Shown in pieces: positions 1 through 54,292 of a stretch of DNA of 54,292 nt. Positions within the stretch are counted from its first letter, which is position 1. The number at the start of each line of letters is the position of its first letter. Source of the DNA: a virus; IMG/VR virus record IMGVR_UViG_3300007517_000008, positions 1 to 54,292 of that record, one strand, 5' to 3'. A program made the translations under genes and the position numbers. The notes beneath the pieces were generated by a model. It ran no database searches. It worked only from the letters and a program-made list of their open reading frames with translations, and was not told where the DNA came from.

Positions 1-1
1 A

Positions 2-190
2 AAAACCTCCGACGAGAAGGAGCGGTCTTTTCAAAAATTAACTCTTCAATCTCACAAAGTTGAGACTCTGTTAATTAAACTTCTTTTAGAAACATCCGAC
101 TTGGCTGACCGTTCTGAGTCGGAGATTTATCTTAGGCACGCTCTTGACTACATTAAAAAAGCCACAAGGCTTTTAGCTAGGAACAGGTAA
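2..190 (+). CDS. C-terminal end of an unknown phage protein (5' truncated by window edge)
   Basis: An open frame runs from the window edge to TAA at 188-190, giving 62 residues rich in Lys, Arg, Glu and Leu and ending in a basic stretch (KKATRLLARNR). It probably forms helices. The stop lies three bases before the ATG of the neck-like gene at 194, so the two genes are almost certainly co-transcribed. In T4-like phages the gene before gp14 is often another neck or capsid protein, but this fragment has no motif that supports a name. The remainder of the gene lies outside the window. Confidence 0.7.
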   Translation, partial: KTSDEKERSFQKLTLQSHKVETLLIKLLLETSDLADRSESEIYLRHALDYIKKATRLLARNR

Positions 191-193
191 ATT

Positions 194-877
194 ATGGCAA
201 GACTTTTTTCTACTTCCAAAGAAAGTCAATACATCAACGATTTGACCAAAGAACTTATTAAAGACATTATTGGTCAATTCATCAATTATTACCCGGTATC
301 TACTCTTAAAACTCAAGTGCACCCAGTTTATGACGAGGCTGTGCAAAAAATCTTTGACAGCCCAATCAAACTTAACGTTATGGCTGGATGGCCAGAGACA
401 AAAACGTACGCAGGAGTCTTTGGGGTAGAAAAAACGGCAACAATAGAAATATTTGTTCAAGCAAGAGATTTGATTGACAAAGGTTTTACAATTTACGAAG
501 GTGATTTCTTTACGTTTGCCGATCAAACTTTTGAAATTATTTCCTTCAACACCTTAAATAATATTTTTGGCCAAGAAGAATATGAGGTAGGTTACAAAAT
601 AATTGGGAATGCTGCACGTCTTGGACAATTTGATCCCAAGAACTTCCTAACGCCAAACAAGGATTCTGCTGGTCCTTACACAGAGACGCAAGTCCAAACC
701 GTGTTTGAACAGCAAAGAGGTTTGCCAGAAACTCCAATTGATGGCGTTACAGGAGACGTCAGACAAATGCGCGATCGTCTTGGAGATCAAATGGCCCCAA
801 CAGCTCTCGGAGAAGGTCCAAGAGTTGTCACGGTTGAACCAGACGACAAGGTATCTTCTTTCTATAATGATGAATAA
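194..877 (+). CDS. Neck / head-tail connector protein, gp14-like
   Basis: 227 residues. The N-terminal helix (about 9-30) is followed by a mixed region containing HPVYDEAVQKIFDSP and then a segment near 100-140 with EGDFFTFADQTFEI and a following YEVGYKI strand. This order (start helix, beta region, 'EGD..F' strand, 'F.I..' strand) resembles gp14 neck proteins of T4-like marine phages, which close the head for tail attachment. The C-terminal 80 residues are polar and probably flexible. The gene lies before the gp15-, gp18- and gp19-like genes, as expected in a T4-type order, with four kinase-like genes inserted between. The assignment rests on pattern resemblance and context, not on a catalytic motif. 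Confidence 0.5.
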   Translation: MARLFSTSKESQYINDLTKELIKDIIGQFINYYPVSTLKTQVHPVYDEAVQKIFDSPIKLNVMAGWPETKTYAGVFGVEKTATIEIFVQARDLIDKGFTIYEGDFFTFADQTFEIISFNTLNNIFGQEEYEVGYKIIGNAARLGQFDPKNFLTPNKDSAGPYTETQVQTVFEQQRGLPETPIDGVTGDVRQMRDRLGDQMAPTALGEGPRVVTVEPDDKVSSFYNDE

Positions 878-885
878 GGTAATTT

Positions 886-1704
886 ATGCTAAAAGAATAC
901 ATTGAAGAGTTGGTTAATGAAGTTCTTAGAGGGTTCAACCTAAGTAAGTTCAAATCTATTGCAGGTACAAACGAAAGAGAACAATCAAAAAACCCTCGGG
1001 AATATGAAGGGGAGATCCCGGAACTTAACTACGCCCAGAAGATGTTACCCTATTTGGGTCAAGGCACTTCCAGATCGACATTTGCTTTGTCTGGTGGGAA
1101 AGTTCTTAAAATAGCTACAAATGATGCTGGTGTTGGTCAAAACCAAGCAGAGGTTGAAATTTGGTCTAACTCTAAGTCACCTTACATCACACAAGTTTAT
1201 GACAATTCTCCCGACTACAAGTGGATTATTGCAGAAATTGTTAAACCATTGTCAGAAAGTGAAATGATAAGCTATCTTAGTGTTGATGAATCGGTTTTGC
1301 AAGACATTACCTGGTTGACCCCCACAAGTATTGAAAGTGTAACAAGCAGATACCAGAACAAAATTGATGAAAAGCAGGCAATGATTGATGGTTATCAATC
1401 GAAAATAGACCGAGGGGAAGGGCTAGAACATTTAGAAGCAATGAAGAGAACGATGCAGTCTGGTTATCAAGTTCAGGCCAAGAGCCAGGAAATTTTAGAT
1501 AATCAAACGTTATTGTCCTTTTTGGGAGGAATGATTGATCTTGTCAATAATCATGGTCTTTTGTGGGGAGATATCCACATTGAGCACTTTGGAAGAAATG
1601 CTCAAGGGCAGATTAAATTACTCGACTATGGATATAATGATGAGGTGCGTATAAAATATTATACTTCCGCTCCTTCTTCTCCTACTCCCTCATATTCAAC
1701 CTAA
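886..1704 (+). CDS. Kinase-fold protein with N-terminal helical tag, tandem copy 1
   Basis: 272 residues. Residues 1-17 form the amphipathic tag (MLKEYIEELVNEVLRGF) shared with the next three genes. A kinase-like core follows: glycine-rich loop GQGTSR (58-63), candidate ATP-binding Lys75 in VLKIA, a candidate alpha-C Glu near 89, catalytic-loop-like WGDIHIEHFGRN (227-238) and LLDYG (245-249) in the DFG position. The Asn normally binding Mg next to the catalytic Asp is His (H234). A charged, probably coiled-coil insert fills about 150-200. The tail after 257 is Ser/Pro-rich and unlike the other copies. The start context is AATTTATG without a clear Shine-Dalgarno. Substrate unknown; it could be a pseudokinase. 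Confidence 0.65.
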   Translation: MLKEYIEELVNEVLRGFNLSKFKSIAGTNEREQSKNPREYEGEIPELNYAQKMLPYLGQGTSRSTFALSGGKVLKIATNDAGVGQNQAEVEIWSNSKSPYITQVYDNSPDYKWIIAEIVKPLSESEMISYLSVDESVLQDITWLTPTSIESVTSRYQNKIDEKQAMIDGYQSKIDRGEGLEHLEAMKRTMQSGYQVQAKSQEILDNQTLLSFLGGMIDLVNNHGLLWGDIHIEHFGRNAQGQIKLLDYGYNDEVRIKYYTSAPSSPTPSYST

Positions 1705-1713
1705 TATAATTTT

Positions 1714-2520
1714 ATGCTAAAAGAATATATTGAAGAGTTGGTTAATGAAGTTCTTGGAGGGTTTAATCTTTCAAAATTCAAAGCTATTGCAGCTACAAAT
1801 GAAAGAGAGGAAGGAACTGTTGGATATGACGGAGAGGCCCCAAGTGAAAGTCAAGCCACCGAAGCACCAGAAGTTCAGTATGCCAAGAAGTTGTTACCCT
1901 ACATGGGTAAAGGCTCTTCCAGAATTACCTTCGCCCTGTCGAGCAGCAAAGTGCTGAAGATTGCTTTAAACCAAGCTGGAGAATATCAAAACCAAGCTGA
2001 AGTTGATATTTGGTCTAACTCCAGGTCTCCTTATCTTACACAGGTTTATGACTTCTCGCCTGATAATCGATGGTTAATAGCAGAAATAGTTAAAGTTATA
2101 GAACCTCAAGATTTATATAACATTTTGAATATTTCACCAAGAAATTTTGGTGAAGCCCTTTTTGCGCGACCAAATTCTATTGAAGAATTTAGAAATAACT
2201 ACGAACACAGAAATGAGTTTCTGCTAAAAGATAATGCTTCGGTAGAAGCAGAAATTAGAACAACGCAAGAAAATGGTGGAAACCCTAGTAAGTTCTTGTT
2301 ACGTAAAAGACAAAAAAATAAAGAAACCATAGCATCCAGACAATCGGTTTTGGACAGCAAAGCATTTATGGGTTTCTTTGAGAATATAATTAACCTTACT
2401 ACAACGTATGGGATATTGTGGCAAGATATTCGTGTTGACCATTTTGGTAGGAACGTTCAGGGGCAAATTAAATTACTCGATTTTGGACTTGATTTAAAAA
2501 CAAGCAGAGAATTCTACTAA
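1714..2520 (+). CDS. Kinase-fold protein with N-terminal helical tag, tandem copy 2
   Basis: 268 residues. It starts nine bases after copy 1 stops, and its first 20 or so codons are nearly identical in DNA to copy 1, pointing to fairly recent tandem duplication. Conserved elements are the tag (1-17), glycine-rich loop GKGSSR, VLKIA lysine, WQDIRVDHFGRN catalytic-loop-like segment and LLDFG. As in copy 1, His replaces the Mg-binding Asn. The middle (about 130-215) is a divergent charged helical insert that differs in every paralog, which suggests it sets partner or substrate specificity. A true kinase would use the retained Asp residues; this is not provable from sequence alone. Confidence 0.65.
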   Translation: MLKEYIEELVNEVLGGFNLSKFKAIAATNEREEGTVGYDGEAPSESQATEAPEVQYAKKLLPYMGKGSSRITFALSSSKVLKIALNQAGEYQNQAEVDIWSNSRSPYLTQVYDFSPDNRWLIAEIVKVIEPQDLYNILNISPRNFGEALFARPNSIEEFRNNYEHRNEFLLKDNASVEAEIRTTQENGGNPSKFLLRKRQKNKETIASRQSVLDSKAFMGFFENIINLTTTYGILWQDIRVDHFGRNVQGQIKLLDFGLDLKTSREFY

Positions 2521-2531
2521 AGTGAAAATTT

Positions 2532-3356
2532 ATGTTAAAAGAATATATTGAAGAGTTAGTTAAAGAATCTCTAAGAGGATTTAGTATTTCCAAATTTAAG
2601 GCAATCTCGGACAATGCCGAAAGAAAGCCTGAAGATCCTGGTTATGGAGAGGATGACATACCAGGATACGACAATGTTTTAATGGCTCCAGAGATTGACT
2701 ATGCTGAGAGATACCTTCCTATGCTTGGCGAGGGATCTTCCAGAATTGTCTTCGCCCTGTCAAGCGGCAAAGTCTTGAAGATCGCCCTTAACAAAGCTGG
2801 AGAGGGTCAAAATGGCGAAGAGGCAGAGGTTTGGTTTAAGTCTAGGTCACCTTACATCACGCAGGTTTATGACTTTTCCAAAAATAACAAGTGGATTATT
2901 TCAGAGATCGTTAAGCCGATAACTGAAGAGGATGTTGAGAGAATTCTTGAGATAGACAAATTTGTATTTTTAATGTTTCTTGCACAGCAACCAGCAAAAC
3001 TTGAAGATATTCACTATGTTTTTCAAACAAAGATTAACTACTCAGAAGATGTTATTGAGACAAAAAAAGCAGAGCTAGAGTGGAGCGACAGTGCTGATGA
3101 AAACACTAAGGCAAAACTTCAAAGCGATATTGAATTTGAAGAGGAGCAAGCTAATATTTACAGAAATGCAATTAGTAATAAAGTTTTTACGGAGTTCATG
3201 AGCGTTATTATAAATTTGGTAAACACGTACAGCCTTCAGTGGAACGACATTAACAAAAATCATTTCGGAAGAAATGTTCAAGGGCAGATTAAGTTATTAG
3301 ATTTTGGCTATAGTACCAATGTTGCAAACGATCACTACTCATACGAATTGTCTTAA
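2532..3356 (+). CDS. Kinase-fold protein with N-terminal helical tag, tandem copy 3
   Basis: 274 residues, same architecture as copies 1 and 2: tag MLKEYIEELVKESLRGF, a linker, GEGSSR loop, VLKIA lysine, a helical insert (about 135-220) and WNDINKNHFGRN followed by LLDFGY. The catalytic-type Asp and the DFG Asp are kept and the Asn-to-His change is shared. It lies 11 bases after copy 2 and 3 bases before copy 4, so the four genes form one transcription unit with the neck-like gene upstream. No promoter is apparent between copies. Confidence 0.65.
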   Translation: MLKEYIEELVKESLRGFSISKFKAISDNAERKPEDPGYGEDDIPGYDNVLMAPEIDYAERYLPMLGEGSSRIVFALSSGKVLKIALNKAGEGQNGEEAEVWFKSRSPYITQVYDFSKNNKWIISEIVKPITEEDVERILEIDKFVFLMFLAQQPAKLEDIHYVFQTKINYSEDVIETKKAELEWSDSADENTKAKLQSDIEFEEEQANIYRNAISNKVFTEFMSVIINLVNTYSLQWNDINKNHFGRNVQGQIKLLDFGYSTNVANDHYSYELS

Positions 3357-3359
3357 TTT

Positions 3360-4169
3360 ATGCTAAAAGAATATATTGAAGAATTGGTTAATGAAGTGCT
3401 TAGAGGATTTAACTTTAATAAGTTTAGAGCTATTTCTGGTACTAATCATAGGGAAGATGATTATCACGTAAAGAAAGAATTGGAAAGACCTGAAAAGTTT
3501 TTGTCTAAATCTAAGGAACAGGAGTACGCAGAACAGTTCTTACCTTTTCTCGGCAAAGGAAGTTCTCGTGTTACATTCGCCTTTTCTGGCGGGAAGGTTC
3601 TTAAAATAGCTACAAACCAAGCAGGTTATGGCCAAAACAAGGCAGAAGTCCAAGTATGGACATTTACGCAGTCCTCAATTGTAACAGAAGTTTATGATCA
3701 TTCGCCTGACTACAAGTGGATTATTTCAGAAATTGTTAAGCCTTTTCCTATTTTTGATTTTTTTAATAGTTTGGGAATAAACTATCATCAGTGGCAATTT
3801 ATGGCGGGTTTATATAAATTAAGAAGTTTTGAAGATTTTAAAACGCAAATTAATGAAAAAATATTGTATTATAATGAATCTATTGTTTATTTGAATAAAC
3901 AACTTGAAGATCCAAGAAAATTGTTTCCGTATGAAATTGCGAGAAATAAAGAAACAATAGAAGAACATCAAGTAGAAATTGAAGACCTACAGAATATATT
4001 TAGTAATGAAAAATTTCTTTCCTTCATGGAAAATTTAATAAATTTAGTAAATGGTCAAAAGCTTGAGTGGGGTGATATTGTGCCTAAACATTTTGGTAGG
4101 ACTGTTAAAGGCGAAATTAAACTTTTGGATTATGGCTACAATGATGAAGTGTCGGACAAATTCTACTAA
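3360..4169 (+). CDS. Kinase-fold protein with N-terminal helical tag, tandem copy 4
   Basis: 269 residues. The tag is again MLKEYIEELVNEVLRGF. The core contains GKGSSR, VLKIA, WGDIVPKHFGRT and LLDYGY. The insert (about 130-210) is the most divergent of the four and rich in aromatic and charged residues. It is the last paralog before the gp15-like gene, 30 bases downstream. It ends in the same short C-terminal motif (YNDEVS.KFY) seen in shorter or altered form in the others. Function unknown beyond a kinase-like fold; placement among virion genes suggests a virion-associated or late role. Confidence 0.65.
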   Translation: MLKEYIEELVNEVLRGFNFNKFRAISGTNHREDDYHVKKELERPEKFLSKSKEQEYAEQFLPFLGKGSSRVTFAFSGGKVLKIATNQAGYGQNKAEVQVWTFTQSSIVTEVYDHSPDYKWIISEIVKPFPIFDFFNSLGINYHQWQFMAGLYKLRSFEDFKTQINEKILYYNESIVYLNKQLEDPRKLFPYEIARNKETIEEHQVEIEDLQNIFSNEKFLSFMENLINLVNGQKLEWGDIVPKHFGRTVKGEIKLLDYGYNDEVSDKFY

Positions 4170-4199
4170 AGTCTCTTACTCGCCTTGTATTTATAACAA

Positions 4200-5456
4200 A
4201 TGTCAACAAACCCTAAAGATACCGAAGAGAATAACGTCACTAGACAAAACATCCCTCAGCAAGACCCTAGTGAGAATATTGATGTCTTGCCAAGTGGTTA
4301 TGGTAATGATGGCGGCGGCTTACCCACGGAAGATTATCAAATACCTTCTTGCGGTATAGAAGACTGCGACATAGCTCTGTTTAATTTATTTAACAAGACA
4401 ATTAAGTTTAACACTCAGATTTACGGTGACGGTCAAAGTTCAATCTATTTGCAAAAACCAAAGGTTATCTTTGCCACTGGTGAGAAGTTTGCTCTTGCTA
4501 AGAAATTACGTCCACCAAGAGACAAGAATCAAGTTCTTATGTTGCCTGCGATTTCCATTCGTAGAATGTCTATTGAACAAACACCTGAAGACATGACTTC
4601 AAGAGGAATGAACCAAACGACAGGGGAGATTACAATCAAAAGAAGACTTTCCGAGAAGGATGACTTTTCTTTCCAAAATACAATCAATAAAATTGGCCTT
4701 AAAAATATGCCAAATGTTGGAAATTCTCTTGACGAAAACAAAACTGGCAATAAGAAGAATTCTTATGAAACAAGAGAAGGAATGATTTTAGCTCCACAAC
4801 TTTCTCAAAACGTCTTTGAATTCTTCACAATACCACAACCACAATTTTTTACAGCAAAGTATGAAGTTGTTTTTTGGACAAACCATCACCAACACATGAA
4901 TTATCTTATTGAGACTCTCATGTCATCTTATCTACCACAAGACAAGATGTTCAAACTTGGAACCGACAAAGGTTATTGGTTTATGGCCTATGTAGAGGAC
5001 TCAATGACATCTCAGGACAACTTTGAAGACTTCTCTACGACTGAAAGAATTATTAGATACAACTTCAACATGAGCGTAAAGAGTTTCATCCTGGCTTCTT
5101 CGGGGCCTGGTAACATGATTCCAGTCAGGAAATATCTGTCTGCTCCGACCATTTCCTTTGAGATTGTCCAAACGCCAACAACAGATATTCTTTCGCAAAA
5201 AAACTTAGACGCGCCTCCACTAGTGAATCTATCGGACAGCAGATTCTTATTATCAGATATTAATGAAAAGGTCACACCGCCAGAAGATTCTGGACAGGTT
5301 ATGCTTTTCAAAAAAATAGTTGTCGAGCCAGGCACAAATAAAAAATCTGTAAAGTACATTAAGCAAACAACAAAAAATAAAAAGAAAGGAGAACGTTCTT
5401 TTACAGCCTCGGATATTCAAACTCTACAAGAGTTTTTATATAACGAATCCAAGTAA
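4200..5456 (+). CDS. Tail terminator / sheath stabilizer, gp15-like
   Basis: 418 residues. The N-terminal 45 residues are polar and probably disordered. The folded part contains LFNLFNKTIKFN, a long insert with KRRLSEKDDFSFQNT, LPAISIRRMSIEQ (compare the LPRMSFEI type strand of gp15 proteins), and a C-terminal block near 215-300 (YEVVFWTNHHQHMNYLIETL, then YNFNMSVKSFI). This order matches the tail-completion family gp15 of T4-like phages, which caps the tube and sheath at the neck. The last 90 residues are an extra lysine-rich extension. Position just before the sheath genes supports the call. Confidence 0.65.
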   Translation: MSTNPKDTEENNVTRQNIPQQDPSENIDVLPSGYGNDGGGLPTEDYQIPSCGIEDCDIALFNLFNKTIKFNTQIYGDGQSSIYLQKPKVIFATGEKFALAKKLRPPRDKNQVLMLPAISIRRMSIEQTPEDMTSRGMNQTTGEITIKRRLSEKDDFSFQNTINKIGLKNMPNVGNSLDENKTGNKKNSYETREGMILAPQLSQNVFEFFTIPQPQFFTAKYEVVFWTNHHQHMNYLIETLMSSYLPQDKMFKLGTDKGYWFMAYVEDSMTSQDNFEDFSTTERIIRYNFNMSVKSFILASSGPGNMIPVRKYLSAPTISFEIVQTPTTDILSQKNLDAPPLVNLSDSRFLLSDINEKVTPPEDSGQVMLFKKIVVEPGTNKKSVKYIKQTTKNKKKGERSFTASDIQTLQEFLYNESK

Positions 5457-5614
5457 ATCGCTTCAAAAAAGCCAAAATCATCAACGTTTTCATTGGAAAC
5501 ACATGAAAAAGGTCAACAAAAAAATATAGTAAACGAAACCTTTGGCTCTAATTAAAACAAGGTTATAGCCCTGTCTATAGCAAAAATCATCTACAAAAAT
5601 TAGAAGAGGATTAA

Positions 5615-8600
5615 ATGACCGAGCAGATTTTTAAAGCACCAGGATTTTTTGATAGAGAAATTGACCTTACAAACGAGGTACAACGTCCAACTGGAATTCC
5701 TGCTGGTGTAATCGGCACTGCCGAAAGAGGACCAGCCTTCGTCCCACTCACGGTTGGATCTTTTCCTGACTTTACCACAAAGTTCGGTTCACTCAACTCC
5801 AAGATGCCAGGTTTATATGCAGCTAACTTGTTTCTCAAAAACAGGTTCTCCCTTACGTACATTCGTACACTTGGAGCAGGCGCAAACGAAACAACAGCAG
5901 AAATTGAAACTACAAGAGCAAGAGGGACTGTAACAAATGCAGGTTTTGCAATTACGTCATCTCCCGTTGGACATGCTGGGGATGGTCGTACTAACGCAAC
6001 AGTTCAATTTTTAACAGCTCGACACGAAGTTTCTTCGGGAGAGATTTTGGGAATGCCTTTGTTCTCGGATAACGATTCATATTTTACAACAGGGTCGATG
6101 TTGGATGTCAATCTTGTCCGTGGAATGTTGTTTTCTGCATCTGGCTCCAGAGTTATGATTCTTAACCCATCAGAAAATTGGACAAACGTAGCAGACGACT
6201 TTGCAACTACAGATTCTAGCAAAAAGATTAAAATTGTTATTTCTTCCAGCGCAGGTGCTTCCTTTGCATCTACGGATGGCATTGCAGGAATTAAAATCTT
6301 GTCAGCTTCTTTTGACCCTTCGTCATCAGATTACTATGCAAAGGTTCTTAACACCGATCCAAATAAATTCAACGAAGAGAAACACCTTCTTTATCTCAAC
6401 TTTGCAGTGGACAATGAACTTGCAACTCTTTCGACAGGTTCTAACGCAATCTGTATCGCAAGCGGAAGTTCAAACGTTTCCCTTAATTCTGGCGATGTAA
6501 ATCTACCATTCAGAAATGCTTTTGGTAAATTTGACACAAGATACACAACTCCAACAACTCCTTCTTTCATCTCGCAGCCATTCGGTAATACAGAATATGA
6601 TCTTTTCCGAATTGAAACGCTTGACGATGGCGCATATTCAAATAAACGTATTAAGATTTCAATTGCAAACATTAAGGCTTCTACAGATCCAAAGAATCTT
6701 TATGGAACCTTCGCTGTACTTGTAAGAAACTTTGGAGACGACGACGTTAGCCCAGAAATTCTTGAACAGTTCAACAACTGTACATTGAACCCAGACTCCG
6801 ACAACTACGTTGCAAGAGCAATTGGAAATATTAAGGTTTACTTTAACTTTGACGTGGAAAATGAAGACGATCGTCGTCTTGTGCGTTCTGGTCGATATGC
6901 TTCCAGGTCACAGTACATTCGCGTCATTATGTCTCCAAGCGTAGAAAACAAGACGTTAAACCCAAATTGCCTTCCCTTCGGATTTAGAGGCGTTAAGACT
7001 TTAGGAACAAACACACTTCTTACGGATGCAGTAGGAACGGTTGGCGCTCAACGACTTACGGCTTCAGGTTCGGTCTCAGTCACAGAGGCAAGACTTATGC
7101 ACGCTCTTGTTCCACCACTTCCATTCAGATTTAAGGTTACAAGAGGAGAAATTTCTACAACTCCAAGCTTTGTTGGTTCTCCAGGTGCTACAGAAATTGC
7201 AGATTCTCGTTACTATTGGGGTGTTAAGGTTTCCAGAAATAACAACAACATTCTTAACACAAACATCAATGGCGAAATCAACGACGGTGTTCGCGCCTAC
7301 ACGGCATTTGCTGGAATTGAAAAGCTTGATACCTTGGTAACAGGTAGTTCAGCAGACGTATTCAACAACAACAAATTTACTCTTGCAAAAGTAGCTTTGT
7401 CTTCAACAACGATTTCTGGACTTACTGCTTCCGTTGACGCACACATGAAAGAGGCTTCGTACCTCCGCAACGGAAACACGAGTCCTTCCGACTATAGAAT
7501 TAACGATACATACTTGAATAGAGTAACGTTTGCAACGCTTTTGCAAACTGCTACACCAACAACCTTTAACAGATTTTCTGAATATGCCAAGTTTACCACA
7601 GTTGTTTATGGTGGATTTGACGGATTCAACATTCTTGACAAAGAACAAGTGGGAATGACCGACAAGGCAACTTCTGCTGAAACTGGTGGTGGTGCAAACG
7701 CTGCTTACATTTCACCAGGCTTTGGTAACAACCAATCGGGAACTTCTAAAAAGAATAACGCAGTTGCTTCCTTCAGAGTTGCAGCTAAATTGATGACAAA
7801 CCCCTTTGTCTCAAATGTTAACATCGTAACAACGCCAGGTCAACGAGAACCCCTTGTAACCGATTTCGTTGCTGATGTAGTTAAGACATACGGTATGGCT
7901 CAATATCTTATGGATATTCCATATTATGACTCGAACTCAGTTCGTATTTTCGATGGTGAAACAAAGTTTGTGTCAGTTAACAGAACAGCAGACGTTTTTG
8001 AAACTCGCGCTCTCGACACAGAATTTATCTCTCCTTACTTCCCAAATATCGTAGTTGAGGATTCCACAAACAACAACCGAAGAGTTACGCTTCCAGGTTC
8101 GGTAGCAGCTTTGTCTGCAATAGGATTTAATGATAAAGTTGCATACCCTTGGTTCGCTCCTGCTGGCTTCAATCGTGCTTCCCTTGACTTCGTTAAGATG
8201 ACACAAGTGAAGGTCTCACAGCCAGAGCGTGAGCGTCTTTACACTGTAAGAATTAACCCTATCATCAAGTTACCAAACGAAGGTTTCGTAATCTATTCGC
8301 AGCAAACGCTTGAGCAGGCTGGTTCGGCACTACAGTCGCTTAACGTACAGAGAATGATTATTTCGCTTAAGCAACAGATTCAGGCTGCTGGAAATCAGAT
8401 CATTTTCGAACAACTTACTCCAGACCTTCGTTCGCGTTTCGTGAACTTGGTAAAACCAATTTTGGCAACAGTTCAAATACGAGATGGTATTGAAAGATTC
8501 GAAGTTATTTCAGATGAAAGAAATAACACGGAACAAGACATGCTAGCAAATCGTATGCGCGTTAATATCAAGGTTGTTCCAGTAAGAGCAGCAGAATTTA

Positions 8601-8650
8601 TCGCAATTGACTTCATTATATCATCAAGCGGAATCACTTTCGTTAATTGA
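5615..8650 (+). CDS. Contractile tail sheath protein A (gp18-like)
   Basis: 1011 residues, longer than T4 gp18 (about 660). The start has a GAGG ribosome-binding site (AGAAGAGGATTAAATG). The N-terminus carries the sheath signature PAGVIGTAERGPAFVP (29-44). The conserved C-terminal domain contains AYPWFAPAGFNR, YTVRINPIIKLP and a RMIISLKQQI helix, followed by VNIKVVPVRAAEFI near the end. This region mediates ring stacking and contraction in the sheath family. The variable central domains are expanded. Product forms the outer tail cylinder that contracts to drive the tube through the host envelope. A second full-length paralog follows directly. Confidence 0.93.
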   Translation: MTEQIFKAPGFFDREIDLTNEVQRPTGIPAGVIGTAERGPAFVPLTVGSFPDFTTKFGSLNSKMPGLYAANLFLKNRFSLTYIRTLGAGANETTAEIETTRARGTVTNAGFAITSSPVGHAGDGRTNATVQFLTARHEVSSGEILGMPLFSDNDSYFTTGSMLDVNLVRGMLFSASGSRVMILNPSENWTNVADDFATTDSSKKIKIVISSSAGASFASTDGIAGIKILSASFDPSSSDYYAKVLNTDPNKFNEEKHLLYLNFAVDNELATLSTGSNAICIASGSSNVSLNSGDVNLPFRNAFGKFDTRYTTPTTPSFISQPFGNTEYDLFRIETLDDGAYSNKRIKISIANIKASTDPKNLYGTFAVLVRNFGDDDVSPEILEQFNNCTLNPDSDNYVARAIGNIKVYFNFDVENEDDRRLVRSGRYASRSQYIRVIMSPSVENKTLNPNCLPFGFRGVKTLGTNTLLTDAVGTVGAQRLTASGSVSVTEARLMHALVPPLPFRFKVTRGEISTTPSFVGSPGATEIADSRYYWGVKVSRNNNNILNTNINGEINDGVRAYTAFAGIEKLDTLVTGSSADVFNNNKFTLAKVALSSTTISGLTASVDAHMKEASYLRNGNTSPSDYRINDTYLNRVTFATLLQTATPTTFNRFSEYAKFTTVVYGGFDGFNILDKEQVGMTDKATSAETGGGANAAYISPGFGNNQSGTSKKNNAVASFRVAAKLMTNPFVSNVNIVTTPGQREPLVTDFVADVVKTYGMAQYLMDIPYYDSNSVRIFDGETKFVSVNRTADVFETRALDTEFISPYFPNIVVEDSTNNNRRVTLPGSVAALSAIGFNDKVAYPWFAPAGFNRASLDFVKMTQVKVSQPERERLYTVRINPIIKLPNEGFVIYSQQTLEQAGSALQSLNVQRMIISLKQQIQAAGNQIIFEQLTPDLRSRFVNLVKPILATVQIRDGIERFEVISDERNNTEQDMLANRMRVNIKVVPVRAAEFIAIDFIISSSGITFVN

Positions 8651-8725
8651 AGTTTGAGTCCCTGGCAAGCAAAACAAACCTGAGTAATATTTACTTCACA
8701 TAGAGAATCAGAACAAGGAAAAAAA

Positions 8726-11716
8726 ATGGCTTCAAATTCTAAATCAGCAGGCGTAACTGCCAGAACTTTTAACCAAACGGGTCCAACTGCCTTGTCTCCA
8801 ATTGGCATTCCCGCTGGCGTTATTGGCACTTCAGAAAAGGGACCAGCCTTTGTGCCTGTTACGGTGCCAACGACTCAAGACTTCATCGTAAATTTTGGAA
8901 GAACCGGAGAGGGTGCCATTGATGGACCTTTGGCTGTTTCTGAGTGGTTAACATCACAACAAAGTGCAACTTTCATAAGAGTTCTTGGCATTGGCGATGG
9001 TAATCAAAGAGTTACTGCTGGAAACAATAAGGGTAGAGCAGCAAATGCAGGCTTCATTGTTGGAGAGAGACAACCACAAACGCTTCTTTCAGGCGCTCTT
9101 GGCCCAAACGTTTTTGCTGTTGCTCAATCAGGCGCAGACTTAGGTCCAGTAGGAAGAACTTATTTACTTGGTACATACATGAGTCAGTCGGCAGGTTCTA
9201 CTATCTTTACTGAAGCTGGACTTTCTGCACAAGGCGTACCTGTCCTTCGAGGAATGGTCATGGCTGCTTCTGGAGTTGTAGTTACGCTGTCGTCTTCCAT
9301 AAATGGAAACAACATAGTTCCAAGCAGAACGCTTGCAGCAGTTACAGCGAACATCAGAGGTGCAATGACTGGTGCTGTTGACCTATCTTTTGGTAAACAA
9401 GAGTTCGTTATGTTCTTAAATGGACACAGAGCGCTTGACTTGGAATATCCAAACTTTATTACTGCTAGTTTCGACCCAACGGCAGCAAACTACTTTGGAA
9501 GCGTCTTGAACAAAGATCCGTTGATGTCAGAAAAAGCCGGATATACACTTTACAGCCACTTCGACATTCATCCAGCACTTGCCGTTCCAAGCGGTTCCGG
9601 TGCATTATCAAGTGGTTTTGGAGCACTAGAAAGAATTGCATTCTTAGTCACAGGTTCGGCAACAAGAAATTCCGGTTCTACAACTTCCCCAAACTTTGAA
9701 AACTTTGAAGATAGATTCAAGCCTTCACAATCTCCTTGGGTTATTTCGCAATTGTTCGGCGGAAAGCCAGAGAATTTATTTAAAGTTTGGACAATTTCTG
9801 ATGGCGCAGGCGAAAAGGTCAAGATTTCGATCGAAAACATTTCTCCAAGTTCTTCGGAACAAAATCTTTATGGAACATTCGATCTTCTTGTAAGAGATTT
9901 GTCTGATTCGGACCGTAACAGAATGGTTCTTGAACAACACCGAGGTCTATCGCTTGACTCTGATGCTCCTAATTATATTGGAAGAGCAATTGGAAACTAT
10001 CGTCCATTTTATAACTTTGAAGCTCGCAGCGGAGAACAAAAGCTTGAAATCGAAGGCGAGTACACAAACAACTCAAGATACATCAGAGTTGAAATTGCAG
10101 ATGCACTCAAGGATAAAAATGTTGATGCAACGGCACTTCCTTTTGGATTTAGAGGAAACCAACACTTGATGACTTCTGGTTCTGCACCAATTGGTGCATA
10201 TACAGACACAGCCATTCTTGCTTCTCCAAACCCTTTCAACAGACTTGTACAGCCACCACTGCCAATGAGACAGAACTTGTCAAGAGGAGCAGTTGGTAAT
10301 ACTTCAGGAGACAGAGCACTTTTCTGGGGAGTTCAATTCGAGAAGGTTATTTCCGTATCCGAAACAAATGCGTCAACAGCTCTCAACCCGAGCCTTCTAA
10401 GTTACATGAAATATTTTCCAGCCTTCCACACGGAGTGGCAGAATGTTGTAGTTAGAGATAATCCAGATGTCTCTGATACTGTGGCAAACGGTATTATTGA
10501 TGCTGACAGATTTAACAACAACTTGTTCTCTTTGGGCAAGATTAGAGTTCCATTTTTGGCAGCTTCTAACACACCTGACATGAATTCACTTGAAAACTGG
10601 GTTTATGTTCGTGCTGGAAACATTGTTACGGGGACTCCTGTCGGTACACGTGCCTTGACCGTAGAGGACTTGAAAGATCCAACCGTACGTCAAGTTGCAA
10701 AATTCTCCTTCTTTGTTGAAGGCGGATTCGATGGTGTGCGCGTGTTCGACAAGGACACAGCACAAATTTCAAATAAGGCTGTGGTTGAAGAGTTGTTGAA
10801 CTCAAACCGTCTTTTGTCTTCTGGGCCTTCGGTTAAGTCGTATGAGCGCGCTCTTTCTGTAATTTCCGATGTCACGGAAGTAGACATTCAGTTGTTGGTA
10901 ATGCCTGGTATTCGTCACAGATACCTCACAGATCAAGCTACTGCTGTTGCCGAGACAAGATTCGACGCTCTTTACATCATGGACATTGAAGAAAGAGATA
11001 CAGCAAACACAACAATTTCTTCGGAAGATCAAATTGTTTCAGTTAGAAACACGGTCAACAACTTCAGAGCACGTGGAATTAACTCTTCCTTCGCAGCAAC
11101 ATTCTTCCAAAATCAGATTATCAGAGACAATATCGCAAATGTTGTTCGTGAAGTTCCTCCCTCTGTTGCTGTACTTGGTGCCTTCGCGAAGAATGACGCC
11201 ATTGCTCACCCTTGGTTCGCTCCAGCAGGCTTTGCAAGAGGCTCGCTTGACAATGTGCAGGAGTCGGCAGTCAAGCTCTCCAGAGAGAACATGGATGACC
11301 TTTATGCAGTTGGAATTAACCCAATCATCGGATTTCCAGGTTCGGATGGAACGGTTGTTTGGGGTCAGAAGACACTATTGGCAACACCAAGTTCGCTTGA
11401 AAGAATTAACGTTCGTCGCCTTCTATTGACGCTTCGTCGTCAAATTAGAAAAGTTGCAAACAGATTCTTGTTTGAACCAAACAGAGCAACAACCCTTGCT
11501 AGATTCTCTCAATTGTGTAACCCAATTCTTAAGAGAATTCAAGATCAAAAGGGTGTTTCGCAATACCTTGTCAAGATTGACACAACAACCACAACTGAGG
11601 TTGATATCCAAAACAAGACCATTCGCGGAAAAATTCTTATTGTTCCAGTGAGAAGCCTTGAGTTCCTTGAACTTAACTTCACGCTAGCAAATAATGGTAA
11701 CTTCAACATCGCCTGA
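8726..11716 (+). CDS. Contractile tail sheath protein B (gp18-like paralog)
   Basis: 996 residues, paralogous to the preceding gene over its whole length: PAGVIGTSEKGPAFVPVT at the N-terminus, NLYGTFDLLVRDLSD in the middle (NLYGTFAVLVRNFGD in sheath A), AHPWFAPAGFARGSLDN and YAVGINPIIGFPG near the C-terminus, then IRGKILIVPVRSLEFL. Divergence is considerable, so the duplication is old and both copies are probably functional. The start has AAGGA upstream. Two sheath proteins could make a mixed or zoned sheath. The gene begins 75 bases after sheath A, with TATTTACT at 8688-8695 in the gap. Confidence 0.92.
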   Translation: MASNSKSAGVTARTFNQTGPTALSPIGIPAGVIGTSEKGPAFVPVTVPTTQDFIVNFGRTGEGAIDGPLAVSEWLTSQQSATFIRVLGIGDGNQRVTAGNNKGRAANAGFIVGERQPQTLLSGALGPNVFAVAQSGADLGPVGRTYLLGTYMSQSAGSTIFTEAGLSAQGVPVLRGMVMAASGVVVTLSSSINGNNIVPSRTLAAVTANIRGAMTGAVDLSFGKQEFVMFLNGHRALDLEYPNFITASFDPTAANYFGSVLNKDPLMSEKAGYTLYSHFDIHPALAVPSGSGALSSGFGALERIAFLVTGSATRNSGSTTSPNFENFEDRFKPSQSPWVISQLFGGKPENLFKVWTISDGAGEKVKISIENISPSSSEQNLYGTFDLLVRDLSDSDRNRMVLEQHRGLSLDSDAPNYIGRAIGNYRPFYNFEARSGEQKLEIEGEYTNNSRYIRVEIADALKDKNVDATALPFGFRGNQHLMTSGSAPIGAYTDTAILASPNPFNRLVQPPLPMRQNLSRGAVGNTSGDRALFWGVQFEKVISVSETNASTALNPSLLSYMKYFPAFHTEWQNVVVRDNPDVSDTVANGIIDADRFNNNLFSLGKIRVPFLAASNTPDMNSLENWVYVRAGNIVTGTPVGTRALTVEDLKDPTVRQVAKFSFFVEGGFDGVRVFDKDTAQISNKAVVEELLNSNRLLSSGPSVKSYERALSVISDVTEVDIQLLVMPGIRHRYLTDQATAVAETRFDALYIMDIEERDTANTTISSEDQIVSVRNTVNNFRARGINSSFAATFFQNQIIRDNIANVVREVPPSVAVLGAFAKNDAIAHPWFAPAGFARGSLDNVQESAVKLSRENMDDLYAVGINPIIGFPGSDGTVVWGQKTLLATPSSLERINVRRLLLTLRRQIRKVANRFLFEPNRATTLARFSQLCNPILKRIQDQKGVSQYLVKIDTTTTTEVDIQNKTIRGKILIVPVRSLEFLELNFTLANNGNFNIA

Positions 11717-11743
11717 GAGTAAAGAGTAATTTAGGAATTAATC

Positions 11744-12823
11744 ATGAATAAACTTGATGTAAAAAAAATAATCAAAGAAGAGGTCAAAAAGTCTCTGCTT
11801 GAAAACAGAGAAGCTAAGAAGGTTATTTTAGAAAGCCGCCTTCTTATTATTAATGAAATGATTTCTCTTTCGGAAGCGGATTTCATTAACCGAGCAAAAC
11901 AATGGCTTAAGTCAAAGGCTTTCGGTGCCGAACAAGGCGTAAGAGACACGGTTAAAAATAGCGTAATGGTTAATCCGGAAAAGATTGTTTCCGATCCTAA
12001 TTCTGTACAGAAAATTCTTGACACAGCAATCAAAAATGCACAGTCACAAATTACCAAATTTAGGTCACAAACGCTACAAACATCAACAAGCATCAACAAT
12101 CTTCAAGACAATATTTTTGACCTTTTTGGAAAGTTTTTCAATCTTCTTGATTCAATTCCACAAGAAAAACGTGGACAGTATGAAAGAGAAGTCATGAAAG
12201 TTGTTTCTGTATTTTACAATCTCTTGATGGAAGAAAAGAAGAGAATTGAAGTTTACATTTCTGCTCTTGCGAGAGAAGCATCAACTCAGGGTTATAACAT
12301 GGGTTCTTCGTCTCCTGAAATGTCCTCATATTCAGGTGCCAAAATTTCCCCAACTACCCAAGCTACTCAAGGAAAAGCAGCCGTTGGCGGATCTGCTTTA
12401 ATCCCACAAGGAGTGCGTGAATCTTTGGATGTAAAAAAAAAAGTAATTGTGCCAAGACCTCAAATGTCTATGTCGTCAAATGAAGAGGAAGCTTCGTCGC
12501 CTGTAGATTTAAGTGACCTAGAAAGGCCACTTGAATCACTTATGCACAAAAACAAAATACCTTGGTTTTCCATGGGCACAAGGTCATCAGGCGATCAACA
12601 AATACTTATTATTAAAATGTCATTGGATAATAAGTCAAATTGGCTTGACGGTATTCTGCACAATTCTCGATGGGCTCAAGCAAGCATTGAGTTGCATAAA
12701 GGTGTTTATACAGTAGAGCAAAGATATGGAACAATAAAGCCAATATTACGTTCTGCTAAAGTATTAACTCCAGAGGCAGCTTTTGGAAAGTTTGAGAAAT
12801 GGCTTTCACAGGTTCAAGTTTAA
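11744..12823 (+). CDS. Unknown tag-bearing protein between sheath and tube genes
   Basis: 359 residues. The N-terminus (MNKLDVKKIIKEEVKKSLLE) is a tag-like amphipathic helix, followed by a second helix with LLIINEMISLSEADF. Residues 60-190 are predicted largely helical or coiled coil. A Ser/Thr/Gln-rich linker leads to VPRPQMSMSS (about 235-245), which is repeated in the next gene. The C-terminal 95 residues (IPWFSMGTRSSGDQQILI onward) look like a compact mixed domain. No known family recognised. Position between sheath and tube and the late-gene context suggest a virion or assembly protein. Confidence 0.6.
   Translation: MNKLDVKKIIKEEVKKSLLENREAKKVILESRLLIINEMISLSEADFINRAKQWLKSKAFGAEQGVRDTVKNSVMVNPEKIVSDPNSVQKILDTAIKNAQSQITKFRSQTLQTSTSINNLQDNIFDLFGKFFNLLDSIPQEKRGQYEREVMKVVSVFYNLLMEEKKRIEVYISALAREASTQGYNMGSSSPEMSSYSGAKISPTTQATQGKAAVGGSALIPQGVRESLDVKKKVIVPRPQMSMSSNEEEASSPVDLSDLERPLESLMHKNKIPWFSMGTRSSGDQQILIIKMSLDNKSNWLDGILHNSRWAQASIELHKGVYTVEQRYGTIKPILRSAKVLTPEAAFGKFEKWLSQVQV
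12441..12481 (+). repeat. 41-bp direct repeat, copy 1 (encodes VVPRPQMSMSS-like motif)
   Basis: Bases 12441-12481 and 13081-13121 are identical except at three positions by eye, exactly 640 bp apart, and lie in different genes in the same reading frame. They encode [IV]VPRPQMSMSS[ND] followed by an acidic, Ser-rich stretch. Confidence 0.85.
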
Positions 12824-12842
12824 GGTATAAAAGGATTATAAA

Positions 12843-13577
12843 ATGACTACGAAAAAAATTGGAATTGATGAATTGAGAGCGATTATCAAAGAAGCAATCG
12901 CTGACCACAAAGAGAAAAAAGAGTCTGCTTCCGACAAGAGAATCAAGACTACAAAAGACAAAGAAAAATCAAAAGAGAAAAAGTCTGAAAAGCTTTCTGA
13001 GATTCAACTTCGTAATTTGGTAAAAGAATCTATTTCGAAACAGATTTCTGAAATGATGGCTAGTGACACGGCTAAACCAAAAGTAGTTGTGCCAAGACCT
13101 CAAATGTCTATGTCATCAGATGACGAAGTTTCCTCACCTTCTTCTTCGATGCCAAAGGAAGGCGATAAAGTTCAACTAGCTTCTGGAAAAGAAGCTTATG
13201 TCGCCAAAGTTTCTGGAGACATGGTTTTCGTGACCATTGACGGAATCAAGATGGTCGCAGTTCCAATGGACTATGTGAATGTTATTGCTGATGACCCATC
13301 TAGTGAATTCAATGCCGTTAAGGCGCCAGATGAGTCCGAAGACGAACGCGCAGGTACTTTGGATAAATACCTTGATAGACCTTTCCTTAACAAAGACACA
13401 AGAAACTCGCTTGAAAAGGAAAGAGGCGAAATTCAAAGTCGCAGAACTGCTGGACCTATGGCTGCTGCCGCTGCCAGAGAAGAAGAAGAGGCTGCAAGAT
13501 CTGGTCGTATTGCCAAAGTTAAAGTTGACGGACTTACAGAATCCAAGAAGAAGTTGGCAGCTAAGAGAAGAAAATAA
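12843..13577 (+). CDS. Unknown tag-bearing, charged protein before the tail tube gene
   Basis: 244 residues, very rich in Lys, Glu and Ser. Two tag-like helices are visible: IDELRAIIKEAIADHKEK near the start and LRNLVKESISKQISEM at about 56-71, separated by a lysine-rich linker. VVPRPQMSMSS follows at about 82-92. Residues 100-145 (EGDKVQLASGKEAYVAKVSG, then MVFVTIDG) resemble a small SH3-like beta barrel. The C-terminus is basic (LAAKRRK). No family recognised. It shares a DNA repeat with the upstream gene, and both precede the tail tube, suggesting a common assembly or packaging role. Confidence 0.6.
   Translation: MTTKKIGIDELRAIIKEAIADHKEKKESASDKRIKTTKDKEKSKEKKSEKLSEIQLRNLVKESISKQISEMMASDTAKPKVVVPRPQMSMSSDDEVSSPSSSMPKEGDKVQLASGKEAYVAKVSGDMVFVTIDGIKMVAVPMDYVNVIADDPSSEFNAVKAPDESEDERAGTLDKYLDRPFLNKDTRNSLEKERGEIQSRRTAGPMAAAAAREEEEAARSGRIAKVKVDGLTESKKKLAAKRRK
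13081..13121 (+). repeat. 41-bp direct repeat, copy 2
   Basis: Second copy of the repeat at 12441-12481, in frame in the next gene. The conservation of DNA as well as protein suggests recent duplication or gene conversion of a short functional segment. Confidence 0.85.
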
Positions 13578-13670
13578 TTTTTTCTCACACGAACCATACA
13601 AAATATGGAAAAACTGCTGGCGGGTTTATTTGGAAAGCAATACTTACTAACTTAGGAGAATAATATTATC

Positions 13671-14159
13671 ATGGCTACAACTTTAGATGTTACTGAGATG
13701 CTACCAACAAAGTTTCAAACTATTGGAAAGCGTCACTTCCTTTTGGCAATCGAAGGAATAGATTCCTTCCTTGTAAAAACCGGAGCCCGCCCAAGCATTT
13801 CTACTGAAGAAGTGGCAATCAACTGGATTAACTCCACGAGATATATTGCTGGCAAAACAACTTTTGGCACAATGGAGGTAACCCTTCATGACGCTATCGC
13901 ACCTTCTGGGGCACAACAGGTTATGGAATGGATTCGACTTTGCTTTGAGTCGGTGACCGGACGTTCGGGTTACGCAGACTTCTACAAAAGAGATATCCAG
14001 ATTAAAATGCTTGATCCAGTAGGAACGGTCATTCAGTTGTGGGACATCAAGGGAGCTTTTGTCACAGAAGCTAACTTTAATGAAGTCACATACGAAGGGT
14101 CAGATCAAACGGAAATTTCTTTGACGATTCGATACGACAACGCTGTACTTGTCTACTGA
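13671..14159 (+). CDS. Tail tube protein, gp19-like
   Basis: 162 residues, matching the size of T4 gp19 (163). The features are FLLAIEGIDSFLVKTGARP (the beta-hairpin entry of tube proteins), a central TFGTMEVTLHDAIAPS strand-loop, and a C-terminal GAFVTEANFNEVTYEGSD with LTIRYDNAVL. It polymerises into the inner tail tube. The start is preceded by a good TTAGGAG ribosome-binding site, in keeping with high expression. It follows the sheath genes as in T4 and is closed by a strong terminator 38 bases after its stop. Confidence 0.92.
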   Translation: MATTLDVTEMLPTKFQTIGKRHFLLAIEGIDSFLVKTGARPSISTEEVAINWINSTRYIAGKTTFGTMEVTLHDAIAPSGAQQVMEWIRLCFESVTGRSGYADFYKRDIQIKMLDPVGTVIQLWDIKGAFVTEANFNEVTYEGSDQTEISLTIRYDNAVLVY

Positions 14160-14196
14160 TTTTTTTTCTTTCTCTCTCCTAAACAAACATAGAAAC

Positions 14197-14227
14197 GCTT
14201 TGGAAGAATGTCTTCCAAAGCTTTTTT
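14197..14227 (+). terminator. Rho-independent terminator after the tail tube gene
   Basis: Perfect 11-bp stem, GCTTTGGAAGA (14197-14207) with TCTTCCAAAGC (14211-14221), a 3-nt loop and six T residues (14222-14227). It ends the sheath/tube transcription unit. Confidence 0.92.
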
Positions 14228-14261
14228 GTTTTCTTTTTATGGTCAACATCTATTTAGTTAA

Positions 14262-14762
14262 ATGAAAACATTTAAAGAAATTGTTAGAAGAGTCCTTTCC
14301 TTTCACCTATATTTTGGAGCATTACTTGCGGTAGTAATTCATGCCTTGTGGGGACGTAAGAGTTGGTGGGTTGATGGTGTTTTTGTAACCGAATTGCATC
14401 CTGACTCCTGGCCAATGAGAACTTGGTATAAACCTTGGGGCGGAACCTGTTTTGGTTATGGAATTATGTTAGCGCCAGAAATGCCAACATACACACTTAT
14501 GCACGAACTTGTCCACACGAAGCAACTTGAGTCTGCTTCGGCAGGAGGTTTTCTTCTAGGTTTAATCTGTTCTGTTGTTACGCTTAATGTTCTTCCGCTA
14601 GTTGTTTGCTGGCTCATGACTGGCGTGCTAGTATATGCTGGAGGTTCCCTCATCTCGTTCTTTAGAGGTGAATCAAACGCGTACAGATACAACCACCTTG
14701 AAGAAGCTGCAAGAGCAGTTGGCGAACAAATGGACGCAGCGGCGATTGCTAACTCAAAGTAA
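14262..14762 (+). CDS. Membrane protein with HExxH zinc-metalloprotease motif
   Basis: 166 residues. A hydrophobic segment lies near 14-30 and a longer hydrophobic region covers about 95-135, probably two further membrane spans. Between them is HELVHTKQLE with the zincin signature HELVH at 81-85; NHLEEAA (144-150) could supply the third zinc ligand. The layout suggests an integral membrane protease-like protein. A second HELVHAKQ protein is encoded at 40297. No known phage role can be assigned; envelope remodelling late in infection is one possibility. The gene starts just after the tail tube terminator and lacks a clear Shine-Dalgarno. Confidence 0.65.
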   Translation: MKTFKEIVRRVLSFHLYFGALLAVVIHALWGRKSWWVDGVFVTELHPDSWPMRTWYKPWGGTCFGYGIMLAPEMPTYTLMHELVHTKQLESASAGGFLLGLICSVVTLNVLPLVVCWLMTGVLVYAGGSLISFFRGESNAYRYNHLEEAARAVGEQMDAAAIANSK

Positions 14763-14798
14763 TATAGATAAATGTAATTTTTACTATATTTAAAACTT

Positions 14799-15155
14799 GT
14801 GAATGAAAAATATCTAAAAGAATACATCTTGTCTTTAATCGAAGAACATTTGAAAGAAAATCTTTCTCCGCATGGTTATCTTTCGAAAACAAATCGTCCG
14901 CTAGGTACTCAATCTTGGGATCCACAGAAACAAAAAGATTTTGCTACTCAAAGAGCGATTGACATGTACACTAAAAAAGAACCTGCTGTCAACCCAGATC
15001 CGGAAAAGCAGGCATACATTGATCAGCTACGTAAAAATCGTCAAGAAGAATATGCTGTTCAAGATGAACATAACAAAGATGTAAAGACAAGAGTCGTTCA
15101 ACAACCAGGTCAGGCGCAGAAGCAACAAGTGCAGACAGTTGTTCCGCAAAAATAA
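14799..15155 (+). CDS. Small tag-bearing protein, Gln/Lys-rich
   Basis: 118 residues with a GTG start; the ATG at 14803 is in another frame that stops at once. Residues 1-20 (MNEKYLKEYILSLIEEHLKE) match the amphipathic tag, nearly the same LKEYI as in the kinase-like proteins. The rest is hydrophilic, rich in Gln, Lys and Asp, and ends in a Gln/Pro-rich tail, probably disordered. Such a composition would fit an internal virion protein. No family recognised. Confidence 0.6.
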   Translation: MNEKYLKEYILSLIEEHLKENLSPHGYLSKTNRPLGTQSWDPQKQKDFATQRAIDMYTKKEPAVNPDPEKQAYIDQLRKNRQEEYAVQDEHNKDVKTRVVQQPGQAQKQQVQTVVPQK

Positions 15156-15179
15156 AGCTTAAAAGGGAAGTGTGTCCAA

Positions 15180-15509
15180 GTGAATATTACAAAAGAAGCT
15201 CTACAAAAACTTATAACAGAATGCGTTGACCAAAAGATTAATGAAATGGCAGACGACATGCCGCTTGACCTTCGCTCTGTTGGCGTTCGTTGGGACAATA
15301 TGAAATATCTTGCTGGCAAAGGGAAACTTACAGGCAAGTGGGCTGTTATTATGAAGGCTTATATTGACTGTGGAGAAGACGAAGATAGAACTCTGGCAAT
15401 TCTAAAGGCTGCGGCAGCTACACTGGAAGCTAATAAAACCAGGAAGCCACAAAAGCCACCGGAGACTATGGCGTCACAAGCAGAACTCACAGACTTTTCA
15501 AAGTTTTAA
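15180..15509 (+). CDS. Small tag-bearing unknown protein
   Basis: 109 residues with a GTG start after GGGAAG. The N-terminus (LQKLITECVDQKINEM at 8-23) matches the tag consensus. A compact helical region follows (VRWDNMKYLAGKGKLTGKW, then EDRTLAILKAAAATLEAN), ending in a Pro/Lys-rich tail. No family recognised. It lies 24 bases after the previous tag gene, so the two are probably translated from one message. Confidence 0.6.
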   Translation: MNITKEALQKLITECVDQKINEMADDMPLDLRSVGVRWDNMKYLAGKGKLTGKWAVIMKAYIDCGEDEDRTLAILKAAAATLEANKTRKPQKPPETMASQAELTDFSKF

Positions 15510-15532
15510 TAAATTTCAATACAAACATATTT

Positions 15533-15577
15533 ACTCCCAGAAGACTTGCTTTATAAAGAAGTCACTCTTCTGGGAGT
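15533..15577 (+). promoter_or_regulatory. Hairpin covering the ribosome-binding site of the gp26-like gene
   Basis: ACTCCCAGAAG (15533-15543) pairs perfectly with CTTCTGGGAGT (15567-15577); an inner GACTT/AAGTC pairing can extend it. The right arm contains GGGAG (15572-15576), the only Shine-Dalgarno-like element before the ATG at 15585. TTTAATTT follows, so partial termination is also possible. It may limit translation of the next gene. Confidence 0.6.
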
Positions 15578-15584
15578 TTAATTT

Positions 15585-16475
15585 ATGAACGAAAATGAGT
15601 CGAGAGATATAAAAAATGCTATCTTTGCAGCAAAGGAAGCAGCAGCGGCACGTGCAGCCAGTGGTGGTGCACCAACGATGTCAAAAGAAGAACATTTTAA
15701 GAAGAGTTTTGGGCTTGATATTCCAGTATCAGAAGTTCCACTTCCTTCGCTTGGGCTAATTTATCCACTTGATCATCCATTAAACAATCAGAAAGTTGTG
15801 GATATTAGAGGAATGACGACAAGAGAAGAAGATATTTTAATGTCCAAGGCTCTTATCCGTAAGGGTACAGTCATTACTGAATTAATCAAGTCGTGCATGG
15901 TTACACCAAACGTAGATGTTCAGTCCCTTATTGGTGGCGACAGAAATGCACTCATGGTTTCTGTTAGAATTCTTGGTTATGGCTCCCTTTACGAAGGCGA
16001 AGCTGTGTGTCCAAGTTGTGGTCACAAGAATACAATCGCGGTTGAGTTAAATGCTCTTGACATTAAAGAGCTTGAAGTCGAACCAGTTATGCCTAACGAA
16101 AACAGATTTGCCTTCTTTCTTCCAAGGTCGGGGAAAAATATTGAATTCAAATTTATTACAGGTCGTGAGGAAGAAGAAATGCTTGCAGCTATGGAAATGC
16201 GCAAAAAGAAGGGCATTAGCGTAGACAGCGTAATCACTACACGTCTTCAGTATTCTATTATTTCCGTTGAAGGAGCTACAGACAAAGCTACAATCAATAA
16301 TTTCATATCATTTATGCCAGCAATGGATTCTGCTGCCCTTAGAAGTTATATGGATAAGGTTGAACCAGGCGTTGACATGAAGTTTGATTTTACCTGCAAA
16401 GAGTGTAATCACTATGAGGAGATGCCCCTTCCTTTGGGGCCTACGTTTTTTTGGCCTAACGCCAGAAAATCGTGA
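15585..16475 (+). CDS. Baseplate hub assembly protein, gp26-like, with zinc knuckles
   Basis: 296 residues. Two Cys pairs, CPSC (142-145) and CKEC (271-274), probably bind one or two zinc ions. Other family-like features are VPLPSLGLIYP near 50-60, VVDIRGMTTREEDIL near 71-85 and the FFWPNA C-terminus. These match the T4 base plate protein family that includes gp26, chaperones or subunits of the baseplate hub. The stop overlaps the frame of the gp51-like gene, and a run of seven T at 16446-16452 lies in the overlap. The only ribosome-binding site is in a hairpin. Confidence 0.75.
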   Translation: MNENESRDIKNAIFAAKEAAAARAASGGAPTMSKEEHFKKSFGLDIPVSEVPLPSLGLIYPLDHPLNNQKVVDIRGMTTREEDILMSKALIRKGTVITELIKSCMVTPNVDVQSLIGGDRNALMVSVRILGYGSLYEGEAVCPSCGHKNTIAVELNALDIKELEVEPVMPNENRFAFFLPRSGKNIEFKFITGREEEEMLAAMEMRKKKGISVDSVITTRLQYSIISVEGATDKATINNFISFMPAMDSAALRSYMDKVEPGVDMKFDFTCKECNHYEEMPLPLGPTFFWPNARKS

Positions 16476-16725
16476 ACAACTCATCTATGAACCTTTCTTT
16501 GCTTTAAATGTACATGCTGGGTGGTCTTGGGAACAGTTTTACAACTTTCCCATTGTTGCCCGCAGGTGGTTTATAAAACGACTCAATGAAGAATTCCAAA
16601 AGGCTCAAGAAGAAGGAAGAGCACCGCCATCACAGGCAGCAGCGTACAACTCCCCGGAACATAGAGCCCTAACGGGAAAATCCAGAAGTCACGTACCCGT
16701 AAATCAAAGAGGAAAATTATTTTAA
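16414..16725 (+). CDS. Baseplate hub assembly catalyst, gp51-like (start uncertain; possible frameshift product)
   Basis: The conserved part is FALNVHAGWSWEQFYNFP followed by ARRWFIKRL, typical of small gp51-like partners encoded just after gp26. The remainder is Gln/Ala- and basic-rich. Starts available are ATG 16414 or TTG 16384, both inside the gp26-like gene; no start codon lies after 16414 and before the conserved domain. The first residues from 16414 look like an out-of-frame reading of the zinc-knuckle gene. A +1 shift at the T7 run (16446-16452) would instead fuse GPTFF of gp26 to GLTPENREQL and the gp51 domain. Residue count from 16414 is 103. Confidence 0.6.
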   Translation: MRRCPFLWGLRFFGLTPENREQLIYEPFFALNVHAGWSWEQFYNFPIVARRWFIKRLNEEFQKAQEEGRAPPSQAAAYNSPEHRALTGKSRSHVPVNQRGKLF

Positions 16726-17276
16726 CTAAGTAATCCCAAAGCATCTAAGGCAAGGTAAGCAGCATCAAAACCTCTTACCTTGCCTTTTTTCATTAACTCT
16801 CTAAATTCTGTCAAAGGCACAAGAACCACTTCTAAAAATTCATTTGGGTCAAGGTTAAGTTCTTTTTGAATTTCACACTCTGTTGCAAGAAAAGAATATC
16901 TTCTACCTGTCGAATATGGATTATATGGGAAAGATGCTAGAAAAATAACGTCTCCGTGAACGTGTGCCCCGGTCTCTTCTTGAAGTTCACGTCCAGCAGC
17001 TAGGTTAGGATCTTCTCCCTCCTCAAGACCACCGCCAGGAAGTTCTAATTCAAGTTCCTCAGTACCAGCCCTAAACTGTTTCACGCAAATAACTTCTTGT
17101 GTCCTTGTTAGAGCAAATATCTGAACACTGTCTTTTGCATGGTCAATGAAAAAGTTTTCTGTCATTCCATTTGGAAGAGTGAAAGTCTTAAGAATAATTC
17201 TTTTGTCATACCCAGATTCTTTATCGACAATCTTAAACTTCTTCTCTTTAATTTTTTTAAAATGAAGATCCATCAT
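16722..17276 (-). CDS. NUDIX hydrolase (ADP-ribose pyrophosphatase-like)
   Basis: 184 residues. A complete Nudix box, G-x5-E-x7-R-E-L-x-E-E-x-G, spans residues 82-104 (G82, E88, R96, E97, E100, E101, G103). ELELPGG before it and an aromatic PYSTGRRYSFLA segment after it fit the ADP-ribose/nucleoside diphosphate-sugar branch, which hydrolyses ADP-ribose to AMP and ribose 5-phosphate. It may recycle NAD breakdown products or counter ADP-ribose signals; T4 also carries a Nudix enzyme. It is in reverse orientation to the tail genes and overlaps the end of the gp51-like gene by 4 bases. Its last 20 codons contain a terminator that acts on the opposite strand. Confidence 0.88.
   Translation of the reverse strand: MMDLHFKKIKEKKFKIVDKESGYDKRIILKTFTLPNGMTENFFIDHAKDSVQIFALTRTQEVICVKQFRAGTEELELELPGGGLEEGEDPNLAAGRELQEETGAHVHGDVIFLASFPYNPYSTGRRYSFLATECEIQKELNLDPNEFLEVVLVPLTEFRELMKKGKVRGFDAAYLALDALGLLS
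16747..16790 (+). terminator. Strong plus-strand terminator inside the antisense NUDIX gene
   Basis: AAGGCAAGGTAAG (16747-16759) pairs perfectly over 13 bp with CTTACCTTGCCTT (16774-16786), followed by T residues (16785-16790). The T-run is present only on the plus strand, so it ends transcription from the gp26/gp51 unit. On the minus strand the same bases encode about residues 163-177 of the NUDIX protein. Confidence 0.88.
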
Positions 17277-17311
17277 TAATATCTTTCGCTCTGTAAATTA
17301 GAAATCACAAA

Positions 17312-17656
17312 TCAGAGAGGCCAAATTTTCTTTGTTAGGGTTAAAAATCTCTCTGCTGTCATATTCTTTGCATTAAGCTTGTTGATAACCGAATCAATCG
17401 TTGCTGAAGGGTTGTTAATCTCGTCCTGGAATGCCTTAGACGCCGCTAAAGCTTCTGCAATAGCTCTGAGTTCCTCTGGTGTACCTCTGACCTTTAAAAA
17501 GGCTCCTGATGAGTTTTTGCCAGCTAGGTAAGCAGCCATGGCAGCAAAGAAAATCTTTCCTGTTGTGGATAAAGAACTAACACCCTCACTTAGGTTAGAA
17601 AGTGAAGGCTTAGAATCTTGGGGTTTTGCCTTTTTAGACGAATTTTCTTTTTCCAT
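17312..17656 (-). CDS. Small unknown protein upstream of the NUDIX gene
   Basis: 114 residues. The N-terminal 30 residues are Ser/Lys-rich and polar. A short hydrophobic segment (GKIFFAAMAAYLAG) lies near 33-46, followed by a compact helical domain with FLKVRGTPEELRAIAEAL and ending in TKKIWPL. No family recognised. It is transcribed with the NUDIX gene (35 bases apart), opposite to the surrounding tail genes. The hydrophobic stretch is short for a membrane span. Confidence 0.6.
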   Translation of the reverse strand: MEKENSSKKAKPQDSKPSLSNLSEGVSSLSTTGKIFFAAMAAYLAGKNSSGAFLKVRGTPEELRAIAEALAASKAFQDEINNPSATIDSVINKLNAKNMTAERFLTLTKKIWPL

Positions 17657-17714
17657 TTTTAGCTTCGTTTCTTAATGTACTGAGTAATTATTACAGCGCG
17701 AACTTTACACAGTT

Positions 17715-17722
17715 CATAAATA
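17715..17722 (+). promoter_or_regulatory. Possible T4-type late promoter element
   Basis: CATAAATA differs by one base from the T4 late promoter core TATAAATA and lies 8 bases before the GTG start of the tape measure gene. The spacing leaves a very short leader, so the assignment is weak. Confidence 0.25.
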
Positions 17723-17730
17723 GGTAAAAT

Positions 17731-20700
17731 GTGGCTATAGACAATCTAAAAATTGCCGAATCGATAAAAAAACTCCAAGAGAGCATTCTTGGCATTCTTG
17801 AATCGCAGGCAAGGTCACAGAAAAATCAGCTAGAAATATCTAAACAGCTTGCAGAAAGTATTGCAAGTGTCGCGACTAATTCTGGAAATGCTACAGATAA
17901 TTTACAAAAAACTCAAGAAAGTATCGAAAGAGCGGCTGAGGCTGCCGAGAAGCTTGGTGGCTCTAAAACTATGGACATGTTTGCCGGTAGCACCAAAAAA
18001 GCTGGAACGGGCGCTCAGTCGTTAAGAAAAAGTCTTGGTTCTGTTGCCAAAACAATGCCTGCCTTCGGAAAATTTGCAGGCATGTGGGAGGGCTTTGCCT
18101 CTGGCGTAGTTGCTTCTGCTAATGCATTCAGATTATTTGGCAGTATGGCTGGGGATGTTTTAGGCGTTTTAGCCCAAGTGGCAGTTGGTATTATTTCTTT
18201 TCCATTTAAGTTGTTATCTGGAATAATTGACTTTGCCTCAAAAGGTGGAGGAGACTCTGGCTTAAGGCAAGCTCTCGAAGATATTAGAAAAGAATTCGGT
18301 TCTCTCAAAACTACTTCAGGTGGCGCCATCGTAACTATTGCAAGAAGCATGAAAGGGGAACTTGCAAACACAGGTTTATCTGCTTGGAGAGTTTTTGGAA
18401 ACTTAGCTGAGAGACTCAAGGCTGTTGCAGAATATGCAAAAAACTTAGGGCCACTATTTGGAGTATTGTCTGCGCAATTTGTTAAAAATGGAGAAGCTCT
18501 TGGTGCTTACTTTAAGGGTCTAGGTTTGACAGAAACGGGCCAAAAGGCTGTTGCGAGTAGGTCACATGCCCTTGGTCAAGAAGTCACAGAAGTCACTAGA
18601 CAGATGACGAATTTTTCTATACAACTTGGAGCAGAGTTTGGCTTGAGTGCAAAGGAAATTTCTCGTGACATGGGAGACATGATGGGAGACTTTGAAAACT
18701 TTGGAGGAATGGCTCCACAGGTTCTTGCCCAAGTTTCCGTTTATGCTCGTCGTTTGGGTGTTGACATTAAAGGTCTTTTGGGAGTTATTGGTCAATTTGA
18801 TAATTTTGAAACAGCAGCAACTTCGGCAGCACAACTAACGCAGGCTTTTGGTATTCAGGTTGACGCTCTTGAAATGTTGAAGGAGCAAGATCCAGCAGCA
18901 AGAACAGAACGTTTAAGAAAAGCCTTCTTTGCCGCAGGCAGGTCTGTTGAAGGAATGAACCGCCAGGAACGTGCACTCCTTGCTACGCAAACAGGATTGG
19001 AGGCAAGTACGCTTGATTTAGTTTTCTCTTCAAAAAATCAAGGATTGTCCTACGACCAAGTTAAGAAAAAGTCGGATGGCGCTCGAAAGTCACAACTGAC
19101 CCAAGAAGAAGCTATTTCTAAACTTTCAGATGCTATTGAAAGAATGGTAAAGTCTGGTTCCGGTCCAAGCGGAGGATTCTTTGAAAGATTTTTCCAAGGA
19201 TTTGAGAAGGGTATAACAAGGTCTCAAGACTTCCGGCTACTAATGATAAATATCAGGATGGCCTTGCGGCAAACTTATAGAGCTGGTATTGAAGTCGGTA
19301 GAATGTTTGTTAGTATGTTTCCTGGAATTGAGGGAATAACTAAGGGTTTAGCAGGTCTTTTTGATCGAGAGAAATTCAAAAAGATGACTGGTTCACTTAA
19401 GAATATTTTTCAGACTTTCTTCCAAAGCCTTACAGGGAACAACTCCAAGGCATCTTTCCATAATTTTATGGAAAATCTTAAGACTATGTTTTGGAACTAT
19501 TTTGATAGTTCTTCCGCCGAAGGTCGAGGAATCTTGGACGGTATAAAAAGCTTCTCTAAGGCTGCTTCTGTTATTATCGCCGGAATGATTGGAGAAATTG
19601 CCAAGGGACTTACTACAGGTATTTCTTTCATTACCGAGGTACTATCAGGACGTACAAAACTTGGGATAGGTTCAGCAGATGGACCTATGGGATTTATAGG
19701 AGAGCTTTTAGGGCCAATTGTTGATTCTATCAAAGAAGCTTGGCCACCAGTTGTAGCCGCATTAACGAAACTTTTTGAAGAAGAAATATGGCCCAAAGTA
19801 AGAGATTTTCTTTGGGATAACGCAGGCACGATTGGTACATTGCTGTTTGGACCTGGACTTCTTAAGGCTATTTTTGGAGGTTTGACTGGGGGTATAGCGG
19901 GAATTGGAACAACGGCTGCAATAGAAGGCACTAAAGCTATATTTTCTTCGGATGGCGTAAAAGGAGCCATGAAGACTGGAATGGAACGTCTTATTGGTTC
20001 TGCAACAAGTGCTGGAACTGCGGCTGCTACACAAACCGCTGCTGCTACGGCTGGCTTAGGAACGGCGTCTAAGGCTGCTTCTGCGGCTGCTGACGTGTCT
20101 TCAATGATTAAAACAGCCGCAGTTATAACTGTTGGTGTTGGCGCTATAATGTTGGCGATTTTTGTTCTTGCTGAACTCATGAGGGCGAGAGACTTGACGC
20201 CAGAACAAATGTTTACTGCTGCTGGCGTTATGGCTATAGCCGGTTTGGTTGTAATGGAAATTTCTGCTTCAATAGCCATTATGAGCTTAGCAGGTCAAGT
20301 TCTACAAGGCACAATTCTACAAGCTCTTGCGGGTCTTGCTGCTATAGGTCTTGTTGGCGCTGGTATGGTTTATGGAATAGGTTATTTGGTGGAGACGCTA
20401 AAAGACTATCAACCAGCGCAAGTAAATAATGCTCTTAATGCCATGGTTGCTGGTTCTGCATTTATTCTAGCAGCAACGGGCGTTGTTATTGGAGCAATGG
20501 GAATCGGAGCACTTTTGATTGGTACTGGCGGGACAGGAGTTCTTGCCTTGGCTGCTGGTTTGGCTACAGTTGGTCTTGTGATAGAGTTAATGGTAGTAGA
20601 GATTGAAAATATTATTGATCAGGTAGGTTCTTTTAGTATTCCAAGTAATTTTGATAGAAACTTTCAAATATTCACAGACGTAATGGAGTCCGTTGGAACC

Positions 20701-22269
20701 TTCGGTAGTATGATAGCAACAATTGCGCAAAGTTCTTCGAACTCTTCTCTTGCTGGTTGGATTACAGGTTCAGGAGCAGACGATCAAATTAGAACACTTG
20801 AAAACCTTAGAGGCTTTATGACCGACATGGCATCAACTCTCAAGGGAATTGTTTCGGATATTCTTTCACAGGTTGGTTCTTTAAATGCTGCGCCAGCAGA
20901 ACTTCGAAAGGCAGAACTTTTCTCAACGATTATGGGTGCTTTGGCAGAGGCAGCGCACAATTTTGTGCCACCAGATAGCTTTATGAGAGAAACTACTATT
21001 TTGGAAGGTTTCCAAGGGCAAAGCATTGGTTCAAGACTTACTCAACTTGGAAGTTTTATTACCACAGTAACGTCAGCACTTTCCGAAACTTTAAAAACTA
21101 TTGTATCGCAATTTGTCGTGATAGCTGCTACTGCGGGTGTAACGCCAGAAACCAAGGCTGCATTTGAAATCGTTGGTGATATCCTATCAATGCTTGGTCA
21201 GCTTGCAAACAACTTAATGAGAGTTGTTAACACTCAATACAGTGGCAGCACTATTGAACAACTCAAAGAGCGCCTTCCTGCGATAACCGAAATGGTTGGC
21301 CAGATGATGAACTCTTTGTTCGGAGAGGGTTCGGCTGGCTTAATCTCTACTATTGGTAGAGTTATGACAATGATGACTTCTGGATTATCCAATATGACCT
21401 CTGCCGACGTTAATAAACTTAAAACGGTTGGTCCAGTTTTAAGTAATGTATTTTCCGCTATTGCAACAATTGGCGGTGCTGTGGCTGAAGTAGCAGGTAT
21501 GATTAATGGAATGCCTGCTGAATCTCGTGCGGGCGCTCTTGGTACGGTAAATGCTATAATCGGCACTATGATGGGCGGCATTGGTACACTTATTGGCACA
21601 ACCATGGTGCAAGTTAGAACTGTATTTGCTGGAATGTCAGGTCAAGACAGAACAAACATCACGTCTGGTGTCAATGCCTTTAAGGCAGTCCTAGAGGCCA
21701 TTTCAGTATTGCCAGCTACAATAAAAGGTCTACAAGATGTTTTCAAAAATGAAGAAGGAAACATGGACTATACAGCAATGAGAACGAGTTTTGGAAATAT
21801 GCTCTCATTGTTTGAAGGTGGTGGTGGAGAAACAGGCATTGTGCAATTTGTTAAAGGAGTTGGACAATCTCTGGGTGGTATTGAAACATCAAGAGACCAA
21901 GTATCAAACATTGCTAAACTAGCAACTAATTTCACGAAAATAAATGACGTTCTTGGTTATGTTAAATCAATGACAGATAACGTTCGTTTAATTGAGGGAG
22001 AAAACATGGCTAGTGTTCGAGGAGCTATTACCGACATGGTGACTTCAGTTAACGGCATTTCTGCTGATCTTAATCGCGTACAAGGTTCTGACATAACCAC
22101 AAAACTTCATGGCCTTGCAGGTAATTTGGGCCTTGGGTCAACAGATGAATTTACAATCAACAACAGAAACTTCGACATTAAAGTTAAAATCAAAGTTCAA
22201 ATTGATGCGGCGGAACTTGAAAGAGTTCTTGTTACCAGAGAAGGAAACACTTTTCAGCACAATCCTTAA
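17731..22269 (+). CDS. Tail tape measure protein
   Basis: 1512 residues with a GTG start, the longest gene in the window. The N-terminal 100 residues are polar and helical. Several hydrophobic Ala/Gly/Val/Ile-rich stretches follow, notably about 790-970 (VITVGVGAIMLAIFVLAEL and later VGAGMVYGIGYLVETL), with long Gln/Ser/Thr-rich helical repeats to about 1450. This composition, length and position between tube and baseplate genes define a tape measure, which sets tail length and leaves through the tube at injection. At about 0.15 nm per residue it would correspond to a tail near 225 nm. It replaces T4 gp29 in this order. Confidence 0.88.
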   Translation: MAIDNLKIAESIKKLQESILGILESQARSQKNQLEISKQLAESIASVATNSGNATDNLQKTQESIERAAEAAEKLGGSKTMDMFAGSTKKAGTGAQSLRKSLGSVAKTMPAFGKFAGMWEGFASGVVASANAFRLFGSMAGDVLGVLAQVAVGIISFPFKLLSGIIDFASKGGGDSGLRQALEDIRKEFGSLKTTSGGAIVTIARSMKGELANTGLSAWRVFGNLAERLKAVAEYAKNLGPLFGVLSAQFVKNGEALGAYFKGLGLTETGQKAVASRSHALGQEVTEVTRQMTNFSIQLGAEFGLSAKEISRDMGDMMGDFENFGGMAPQVLAQVSVYARRLGVDIKGLLGVIGQFDNFETAATSAAQLTQAFGIQVDALEMLKEQDPAARTERLRKAFFAAGRSVEGMNRQERALLATQTGLEASTLDLVFSSKNQGLSYDQVKKKSDGARKSQLTQEEAISKLSDAIERMVKSGSGPSGGFFERFFQGFEKGITRSQDFRLLMINIRMALRQTYRAGIEVGRMFVSMFPGIEGITKGLAGLFDREKFKKMTGSLKNIFQTFFQSLTGNNSKASFHNFMENLKTMFWNYFDSSSAEGRGILDGIKSFSKAASVIIAGMIGEIAKGLTTGISFITEVLSGRTKLGIGSADGPMGFIGELLGPIVDSIKEAWPPVVAALTKLFEEEIWPKVRDFLWDNAGTIGTLLFGPGLLKAIFGGLTGGIAGIGTTAAIEGTKAIFSSDGVKGAMKTGMERLIGSATSAGTAAATQTAAATAGLGTASKAASAAADVSSMIKTAAVITVGVGAIMLAIFVLAELMRARDLTPEQMFTAAGVMAIAGLVVMEISASIAIMSLAGQVLQGTILQALAGLAAIGLVGAGMVYGIGYLVETLKDYQPAQVNNALNAMVAGSAFILAATGVVIGAMGIGALLIGTGGTGVLALAAGLATVGLVIELMVVEIENIIDQVGSFSIPSNFDRNFQIFTDVMESVGTFGSMIATIAQSSSNSSLAGWITGSGADDQIRTLENLRGFMTDMASTLKGIVSDILSQVGSLNAAPAELRKAELFSTIMGALAEAAHNFVPPDSFMRETTILEGFQGQSIGSRLTQLGSFITTVTSALSETLKTIVSQFVVIAATAGVTPETKAAFEIVGDILSMLGQLANNLMRVVNTQYSGSTIEQLKERLPAITEMVGQMMNSLFGEGSAGLISTIGRVMTMMTSGLSNMTSADVNKLKTVGPVLSNVFSAIATIGGAVAEVAGMINGMPAESRAGALGTVNAIIGTMMGGIGTLIGTTMVQVRTVFAGMSGQDRTNITSGVNAFKAVLEAISVLPATIKGLQDVFKNEEGNMDYTAMRTSFGNMLSLFEGGGGETGIVQFVKGVGQSLGGIETSRDQVSNIAKLATNFTKINDVLGYVKSMTDNVRLIEGENMASVRGAITDMVTSVNGISADLNRVQGSDITTKLHGLAGNLGLGSTDEFTINNRNFDIKVKIKVQIDAAELERVLVTREGNTFQHNP

Positions 22270-22294
22270 GATAAAACTAAAAATAAAGATAACA

Positions 22295-22471
22295 ATGTCA
22301 AAAATAAGCGATGAACTCAAAGAAAGTAAACTTTACGAAAAGATTACTGCAAACATGTCAAAAGAAGAAGTTGTAATAATGGAAAAAGCTGTTGCGGATA
22401 TTTCCAAGCTTTTTGAAGAAGAAATACTTGGAAAATTAAAAAAACTGAAACGTGAACCCAAGGATATTTAA
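22295..22471 (+). CDS. Small helical protein between tape measure and baseplate genes
   Basis: 58 residues beginning MSKISDELKESKLYEKI, highly charged, with a likely single long helix ending in a lysine-rich tail. An in-frame extension upstream is possible but would overlap the tape measure gene, so the ATG at 22295 is preferred. It stops 8 bases before the next gene. No family recognised; a small chaperone or wedge accessory is possible. Confidence 0.55.
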   Translation: MSKISDELKESKLYEKITANMSKEEVVIMEKAVADISKLFEEEILGKLKKLKREPKDI

Positions 22472-22479
22472 TATCCACT

Positions 22480-25400
22480 ATGGCCATTGAAGACTCAGAT
22501 CCAAGAAACCCTCCAAGACTAATTCCAGAACTAACAACTTCTGGCGAAGGAAACACTTCGGTTATAGGAGTGGACGATTTGGTTCCAAGAGAGAAACGTC
22601 GTCTTGGGGACTATGCTTCTTATATTACTAAAGTTGTTTTTAAAAACGAATATCCCGTGGCTCCCGGTTCGACCGGACTTACCTTAACAACCCCAAATGG
22701 TAATCCCGCTCCAATTTCCGACTCAACAAACTTTGCTGAAAAAACCTACCTCAATACTTTTGATGGTTCTGAGTCTGGCCAGCGTGCAAGGTCTTTGTTT
22801 GAGCAAACATCAGAATCCGGCTTACTTGATACAGACACAAAGTTTGAAATTAAAAAAGGTAAGTCGGACGATGAAAAGCGTACAGGTACAGAAATTTTTA
22901 GAGAAATTGACGTACTGAGAGGTCAAGCTGAAGTTCCTAGACGTGTAGAAGAAGTTCTTGAAAAGAATAATAGATTCTCTGAAAGAAAACCTGCATACAG
23001 GAGTGGCCAATTTGAAGGAGTAGAAAATTCTCTTGGTTCTTTAATAATACAACCAGAGTTGGGGCAGCACCTACCTGGAAAATTCCCAGGTAAAAAGTCA
23101 GGTGATGGTTCAGACTTCACAACTATTTCTTTTGAAAAACTAAAGCATTTTGGTATGATGACAATGCTAAATGCCAGCGGTGAAGCAAACATACCTATTC
23201 CTGACGAAGATGACAACAACTACCTTGAAATTCTTGGTAGAAACGTTTCAACTGCTATACCTGGTATCGCACGTCTTGGAAAAAGAGTAGAAGTGACAAG
23301 GTTTGATGGAGTGAAGATTTTAAATCAAATCGAACCAACCTTCAAGAAGGACATTAGAGACGCTACTTTGCAAGGAAGGACCATTCTATCCTATGGTAAC
23401 GTAAACTCCGCTCTTGCGCCATTTATGGGCTTAGTAGGGGCTGCTTCAATCAACTCGGCGGCTGTATTGGGGCTCACTGTGTCCGCAATGCTTCGAGCTT
23501 TAGCAGCAACGGTTAATTTTCAACCTGGAGATGTACAGAGTTCTGTTATGGGGCCTCAAGAGAGCGCTTCAATTTCTCTCGATAGAACACTAAGGCTTGG
23601 CCACTTTGAAAGAAATTATAGACCACAAAACGAAAATTCCGGTCTTAATATAGTATCCACAAGTTATCCTTATTTTGACTGCGTTGAGAGAGGAATTGAA
23701 CTTTTCTTTATTGGTCAAATTAATCGAGGTGACCTTGGTTCGACAACAAATCAAATTCAACATCTTCATGGCTACTACAATGTAATTTTCAGAAATCTTA
23801 CCAGAAATACTTCTGACTTGATTTTGGGTCTTATTGGACAGTTCAATGTTGGTTCTACCGACTTTGGTAAATCGGCTTATGACGTAGACCCAAATTTTGG
23901 TGGAACAGACAACGTAATCACTGACCTTGCTGAAACAGCGCTTGGAATTATTAAAATTGTAAATTCGTCCAAACTTTTGAAGTTCATGAATATTCTTGCA
24001 GTCATGGGAGAAATTTCTTATGCTTCTGACACAGAAAACAATACAGTTGATGGAATTTCCGATGATAGTCTTCTTGTTGTGGGGTCAGGTGACTTTGCTG
24101 GAGTTGTCACACCTAAAATTAGTGTTCTTCACGCTAAGTCAAGACTTACCGATCAGTTCGGAGGAAAGTTAGCTTGGGGTAAATCTACTGTTAAATCAAT
24201 GTATCTTCTACCAAGTACCTTACTTAAGGGTGGTTTAGATTATGATGCGCATGACAATAGGTTTGCTGGCCTAGGTGCAGGTGTTAAAGGTTTTCAATTA
24301 GGTAGCAACAGATTAGAAGCAGAACAAGTTAAAGCAATGGAAACTTATCTTGAAGCTGACTATATGCCTTTTTATTTTCATGACCTTAGAACAAATGAAA
24401 TTTGTTCTTTCCACGCATTTCTTGAAAATGTGTCAGACCAGTATTCTGTTGATTATTCGGAAAATGAAGGTTATGGAAGAATTGGAAAAGTTTATACGTA
24501 CAAAAACACAAACAGAACTATCGATCTATCTTTCATGGTTGTAGCAACTAACGAAGATGACTTTGATGAAATGTGGATTGGTATTAATAAATTAATAACG
24601 CTTCTTTATCCTCAATATACCAGCGGACGCGCAATTGCAACAGGAAATAATTCATTTATTCAACCATTTTCCCAAGTAATAGCAGCAAGCCCAATGATTA
24701 GACTTCGCCTTGGAGATATTTTCAAGAGTAACTATAATAAATTTAACCTTGCAAGAATCTTTGGAATTGGGTCGCCAGACTTTCGTTTAGAAAGCGAACA
24801 AGAAAATAGCGAAACCCAGGCAAATTTGGTTAGAGAGGCAAATCGAGTTAATCAAATAATGCAAGCAAATCGTAGATCGCAAATAAATGGCATTTGGGCA
24901 GCAGATGATTTTGCTTACCTAAGACCTAATTTTGGAGGTTCAATTAGAGGTCAACAAAATAATTATGAAAAAGTTGAACCTATTGGTCAACCTGCGAGAG
25001 GTCTTCGTCAAGCAAATGCGACAGGTAGATTCTTGCACATAACAACACCAACGAAAATTAAAATTGTGAATCCGAATGGTAATATTCGTGCTGGTAGACG
25101 CGGTATTACGCACCCCGTTACTTTTGAACTAGTAAATCCTCTTAATGACACTCAGAGCGGACTTCATACCTGCGACAGAGAAGCTTTGTCGCCAGATGAT
25201 GCTAGTTTGTTAAGAGCAGCACAAGAGCAAGTTAGACAAAATTCTTCACCTACACCAGAACGTACAGACGAAATTAGCCAACAAGCAATAAATACTTTCT
25301 TTGACGAAAACACAAATCCTGTATTTAAGAGCTTTGAAAGCGTCAGAGGTAAAGGTCTAGCTGGATTTATCAAAACGTTTAACATGGAAATTGACAACAA

Positions 25401-25650
25401 ATTCCCTTGGGAAACCGTTGGAATAAACAACCGCGCCCCAAAGATGGTTAAAATTACAATGCAGTTCCTACCAGTACATGACCTTCAGCCTGGTATTGAC
25501 TCGAATGGTTTCAATACAGCGCCTATTTATAATGTCGGTAAAACAAATCGTAAAATTAATTCTGATACTGCTTCTTCTGATGTACTTGATACTGAAGAAA
25601 GAAAATATTTCTCAGATACATTTCTGGATAGGTCAAGGTCAAGTTCATGA
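22480..25650 (+). CDS. Large baseplate / tail-tube junction structural protein
   Basis: 1056 residues. The N-terminal 130 residues are polar. The C-terminal third contains YMPFYFHDLRTNEICSFHAF, a following TYKNTNRTIDLSFMVVATN and finally FNMEIDNKFPWETVGI and VKITMQFLPVHDLQPGID. The closing pattern (strand, Pro/His, 'DLQPGID') resembles tube-initiator and baseplate proteins with a tube-like fold, such as gp48/gp54 types. The gene sits between the tape measure and the gp53-like gene and overlaps the latter by ATGA, implying coupled translation. Specific identity is uncertain. Confidence 0.6.
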   Translation: MAIEDSDPRNPPRLIPELTTSGEGNTSVIGVDDLVPREKRRLGDYASYITKVVFKNEYPVAPGSTGLTLTTPNGNPAPISDSTNFAEKTYLNTFDGSESGQRARSLFEQTSESGLLDTDTKFEIKKGKSDDEKRTGTEIFREIDVLRGQAEVPRRVEEVLEKNNRFSERKPAYRSGQFEGVENSLGSLIIQPELGQHLPGKFPGKKSGDGSDFTTISFEKLKHFGMMTMLNASGEANIPIPDEDDNNYLEILGRNVSTAIPGIARLGKRVEVTRFDGVKILNQIEPTFKKDIRDATLQGRTILSYGNVNSALAPFMGLVGAASINSAAVLGLTVSAMLRALAATVNFQPGDVQSSVMGPQESASISLDRTLRLGHFERNYRPQNENSGLNIVSTSYPYFDCVERGIELFFIGQINRGDLGSTTNQIQHLHGYYNVIFRNLTRNTSDLILGLIGQFNVGSTDFGKSAYDVDPNFGGTDNVITDLAETALGIIKIVNSSKLLKFMNILAVMGEISYASDTENNTVDGISDDSLLVVGSGDFAGVVTPKISVLHAKSRLTDQFGGKLAWGKSTVKSMYLLPSTLLKGGLDYDAHDNRFAGLGAGVKGFQLGSNRLEAEQVKAMETYLEADYMPFYFHDLRTNEICSFHAFLENVSDQYSVDYSENEGYGRIGKVYTYKNTNRTIDLSFMVVATNEDDFDEMWIGINKLITLLYPQYTSGRAIATGNNSFIQPFSQVIAASPMIRLRLGDIFKSNYNKFNLARIFGIGSPDFRLESEQENSETQANLVREANRVNQIMQANRRSQINGIWAADDFAYLRPNFGGSIRGQQNNYEKVEPIGQPARGLRQANATGRFLHITTPTKIKIVNPNGNIRAGRRGITHPVTFELVNPLNDTQSGLHTCDREALSPDDASLLRAAQEQVRQNSSPTPERTDEISQQAINTFFDENTNPVFKSFESVRGKGLAGFIKTFNMEIDNKFPWETVGINNRAPKMVKITMQFLPVHDLQPGIDSNGFNTAPIYNVGKTNRKINSDTASSDVLDTEERKYFSDTFLDRSRSSS

Positions 25651-25934
25651 GAAGATATTCGAGAACTCCAGCAATTAATCTTGGATATTCCTATGGAACT
25701 TCCTACATGATTCCTATTATCAGAAATGGAATTGCAAATGGAACAATCCGTTTTGAAGAGACAATTTTGGACGAAGCTGAAAGACTTGACATTATTGCAG
25801 GAAAAGTTTATCAAGATGGTCTTTTGTGGTGGATTATTGCAGCCGCAAGCGATATTGGAAATGCCTTGCAGGTACCACCAGGAACGAGAATAAAAATACC
25901 TAATCTTTCTGACATAGCAAAGTTTGCGAGTTAA
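25647..25934 (+). CDS. Baseplate wedge protein, gp53-like LysM domain
   Basis: 95 residues. ERLDIIAGKVYQDGLLWWII (about 47-66) followed by VPPGTRIKIPN is the LysM-like pattern found in gp53 and other contractile-tail wedge proteins: 'D.IA...Y.D..LWW.IA' and 'PG..I.IP'. Its likely role is to clamp wedges around the hub. It overlaps the upstream gene by four bases (ATGA) and is followed three bases after its stop by the hub gene. Confidence 0.8.
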   Translation: MRRYSRTPAINLGYSYGTSYMIPIIRNGIANGTIRFEETILDEAERLDIIAGKVYQDGLLWWIIAAASDIGNALQVPPGTRIKIPNLSDIAKFAS

Positions 25935-25937
25935 TTT

Positions 25938-28900
25938 ATGCCAACAACCCAACAAAAACTATCTGAGAGCGTTAACAGACTTTCAAGATATTTTGGCCTT
26001 TATACAGCGAGAGATCTCTCAGGAAGAATTGCTATGGAGCAACTTCAGGGCATCTCTGGGTTGGCCAGCAATGCTACTTTTTCTATTCCTGTTCCAAGCA
26101 TAGAAGTTACAGAATTGGTTGCTAGCGTTATTGACACAACCGAAGGTTCATTCACAGTTAAAGACCTAATACAGCGTTTAAATCAAAACATGACCCAAAC
26201 AGATGAGGAAACTTCAGGGTCAGCAACGGTTATAGAAAGATTTAACAAGTTTATTGAGATCGTTTCACCAGTAAGTCCTGGCATTACGGGCGCGCCTGCT
26301 GAATCTGACGACCCTGATTCGCCAACTACAGACATGAAGAATGTATATACAAGCGATTTTGTTAATTTGGACCGTAGCAACGCAAACAAAGACTCTTCTC
26401 CACATTTGTCAGTTATTAAAATAAATAATGTCAGAGTCACTCCAGCGGCAAAAAACGCTAATGCAGTTACAATCTTTTTGAATGGTATTCCTTCTGTAGA
26501 AATGTCAAGAGCGGTGCCTTATCTTGACGTCAGACTTATCTTGCCAGGCAGTCCAATTTCTGCTAATCAAACTCTGCAAAATCTTTCTTTATTTAGATTT
26601 CTCGAAGGAAATGTTAGAATTGATGATAATCCAAGTTCCAATCGTTCTATTATGGCCCTGGCAAACAAAGTTATTTCTACAGACTCCTTGTATGGTGTAG
26701 ATGCAACTCCAGAAAATACAACATTTACACAAACTGGAATGGAAATTTTTACATCTCCACAAACCCTTGTAAATGGTGACGAAGAAAACAATCCTAATAG
26801 AGTAAATCCTATCTTGGATAAATTTCAACCCTTGATGACCATTAAAGACTTTTTGGTTGAAATTCGTCCCTCCACTGGCTTGATGTGTTTTAAAACTGCC
26901 ACATTAAACTTCACACTTCATGACAGGTCAAGACTTGCTGAGATTACTGACCTAATCCGTCCAGACCTTTATGCAAGAACTGAACTTCTTATAGAATATG
27001 GTTGGATTCACCCAGAATCCAACTCAACTACGTCATCTGTAACAAACCCTTACGCTGAACTTATTGGTGCCATGCGTGCAAGAGAGAAATATGGTATTAT
27101 TAATTCTTCTCTTACTTTTGATGACGCCGGACAGGTGAACGTAACGCTCAGTCTCGCTATGCGTGGTGGCTCTGACGTTTCATCAGAAGTTATCTCTACA
27201 GACGAAAATGGAGGCGTTAACAATATTCTTGGGCGCATTAGAGAAATTTCCGAGGCTATTGGAGCCTATAGAAGAAGAATTTTTGGTAGAGAACAAGGAC
27301 CTTCTTCTGTCGAAGTCAGAGGAATCCAAATTCTTGATGCTGCCGAGGATGCAAGAAGTAATTTAATTCTTAACGAGGAACTTAGAAATAACCTTAGAAC
27401 CTTCCAGAGAACTTTAGCTCAACGTGGCAGAGGACCAAACGCAGCAGACCCGACCGCAGCAGCAAGAAATTTGTCGGAAAGCTTAAGCAGCCTTTATTCT
27501 AGCGCTGCTCCTGAAAATGGCACTACGTCAAGAAGAGGTTCTGGTAGTACAAACGGTGGTGGACTTGTTGGAAGTTTGAGAAGAACAGTTCAGCAAAACA
27601 TTATAACAAAAATGGCACGTTTGGCTAGTGGTAAAGATCCATTCAAGAAGCGTGATGCATTGACGGGTCATCCACACCGCGCAGCCCTAGAAAATGGTAC
27701 TGGCGGTGCTCAACGTCGTGACTCAAGAGGTCGCGCAGATCCAAGGTCGGCAGCAGAAATAGATACAGAACTAGGGGATGTTCCAAATACGGTATCGCTA
27801 GCAAAGCTTTTATTGTTGTTTATTGGGGAACCTCTTGCGATGACGAGAAAGTTTGATGACATTCAGTTTGTTTATTATCCATTCAACTCTGGTGCAGGCT
27901 ATGCAAGAAATCTTAATATAGGATCGTTTGAAGTTGACACAAGATATTTTTACGAAAACTATAAACGTCTCAGACTGGAGTCGCTAAGTCGCTCTGCGAA
28001 TATCAACCTTAGAGACTTCATGAACTTTGTTGCTACGACTTTAATTGACGATCATGCCGCAAGGTCATATGGTTTGTTTGTACCAGGCGGACTTTTTAGA
28101 AGAGTTTCTGTTGACGGAGGCGGTTCTACAACTCAAGCAACAGAAGATGCAGTTCAACTTCAAAGCCGTATTGAAACTATTCTTGCAAACGTCACGCCCG
28201 ATGCTTCTTTCAGAATGCCGCAAATCGACTTTTATATAGAAGCTCTTCCACAAAGAATTCAAGTGGAAGGTGAAGAAAATCAATCTGGAGATGGCAAGAC
28301 AATTCTTAGAATCCACGTTTTTGATAAACAAATGACCTCATACGAAACGCAGGGCGCCTTGATTGCAGCCTCAAGAGAAGAAGAAATTAACAACATTACC
28401 TCAATTCCTCACATTGAGGGTGGCGACGTGGGCGTTGTTGAGTCGCAGGTAGCAGAATATAATGCTGTTAAGCAAGCAGCGGTGGATGCAGGATTTTTAG
28501 AACAAATCGGGGAGACCCAAGTGTTTAGAATTCGTGGCGGGACAAACGTTTTGAAAGAGTTTATTAGAAGAACTATGCCTTATGTGATTTATGGTTCTTC
28601 TGGGACAACGATAAAACAGTCTACGTTGTCTTCGAACCAAGATCCAGCGCTCAGCACTGTAAATATGCTTCGATCATTTCAATCAAATGGTGCTGAACCC
28701 AACGGCGAGTCACCAGGAGGTCTTCCGGTACAAATTATTCCTTGCGTGCTTACAATGACAACTTACGGATGTCCTCTCGTTGACTATGCTCAACAATTCT
28801 TTATTGACTTTCAGACAGGGACTTCAGTTGATAACATTTATGCTGTTACAGGTTTAACTCACAAGATTTCTCCTGGCGAGTTTTCAAGTGAACTAAAGAT

Positions 28901-29024
28901 GGCACCACTCGATGCATTTGGAAGATACAGACCTTTGCTTGATAGAATTAATCAAGCAGCCCAAGCATTGTCAGAAGGTACGACTGCTGAAGGAGAGTCG
29001 CCTGCTACAACCGTTGGAACATAA
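25938..29024 (+). CDS. Baseplate hub protein (gp27-like region) with large N-terminal extension
   Basis: 1028 residues. The C-terminal part reads IPCVLTMTTYGCPLVDYAQQ, then DNIYAVTGLTHKISPGEFSS and MAPLDAFGRY, the usual end of hub proteins that bind the last tube ring ('Y.VTGLTHKISPGEF'). Upstream, IEYGWIHPES and MRAREKYGIINSSLTFDDAG mark a domain with a repeat-like beta organisation. About 480-600 is Arg/Gly/Ser-rich and probably a flexible linker. The size is far above T4 gp27 (391), so extra domains are fused. It is the last gene of the tail block before the replication genes. Confidence 0.65.
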   Translation: MPTTQQKLSESVNRLSRYFGLYTARDLSGRIAMEQLQGISGLASNATFSIPVPSIEVTELVASVIDTTEGSFTVKDLIQRLNQNMTQTDEETSGSATVIERFNKFIEIVSPVSPGITGAPAESDDPDSPTTDMKNVYTSDFVNLDRSNANKDSSPHLSVIKINNVRVTPAAKNANAVTIFLNGIPSVEMSRAVPYLDVRLILPGSPISANQTLQNLSLFRFLEGNVRIDDNPSSNRSIMALANKVISTDSLYGVDATPENTTFTQTGMEIFTSPQTLVNGDEENNPNRVNPILDKFQPLMTIKDFLVEIRPSTGLMCFKTATLNFTLHDRSRLAEITDLIRPDLYARTELLIEYGWIHPESNSTTSSVTNPYAELIGAMRAREKYGIINSSLTFDDAGQVNVTLSLAMRGGSDVSSEVISTDENGGVNNILGRIREISEAIGAYRRRIFGREQGPSSVEVRGIQILDAAEDARSNLILNEELRNNLRTFQRTLAQRGRGPNAADPTAAARNLSESLSSLYSSAAPENGTTSRRGSGSTNGGGLVGSLRRTVQQNIITKMARLASGKDPFKKRDALTGHPHRAALENGTGGAQRRDSRGRADPRSAAEIDTELGDVPNTVSLAKLLLLFIGEPLAMTRKFDDIQFVYYPFNSGAGYARNLNIGSFEVDTRYFYENYKRLRLESLSRSANINLRDFMNFVATTLIDDHAARSYGLFVPGGLFRRVSVDGGGSTTQATEDAVQLQSRIETILANVTPDASFRMPQIDFYIEALPQRIQVEGEENQSGDGKTILRIHVFDKQMTSYETQGALIAASREEEINNITSIPHIEGGDVGVVESQVAEYNAVKQAAVDAGFLEQIGETQVFRIRGGTNVLKEFIRRTMPYVIYGSSGTTIKQSTLSSNQDPALSTVNMLRSFQSNGAEPNGESPGGLPVQIIPCVLTMTTYGCPLVDYAQQFFIDFQTGTSVDNIYAVTGLTHKISPGEFSSELKMAPLDAFGRYRPLLDRINQAAQALSEGTTAEGESPATTVGT

Positions 29025-29042
29025 AAGAAATGTTCTGCTCTC
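29016..29042 (+). terminator. Weak hairpin at the end of the tail block
   Basis: GAACAT (29017-29022) pairs with ATGTTC (29030-29035) across the stop codon of the hub gene, followed by CTCTCTTT. The stem is short and the T-run poor, so termination would be partial at best. The 105 bases from here to 29130 hold no gene that I can support. Confidence 0.3.
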
Positions 29043-29129
29043 TTTATCCTCCACGATTTCTCCAACGTATGAAGATTCCAAATTGGTTTCACTTGTATCA
29101 CTTCCAACATGTGATGTAAACTGTCTTCT

Positions 29130-30404
29130 ATGGACATGAAAGAAATTTGTAAAGTATTTGCTAAGCCCTACCCAGAGCTTGTACCTGAAAAATATTACCT
29201 GGCTCTCACTACCTGTGGCGTGATGGACTTTGATAATATCTCTTGGAATAAGGCTCTCGGAACAAAAGTTTATAATGCCTTGACCGAGACTCAAGAAAAG
29301 AAATTTGAAGAAATTATCTTGGATATTGGAAGTGACATTGATTACTACATGCAAGTCTATAAGAAAACTATGTCTGTTTTTGATCACCTACAGCCAGCAA
29401 AGGTGGATTTAATTCAGTACAAAGTTCTTATGAATTCTGACTCTGTGTCAAATGACTCTAAAATAATACTTGAAAAATGGAAACCGGACGGACAAGGATT
29501 TCTACCTCTTCCAACTTACAACCTCTCCTCAAGCGTCACAGGGCGCATGAAAATAGTGTCTGGTCCTAACGCTCTCCTACTACCGAAGGACTTGAGGAAG
29601 ATTTTGAAGTCAAGACACGGAAAAGAAGGTTCGCTTTGGTATCTTGATTTTGTTTCTCTTGAACCAAGGGTAGCCCTTGCGATTCACAAATTTCTGTCTT
29701 CTGTGGGAATGTTGGGAGATGTCCCTAAACAGGGAGCCCAAACGGGCTTAGTATCTAATAGTATCTCTAATGTATCTCTTTCTATAGTAGGTTATCCTCC
29801 ACAACTCTCAGAATTGCTTGAATACAAAGGGAATTCACTTATTTCTCCTCTTCCAGAAGACGTTTACCAGGACGCTTTAAAATACCTAAAGCTGTCAAGT
29901 GAAATCGACAGGTCCATGTTAAAACAGATTGTCTTACCCCAAATTTATGGACAGTCAAAACACAACACGATCGAGACAATGGAAAAAAAGAACATCAGAA
30001 AACCTGAAGAGGTTGTGGATATGGTCAATGAATTCTTTGGTATCGATGACCTTCGCCAATATGTAGCGCGAGACCTACAGAATAATGACTGTAAATATCT
30101 TAGAACGTTCTATGGTAAACACATCTCTCCAGACGACTCAAGGCCCTACACGTTATTAAATTACTACATTCAGTCACTAGCTGTGGATGTAGCTTTACTT
30201 GGCTTTAAGAGCATTTTAGACCGTGTTGCGAAAGTTCCAAATGCCTCAAGTCTTATTTGTCCAATATTCTTTATCCACGACGCTATGGTTTTGGACGTTC
30301 ATTCCTCTATGGACCATCACCTTAATTCTTTGATGAATCTTGGAAGTAAAAACATACCAGGATTTCCAGAACACAAGTTCCATATGTCAGCAACAAAACT
30401 TTAG
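29130..30404 (+). CDS. Family A DNA polymerase, polymerase domain only
   Basis: 424 residues. All family A motifs are present: TGRMKIVSGPNALLLP (137-152) as the 'TGR..s..pN..' block; motif A DFVSLEPR (173-180); motif B R261-x3-K265-x7-YG (273-274); NYYIQSLAVD (344-353) for the 'N..IQ..A.D' block; and motif C IHDAMVLD (382-389). Motif C has Ala where HDE usually has Glu, while the catalytic Asp is kept. There is no room for a 3'-5' exonuclease domain, so proofreading must come from another gene or be absent. A 60-residue insert separates motifs A and B. It uses a TAG stop, rare in this window. It is probably the phage replicase. Confidence 0.8.
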   Translation: MDMKEICKVFAKPYPELVPEKYYLALTTCGVMDFDNISWNKALGTKVYNALTETQEKKFEEIILDIGSDIDYYMQVYKKTMSVFDHLQPAKVDLIQYKVLMNSDSVSNDSKIILEKWKPDGQGFLPLPTYNLSSSVTGRMKIVSGPNALLLPKDLRKILKSRHGKEGSLWYLDFVSLEPRVALAIHKFLSSVGMLGDVPKQGAQTGLVSNSISNVSLSIVGYPPQLSELLEYKGNSLISPLPEDVYQDALKYLKLSSEIDRSMLKQIVLPQIYGQSKHNTIETMEKKNIRKPEEVVDMVNEFFGIDDLRQYVARDLQNNDCKYLRTFYGKHISPDDSRPYTLLNYYIQSLAVDVALLGFKSILDRVAKVPNASSLICPIFFIHDAMVLDVHSSMDHHLNSLMNLGSKNIPGFPEHKFHMSATKL

Positions 30405-30457
30405 CAAATTAACTTCCTTCTTTCTGGAATCTTTTTTAAGTCAAGTGACGATTTCTG

Positions 30458-30487
30458 TTTACGAACCGTGTAACATTCTAGTATAGT
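30458..30487 (+). promoter_or_regulatory. Sigma70-like promoter for the ssDNA-binding protein gene
   Basis: TTTACG (30458-30463), 18-nt spacer, TATAGT (30482-30487). The spacer begins AACCGTGTAA, close to the AAACGTTGTGTAA spacer start of the uvsX promoter. Transcription would leave a leader of about 130 nt. Confidence 0.55.
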
Positions 30488-30519
30488 TGGACCTACGAAC
30501 TAGCAGATACCAAATCTCT

Positions 30520-30607
30520 TCGAAGTTCAAAATTTCCCTTAATACTTGGGGAAAGTAGACTTCGAGAAACCTATTTACTAGTATATCTGGTCCAAAATAT
30601 ATACCAG
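30520..30607 (+). promoter_or_regulatory. Structured 5' leader of the ssDNA-binding protein gene
   Basis: A two-tier hairpin: outer CGAAGT (30521-30526) with ACTTCG (30559-30564) and inner TTTCCC (30533-30538) with GGGAAA (30549-30554). A second small hairpin, CTGGT (30587-30591) with ACCAG (30603-30607), lies before the AAGGA ribosome-binding site. The 222 bases between polymerase and SSB genes otherwise hold only the promoter. T4 gene 32 has an autoregulatory structure in a comparable position. Confidence 0.45.
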
Positions 30608-30626
30608 CTTTTTAAGGAAAAACAAC

Positions 30627-31457
30627 ATGAAATACGATTTAGAAGCAATCAAGGCCAAGCTCAATACATTGTCAGCCACCAAAAAGGGATCAGGTGACGA
30701 GGGTAGTAGCAAAATCACTTGGTGGAAGGCAACACCAGGCTCGCACTCGGTAAGATTCATTCCTTTGTCAAATGCCGATGGTACTCCACACGCACAGCCA
30801 TTCTTTGAGGTTGTCTACTATGACGACAAGGGATTTGCGGAAAGACGCTTTGTGGCTCCTTCGCAGTGGGGGATGCCAGATCCAGTCCAGGCTTATAGCC
30901 TAGAACTTTCCAAAAACAAGAAGGAAAAAGCAGATTGGCTTAAGTGGAAGCGCACTCAGCCAAAAGAGAGATATTACGCACCTGTCTTCGTTCGTGGAGA
31001 AGAGGAAAAGGGAGTGCAAGTTTGGGAGCTTTCGCCAAAACTCTGTAAGGATGTTTACGCGCTCTTAGTTTCGCCAGATTATGCCGAAGAGGACATGTTT
31101 TCTGTGGAAAAAGGTTTTGACTTTACTGTGACAGTCACTCCTACTGACAAGACTTTCAACGGTTATGTCATTAATGATGTTAAACTTCTTCCACGCCGCA
31201 AGGCAAGCGAACTTGCCCCAAAGAAAGAGCAAGTAAAGGCTCTTCTTGCTACGGTTCCAAACTTTGAGGCTTTCTTTAAGTCACAAGTTAAGGGAATCGA
31301 AGAGCTTACGGCTATGATCGAATCCTTTGACTCTTACAATGCTGAAGAAAAGGTTGGAGAGAAAACGCCACAGGGCACCTCACGCGGGACTCTACAGGAC
31401 AATGCTAAGGTTGCAGCAGACGTTAATGACGCCTTCGCTGACCTAGAAAATTCCTGA
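30627..31457 (+). CDS. Single-stranded DNA-binding protein, gp32-like
   Basis: 276 residues. Key segments are SKITWWKATPGSHSVRFIP near 29-46, a basic/aromatic core with LKWKRTQPKERYYAPVFV, and a DFTVTVTPTDKTFNGYVIND strand region, consistent with the OB fold of T4 gp32 (301 residues). The C-terminal tail is Asp-containing (DVNDAFADLEN), the usual partner-binding tail. The zinc-binding His/Cys cluster of T4 gp32 is absent: only one Cys is seen. It coats ssDNA and coordinates polymerase, helicase and UvsX. It has its own promoter, structured leader and terminator, so expression is probably independently controlled. Confidence 0.85.
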   Translation: MKYDLEAIKAKLNTLSATKKGSGDEGSSKITWWKATPGSHSVRFIPLSNADGTPHAQPFFEVVYYDDKGFAERRFVAPSQWGMPDPVQAYSLELSKNKKEKADWLKWKRTQPKERYYAPVFVRGEEEKGVQVWELSPKLCKDVYALLVSPDYAEEDMFSVEKGFDFTVTVTPTDKTFNGYVINDVKLLPRRKASELAPKKEQVKALLATVPNFEAFFKSQVKGIEELTAMIESFDSYNAEEKVGEKTPQGTSRGTLQDNAKVAADVNDAFADLENS

Positions 31458-31486
31458 AAAAAGAAAGAATAAAACATAATAAGTTT

Positions 31487-31519
31487 CCCCGCAATTCCTT
31501 GTGTTTTGCGGGGTTTTTT
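31487..31519 (+). terminator. Rho-independent terminator after the SSB gene
   Basis: CCCCGCAA (31487-31494) pairs with TTGCGGGG (31506-31513) across an 11-nt loop, followed by six T (31514-31519). It isolates the SSB gene from uvsX. Confidence 0.92.
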
Positions 31520-31555
31520 CTACCAAAACTTCTTACAGAAAGTATACGAATTGTC

Positions 31556-31585
31556 TTTACGAAACGTTGTGTAATAACGTATAAT
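31556..31585 (+). promoter_or_regulatory. Sigma70-like promoter for uvsX
   Basis: TTTACG (31556-31561), 18-nt spacer, perfect TATAAT (31580-31585). The ATG at 31584 lies within the -10 element, so it cannot be the start of a message from here; the next in-frame ATG at 31641 is preferred. Confidence 0.75.
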
Positions 31586-31640
31586 GAACTCTGGCGTCAA
31601 ACTTAAAAAGTCATGCGCCCATAACAAAAAGAAACAAAAT

Positions 31641-33374
31641 ATGGCAAAACCAAAAGAAGAAAAAAAGGCTAAGGAGCCACAAAAGCTTGGTGTTGAATCT
31701 GCAAACATTAATGAAATTAATGACTTCTCGCAGGAACTCATCAAGCAAATTAACAAAGAGTATGGGGGCAACATTGCTTTTAACCTAGGAACTGACTCTG
31801 CTCCTACGGATATTAAAAGATGGATTCCAACAGGATCGAGACAACTCGACTGTGTTTTGTCAAACAAGCTTCACGGGGGATACGCAGAAGGACGTATTGT
31901 TGAAATTCAAGCCCAGCCAAGCGTAGGTAAGTCTCACATAGGCTTTCACCTTGCTAAGTCCGTCCAACAAATGGGTGGAATTGCAGTTTACATCGACACA
32001 GAAAACGCAACAAACCCAGAGAACTTGAAGTCTCTTGGAATCAACGTGTCAAAGAGATTTGTATTCGTACAGAATTCTTGCACGGAAGAGATTCTGTCAA
32101 TTATCGAAAGTACAATCACCAAGGCTAGATCTATGTCGAGAGACGTACCAGTAGCCGTAATTTGGGACTCTGTTTCGCAGAGTGCTCCGAAGGATGAAAT
32201 CGAAGGAGGTTATGACAAAGCTACAATTGGTCTTCAGGCAAGAGTTTTGTCAAAGGGAATGCGTAAGATTGCAAGCGTTATTGCAAATCAAAAGGTCATT
32301 CTATTTTTGATCTCTCAGCAGAGAGTCAAGATTGGCTGCGTAAGTCCAGAAACTGAGGTCATGTATAGGTTTGATGGCAAAGAATCTAGCAAGTCTGTTA
32401 GCTCAATGTTTAAAGATTTAGGATACGATTTTAACGAAATGGCAATAAATAAGCCTGTAGATGTCCAAAACGTAGAAGTTCTTTCCTTGGAAGAAAACAA
32501 AGAAGTTTGGAAAAAAATTACCAAAATTGTAAAAAAGCAGAATGCTCAAGAAATGATTGTCAGGGTAAACCATCTTGATGTTCGACAACTTTCATGCTCC
32601 CCAGATCATAAATTGTTTGTGCGTGTCAAAAATTCAAATGTTGAAATGTACGAAGAGGTTTCTGTTTTGTTTGAAAACGAAGAAAATTTCTTAGTAAGAA
32701 CACTGGATGGTTGGGAAGATTTTTCTATAACTGAATCTGGCCAAATGATTGAAATTGCAGACTTTGAAGTAGAAGGCACTCATTGTTATTTTAGTAATGG
32801 ATTTTTATCACACAACACAATGTTCGGCGACCCTAACGTCACTTCTGGTGGTATGGCAATTCCATATGCTGCTTCTGTAAGAATAAAGTTGAATGGTGGT
32901 AAACCACTTGTTGACAAAGAAGGAAATACCTATGGCATCGAGGTAACAGCCAAGACAATCAAAAACAAAACCTCTAAGCCATTCAGAGAGTGCACTTTCC
33001 AAATTCACTTTGGAAAGGGTATTGTGGAGCATGAAAACATTTTTGACTATCTTAGAGAATATTATGAGAAGAAGCCAGCAACTCTTTGTGACGGAGTGAT
33101 GGTAAACGTTTCTGGTGGTGGAGCATGGAAGATTTTCAGAGGAGCCGACAAAGAAACTGGAGAGGTTCTTTTCGAGAAAAAGTTCTATAAAGAAGGTTTC
33201 GGAAAGGAAGTTCTTTATAACAAAGAATATACCAAGTATGTTGATGCCATGATGGAAGATGCTTATGTTATCAAGCCAAATGAGGATGATCATCAAACAG
33301 AAGCAGAATTTGATGAGGAATCTGAAGAAGAACTTAGGGCAGTGGCGCAAATAGCTGAAGAATCTGGAGAGTGA
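31641..33374 (+). CDS. uvsX: UvsX-like RecA recombinase interrupted by a mini-intein
   Basis: The precursor has 577 residues; removing a 160-residue intein leaves about 417, near the 391 of T4 UvsX. Exteins show TGSRQLDCVLSN, Walker A QPSVGKSH, Walker B-like VAVIWDSV, the LFLISQQRVKIG strand and, after the intein, TMFGDPNVTSGG, which is the RecA loop 2 (compare GVMFGNPETTTGG). The C-terminus is acidic. UvsX polymerises on gp32-coated DNA for strand exchange and recombination-dependent replication. The start is the ATG at 31641 because the longer frame begins inside the -10 element. dUTPase follows 3 bases later. Confidence 0.92.
   Translation: MAKPKEEKKAKEPQKLGVESANINEINDFSQELIKQINKEYGGNIAFNLGTDSAPTDIKRWIPTGSRQLDCVLSNKLHGGYAEGRIVEIQAQPSVGKSHIGFHLAKSVQQMGGIAVYIDTENATNPENLKSLGINVSKRFVFVQNSCTEEILSIIESTITKARSMSRDVPVAVIWDSVSQSAPKDEIEGGYDKATIGLQARVLSKGMRKIASVIANQKVILFLISQQRVKIGCVSPETEVMYRFDGKESSKSVSSMFKDLGYDFNEMAINKPVDVQNVEVLSLEENKEVWKKITKIVKKQNAQEMIVRVNHLDVRQLSCSPDHKLFVRVKNSNVEMYEEVSVLFENEENFLVRTLDGWEDFSITESGQMIEIADFEVEGTHCYFSNGFLSHNTMFGDPNVTSGGMAIPYAASVRIKLNGGKPLVDKEGNTYGIEVTAKTIKNKTSKPFRECTFQIHFGKGIVEHENIFDYLREYYEKKPATLCDGVMVNVSGGGAWKIFRGADKETGEVLFEKKFYKEGFGKEVLYNKEYTKYVDAMMEDAYVIKPNEDDHQTEAEFDEESEEELRAVAQIAEESGE
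32337..32816 (+). other. Mini-intein in UvsX (160 aa, no endonuclease)
   Basis: It starts with Cys1 in CVSPETEV (block A), carries SPDH in LSCSPDHKLFV (block B) and ends GTHCYFSNGFLSHN (blocks F and G) with the canonical His-Asn. The +1 extein residue is Thr. There is no LAGLIDADG or HNH motif and no space for one, so it is a splicing-only element. It sits between KIG and TMFG, just before the DNA-binding loop 2 of the recombinase. Confidence 0.92.
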
Positions 33375-33377
33375 AAC

Positions 33378-33839
33378 ATGAGTAATACAATTAAATTTAA
33401 AAAGATGACTGAGACTGCGACTCTTCCAAAGGCAATTACAAGAGGAGATATTGGTTTTGACATCTGTGCCAACGAGTCACTTGAGATTTTTTATGGTCAA
33501 ACAAAGAAAGTTTCTACTGGTCTCCAACTTGCAGATATGCCTACCACTATTAATGGTGTAAGTGTTTTTATGAAGGTCGAGGGACGTTCCGGGTTAGCTT
33601 CAAAAGGAATTTTCCCCATTGGGGGAATCATTGACCCAAGCTATCGTGGTGAAATTGGAATAGTTCTTCACAATTCAGCAGAAGAACCATTTAAAATTAA
33701 TGTAGGCGACAGAATTGCGCAAATTATTGTTTATAACATTTGTGCAGCCAATGAAGTTTCTTTTGAGGAAACTACAGAGGTGACATCCACGGACCGAGGG
33801 TCAGCAGGTTTTGGTAGTACCGGCTTAAAAGCCGTTTAA
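33378..33839 (+). CDS. dut: Trimeric dUTP diphosphatase
   Basis: 153 residues with all five motifs: GDIGFDI (1), EGRSGLASKG (2), GIIDPSYRGEIG (3), GDRIAQIIV (4) and the C-terminal arm RGSAGFGSTG (5). It hydrolyses dUTP to dUMP and pyrophosphate, keeping uracil out of DNA and supplying dUMP for the ThyX encoded at 45673. The length is typical. It is almost contiguous with uvsX (3-base gap), so it is probably translated from the same message. Confidence 0.95.
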   Translation: MSNTIKFKKMTETATLPKAITRGDIGFDICANESLEIFYGQTKKVSTGLQLADMPTTINGVSVFMKVEGRSGLASKGIFPIGGIIDPSYRGEIGIVLHNSAEEPFKINVGDRIAQIIVYNICAANEVSFEETTEVTSTDRGSAGFGSTGLKAV

Positions 33840-33857
33840 TAAAATAGAAAGAATCCT

Positions 33858-34907
33858 ATGACTTCTCCAACTTCATCTTCCCGCTTTGTTTTTGACCCAA
33901 ATAAACTTGCAGAACGTCCTACCATCATCGTTGATGGAATGAATATTTTCATTCGGTCGTTTTGTGCGAATGGAGCAGTAAACTATTCTGGAGATCCTGT
34001 TGGGGGAGTTGTAGGATTTTTTAAGTCTATTGCCAGACTCACAGCCGATTTTCTACCACAGCAAGTAATTGTTGTCTGGGAGCAAGGCGGTGGATCGCCT
34101 CGAAGGAAAGCCTTGTTCGAGGGCTACAAGGCAAATCGCGCCAAAGATAAAACTACCTTTAAGCAAATTAACAAGGATGCATCGGAAACTCACAAGCCTT
34201 GGCTTATGGACGATGACGAAAACCGCATTAAACAGCTACATCTTTTGTCTCAAGTCTTAAAACAAGTTCCAGTTTGTCAAGTTTACCTTCCAGAGACAGA
34301 ATGTGATGATATTATTGCATATCTCTGCAAGGGAAAACTTCTTACAAGAGCTGGAAAGAAAATAATCATCTCGTCTGACAAAGACTTTTACCAGTTGCTT
34401 GAAGACCCCACAGTTCAAATTTATGATCCAGCCAAACATGTCTTGGTTGATGCCGAAACAGTTTTAACAAAATATGGCATCTCTGCAAGAAACTTTTGTC
34501 TTGCCAAGGCGATTGCTGGCGATCCAAGCGATAACATTAATGGAATTGACGGAATGGGTTTTAAAACTGCAATAAAACGTTTCCCAAGTCTCTCTAGTAT
34601 CACCGAGGACATTCTTCCAGAGAAATTAATACAACTAGCAGAAGAAAAAGTTGCCGAGGGAACAAAAATCAAAGTATATTCCGAAATTGCCAAAAATAAG
34701 GAAACTGTTTACAGGAATTGGAAACTCATGTACTTTAGTATGTCTAACCTAGCAAGCCAACAGCAAGATAAAGTCAACTATACCATTGACAACTTTAAGC
34801 CAGAAATGAACAAGCTCGGTTTAATTAGAACTTTCATGGATGCCAAAATTTCTACCGATCTTGATTTTGACCGCATTTCCCTTCAGTTCAAAACAACACT
34901 AATATAA
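33858..34907 (+). CDS. RNase H / 5'-3' exonuclease of the FEN family (T4 Rnh-like)
   Basis: 349 residues. The metal-binding signatures of the FEN/PIN-like nucleases are present: IIVDGMNIFIRSF near the start, ETECDDIIAYL and IISSDKDFYQLL in the middle, then GDPSDNINGIDGMGFKTA, the helix-hairpin-helix DNA-binding motif. T4 RNase H has 305 residues. The enzyme removes RNA primers and flaps from lagging strands, next to the gp32-like protein and helicase. The C-terminal 80 residues are less conserved. Confidence 0.88.
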   Translation: MTSPTSSSRFVFDPNKLAERPTIIVDGMNIFIRSFCANGAVNYSGDPVGGVVGFFKSIARLTADFLPQQVIVVWEQGGGSPRRKALFEGYKANRAKDKTTFKQINKDASETHKPWLMDDDENRIKQLHLLSQVLKQVPVCQVYLPETECDDIIAYLCKGKLLTRAGKKIIISSDKDFYQLLEDPTVQIYDPAKHVLVDAETVLTKYGISARNFCLAKAIAGDPSDNINGIDGMGFKTAIKRFPSLSSITEDILPEKLIQLAEEKVAEGTKIKVYSEIAKNKETVYRNWKLMYFSMSNLASQQQDKVNYTIDNFKPEMNKLGLIRTFMDAKISTDLDFDRISLQFKTTLI

Positions 34908-34940
34908 ACTAAAAATAATTTTAGATTTTACTCGTCAGCT

Positions 34941-34977
34941 ACCATCTTTAAACAAACCTAAAGATGGTCGTTGTTTT
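34941..34977 (+). terminator. Rho-independent terminator after the RNase H gene
   Basis: ACCATCTTTA (34941-34950) pairs perfectly over 10 bp with TAAAGATGGT (34959-34968), followed by CGTTGTTTT. The T-run is interrupted, so efficiency may be moderate. Confidence 0.7.
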
Positions 34978-35003
34978 AGTAACAGTGCATTTATTCATAT
35001 AAT
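34975..35003 (+). promoter_or_regulatory. Sigma70-like promoter for the replicative helicase gene
   Basis: TTTAGT (34975-34980), 17-nt spacer, TATAAT (34998-35003), 26 bases before the ATG with AAGGAG in between. The -35 is weak and similar in style to the TTTACG elements of the SSB and uvsX promoters. Confidence 0.5.
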
Positions 35004-35029
35004 AACAACATTTTAACATAAGGAGAACT

Positions 35030-36505
35030 ATGTCCCAAAATAACCAGGACGCAGTTAGCGAAGAAGTTTATTTCACATTTGATAAGTCGTTTCAAGAAAA
35101 AATTGTCCAGGCCATGATTATGGACAGAGTGTGGGCAGCACAATTTGCTGAAGTTGTAAATGTACAATACTTCCAGTATGCCTACCTAAGATTAGTTGCA
35201 GACAGATATCTGTCCTACCAAAAGTCGTTTAAAGAGTTCCCATCAATGGAACTTCTTAAAACTCTCATCGTTGACGACCTAAAGACAGATAAAGATCTAT
35301 TAATCAGACAACAAATCCAAGCTTTCCTGATTAAAGTCATGAAAAATGAAAATCTTGGCGACTTGCCTTACGTTAAGGAAAAGTCACTTGATTTCTGCAA
35401 GCGAAAATCGCTTGAGATTGCCCTAGAAAAGTCTGTTCACCTCATTGCCACGGATAACTACGATCGTGTTGTAACGGTCATTAAGGAAGCCCTGGCAGCC
35501 GGAATGGCCACAAATACGGGTCTCTCTCTTGAGACAGATATTGCAGCCAGATATAGTGAATCTTTCAGACATGCAATTAAAACTGGAATTCCAGCTCTTG
35601 ACGATAGAACTATCTTAAATGGTGGTTTGGGTGCTGGGGAAATTGGAACGGTCATTGCTCTTTCGGGACACGGCAAGTCTCACATTCTTACACAATTTGG
35701 CGCTGAGGCACTTTTGCAAGGTAAGAATGTCGTTCATTATTCTTTTGAACTTAGAGAAAGAAGTGTTGGAGTTAGATATGACTCCTATCTTTGCGGTATC
35801 AATTCCTTGGAGTGCTCCAGTAATATTGAAAAAGTACAAAAGATGTACGAGGACAACAAAGATATTCTTGGTAAACTTATTATTAAAGAGTTTCCAACCA
35901 GGTCAGCAACTGTTGTAACCTTGAGAAACCACATCGAGAGGTTGGCGTTGACCGGATTTAAGCCTGACTTGGTTCTTGTAGACTATTCTGGAATTATGAG
36001 GTCAACGGAAAAATATGACCTTCCTAGAATGGAACTTCAGAGAATTTTCGAAGAGCTTCGCGGGTTTGCCCAAGAGCTTGATGTCCCAGTGTGGACGGCA
36101 ACACAATCCAACAAAGAAGCTGCCAGCGCAGACTTCGTTGACATGACCAATATGGCTGAGTCCTATGGGCAGTCTCACGCCTGTGACGTTATTCTTGGGT
36201 TTCATCGTAAGGCAGAACTTAAGGCAACTGGCATGGGTTCTTTGTTTGTTGCAAAAAATCGTGCTGGTATGGATGGTATCAAGTATCAAGTCCACATCGA
36301 CACTGCCCAATCACGTCTTAGAGTTCTTACACAAGATGAAATTGACCTTATGATGCCAACAGATGAAAGTAATGGTAGAAATGTATATGGTCAGAAAAAT
36401 ACCTCTTCCAAATCTGGTGCAAAACTTTCACCAATTGATGCAATAAGGGCTCTTTACAAAAATCGCGCAAATGAAGAGGCGATTAAGCTAGAAAAAGCAA
36501 CTTGA
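35030..36505 (+). CDS. Replicative DNA helicase, DnaB family (gp41-like)
   Basis: 491 residues. The C-terminal RecA-like domain carries Walker A ALSGHGKSH at about 209-217, VVHYSFELRERSVGVRYDS (typical DnaB 'SLEM' region, here SFEL), PDLVLVDYSGIM as Walker B and VWTATQSNKEAA as motif H3. The N-terminal 190 residues are helical, like the primase-interacting region of DnaB proteins. It unwinds the fork in the 5'-3' direction as a hexamer. The start has AAGGAG. No primase gene is in the window. Length is near T4 gp41 (475). Confidence 0.9.
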   Translation: MSQNNQDAVSEEVYFTFDKSFQEKIVQAMIMDRVWAAQFAEVVNVQYFQYAYLRLVADRYLSYQKSFKEFPSMELLKTLIVDDLKTDKDLLIRQQIQAFLIKVMKNENLGDLPYVKEKSLDFCKRKSLEIALEKSVHLIATDNYDRVVTVIKEALAAGMATNTGLSLETDIAARYSESFRHAIKTGIPALDDRTILNGGLGAGEIGTVIALSGHGKSHILTQFGAEALLQGKNVVHYSFELRERSVGVRYDSYLCGINSLECSSNIEKVQKMYEDNKDILGKLIIKEFPTRSATVVTLRNHIERLALTGFKPDLVLVDYSGIMRSTEKYDLPRMELQRIFEELRGFAQELDVPVWTATQSNKEAASADFVDMTNMAESYGQSHACDVILGFHRKAELKATGMGSLFVAKNRAGMDGIKYQVHIDTAQSRLRVLTQDEIDLMMPTDESNGRNVYGQKNTSSKSGAKLSPIDAIRALYKNRANEEAIKLEKAT

Positions 36506-36529
36506 ATCTTAGTATTTAGAAATTAACAC

Positions 36530-38545
36530 ATGACACCACAGCAACCTTTAACAAAAACTGTTTCGGTAACCGTACCATCGTCCCTATTAAAGGGCAGAGC
36601 AACTTATAAACCTTTCTTGTATCCAGAATGCTTTGATTTTTGGCTTAAACAACAACAGGCTCACTGGTTAGCAACAGAAGTTCCAATGAGCGCAGATGTT
36701 ACAGACTGGAAAACAAAGCTTTCAGATCATGAAAAAGCAGTTATTGGTGGAACCCTCAAGGGTTTTATTCAGTCTGAAATCCACGTAAGTGAGTATTGGA
36801 GTGGTAAGGTTGCTAAATGGTTCCCGCATCCAGAAATTTCTATGATGGCAGTAACGTTTGGTGCCTTTGAAAGTTTACACACGCACGCATATGCGCACCT
36901 TAACGAATCCTTGGCTATTGACGACTATGATTCTTTTCTAGCAGAACCGACTGCAAAGGCCAAAATTGATAGGCTAGTTGATGCTAATCTAGGGGCTAAT
37001 TTTACTGAGAGTAGTGAAAATAAAAAATTGATTGCAAAGTCTCTAGCAATCTTTTCTGGGTTTACAGAAGGTGTTTCGCTTTTTTCAAACTTTGCTGTCT
37101 TGTTAAACTTTTCTAGGTACAATAAACTAAAGGGAATTGGGCAAATAATTAGCTGGTCAATTCGCGACGAGTGCTACGGAGAGGGAACGGAAATTTTAAC
37201 ACCTTCTGGCTGGGTTGACTTGTCAAAAATATCAACAAGTGATATCGTTGCTCAATACAATATGGAAGATGGCCAGATTAACTTTGTTAACCCTTCTAGG
37301 GTTGTAGAACAAGACTATAATGGCGAAATGATTCGTTTCTCAGGAGAGAAATTAGCCTTTAATGCCTTGACAACCCCCAATCATGACATGATTTCAAAAT
37401 GGGAGCATCAAAAATCTTGGAGTAAGCAGAAGTCAAAAGATTTAAACATTAACACCAAGAGAAAAATTCCTGTCTCAGGAGGAAGTATTGGAGAAAAAAC
37501 CTCGGTAACAAGCATCGAACAATTCAGAATAATGACTCAAGCAGATGGACATATATCCAAAAGATATACTGGTGTCCGCTCAAAAACAATTCCAGTTAAA
37601 TTTTCTTTTGCTAAAGAAAGAAAAATTGAAAGATTTAGAAAAATTGTTAAAGATTGCGGCTTTAGTTTTACAGAAACTCAAAGAGTGGCAGTTAAAAACA
37701 AAAAAGATCAAAAACTTTTCTCTGTCAACGTTCCTGTAAGTCTTGGAATTGACAAGACTTTTGATTGGATTGATTTGTCTAAAATTTCAACTTCCTGGGT
37801 AGAAGAATTTGTTTTTGAGATAGCGCAGTGGGATGGTCACACGCCGAATTCTAAAAATTCTGGGAATTACACATATTATTCTTGTGTTGATGAAAAAAAT
37901 GTTGACAAGGTGCAAGCTGTATGTTCTCTTGGAAATTATTGGGCTACAAAATCAATACAAGTTGATGATAGATCAAATGCATTTTCCGATGTTCACAGGC
38001 TTTTCATTCATAAAATGAATGAAAAAAGATTAGGTTCTACTAAAAAAACGACAGAACAATATGAAGGTAAAGTTCGCTGCGTTACAGTACCAAGTGGCGC
38101 TATTGTTGTAAGGTACCAAGATTCAGTCTTCATTGCTGGTAATTGCGTACATTCTTCTGCTGGTTGTTGGTTGTTCCGTAAATTTATTCAAGAAAACCAA
38201 GAAATTTGGGATGATGAACTTAAGAAAGAAATTTACCAAGCAGCCCGTGACACAGTGTCACTAGAAGACGACTTTATTGATAAAGTCTTTGAGGGTGGTA
38301 TTTTAGAAGGTCTTGATCCAAAAGACCTTAAAGTTTTCATCCGTTCCAGGGCAAATCAAAAACTTGGTGAGCTTGGAATGAAAATGAACTGGAAGAATCT
38401 TGACCAAGAAGCTTTAAAGCGAATGGAATGGTTTGACTTTTTGGCGGCAGGGGTAGAACATACTGACTTCTTCAACCAACGCGTATCGTCTTACTCAAAA
38501 GGTGTTGTTACTTTTGATGATGACATTTTTGGCGACGAAGATTGA
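36530..38545 (+). CDS. nrdB: Ribonucleotide reductase small subunit NrdB with intein
   Basis: The 671-residue precursor would give a 347-residue beta subunit after removal of a 324-residue intein. The iron and radical site is visible: ESLHTHAYAHL supplies the E-x2-H iron ligands and the radical Tyr at the +7 position, and WSIRDE is followed after the intein by CVHSSAGCW, giving the second E-x2-H. The product generates the tyrosyl radical used by NrdA. The C-terminus is acidic (FDDDIFGDED). NrdA starts 22 bases downstream. The intein splits the second iron-ligand motif, so splicing is required for activity. Confidence 0.93.
   Translation: MTPQQPLTKTVSVTVPSSLLKGRATYKPFLYPECFDFWLKQQQAHWLATEVPMSADVTDWKTKLSDHEKAVIGGTLKGFIQSEIHVSEYWSGKVAKWFPHPEISMMAVTFGAFESLHTHAYAHLNESLAIDDYDSFLAEPTAKAKIDRLVDANLGANFTESSENKKLIAKSLAIFSGFTEGVSLFSNFAVLLNFSRYNKLKGIGQIISWSIRDECYGEGTEILTPSGWVDLSKISTSDIVAQYNMEDGQINFVNPSRVVEQDYNGEMIRFSGEKLAFNALTTPNHDMISKWEHQKSWSKQKSKDLNINTKRKIPVSGGSIGEKTSVTSIEQFRIMTQADGHISKRYTGVRSKTIPVKFSFAKERKIERFRKIVKDCGFSFTETQRVAVKNKKDQKLFSVNVPVSLGIDKTFDWIDLSKISTSWVEEFVFEIAQWDGHTPNSKNSGNYTYYSCVDEKNVDKVQAVCSLGNYWATKSIQVDDRSNAFSDVHRLFIHKMNEKRLGSTKKTTEQYEGKVRCVTVPSGAIVVRYQDSVFIAGNCVHSSAGCWLFRKFIQENQEIWDDELKKEIYQAARDTVSLEDDFIDKVFEGGILEGLDPKDLKVFIRSRANQKLGELGMKMNWKNLDQEALKRMEWFDFLAAGVEHTDFFNQRVSSYSKGVVTFDDDIFGDED
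37172..38143 (+). other. Intein in NrdB with LAGLIDADG-type endonuclease (324 aa)
   Basis: It starts CYGEGTEILTPSGWVDL (block A), has TTPNHDM (block B, T-x-x-H) and ends SVFIAGN, where the usual penultimate His is Gly. Two degenerate dodecapeptide motifs, FRIMTQADGHIS and VFEIAQWDGHT, mark a LAGLIDADG homing endonuclease domain. The +1 extein residue is Cys. It sits right after Glu of the NrdB RDE..H iron-binding motif. Confidence 0.9.
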
Positions 38546-38567
38546 AATTAACCCTAAAGAGAGAAAT

Positions 38568-40274
38568 ATGAATTTAAATGAACTAAAATTATCAGGAGAC
38601 GCGCCTGAGTGGATGACGGACGAAGGATTTAAAACTCTTTCAGGAAGTTATCTATTGAAAGATGAAACACCAAAAGACATGTACTTGCGGGTTGCAAACG
38701 CAAGTGCAGGCAGACTTAAAAAACCAGAAATGGCTGCAAAATTTTTTGATATCATGTGGAAAAACTGGCTTGGACCAGCATCACCAGTTCTGTCAAACAC
38801 AGGAACAACCAGGGGATTACCAATTTCCTGTTTCTCAAATTCCATTTCGGATAGTGTTGATGGAATCATGACTTCGATGCATGAAGTAGCAATGTTAAGT
38901 AAAAATGGTGGCGGCGTAGGAACTCACTGGAATGCAGTAAGACCAAGGAAATCTAAGATTTCTCAAAATGGTGAATCTGACGGTGTGATTCCTTTTATGA
39001 AAATCCTTGACTCTACCGTGACTGGTGTTTCACAGGGTGGTGTTCGTAGAGGTGCTGCTGCTGCTTATCTCGATATTGAACATGGTGACTTTGATGAATT
39101 CATCAATATGAGAAAGCCCACCGGAGATCCAAATCGCCAGTGCACAAATCTACATCACTCCGTTTGTATTTCTGATTCATTTATGGATAAGTTAAAAAAC
39201 AAGGATAAAGAAGCACGAAGGCGTTGGAAGGAAGTTCTTAAGGCTAGGCTTGAAACTGGCGAACCCTACATGTTTTTCACAGACAATGTAAATCGTCAGA
39301 ATCCAGATTGCTATAAAGACAAAGGTCTTCTTGTGCAAGGTTCAAACATTTGCAATGAAATTTACTTACACACAGACGCTTCTCACACGTTCGTTTGTTG
39401 CTTGTCCTCTGTGAATTTAGCAAGGTGGGATGAATGGAAGGACACAGATCTTGTTGAACTTTCAATCTGGTTCCTAGACGGAATTATGCAAGAGTTTATC
39501 GATCGTGCAAAAGACCTTCCAGGTTTTGCAAATTCCGTAAGATTCGCTGAGAAGTCCCGCGCACTTGGGCTTGGAGTTCTCGGGTTTCATACTCTTCTTC
39601 AGTCCAAAAACATGGCTTTTGACTCAATGGAAGCTTATCTTTTGAACAACAGTATCTTTAAAAATATTAGAACAAAAGCGGATGCAGCCACAAAAGAACT
39701 AGCAGAAGTTTATGGCGAACCTGAATGGTGCAAAGGTCACGGTAGACGAAACACGCACACCTTGGCAGTCGCTCCAACCGTAAGCAACTCTATTATCTCT
39801 GGAGGTCATTCTTCGGGCATTGAACCAATAACTGCTAACGCATATGTTTTGAAGAGCGCTAAGGGAACGTTTATTAGAAAAAATAAACAACTTGAAGACC
39901 TATTGATTGATTTAAACAAAAACACTGATGACATTTGGAAGACAATTGCTACAGAAAATCAAGGAAGCGTTTCTCATCTTGACTTCTTGACAAAAGAACA
40001 AAAGGCTGTGTTCGAAACTGCAAGAGAAATTAATCAATATTCTATTGTGAAGCTTGCCGCTGCGCGTCAAAAGTATATTGACCAAGGACAGTCAATAAAT
40101 CTTTTCTTCCCAGCTAACGTAGATGCAAAATACTTCAATGCAGTTCATATGGAAGCTTTCAAGTCAAACTTGAAAGGTCTATACTACTGTCGTTCAGCAA
40201 GCGTGCTTAAATCTGATTCTGGATCGAAAGAATACAAGAGAGAGCTTTCAGAGTGTACTTTCTGTGAGGGATAA
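38568..40274 (+). CDS. nrdA: Ribonucleotide reductase large subunit NrdA
   Basis: 568 residues, shorter than typical NrdA (about 750), with no N-terminal ATP-cone domain. Active-site elements seen: ASPVLSNTG and PISCF (first redox Cys), GGGVGTHWN, SNICNEI (radical Cys and Glu), FVCCLSSVNL (second redox Cys), APTVSNSIISGG, the YYCRS Tyr pair near 540 and the C-terminal ECTFCEG redox pair. It reduces ribonucleoside diphosphates with NrdB. Without an ATP cone it probably lacks overall activity control by dATP. The ATG at 38568 follows AAAGAGAG; a longer frame from 38502 would overlap nrdB and is not used. Confidence 0.92.
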   Translation: MNLNELKLSGDAPEWMTDEGFKTLSGSYLLKDETPKDMYLRVANASAGRLKKPEMAAKFFDIMWKNWLGPASPVLSNTGTTRGLPISCFSNSISDSVDGIMTSMHEVAMLSKNGGGVGTHWNAVRPRKSKISQNGESDGVIPFMKILDSTVTGVSQGGVRRGAAAAYLDIEHGDFDEFINMRKPTGDPNRQCTNLHHSVCISDSFMDKLKNKDKEARRRWKEVLKARLETGEPYMFFTDNVNRQNPDCYKDKGLLVQGSNICNEIYLHTDASHTFVCCLSSVNLARWDEWKDTDLVELSIWFLDGIMQEFIDRAKDLPGFANSVRFAEKSRALGLGVLGFHTLLQSKNMAFDSMEAYLLNNSIFKNIRTKADAATKELAEVYGEPEWCKGHGRRNTHTLAVAPTVSNSIISGGHSSGIEPITANAYVLKSAKGTFIRKNKQLEDLLIDLNKNTDDIWKTIATENQGSVSHLDFLTKEQKAVFETAREINQYSIVKLAAARQKYIDQGQSINLFFPANVDAKYFNAVHMEAFKSNLKGLYYCRSASVLKSDSGSKEYKRELSECTFCEG

Positions 40275-40296
40275 GTAATTTGCCCTATTTACTCAG

Positions 40297-40752
40297 ATGC
40301 AAGATGTAAAAATAAGATTTGAAAAACGACCAGCAGACTCCAGTTTGCGACTTTTGAAAGATTTCATTACGTTTTGTCAAAAAAAATTGATCCTGAAGTC
40401 ATTCCCTTCTCTAATTTTCTACTCCAAGAAAGCAGAAGGGATGACAACGGGATCATTTGATATTGATGGTAACGAAATTCATGTTCTTTTATCAAATCGT
40501 CTTGTGGTTGACGTGCTTCGTACGGTCGCGCACGAACTTGTTCATGCCAAGCAAAAAGAAACTGGGATGTTAGATATTGAACTTCCTAAGATTGACCCAA
40601 ACGATATCCTTGGAGATATCAACACACCTTATGAGAATGAAGCCTATGAAAAAGCCGGGAACTTTGTTAAAGAATTTTGCAGGCTTTACACAGGTATGTC
40701 AAAAGAAGACTTGTATTCTATTAAAGAAAGTAAAAATATAAGAAAATCTTGA
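40297..40752 (+). CDS. Zincin-type metalloprotease-like protein (SprT/IrrE-like)
   Basis: 151 residues. AHELVHAKQKE contains HELVH at 79-83, and PYENEAYEKAG (111-121) can supply the third zinc ligand Glu. The N-terminal half has a beta-rich part (SFDIDGNEIHVLLSN). This arrangement is that of small zincins such as SprT- or IrrE-like proteins that cut specific regulators or DNA-protein crosslinks. It shares HELVH-x-KQ with the membrane protein at 14262, but the rest differs. TATTTACT lies at 40286-40293, directly before the ATG. The next promoter overlaps its stop codon. Confidence 0.6.
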   Translation: MQDVKIRFEKRPADSSLRLLKDFITFCQKKLILKSFPSLIFYSKKAEGMTTGSFDIDGNEIHVLLSNRLVVDVLRTVAHELVHAKQKETGMLDIELPKIDPNDILGDINTPYENEAYEKAGNFVKEFCRLYTGMSKEDLYSIKESKNIRKS

Positions 40753-40777
40753 CTTTTCCTGTAAAAACAAGTAAGAT
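40749..40777 (+). promoter_or_regulatory. Sigma70-like promoter for the SNF2 helicase gene
   Basis: TTGACT (40749-40754), 17-nt spacer, TAAGAT (40772-40777). It overlaps the stop of the upstream gene. The ATG at 40786 is only 8 bases after the -10, so the message is leaderless or nearly so. Confidence 0.7.
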
Positions 40778-40785
40778 TAAAGGTT

Positions 40786-42708
40786 ATGACGTCATGCATT
40801 TGCTTGCCTCAAACACTTGAGAAAAAACACAAATTACCAAAAATTGAATCACCTGGACCGGACATTTCAAAGAGAGAAATGTCCGAACTTGCTGCTGGAC
40901 GTAAGTTTTCATTTAATCTTCTTCCACAAGACCCAACCAAAGAGTGGATGACAATTGAGGTTGTTGATGGAAAACACAAGAAGAATATAATCGAAATATT
41001 CGATGGCTTGTATTCAAAGAAAGTTTGCAATTGCGATCAGTTCTTTGAAGAAGAATCAGGTTGGTGCAGACACCTGGCAGCTTTTGACGGGCTTGAGAAA
41101 CAGGGTTGGAATGAACAATATGCAGATGTCTCTGCCTTTAAGAAAGCTTTGTCTTTTGCAAGAGTGCAAATTCCGATGTCTATAAGACTTTATAGAAAAG
41201 GCGCTCTTTTCTGGGATCCGCACCAAGGATCTCAAGTTGTAATTGGCAAGATTCCCGCCATTACAGAAAACTGGAAAGCTTACGCTGCCTGGAATACAAA
41301 GAAAGTTTCCCTAAAAATCAAAGCACCAAAAGTTTTTTCCTCGGCAGGACTATTGAACAATCTAACCTTGTTTGACTATCAGGAAGTAATCTTTCAAAAG
41401 ATGCTCAATGCAAAACGATCTATTTGTTCAATTGTAGTTGGTGGAGGCAAAACTCTGCTCTCTATTGCTTGTTATGCTCACCTAAAAACAGTCAAAAAAG
41501 ACGCAACAATGCTTGTCATTGCACCAAAATCTTTGTGCATTCAGTGGTCCTCTGAAATCAAGAGAGCTACTGGACTTACTGCACTTTTAATTGACAAGCC
41601 AGATAAGTTTGAAAAACTCAAGACTGAGCCTGGCCCTTTTATTGTAACTTACCAATACGCTACAAAATATATCGATATTCTCAAAAAGATAAAGTTCGAC
41701 ATGGTTATCGTGGATGAGATTCAGTTCGTTAAGAACGGTGACACTAAAACTTGGAAAGGTATTTCTCAAATCAAGTCAGAATATTTCTATGGTTTATCTG
41801 GAACCGTAATTGAAAACCGTCTTGATGACTTGTATTCGATTATGCAAATTGTCAATCCTTTGGCTGTTGGCGCAAGGTGGAAGTTTAATTTAAAGTATCA
41901 AAATATTACTTCTTCTACAAAAACAAAAATTATTTACTCGGGCGTTAAAAATCTTGAAAAACTCAAAGAACAGCTCAAAGATTATATCTTTTTTTATAAT
42001 TCCTTAAAGCTTCCAGGTATCACTCACACAAAAATTGTAGTAACAATGAATGAAAAGCAAAAGGCACTTCATGAGCAAAATTATGAACAAGCAAAAATAC
42101 TGATTGCAAAGTCAATGAGTGGTTCACTTACCTTTGGCGAAAAAGCAGCTCTACAAGGTTATCTTTTGAAAACAAGACAGGCAGCACAATCCGAAGAACT
42201 TGTGGACAAAGTTCCTCCAACAGTTATTCCTCCTTTGTCGAATAAAATGAAAGAGTTTGAAACCCTCCTAAAGAAAATTTGCATAAACGATAAAGAAAAA
42301 ATTGTAGTCTTTTCTGAGTGGACGAGGCATCTAAAGATCGCCAAGAGAGTTGCAGATTCTCTTGGAATAAAATATGTGTTCTTCACTGGAGAAGAGTCTG
42401 CAAAAAAGCGCGATGAAAATGTAACGTTGTTTAAAACCGACCCTGATATTCAGATATTCTTCTCTTCGGACGCTGGTGGCGTTGGGCTTGACGGGCTACA
42501 GGTGGTCGCCAATAATGTGGTACACATTGAACTACCCTGGAACCCTTCAAAACTTGACCAGCGCACAGGTAGAGTCCACAGGTTTCTACAAACGAAGCCA
42601 GTTAACGCTTTTTATATCATGTGTAAGGAAAGTATAGAGGATAAAATAGACGCACTTCTTGATGAAAAGCGTGAGACAAGACAAATAACTCTTTCTTGCT
42701 TCTTATAA
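40786..42708 (+). CDS. SWIM-domain SNF2-family helicase
   Basis: 640 residues. A SWIM zinc motif, C81-x-C83-x10-C94-x-H96, is followed by an SF2/SNF2 core: Q-like DYQEVIFQKML, Walker A VVGGGKTLLS (about 218-228), DEIQ (309-312), GLSGTVIENR (motif III), and in lobe 2 VVFSEWTRHLKIA, GVGLDGLQVVANNVVHIELP and DQRTGRVHRF (motifs V and VI). It resembles bacterial SWIM-SNF2 ATPases and takes the genomic role of T4 UvsW-type translocases. It may remodel forks, R-loops or bound RNA polymerase. A second in-frame ATG at 40879, after AAAGAGAG, is an alternative start that keeps the SWIM domain. Confidence 0.88.
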   Translation: MTSCICLPQTLEKKHKLPKIESPGPDISKREMSELAAGRKFSFNLLPQDPTKEWMTIEVVDGKHKKNIIEIFDGLYSKKVCNCDQFFEEESGWCRHLAAFDGLEKQGWNEQYADVSAFKKALSFARVQIPMSIRLYRKGALFWDPHQGSQVVIGKIPAITENWKAYAAWNTKKVSLKIKAPKVFSSAGLLNNLTLFDYQEVIFQKMLNAKRSICSIVVGGGKTLLSIACYAHLKTVKKDATMLVIAPKSLCIQWSSEIKRATGLTALLIDKPDKFEKLKTEPGPFIVTYQYATKYIDILKKIKFDMVIVDEIQFVKNGDTKTWKGISQIKSEYFYGLSGTVIENRLDDLYSIMQIVNPLAVGARWKFNLKYQNITSSTKTKIIYSGVKNLEKLKEQLKDYIFFYNSLKLPGITHTKIVVTMNEKQKALHEQNYEQAKILIAKSMSGSLTFGEKAALQGYLLKTRQAAQSEELVDKVPPTVIPPLSNKMKEFETLLKKICINDKEKIVVFSEWTRHLKIAKRVADSLGIKYVFFTGEESAKKRDENVTLFKTDPDIQIFFSSDAGGVGLDGLQVVANNVVHIELPWNPSKLDQRTGRVHRFLQTKPVNAFYIMCKESIEDKIDALLDEKRETRQITLSCFL

Positions 42709-42715
42709 TAGAAAC

Positions 42716-42743
42716 TTGCTACTTTGTTGGAGTGTGCTAGGCT
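42716..42743 (+). promoter_or_regulatory. Sigma70-like promoter, extended -10
   Basis: TTGCTA (42716-42721), 16-nt spacer ending in TGTGC, TAGGCT (42738-42743). The ATG at 42751 is 7 bases downstream, suggesting a leaderless message. The GTGTGCTA core is shared with the candidate at 48831-48858. Confidence 0.5.
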
Positions 42744-42750
42744 TCCAGAT

Positions 42751-43203
42751 ATGAAGAACGTTAAAACAGAGGTAAAGGTTGATAATAGAAATTTTCTTCC
42801 TTATTTTGGTCCCAAAGGTACAAAATATGTTTGGAATAATGGAGGTCTTACCTATCTGCCAAGGATTACTACTGTGTCAGTGTTCCCATCCCCAAATTCC
42901 TACATGTGCTCGCTTGACGCCTACGTCCAGTTGCGCAGTTATGCTTACTCAGATGGCACTTTCCAGACTACCGCTACATTCTTTGACTGGCGAAATAGTT
43001 TTGTGATGAAAAAGTCGCGTAGGTATAAAAATGAACTTACGGCATTGTTGAAAGCTGAAGAGATTGCGGATTCGTGGGTAGCAACATTTCCCAAGTGGGT
43101 TATTCGCGCAGCTAAAGAGGGATGGCGTTCACCTACATTTGAGCGTCGCAAAGGATTAGGAAAAAATGTTTTGGATTTGGATAAAGGAGTAATTAGCAAA
43201 TGA
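42751..43203 (+). CDS. Unknown protein upstream of the HAD nucleotidase
   Basis: 150 residues with many aromatic and basic residues (FLPYFGPKGTKYVWNNGG, TATFFDWRNSF, ATFPKWVIRAAKEGW). An upstream TTG at 42724 is possible, but the promoter's -10 would then lie inside the gene. The stop overlaps the next start (ATGA), which implies translational coupling with the nucleotidase. No family recognised. The basic aromatic composition would suit nucleic-acid binding, though this is speculation. Confidence 0.6.
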   Translation: MKNVKTEVKVDNRNFLPYFGPKGTKYVWNNGGLTYLPRITTVSVFPSPNSYMCSLDAYVQLRSYAYSDGTFQTTATFFDWRNSFVMKKSRRYKNELTALLKAEEIADSWVATFPKWVIRAAKEGWRSPTFERRKGLGKNVLDLDKGVISK

Positions 43204-43811
43204 CCAATAAAAAATACCAGGTATATCTTGACAGCGATGGAGTTTTGGCAGACTTCGACGCGGGCATCCTATCGGAAAATCCTTCCCTTCGGACCAAACA
43301 AGCCTTTCAGGATGTTTTGATTAGCTCATACTTCCAGGAATTTCTTGGTCTCGGTCACGACGAGATCAAGTCTCGCTTGGCAGGCCATCAAACAGATCCA
43401 AAAAGAAAAGAGTTCAAACGCAACTTTAATGAAATTCAGAACATTAAATATTCAATTGCAGGAGAAGCAAATTTCTTTCTGAATCTTCCAGTAATGCCAG
43501 GTGCCCATGACCTTTTCAGAGGTACTCACGCACTCACAGGTAATCTCCCGCATATTCTCACGGCACCTATCGATGGTGACGTTATGAGATGTGCCAGAGA
43601 GAAGGAACAGTGGGCCTTTAATAACTTCTCAGGTTTGTTTAATATGTTTATCTGTGAAAAGAATAAACACACTTATGCCACACCTACTTCAATCCTGATT
43701 GATGACCGCAGAAAGTATACAAATAAGTTTGCTGAGGCTGGTGGGATTGTAATTCTTTATAAGAGTGCCGAACAAGCCTTGGAGGAACTTAAGAGTATTA
43801 TTCAAGAGTAA
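43200..43811 (+). CDS. HAD-superfamily 5'-nucleotidase-like protein
   Basis: 203 residues. Motif I is YLDSDGVLADFD (D11 nucleophile, D13 acid/base), the pattern of 5'(3')-deoxyribonucleotidases. LPVMPGAHDLF in the cap region and the C-terminal TSILIDDRRKYTNKFAEAGG (motif IV acidic pair) complete the fold. It probably removes phosphate from nucleoside monophosphates, balancing pools made by NrdA/B and ThyX. The start overlaps the preceding stop by four bases. Confidence 0.78.
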   Translation: MTNKKYQVYLDSDGVLADFDAGILSENPSLRTKQAFQDVLISSYFQEFLGLGHDEIKSRLAGHQTDPKRKEFKRNFNEIQNIKYSIAGEANFFLNLPVMPGAHDLFRGTHALTGNLPHILTAPIDGDVMRCAREKEQWAFNNFSGLFNMFICEKNKHTYATPTSILIDDRRKYTNKFAEAGGIVILYKSAEQALEELKSIIQE

Positions 43812-43833
43812 GGATATTTACTAAGAGATAATA

Positions 43834-44445
43834 ATGAATCTCTTAGCAAATCTAATCTCAAGACTTATCGTAGAAGAAATAAACTTTGAAGAGTTTAAGC
43901 AATCTATTAACAAAGCTGAGTACGCAAGTAAAAACGGGAAGTACCTTGGACAAGGCTCTTCTCGTTTTGTTTTTGACCTAGAAAACGGGAATGTCCTCAA
44001 AATAGCAGACGGAAATTCTGGGTTAGTGCAAAATAAACAAGAGATAACAATTTGCAATAAATTTTGCAAGTCTGGTTTATTTGCGAAAATATTTGACTTC
44101 GACCCAAACTATGAATGGCTTGTTATGGAAAAAGTCAAAACTTGGTCAGAGGACGAATTTACAAAGATAATTGGTTTTGGAGACCAACAATTAGGAGCTT
44201 TTTTAATTCAGGCAGAAAAAAATGAACCAACCAAGGAAGGTTTTGAAGCAACAATAAAAACCTCGATGAGATGGCATTGGTTCTCGGAAGCTTATAAAAA
44301 AACAACCCCAGAAGGATTGAAGCTTTTAAATGTAGTCTTCACTCTTGCCTCAAAGTATGGAATTAATGATATTGACAGATATGATCATTTTGGAACAACA
44401 AACAGCGGAAAGATAGTGGTACTCGATTATGGCCTCAAACTCTAA
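43834..44445 (+). CDS. Fifth kinase-fold paralog, shorter and more degenerate
   Basis: 203 residues, clearly related to the four tandem genes at 886-4169: tag-like MNLLANLISRLIVEEINFEEF, glycine-rich GQGSSR, VLKIA lysine, EWLVMEKVK hinge region, RYDHFGTT and VLDYGL at the end. The catalytic-loop Asp is shifted (DIDRYDHFG instead of DI-x3-HFG), so activity is doubtful. It lies 40 kb from the tandem set, among nucleotide-metabolism genes. TATTTACT (43815-43822) precedes it. The following tag gene overlaps its end by 17 bases. Confidence 0.65.
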   Translation: MNLLANLISRLIVEEINFEEFKQSINKAEYASKNGKYLGQGSSRFVFDLENGNVLKIADGNSGLVQNKQEITICNKFCKSGLFAKIFDFDPNYEWLVMEKVKTWSEDEFTKIIGFGDQQLGAFLIQAEKNEPTKEGFEATIKTSMRWHWFSEAYKKTTPEGLKLLNVVFTLASKYGINDIDRYDHFGTTNSGKIVVLDYGLKL

Positions 44446-44644
44446 ACATAAATTATATTCACTACTAAAAGAAATCATCGAGGAAGAAATTGCTCTTGAT
44501 GAATTTAATGCCATTGGCTCCGGGGCTGTCTCAGGCGTTGCTAGTGACAAGAAAAGTATTAACCAGACTGGCTCTCCTTTTGATATAGACATGAAGCCAC
44601 AGCAAACCAAGATTTGGTCAGGGGATAAACCTTCTTCAGCCTAA
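44429..44644 (+). CDS. Small tag-bearing protein overlapping the kinase-like gene
   Basis: 71 residues. LYSLLKEIIEEEIALDEFNA (9-28) matches the tag consensus, and the remainder is Ser/Gly/Lys-rich and probably disordered. It overlaps the preceding kinase-like gene by 17 bases in another frame. The tag followed by almost nothing folded is an extreme case of the pattern and supports a sorting or packaging role for the helix. No family recognised. Confidence 0.55.
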   Translation: MASNSKHKLYSLLKEIIEEEIALDEFNAIGSGAVSGVASDKKSINQTGSPFDIDMKPQQTKIWSGDKPSSA

Positions 44645-44651
44645 ACAGTTC

Positions 44652-44680
44652 TTGACTGCACTACAGATCCAAGCTATATT
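44652..44680 (+). promoter_or_regulatory. Strong sigma70-like promoter, probably leaderless
   Basis: TTGACT (44652-44657), 17-nt spacer, TATATT (44675-44680). The ATG at 44687 is 6 bases after the -10, where transcription would normally begin. Confidence 0.75.
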
Positions 44681-44686
44681 TCACTC

Positions 44687-45058
44687 ATGATGAAAATTTT
44701 GGCTTGGATCTTATCTTTGTGGCGTTCATGGTTTAAACCAAAGTCGGTAAAAGATTTTGAAGTAGCTTGGAAAGAGATTGTTTCAGGCGATCATATTATA
44801 ATCACAATTAAAGATCCAAAAACGATTGGAATTATTAGTGAGCATAAAAACACGACATATCAAAGACTTGATGTGGAAGATATTCGTACGATGACATTAT
44901 CCGGCTATGTCATCAGGAAAGACACCGTTGCAGGTAACATCGAAATTCTTGAGTTTGATGCTCTAAAGAAGAAAAACGGAAAAATGGCATTCGTTGGGTA
45001 TTTGTTACTCAAGGAAGAAATCGCAACAATCAAAATTGTAGAGGAAGCAAAGTTATGA
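44687..45058 (+). CDS. Unknown protein with N-terminal hydrophobic segment
   Basis: 123 residues. MMKILAWILSLWRSWFKP looks like a short membrane anchor or interfacial helix. The rest is a compact beta-rich domain (DHIIITIKDPKTIGIIS and later GYLLLKEEIATIKIV). No family recognised. Its stop overlaps the next start, beginning a chain of four overlapping genes that runs through ThyX. Confidence 0.6.
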   Translation: MMKILAWILSLWRSWFKPKSVKDFEVAWKEIVSGDHIIITIKDPKTIGIISEHKNTTYQRLDVEDIRTMTLSGYVIRKDTVAGNIEILEFDALKKKNGKMAFVGYLLLKEEIATIKIVEEAKL

Positions 45059-45270
45059 AATACAAAGAGAATCTTGGTTTCTACTCAGAAGGTAGAGTTG
45101 TTATTGGCACCAGAGATGGTTTGCTGCGTCTCCAGAAGGCCCTAAATAAAGCCATCTCAAGTGCTCGACCTTGCAAGGTTGATTATTTGGTTGAGGAAAA
45201 TTTTGGAAAAGAATACTTTGGCAAGATCGTAATGGTCGAAAGTCTCCCAATTGATGGAGACGACACATGA
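45055..45270 (+). CDS. Small unknown protein
   Basis: 71 residues, beginning MKYKENLGFYSEGRVVIG and ending VESLPIDGDD. A short helix (RLQKALNKAISSA) lies in the centre. It shares ATGA overlaps with both neighbours, so it is translated in coupling with them. No family recognised. Confidence 0.6.
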   Translation: MKYKENLGFYSEGRVVIGTRDGLLRLQKALNKAISSARPCKVDYLVEENFGKEYFGKIVMVESLPIDGDDT

Positions 45271-45710
45271 TTAAAATACGAAGTCGATCAAACTTTTTAC
45301 TCAGATTAGAAGCACTAGAAAAAGAATCGGATTATTGGCACACCGATCCAAAAGATTTTATCGAAGAAGTCTTGAATTTCGTAGATAACGCAGTAAATAA
45401 AACAGGACTGCCATTTCCAGCTATCTTCTTAGAAGATGATTATAATGGAGTTTTAATAGACTGGTATTTTTACAATGATTCTTCTTACAGTGATTCTTTT
45501 ATGAGTATTGATATAACAATACTCAAAGAAAATAATATTGTAAAAATGGCTTGTTTATATAATCAAAAATTAGAAACTCTTCAAAAAGATGCAAACAAGG
45601 AAGAATTGCTTGAAGAATTCTTATCATTTTTTGATAAAATAAAGCAAGTCACGGAAATTAAACAAAGGTTTTATGACAAACATGACAAACATGGCAAACA
45701 CGACAATTAA
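45267..45710 (+). CDS. Unknown acidic protein upstream of thyX
   Basis: 147 residues, acidic, with aromatic clusters (DYNGVLIDWYFYNDSSYSDS). The C-terminus DKHDKHGKHDN is encoded by a 9-base tandem repeat that in another frame encodes the first residues of ThyX. No family recognised. The long overlap with thyX (38 bases) suggests coupled translation. Confidence 0.55.
   Translation: MIKIRSRSNFLLRLEALEKESDYWHTDPKDFIEEVLNFVDNAVNKTGLPFPAIFLEDDYNGVLIDWYFYNDSSYSDSFMSIDITILKENNIVKMACLYNQKLETLQKDANKEELLEEFLSFFDKIKQVTEIKQRFYDKHDKHGKHDN
45673..45702 (+). repeat. 9-bp tandem repeat at the thyX start (ACAAACATG-type units)
   Basis: Three ATG-containing units (ATGACAAAC, ATGACAAAC, ATGGCAAAC) followed by a degenerate CACGAC unit. 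They provide three possible in-frame starts for ThyX (45673, 45682, 45691) and encode the repeated DKH of the upstream protein. Confidence 0.8.
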
Positions 45711-46413
45711 TTTATATGGAGATGGCATTGGATCAGTTTCTCTTGTTGAGAGTATGGGGACAGATTTAACTATCGTAAACTCTGCAAGAGTTAGCTTTGG
45801 TGGTCACAAAGATACTCTTGACGATAAAGATAAAAAATTAATCAGATATCTGATTAAACATAACCACACCTCAACTCTGGAACACTGCTCAGTTACTTTC
45901 AGAATCAAGGTTCCTCTCTACGTGAGGTCGCAACACCACAGACACCGCACGTGGGCTTATAATGAAATTTCCCGTAGATACACCCAGGAAAATCTTGAGT
46001 TCTTCTCGCCGAAATTGTTTCGAACTCAGCACGTCAGCAATAGGCAGGCCAGTAACTCTAACGACCTGGTTGACCCGACGATCTTTGTTTACCTGAGCAA
46101 TGAAGATTGCGAACAGTTTCCTAAGCAAGCCTCGGAGTTAATGGCAGAGCACCACGCAGAGTCTGTGTTTCTCTATAACAAACTCATTCTTGCTGGAGTG
46201 TGTAGGGAGCAAGCAAGAGGAGTCTTGCCGCAGAATCTTTATACAGAATATTATGCAACTGCTAACCTAAACAACATCTTGAAATTTATTGGCCTTAGAA
46301 CTCACGAAGGCGCCCAAGAGGAGATTCAGGTAGTCGCCAAGGCCATGCTGAAAATCCTTGAAGACCTCTACCCAGAAACAATCAAGGCGTACCAGGAAGT
46401 GCACGTAAAATGA
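45673..46413 (+). CDS. thyX: Flavin-dependent thymidylate synthase ThyX
   Basis: 246 residues. The ThyX signature appears as RHRTWAYNEISRRY, with a second His pair in QHHRHR just before it. NHTSTLEHCSVTFRIKVPL upstream and a C-terminal ARGVLPQNLYTEYYATANL follow the family pattern. It converts dUMP to dTMP using FAD, NADPH and methylenetetrahydrofolate, completing the dUTPase-ThyX route. Three start codons are available in a repeat; the first, preceded by AAAGG, is used here. The next gene overlaps its stop by four bases. Confidence 0.94.
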   Translation: MTNMTNMANTTINLYGDGIGSVSLVESMGTDLTIVNSARVSFGGHKDTLDDKDKKLIRYLIKHNHTSTLEHCSVTFRIKVPLYVRSQHHRHRTWAYNEISRRYTQENLEFFSPKLFRTQHVSNRQASNSNDLVDPTIFVYLSNEDCEQFPKQASELMAEHHAESVFLYNKLILAGVCREQARGVLPQNLYTEYYATANLNNILKFIGLRTHEGAQEEIQVVAKAMLKILEDLYPETIKAYQEVHVK

Positions 46414-46814
46414 CATTATTATTAATTTGTTTTTTAACTTCAATTTATTTTATTGGAACATTTATGATGTATCAAGTGTTAACTGAACTTATTGCGAAAG
46501 AAAGAGTAGAGCAAATTGAAGAAGCATTGGAACGATTTGATGCACCCCAAGCAGCATGTTTGCGAGAAGCTTATATCAAAAAAATTGTTTTTAGGGGAAG
46601 TTTGTACGAAGATATATTCTTAGCAACTATTTTGTTTTGGCCCATTTTGTTTTTTATAAAGGTTATTCAATTTATAGTAAGCATTCCACAATACCTTATG
46701 AAAATTCCGCTGGGATGGTCTAAAAATAAAGAAGAAGCCATTAAAAGCCAAATGTTGCTTTTAACAGACCCAGTAGAGTATAGACGTCAAATTAATAAAA
46801 GAGAACAACAATAG
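46410..46814 (+). CDS. Small membrane protein
   Basis: 134 residues. Two membrane spans are likely: about 2-22 (LLLICFLTSIYFIGTFMMY) and about 70-95 (IFLATILFWPILFFIKVIQF). Between them is a charged helix (AKERVEQIEEALERF). It starts in ATGA overlap with thyX and ends with TAG. Function unknown; a holin or spanin component is possible, but nothing confirms it. Confidence 0.6.
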   Translation: MTLLLICFLTSIYFIGTFMMYQVLTELIAKERVEQIEEALERFDAPQAACLREAYIKKIVFRGSLYEDIFLATILFWPILFFIKVIQFIVSIPQYLMKIPLGWSKNKEEAIKSQMLLLTDPVEYRRQINKREQQ

Positions 46815-46817
46815 GTG

Positions 46818-47717
46818 TCACATAACGAAGATGGCGCCAACGGCTGAGTCTAGTGTATTTTCAATAAAAGATTCGACGTTACCAGCATAGTAGTCAAGGT
46901 CATGATTGTTATACATCTCACGCGTTTCCGGTGACTTCACTCCTCCTCTATATTTCTGCCCACGATCCGTTACTTGACGTACAACATCATCAGGTAACGG
47001 ATTTAACTTTATTTTACCCGTTAACAAATACTAAGCAAATAGTTCATAGGCAAACTCATACCAATTCCTAAGATTTGCATCTCTGCTTGACTTCTGGCTT
47101 CCCATTTGGTGAGCAAAGTTTAAGAGAATCTTTTGTGAGTTCTGATCAAACAAGGTGTTGTTGTTTCCATTTCTGTAGCTGCTTCTTCCAGTTAAGTTAA
47201 TTTCATAAACATCTTTTAGTATGGTTTTAAACATGTTTGTAAGATCTTCAATATAAGAACCCCAAGAATCTGACGTTGCGCCCCTTCCTGCTCTTAGGGC
47301 GTGGCCAAGTCGATGAGCAAGAATCCAGCCAGAAGCCATATACCTTCTGTCACCTGTATTATTTGTGAAGATAATTGTAATTGCATTCGGGTTCGGATCT
47401 GGAAATTCTTCTACCGTCAACTGCATTTTGTTACGAACATAATTTATATCAACTTCGCCAACCTCGAAAAATTCGGAACTCTTCACGCGCTTGTCATTGA
47501 CAAACCACATGTCGAACTCATGTGATGTCTTCTGCCACTGTCTCTTTATTTTTTCAACTCCACGGTCAGAGGTTAAAATCTTTCTGTCAACTTTATTCTT
47601 AAAACCGTAAGCTTTATCAAAGTCTCCAATTCAATTGAATTGGCCAATAGCCATTTCCTCAAGTTCTTCTTTAATTAAGATTTGGAGCAAGTTCTCAAGA
47701 ATAGGGTTAGCTGACAT
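46818..47717 (-). pseudogene. Single reading frame of about 300 codons broken by two in-frame stops
   Basis: One frame runs from ATG 47717 (preceded by AGAGG) to TGA near 46818 and is interrupted by TGA at 47633-47631 and TAG at 47033-47031. The pieces are in the same frame and read as continuous protein: a tag-like MSANPILENLLQILIKEELE, then IGDFDKAYGFKNKVDRKIL, a region with MASGWILAHRLGHALRAG, and after TAG another 70 clean residues ending DSAVGAIFVM. The middle segment from ATG 47510 is 159 residues and could still be made. Both TGA and TAG terminate other genes here, so global recoding is unlikely. Either the gene has decayed or the stops are read through. The family is not recognised; HRLGH resembles a degenerate HExxH. 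Confidence 0.6.
47626..47643. repeat. Perfect 18-bp palindrome at the first in-frame stop
   Basis: CCAATTCAATTGAATTGG (47626-47643) is its own reverse complement and contains the TGA that breaks the minus-strand gene. It may mark a small insertion or recombination scar. Confidence 0.85.
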
Positions 47718-47735
47718 AGCCTCTAAATATTCTCT

Positions 47736-48776
47736 TTACTTTATATTCTTAGTAATCTTCCTGCCCGCTTGTGGATAAATGGCCAGTCTGCACCCTGGAA
47801 TACCAAAAGCAGCCCTGTCGCAGCCCGTAAAGGCCATTATGGCTGGCTGGTAACCATCTGGTAGGTCTTCTATCGAGTCATTCTTGTGAACGACTAGAGA
47901 GGCTTGTAGGGTCACTGAGGTCGTAGAAGAATTATTAGAAAAAGTATCTGAGGTTGCGCAGGGAACAAAAGAAATTTTGCCCTGAACAATTAAGTCAACT
48001 TCATTTTTATTCCCGAATAAAGCATACCTTTTCAGAGACTCATCTTCTATGAGTCTACCAAAGGTATAACTGGGAAACCGGGAAGTGTTGTCTTCAAATA
48101 AGGATAACATAGAAAGCTCAGCTTTAAGTTGTTCCCCAAAGTAGGTAATTTCTGAGTTTGTCAATATTTCTCTTGTACCTGACCATTGCCTAAAATGATT
48201 TGGTGCCGTTCCAAACTTGTGAGAAATTCTACAAAGAACTTCGTTTTTCTTGTTTAAAAGTTCAAAGTCAGATTTTGGCGGGTTTCCCCGTGCTCCCAAA
48301 GAAATTCTTGCATCTACAACATCGTGTATCCAAGAAACTTTATTGGACAAAGACTTAATCATGATCGAGACAGGATAAGCTCCAAGAACAGTTAGTTTCT
48401 TAAGTTCCCTTCTAAGCGAGTTAAGCTCCAATTGTTCTCTCGAATATAAGTCTTCCGTATGTTTGCTGCCAAATTCCTTTGTCTTCTGTAAGTGTCCAGA
48501 ACTTATAAATCTATTTGAAATATAGCTATCTCTTCTTATTGGCAGTATAATTTGTCCACCAATAGACCATTTTTTAAAGTGAGAAAAATCGTAGTCATTA
48601 TATACTTTTTCAAAGGCTTCGATTAAATCTTGTTCTTGCTCAATGATAACCGTGTCATTACCGTAAAATGTTTTCTTGGTTTTGATAATTTCAAAAGTCT
48701 TGCCACCCAAGATTCTATTTTTGAACTTTAGAAAGTTGTCTCGTTTTTTTAGAGTAGAAAATGTTAAACCAACCAT
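47736..48776 (-). CDS. Unknown protein, possible PD-(D/E)xK-type nuclease fold
   Basis: 346 residues. The central PPKSDFELLNKKNEVLCRIS followed by HKFG resembles the 'D..x(n)..[ES]xK' core of restriction-like nucleases, with Asp in SDF and Lys in SHK, but the usual Glu is Ser. FRQWSGTRE after it is typical of such phage proteins. Other parts are a helical N-terminus and a C-terminal TSVTLQASLVVHKND and RAAFGIPGCRLAIYP. It could be a nuclease or a DNA-binding relative. It lies 18 bases upstream of the broken gene in the same orientation. No promoter is clear. Confidence 0.5.
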   Translation of the reverse strand: MVGLTFSTLKKRDNFLKFKNRILGGKTFEIIKTKKTFYGNDTVIIEQEQDLIEAFEKVYNDYDFSHFKKWSIGGQIILPIRRDSYISNRFISSGHLQKTKEFGSKHTEDLYSREQLELNSLRRELKKLTVLGAYPVSIMIKSLSNKVSWIHDVVDARISLGARGNPPKSDFELLNKKNEVLCRISHKFGTAPNHFRQWSGTREILTNSEITYFGEQLKAELSMLSLFEDNTSRFPSYTFGRLIEDESLKRYALFGNKNEVDLIVQGKISFVPCATSDTFSNNSSTTSVTLQASLVVHKNDSIEDLPDGYQPAIMAFTGCDRAAFGIPGCRLAIYPQAGRKITKNIK

Positions 48777-48830
48777 ACTCTATAGACTTTAGGTGACTTG
48801 CCAGGTTGTGTAAAGAAAAACATAACCTAC

Positions 48831-48858
48831 TGGACAATCTTTGTAAGTGTGCTACTCT
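48831..48858 (+). promoter_or_regulatory. Possible sigma70-like promoter
   Basis: TGGACA (48831-48836), 16-nt spacer ending GTGTGC, TACTCT (48853-48858), resembling the promoter at 42716. A second weak candidate, TTGCCA-N17-CATAAC, lies at 48798-48826. Confidence 0.35.
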
Positions 48859-48895
48859 GCAAGGACAGAGAAGCCGCAGGTTTCAGAAAGTTAAA

Positions 48896-50116
48896 ATGAG
48901 CAACACACCAGGAAAATTTGAAAAATTAGCAACCAAGATTGGTTCATTAGTTGATGAAAAAAATAAAGCCTACGGAGACAGCTTCGCTCAGGCAGGAGAT
49001 TTTCTAAGACTTCTCTTTCCGTTTGGCGTACCACCAGACAAGTATACAGACATGTTGGCGATAATCCGAATTTTCGATAAACTCAAAAGAATCGCCACAA
49101 ATAAAGATGCCTTTGCTGAATCTCCTTACTCAGATATTGTTGGATATGGTTTGCTTGGAGTCCACAATGACAACATAATGAAAGAAGCGGGAATAAAGGG
49201 AGAGAAAGAAATTGATGAGGCTGCCGCCGCATTTGCCGCTTCCGCCTTGAGTGAACTAAAGAAACAACAGTATTATGCCGAGTCAGAAGATTTAGAAGAT
49301 TCAGAGAAAGTCCGCGTCGAGGAGACCATCGAGGCGCTTTCCGATATTTTGTTGAATTCAGATGTCACATACTCTATATCGGATGACTATACGCGTGGAA
49401 TTCTCGTCACGCTTCCTAAAGGAGCAATGCTCGCCAAAGAACTACCCAAGTCGCTTAACGGTTTCCAGATCGTCGTTGAGCGAGGAGGAGAAATCATCCC
49501 ATACCACGCAGAAACGCGAAAAAACAAAGAAGAGCGAGACGCAAAGAAAACACAGAAGACTGCTATCAATGAAGCAATTGAAGAAACGCGAAAAGAACAA
49601 GAAGAACAAAAAGGAAAACCCCCTTCTTTGTACACAGAGGAATTTTCAAACTTTGTTGTAGAGTACACCGAAGGACGCCAGGCGGATGTAATAAAGTTCA
49701 AAGAAGATGATAGGATAAGAAAAGAGCAAGAAAAGCAACACTCAGACAAATTGGCAGCCTCACTAGAGGTGGATGAAGCCTCTTTGGCGGTGGACGAAGC
49801 AGCGAAACTTGCTATTCGGGAGGATATAAAAAAGCGAAACGAAGCGCACTACGCAAAAAAGGAGCAAGATAAGAAAAATTTGGAGCAAAAGAAGAAAGAT
49901 TTTGAAGCGGAAGAAAAATTTCTCCATTTTAAAAAATCTATGGGGAAGAGTGATTGGGATGAGATGCAAAAGTGGTACCAAACTGAAGTGGGTGAGGAGG
50001 AGGGAGAAGTAGGGCAGAAATCAATAATTTCAGTTAAAAAAACCGACTTAAGCAAGGTATCAGAAGAAGAATTATCAAATATTTTTTATAACTTCACAAA
50101 AACATGGCAAAAATAA
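48896..50116 (+). CDS. Nmad1/DUF1599-like domain with long coiled-coil C-terminus
   Basis: 406 residues. The N-terminal 90 residues (SLVDEKNKAYGDSFAQAGDF, then LFPFGVPPDKYTDMLAIIRI and ESPYSDIVGYGLL) match small phage proteins of the DUF1599/nucleotide-modification-associated type. The rest is extremely rich in Glu, Lys and Ala, a long helix or coiled coil up to about residue 350. ATG 48896 is chosen because the longer frame from 48806 would begin before the candidate promoter. The function of the domain is unknown; an association with modified-nucleotide pathways is only suggested by the family name. Confidence 0.55.
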   Translation: MSNTPGKFEKLATKIGSLVDEKNKAYGDSFAQAGDFLRLLFPFGVPPDKYTDMLAIIRIFDKLKRIATNKDAFAESPYSDIVGYGLLGVHNDNIMKEAGIKGEKEIDEAAAAFAASALSELKKQQYYAESEDLEDSEKVRVEETIEALSDILLNSDVTYSISDDYTRGILVTLPKGAMLAKELPKSLNGFQIVVERGGEIIPYHAETRKNKEERDAKKTQKTAINEAIEETRKEQEEQKGKPPSLYTEEFSNFVVEYTEGRQADVIKFKEDDRIRKEQEKQHSDKLAASLEVDEASLAVDEAAKLAIREDIKKRNEAHYAKKEQDKKNLEQKKKDFEAEEKFLHFKKSMGKSDWDEMQKWYQTEVGEEEGEVGQKSIISVKKTDLSKVSEEELSNIFYNFTKTWQK

Positions 50117-50129
50117 CAAACTTCCTCTC

Positions 50130-50157
50130 TTGCTAAGTCAGAAAAACAAGCTATAAC
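50130..50157 (+). promoter_or_regulatory. Sigma70-like promoter for the nucleotidyltransferase gene
   Basis: TTGCTA (50130-50135), 16-nt spacer, TATAAC (50152-50157), with an AAAGAGA Shine-Dalgarno-like stretch before ATG 50172. Confidence 0.6.
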
Positions 50158-50171
50158 GTTCAAAGAGAAAT

Positions 50172-51284
50172 ATGACTATTAAAATTCCACAACTAAACGA
50201 AATCTACAAAGGTTCTATTCCTTTTGTGGAGTCTAATACAATCTTTGCAGCCCTGCATGGGTCACATGCATACGGTCTGGCAACAGAAACATCAGATATT
50301 GACGTCAAGGGTGTTTTAATTGCACCTCTTGATCACTACCTTGGTTTTTCTAAGAGTTTTGAGCAAGCAGAGGGTCGTGAACCTTACGACCTGTCTATCT
50401 TTGAAATTAAAAAGTTTTTTAAGCTAGCAAGTCAGTGTAACCCGAATATCATTGAAATTTTATTCACTGACCCAGCAGAGCATATATTTGTTTCTCCGCT
50501 CGGTCAAAAGATTATTGATAACCGTGACACCTTTCTTTCTTTGAAGGCTCGCCACACGTTCGCTGGTTATGCAAAAAGTCAACTTGGCAGGATCAACAGT
50601 CACTACAAGTGGCTTAAAAACCCACCTTTGGTACCACCTTGTCGTAAAGACTTTGGTCTTGATGAAAAATCAAGGATTCCATCTGAACAGCTTGGTGCTG
50701 CTCTTGTGGAAGTTCAAAAGAAAATCGAGTCTTTTGATTTCAATTGGGATGTGATTGAAGAGGCAGATCGAATCTCCCTTAAGTCGAACATCGCAAACTT
50801 TTTTGCCGAGATGTCTTTAACGACGGATGACGTTTGGGTGCAAACGGGTAGGACTTTGGGATTTGACGATAATTTTATTGAAATTCTAAAGAAAGAGCGT
50901 TCCTACAAAGCCAAGAAGGAAGAGTGGGATTCTTACCAGCACTGGCTGGCTCACCGTAACCCCAAGCGCGCAGCTATAGAGGCCAAGCATGGGTTTGACC
51001 TAAAGCACGCTTCTCACCTTGTACGTTTGTTGAAGATGTGCAAGGAGATTATTGAGACGGGCAAAGTAATTGTGAAGCGTGTTGACGACCGTGAAGAATT
51101 GCTTGGAATTAAAAACCACGGGACTTGGACATATGAACAAACGATTGAATGGGCGGACAAACAAGAGAAAGAGATTGCAAAACTCGCTCAAACGTCTATA
51201 ATACTTCCAAAGGCTCCTAACATGGAGAAACTCGACAACCTTTGCATGGAACTCATTCAGGAATTTCATACAAAGAAAATGTGA
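50172..51284 (+). CDS. RlaP-like nucleotidyltransferase (DNA polymerase beta fold)
   Basis: 370 residues. GSHAYGLATETSDIDVKG (about 30-47) is the G[SG]-x(n)-D-x-D core of minimal nucleotidyltransferases, and LYDLSIFEIKKFFKLA-type sequence follows (YDLSIFEIKKFF). The C-terminal half is helical with a LAHRNPKRAAIEAKHGFDL segment. It resembles the RNA-repair-associated polymerase-beta family (RlaP), which may add nucleotides to RNA ends or tag proteins. No RNA ligase lies next to it in this window, so the substrate is open. It has its own promoter. Confidence 0.75.
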   Translation: MTIKIPQLNEIYKGSIPFVESNTIFAALHGSHAYGLATETSDIDVKGVLIAPLDHYLGFSKSFEQAEGREPYDLSIFEIKKFFKLASQCNPNIIEILFTDPAEHIFVSPLGQKIIDNRDTFLSLKARHTFAGYAKSQLGRINSHYKWLKNPPLVPPCRKDFGLDEKSRIPSEQLGAALVEVQKKIESFDFNWDVIEEADRISLKSNIANFFAEMSLTTDDVWVQTGRTLGFDDNFIEILKKERSYKAKKEEWDSYQHWLAHRNPKRAAIEAKHGFDLKHASHLVRLLKMCKEIIETGKVIVKRVDDREELLGIKNHGTWTYEQTIEWADKQEKEIAKLAQTSIILPKAPNMEKLDNLCMELIQEFHTKKM

Positions 51285-51318
51285 CGGCATAGAATAAAGA
51301 AATCTAAAGGAAATAAAC

Positions 51319-51585
51319 ATGCAAGAAGAAGAAAATAAAGTTTTGAAGTTGAGCGATGACGCAATTTTGATGGTCAGGGAACTTATTCAGTTGTCCCTTC
51401 TTACGGGGACGAATATAATTGACCACTTCAGGGCAATGCGTCTCGAAGCAGACCCTGTTAGCGGGTATATCACGGTCACCAAGGAATATATCAAGGGCTA
51501 CAACGAAATGGTCGAGAAGATGAACGCGGAAGCACTTGAACTTCAAGAAAAAGCGCAGGCCACTTTGGTTTCCAACGACGGCTAA
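51319..51585 (+). CDS. Small unknown helical protein
   Basis: 88 residues, AAAGGA upstream of the ATG. Helices are likely over most of it (IQLSLLTGTNIIDHFRAMRL, EYIKGYNEMVEKMNAEALEL). No family recognised. It is followed by a strong terminator. Confidence 0.6.
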   Translation: MQEEENKVLKLSDDAILMVRELIQLSLLTGTNIIDHFRAMRLEADPVSGYITVTKEYIKGYNEMVEKMNAEALELQEKAQATLVSNDG

Positions 51586-51603
51586 TAACAATAGAATATG
51601 TTT

Positions 51604-51636
51604 AAAAACCCAGGGGTTTAAGCCTGGGTTTTTTTT
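51604..51636 (+). terminator. Rho-independent terminator
   Basis: AAAAACCCAGG (51604-51614) pairs with CCTGGGTTTTT (51623-51633) and continues into T residues up to 51636. It ends the nucleotidyltransferase unit. Confidence 0.92.
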
Positions 51637-51651
51637 GTTATGGCCTATCTC

Positions 51652-51679
51652 TTGCCAAGTCAAAACGTGGTGCTAAGAT
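51652..51679 (+). promoter_or_regulatory. Sigma70-like promoter, probably leaderless
   Basis: TTGCCA (51652-51657), 16-nt spacer with TGGTGC before the -10, TAAGAT (51674-51679). The ATG at 51686 begins 6 bases after the -10. Confidence 0.7.
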
Positions 51680-51685
51680 AACCAG

Positions 51686-51883
51686 ATGACTACACATAAC
51701 ACACAAACTGAATTCCCTACCGTCACCACCATTTTTGTTGTACGCTCTAAGGTGCTTGATTATCCAATGTGCACCCGCAAGGATGCATCAAGCATCTCCA
51801 GGGAGCTAGCAGAAAAGGCGGTTGATGACCTCGTGTCAAGAGAAGGTTGGGATAAGAACGACCTTTATATCGAGGAGGCTTGA
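51686..51883 (+). CDS. Small unknown protein
   Basis: 65 residues. A beta strand (TVTTIFVVRSKVL) precedes a helix (SISRELAEKAVDDLVSREGW). This strand-helix layout is common in small phage proteins that modulate host enzymes, but no family is recognised. The message is probably leaderless. Confidence 0.55.
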   Translation: MTTHNTQTEFPTVTTIFVVRSKVLDYPMCTRKDASSISRELAEKAVDDLVSREGWDKNDLYIEEA

Positions 51884-51956
51884 AACGTTAAAAATCTAAA
51901 AGATAGAAATTGCCTCTTATTTACCAATAGTATTTCAAACCCTAAAAGAGAAAAAA

Positions 51957-52175
51957 ATGGATCCCAAAACAGAAGAAGAAACTAAGGCAGTAGAAGTTCC
52001 CCTTGCAAAATATAAGAAGGGCGACAAAGTAAATCTCTCCTATAATGGGGAAGTTTATCCGGTAACTGTAAAAAGCAGTACGGTTATTGGATTCCTAAGA
52101 GAATACTGTATTGAGTACCGTGATGGTAGCAAACGCTACGTGACAGAACATGAGTTCGCAAATCAACTCAATTAG
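51957..52175 (+). CDS. Small protein with SH3/KOW-like fold
   Basis: 72 residues. After an acidic start, YKKGDKVNLSYNGEVYPVTV and IEYRDGSKRYVTEHEF give a beta-barrel pattern like SH3, Tudor or KOW domains. TATTTAC lies at 51918-51924 upstream. It overlaps the end of the convergent minus-strand gene by 8 bases. Confidence 0.6.
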   Translation: MDPKTEEETKAVEVPLAKYKKGDKVNLSYNGEVYPVTVKSSTVIGFLREYCIEYRDGSKRYVTEHEFANQLN

Positions 52176-52800
52176 TCTTCTTTAAACTTTTATCTTCCAC
52201 AAGTGCACTTTTCATAAGTTCTTTAAAAGAATCTTTGAAGTTGTTGACTGCCAAAGGTTTTTTAGAATGAACATTTGACTTAGCTGCAAGAGTAGACTTT
52301 TCTTTTCTCTCGCGAATCATTGCTTCCAGTTGACTTTTTGTAAGGATGACCTGTTTCTTTTGAACTGGTTTATCAATCTCTTCAAGCAAGTTTGAGATAT
52401 CTTCGCGTTCTTTCTCAGGCTTTTGTTCTGGTCTTGATAGAGGCTTCTCTGCTTTTGCCTCAACCGGAACCACTTCGACAGTCATATCTCGAATAAAGAA
52501 TATATCAAGCGTCATTGGACAGAAGATTCTTGATCCAATAATAACTTCAATTTTGCCCTCGTAAGGGACGTCAGGTTTTACAATCCCAGATAATTCTGGA
52601 ACCACAAATACAAGAAGGTTATCTTCATCTGTAGTAATTACTGGAAAAACTAAACCCATTGAATGAGTTTCGTTTTTTTCTGTTATGAGAAGTCTTACAG
52701 ATTGTTTAGTCGATCCAGACTCAGAAGTTGTACCTTGAATCTTAATTTTAAACTTTAATTCATTAGACTCGTCTATTTTAAGAGTAATCTCATTGGTCAT
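52168..52800 (-). CDS. Unknown, probable virion or assembly protein
   Basis: 210 residues from ATG 52800, which overlaps the upstream stop by 11 bases and has AGGA before it; a longer frame to 52842 is less likely. The N-terminal 115 residues are beta-rich (ITLKIDESNELKFKIKIQG, SVRLLITE, LLVFVVPEL, YEGKIEVIIGSRIF). The C-terminal half is charged and probably disordered, then helical (VILTKSQLEAMIRERKEK). The pattern resembles small beta-sandwich proteins near prohead genes in T4-like marine phages, but I cannot name it. Confidence 0.55.
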   Translation of the reverse strand: MTNEITLKIDESNELKFKIKIQGTTSESGSTKQSVRLLITEKNETHSMGLVFPVITTDEDNLLVFVVPELSGIVKPDVPYEGKIEVIIGSRIFCPMTLDIFFIRDMTVEVVPVEAKAEKPLSRPEQKPEKEREDISNLLEEIDKPVQKKQVILTKSQLEAMIRERKEKSTLAAKSNVHSKKPLAVNNFKDSFKELMKSALVEDKSLKKTN

Positions 52801-53473
52801 CGTTATTTGTTCCTGACTTAATAAGTATTGCCGATACTTCAATCAAAGAGCCTTCGGTGTCAGCAGAACTGTTTTTTACCTCAATAACCATAGCTTGAGA
52901 CCCTGTAGTCTTCACTTGTTCCACTTGTACTTTAATAGCGTTTAGCGGTTTTGCATCTAGCATCTGCGTACTGACCAAAAATGCCTCGGAAGAAACTTCA
53001 ATTAAGTTTGCAGAAGTTTGAATTGATTCAGTTGTTCGTATTAAGTTTCCTCTCACAGAAGGGAATCTGGAGTCAAACAAAGCTCCGTTGATTTGAATTG
53101 AAACCTCTGGGTTCTCTCCCTTGAACCTAAGAGTTTCTGCTTCGCATGTAATTGTTTCAAAGTTGACTTCTTTAAGACAGGCGTCGATAGAGATGTCAAG
53201 CCAAGGCAAATACTTTTTAACTTGCTCTTTTTTGCGACTGCCGGAAAAACCATATCTTCCTACAAGACCTGGAGTAACAACGACTGGAATTGGTTCGGCA
53301 AGACAAATCGCGTCATAACCTGGTCCGTTATAAAAATAACACCTCTCATCATATCCTAGAGATGGGTCATTATAGAAATTTGTGCCACCACAATTTGGAT
53401 CATAGTCTCCTTCATAGAAAAAGCAAATCTCATTATACCCAAGCGCTGGGTCGTCATAGGTATAAAGAGTCAT
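52790..53473 (-). CDS. Repeat-bearing probable structural protein
   Basis: 227 residues. The N-terminus contains Tyr/Cys-rich repeats: YDDPALGYNEICFFYEG, YNDPSLGYDERCYFYNG and a partial GYDAICL. A linker (VVTPGLVGRYGFSGSRKK) leads to a beta-rich region (EVSIQINGALFD, AIKVQVEQVKTTGSQ). Such 'YDDP..GY' repeats occur in phage and prophage virion proteins. Translation is probably coupled to the next gene through an 11-base overlap. Identity unknown. Confidence 0.55.
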   Translation of the reverse strand: MTLYTYDDPALGYNEICFFYEGDYDPNCGGTNFYNDPSLGYDERCYFYNGPGYDAICLAEPIPVVVTPGLVGRYGFSGSRKKEQVKKYLPWLDISIDACLKEVNFETITCEAETLRFKGENPEVSIQINGALFDSRFPSVRGNLIRTTESIQTSANLIEVSSEAFLVSTQMLDAKPLNAIKVQVEQVKTTGSQAMVIEVKNSSADTEGSLIEVSAILIKSGTNNDDQ

Positions 53474-53476
53474 TTA

Positions 53477-54292
53477 TTATTTTAATTTCTTAAGTGTTTC
53501 TAGGTATCCACTTGTTATGGATTCTAAAATAACTTTTGGGTCAAACACCATAGAATGTACAGGTTGGTGATGATCTGGAAAATAAAGGTTAATTTTAGGA
53601 CAAGAAAAATTATATTCTATTTTCCTAGAACCCTTTTTGCAACTTTGCGCTTTCTGCAAAAGAGCCATAGCCTCTTGTTCATGGTTCTTCTTCGCCTTTA
53701 GAACCGTGTAGAAGTCGTTGGTGTAGACTTGCTCGGATAAGATTTCCGATGCCCTTAGAGCTACCTTGGGAGCGTTTACCACATATTCTTTAAGTACAGC
53801 AAGGTCGCTTGTAATTGGAGATGTTAAAACAACATCAATTTCATCTGGCCTTTCTTTTAGGCATTCCAAAAGTGGTATTTGATAACGAATACCACCATCA
53901 ACCCATTGCTCACCGTCTATTAAAATTGGAGGAAAAACTACTGGCAAGTGACTGCTTGCCAAAATATATTGTTTAATGTTTGAACGAGAGTTATCAAAAA
54001 CCTCATATTTTCCGCTCGTAAGAGAAACGCAACCAACTGTTAATTTTGTTGTTGACGTAGCTGAAAGCTCATCGCTCCATATAGAGTCAAAAAGTTTTTC
54101 AAGTGGAGTGCCAGAATTAATGGAACCCATAATCATAGAGGCTATATAATTTGGAACTTTATATGGAATCCAAGGTTTGTAGATATTATTGGAAGAAGAA
54201 ATGTTTTTCCACAAGTTTTCAAGTTTGAAAAAATTAATTAACTGATCTCTCGGAGAATACAGTGACAAAAAAGAAGCATTTAGGGCTCCTAC
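53477..54292 (-). CDS. Patatin-like phospholipase, 5' truncated by window edge
   Basis: The frame is open through the window edge, giving 271 residues. The first residues read VGALNASFLSLYSPRDQ, the usual sequence around the patatin nucleophile elbow (G-x-S-x-GALNA); the nucleophile Ser itself is just outside the window. DGGIRYQIPL is the catalytic Asp motif (DGG). SSHLPVVFPP fits the patatin core between them. Such enzymes hydrolyse acyl esters of membrane phospholipids. A TTG at 54268 could be a start, but the upstream coding fits the family, so the gene continues. Position beside probable structural genes allows a lysis or virion role. Confidence 0.8.
   Translation of the reverse strand, partial: VGALNASFLSLYSPRDQLINFFKLENLWKNISSSNNIYKPWIPYKVPNYIASMIMGSINSGTPLEKLFDSIWSDELSATSTTKLTVGCVSLTSGKYEVFDNSRSNIKQYILASSHLPVVFPPILIDGEQWVDGGIRYQIPLLECLKERPDEIDVVLTSPITSDLAVLKEYVVNAPKVALRASEILSEQVYTNDFYTVLKAKKNHEQEAMALLQKAQSCKKGSRKIEYNFSCPKINLYFPDHHQPVHSMVFDPKVILESITSGYLETLKKLK

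Follow-up and report, generated by a model that had tools for sequence, protein, structure and literature searches.

Four kinase-like genes inserted in a structural operon

A T4-related environmental phage carries, within its Far-T4-like structural operon, four tagged copies of a putative kinase-fold protein, an arrangement that we found nowhere else in the collections searched. What is new is both the modular N-terminal helix that forms the tag and the kinase set itself, tagged, histidine-substituted and expanded four-fold in an operon of this type. The sequence analysed here, referred to as the window, is the whole 54,292-nucleotide stretch of IMG/VR record IMGVR_UViG_3300007517_000008. The genes around the insertion are:

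194..877, + strand: neck-like gene 5' of the insertion, whose orthologs adjoin the gp15-like gene in G013 (41%) and Mel-JY01 (26%)
886..1704, + strand: predicted kinase-fold paralog 1, 272 aa (ORF; phrog_4301 match at 2e-18; motifs)
1714..2520, + strand: predicted kinase-fold paralog 2, 268 aa (AlphaFold2 pLDDT 86, pTM 0.77; Foldseek)
2532..3356, + strand: predicted kinase-fold paralog 3, 274 aa (ORF; phrog_4301 profile match)
3360..4169, + strand: predicted kinase-fold paralog 4, 269 aa (phrog_4301 match; AlphaFold2 pLDDT 83, pTM 0.73)
4200..5456, + strand: gp15-like tail terminator/stabiliser 3' of the insertion (PF16724 E 0.055; G013 ortholog 46% identical)

As a preliminary description of this DNA had proposed, positions 886-4169 hold four kinase-like paralogs in tandem. 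All four ORFs are intact and each contains the motifs G-x-G-[ST]-S-R, VLKIA, D-I-x3-H-F-G-R and L-L-D-[FY]-G. The intergenic gaps measure 3-11 nt, paralogs 3 and 4 are in the same frame with TAA TTT between them, and pairwise amino acid identity among the four is 41-48%. Their 5' ends had been called nearly identical in DNA, which was somewhat overstated, as identity to copy 1 across the first 98 nt is 88% in copy 2, 68% in copy 3 and 82% in copy 4. A second IMG/VR contig of the same virus (G001, 31,757 bases) differs from the window at 8/31,757 bases, one of which is a second-position SNP in codon 225 of paralog 3. The intact ORFs and these few differences rule out pseudogene decay.

The relatives compared were G003, L009, G013 (IMGVR_UViG_3300021090_000010) and Microcystis phage Mel-JY01. 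In Mel-JY01 the neck-like and gp15-like genes are direct neighbours with a 1-base overlap, and in G013 a single small ORF separates them; a kinase gene is absent from this site in both. This means that the four kinase genes are an insertion, and that their placement between neck-like and tail-terminator-like genes had been read correctly. The similarity of the downstream gene to T4 gp15 (PF16724) is sub-threshold at E 0.055, and the sheath genes come next.

A minimal kinase-like fold

The phrog_4301 profile, which carries no function, matched all five paralogs of this phage (the fifth is described below) at E 1.5e-13 to 2e-18. Pfam, NCBIfam and PADLOC searches of the paralogs gave no convincing match, the PF00069 profile found nothing in the window at E 10, and neither did the Kinase-PolyVal profile PF18762. 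A defence-system protein was ruled out on the absent PADLOC match. When a profile of the five paralogs was compared with PDB sequences, Ser/Thr kinases ranked first (STK24, E 1.4e-3). In the AlphaFold2 models of paralogs 2 and 4, the N-lobe strands are followed by helix C, a hinge, two long paired helices, the catalytic loop and DFG, after which the chain ends. Foldseek matched them to viral models of uncharacterised phage proteins (E down to 1e-10) and, in the PDB, to aminoglycoside phosphotransferases (best), MEK1, mycobacterial Pkn kinases and Ark1, plus SAICAR synthase over the N-lobe; the PDB matches had probabilities of 0.75-1.0, but E values of about 2e-3 and TM scores of 0.2-0.34.

Structure prediction, fold search and sequence thus agree with the kinase fold proposed earlier, and support a protein-kinase-like two-lobe ATP-site fold in a minimal form. 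As the chain continues past DFG for just 10-23 residues in the four tandem copies and for 3 in the fifth paralog, the C-terminal subdomain of a canonical Hanks kinase (activation segment and alphaF-alphaI) is missing. A scan of bacterial genomes returned four matches on Bryobacterales contigs (37-40% identity). Bacterial homologs were ruled out, because these matches span the catalytic loop only; the one examined, L085, proved to be a conventional Ser/Thr kinase that contains HRDIKPSN. Alignment to kinases of this type gives independent support for the kinase assignment and for a histidine at the Asn position. Viral-contig scans with the fifth paralog and the L009 and G013 kinases found no further relatives.

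A histidine at the metal-binding position

Nine group members were aligned (five from the window, two from G003, and those of L009 and G013). The glycine-rich loop, the beta3 lysine, the alphaC glutamate and the DFG aspartate are invariant among them. The catalytic aspartate is kept in the five window copies and is a glutamate in the G013 kinase, and the histidine and arginine of HRD are missing from the kinases of this phage group. The preliminary description had placed a histidine at the metal-binding asparagine in all four tandem copies; the HRDIKPSN alignment confirms the position, and the substitution occurs in 9/9 group members. Judged by the HRD aspartate and the catalytic-loop asparagine together, these proteins are therefore not canonical Hanks kinases.

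2440..2442, + strand: codon of His243 of paralog 2, at the kinase metal-binding Asn position (invariant in nine relatives; HRDIKPSN alignment)

The same position is Asn in 121Q, phAPEC6, Munch, RaK2, Hallingskeid, Slicko01 and the second RM378 copy, and Gln in RM378 p120. The altered metal site suggested earlier is thus supported, and the histidine is specific to this group, as the other family members compared have Asn or Gln there. Asn is the usual residue outside the group; it may be ancestral, although the family tree does not resolve its deeper branches.

The substitution raises the question of catalysis. The paralogs could be pseudokinases, that is, ATP- or protein-binding scaffolds that help the neck and tail to assemble or shield host factors, docked to the virion by their tag. 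The exchange of Asn for His in all nine members, the glutamate of G013, the absent HRD histidine and arginine, and a structural-operon location in two phages would fit such a role, but the lysine, glutamate, catalytic aspartate and DFG aspartate are all kept in the five window copies, the lobes of paralogs 1-4 have low dN/dS (see below) and histidine can ligand a metal. Moreover, as Mel-JY01 and G013 lack a kinase gene between the neck-like and gp15-like genes, the kinases are not needed for this joint. We regard scaffolding as unlikely. Far less probable still is transfer of a group other than phosphate, or an RNA or small-molecule substrate (AMPylation, a tRNA kinase like Ark1, or an aminoglycoside-kinase-like activity). 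The altered metal ligand and the aminoglycoside phosphotransferases and Ark1 among the PDB matches point in this direction, but those matches are weak (by the E values and TM scores above) and scattered across the entire kinase-like fold, and the sequence profile search ranks Ser/Thr kinases best.

Divergence of a helical insert

A two-helix insert precedes the catalytic loop of the paralogs.

2098..2355, + strand: residues 129-214 of paralog 2, a helical insert that has diverged and has counterparts in paralogs 1, 3 and 4 (AlphaFold2 model with helices 156-186 and 193-214; dN/dS 0.7-1.0)

The inserts of paralogs 1-4 share 14-24 identical residues of about 92 in pairwise comparisons. Variable inserts had been noted before, and they are indeed highly diverged; however, alignment z scores of 3.7-7.1 show that they are homologous, which rules out swapped, unrelated inserts. 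The comparison of insert and frame that had been suggested gave a dN/dS of 0.7-1.0 for the insert versus about 0.1-0.4 for the N- and C-lobes, with dS saturated. On these estimates, the lobes are constrained and the insert is nearly free to change, although the saturated dS means that positive selection on the inserts is not claimable.

A modular N-terminal helix

Paralogs 1-4 begin with a helix, MLKEYIEELVNEVL, that is modular, as it also heads unrelated proteins. The first 13-14 residues are predicted as a helix, although with low confidence, and a flexible, unordered linker separates the N-terminal helices from the kinase core. We scored N-termini with a position-specific motif model derived solely from G003 and G013 proteins that are not kinases. 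Paralogs 1-4 reached 20.2-20.3 bits in this model, and the highest of 383 internal windows reached 8.7. Among the non-kinase N-termini of the window, 5/47 scored at least 10 bits versus 0/383 internal windows (Fisher p 1.3e-5). The tags of paralogs 1-4, and the four further tagged genes that lie within the structural region, are:

886..939, + strand: helical tag of paralog 1, MLKEYIEELVNEVLRGFN (20.2-20.3 bits)
1714-1767, 2532-2585 and 3360-3413, + strand: tag equivalents of paralogs 2-4 (same motif model)
11744..12823, + strand: non-kinase protein with a tag-like N-terminus (16.0 bits)
12843..13577, + strand: non-kinase protein with a tag-like N-terminus (10.6 bits)
14799..15155, + strand: 118-aa non-kinase protein that shares the LKEYI core, MNEKYLKEYILSLIEEHL (16.4 bits)
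15180..15509, + strand: non-kinase protein with a tag-like N-terminus (12.0 bits)

When one genome at a time was left out, tag enrichment was strong in the window, moderate in G003 and weak in G013. Similar helices in G003 head two kinases, a 5'-nucleotidase-like protein (NT5C 7e-9), a tRNA nucleotidyltransferase (PolyA_pol 1e-33) and a 553-aa protein, and these genes are located amid nucleotide-metabolism genes, not head genes. The window protein at 43200, which is syntenic with the G003 nucleotidase and similar to it by eye, has no such helix and begins directly with the catalytic segment. This reveals that the helix is an add-on. A collection-wide search for the DNA pattern MLKEYI-x-x-L-[VIM] yielded this virus and chance matches only, with no new tag carriers.

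The tag was also compared with T4. Two T4 stretches (115 ORFs) contained no N-terminus at 8 bits or more, and T4 IpI-III and Alt scored below zero in the 13-column model, which rules out that the tag is a T4 capsid-targeting peptide. The earlier picture of a putative delivery frame that carries a variable segment is borne out in that the helix is shared with unrelated proteins of related phages; the tag itself does not resemble the T4 peptides. An S77 prohead protease is present in G013 (PF03420 1.3e-21), and the window itself has no head region. Small tag-like genes come after the S77 protease in both G013 and Mel-JY01. From these genes behind the protease and the tagged genes in the structural region, we infer that the helix may act as a virion tag.

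A fifth paralog at a probably older site

The preliminary description had counted four kinase-like paralogs and overlooked a fifth, so that the phage has five copies, four of them back to back in the virion-building operon.

43834..44445, + strand: predicted kinase-fold paralog 5, 203 aa, with a short insert, outside the tail operon (profile match phrog_4301)
44429..44644, + strand: 71-aa tag-bearing protein adjoining the fifth paralog (11.3 bits)

The start of the fifth paralog resembles the tag weakly (2.8 bits with the non-kinase motif model). A nucleotidase-like gene lies upstream of it; downstream come a conserved gene of 123 aa and another that is thymidylate-synthase-like. As the same neighbourhood surrounds both G003 kinase copies, this site probably predates the tail-operon set, which would be the expansion.

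Possible roles of the kinase set

Our leading reading, which we hold tentatively, is that these are late-made kinases, docked to or loaded into the virion, that modify the host through diversified substrate inserts. T4-type phages express the structural module late, and the kinase set would be expressed late from it. The tag helix would dock its cargo onto a phage assembly, most probably the virion or the core of the prohead, and the kinases would travel to the next host inside the particle. There they might phosphorylate, or otherwise transfer a group from ATP to, targets chosen by the diversified insert, with the aim of taking over the cell or disarming its defences; four copies would then provide four target specificities on one shared frame. 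Loading into the particle and delivery to the host are suggested by the modular tag and by the structural context in two phages, here after the neck-like gene and in G013 beside the capsid, where the untagged kinase lies between the gp23 capsid gene and the head-tail adaptor.

Several observations count against delivery. The tag model does not recognise Alt or the internal proteins of T4, the G003 tagged genes lie off the head module, and G013 has an untagged kinase with Glu for the catalytic Asp, as well as the weak left-out enrichment. In addition, gp500c, the untagged phAPEC6 relative, is missing from the virion proteome table (PMC7247149), which fits either delivery or action within the infected cell. 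The kinases may instead take over the host in the conventional way, from within the infected cell that makes them, with the helix as a tether to a replication or assembly complex or as a stability element, not a virion tag. The tRNA nucleotidyltransferase and 5'-nucleotidase that bear the tag are expected to work in the infected cell, which favours this, as does the phAPEC6 relative outside the virion. Furthermore, the kinase gene of jumbo-phage relatives lies within the annotated terminal repeats of several genomes, a location that suggests a host-takeover role and also agrees with our leading reading. Four copies in a structural operon, with further tag-bearing genes nearby, are harder to accommodate, and we consider this alternative possible but on balance somewhat improbable.

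A more specific form of the delivery reading is that Far-T4-type phages use the LKEYIEELVNEVL-like helix as an address that directs kinases, tRNA nucleotidyltransferase and nucleotidase into the virion, and that the four kinases are injected, use a histidine metal site and have insert-specific targets. We consider this version doubtful. If the tag is a virion-loading signal, injected proteins would be predictable from sequence in a large and almost uncultured phage group, and kinases would have a T4-Alt-like delivery route. The kinase set also offers a natural series in which one frame bears four inserts. With Asn, Gln or His as the metal-site residue of its members, the family further allows one to ask if a kinase without the C-terminal subdomain works.

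Comparison with known systems

That no phage system of this kind had been described, as the preliminary description put it, was too strong a statement, since jumbo phages and RM378 are known to carry this family, and cut-down kinases of polyvalent proteins and virion kinases of cyanophages have also been described. The phage kinase JSS1_004 disarms DndFGH (PMC12345140). T7 gp0.7 and JSS1_004 are phage kinases that act on host and defence proteins, an analogy in function only; in contrast to the presumably late kinases of the window, they are early-expressed and have a shutoff domain. Virions of cyanophages S-CRM01, S-TIM5 and S-CREM2 hold kinase-like proteins (PMC10665884). These phages are T4-related too, but their kinases belong to different families: searches of S-CRM01 and S-TIM5 found no phrog_4301 or A2 match, and the tag is absent from the cyanophage kinases.

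T4 Alt is a precedent for a host-modifying enzyme (PMC5512222). Like the proteins described here, T4 Alt and IpI-III carry a short N-terminal peptide on unrelated cargoes, and an S77 protease occurs in this phage group (G013). However, the T4 proteins are capsid-targeted and injected, a fate that is proposed here for the tagged kinases, and the tag sequence does not match theirs. Cut-down kinases without the C-terminal subdomain, which keep most active-site residues, occur in prophage polyvalent proteins, for which delivery with the phage DNA was proposed (PMC5512222). Kinase-PolyVal (PF18762) shares the loss of this subdomain, but its profile gave no match at E 10, and it occurs in polyvalent proteins, whereas the genes of this T4-related phage stand alone.

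The closest known proteins are those of phrog_4301, of which jumbo phages and Rhodothermus phage RM378 carry one copy or two, with two in 121Q and RM378. The proteins of 121Q/phAPEC6, Munch, RaK2, Hallingskeid and RM378 belong to the same family by profile or alignment, and have the same GxGSSR-type loop and a short C-lobe that ends soon past DFG. They differ from the window copies in having Asn (Gln in RM378 p120) rather than His and in not standing four in tandem in a structural operon; the jumbo-phage members are untagged and several lie in terminal repeats, whereas the four tandem window copies form a tagged set among structural genes.

Gene boundaries and N-terminal add-on of the kinase-fold paralogs

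The add-on that heads the tandem kinase-fold paralogs and several unrelated proteins may, in some proteins, be longer than its short helix, because the motif LDEFNAIG[SA]GxVS, which follows the helix, is common to the 71-aa tag-bearing protein of the window (44429-44644) and the tag-linker of a kinase from the related phage G003 (L010 8605-9435). Paralogs 3 and 4 share one frame (2532-4169) and are separated by TAA TTT alone, such that readthrough of this stop would yield a double kinase. By eye, no obvious Shine-Dalgarno sequence precedes paralogs 2 and 4.

Intein-like segments and other genes

An intein-like segment splits the RecA gene (31584-33374), where the profile search matched RecA as two stretches and detected the PF14890 intein splicing domain (E 1.7e-4). 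The match to the ribonucleotide reductase small chain also falls in two stretches (36530-38545), and the in-frame insertion in this gene reads, by eye, like a putative second intein. In L009, a fragment of the same phage group, an intein/endonuclease-like segment appears by eye to split a DnaB-type helicase gene (416-2488).

A patatin-like phospholipase gene closes the window (53477-54292; PF01734, E 9e-10, profile search); a patatin-like ORF was also seen by eye in G003, at 25218. Two successive genes are tail-sheath-like and very long:

5615-8650, tail-sheath-like gene (about 1000 aa)
8726-11716, tail-sheath-like gene (about 1000 aa), next after the former

Such a pair is also present in the related phage G013 (IMGVR_UViG_3300021090_000010).
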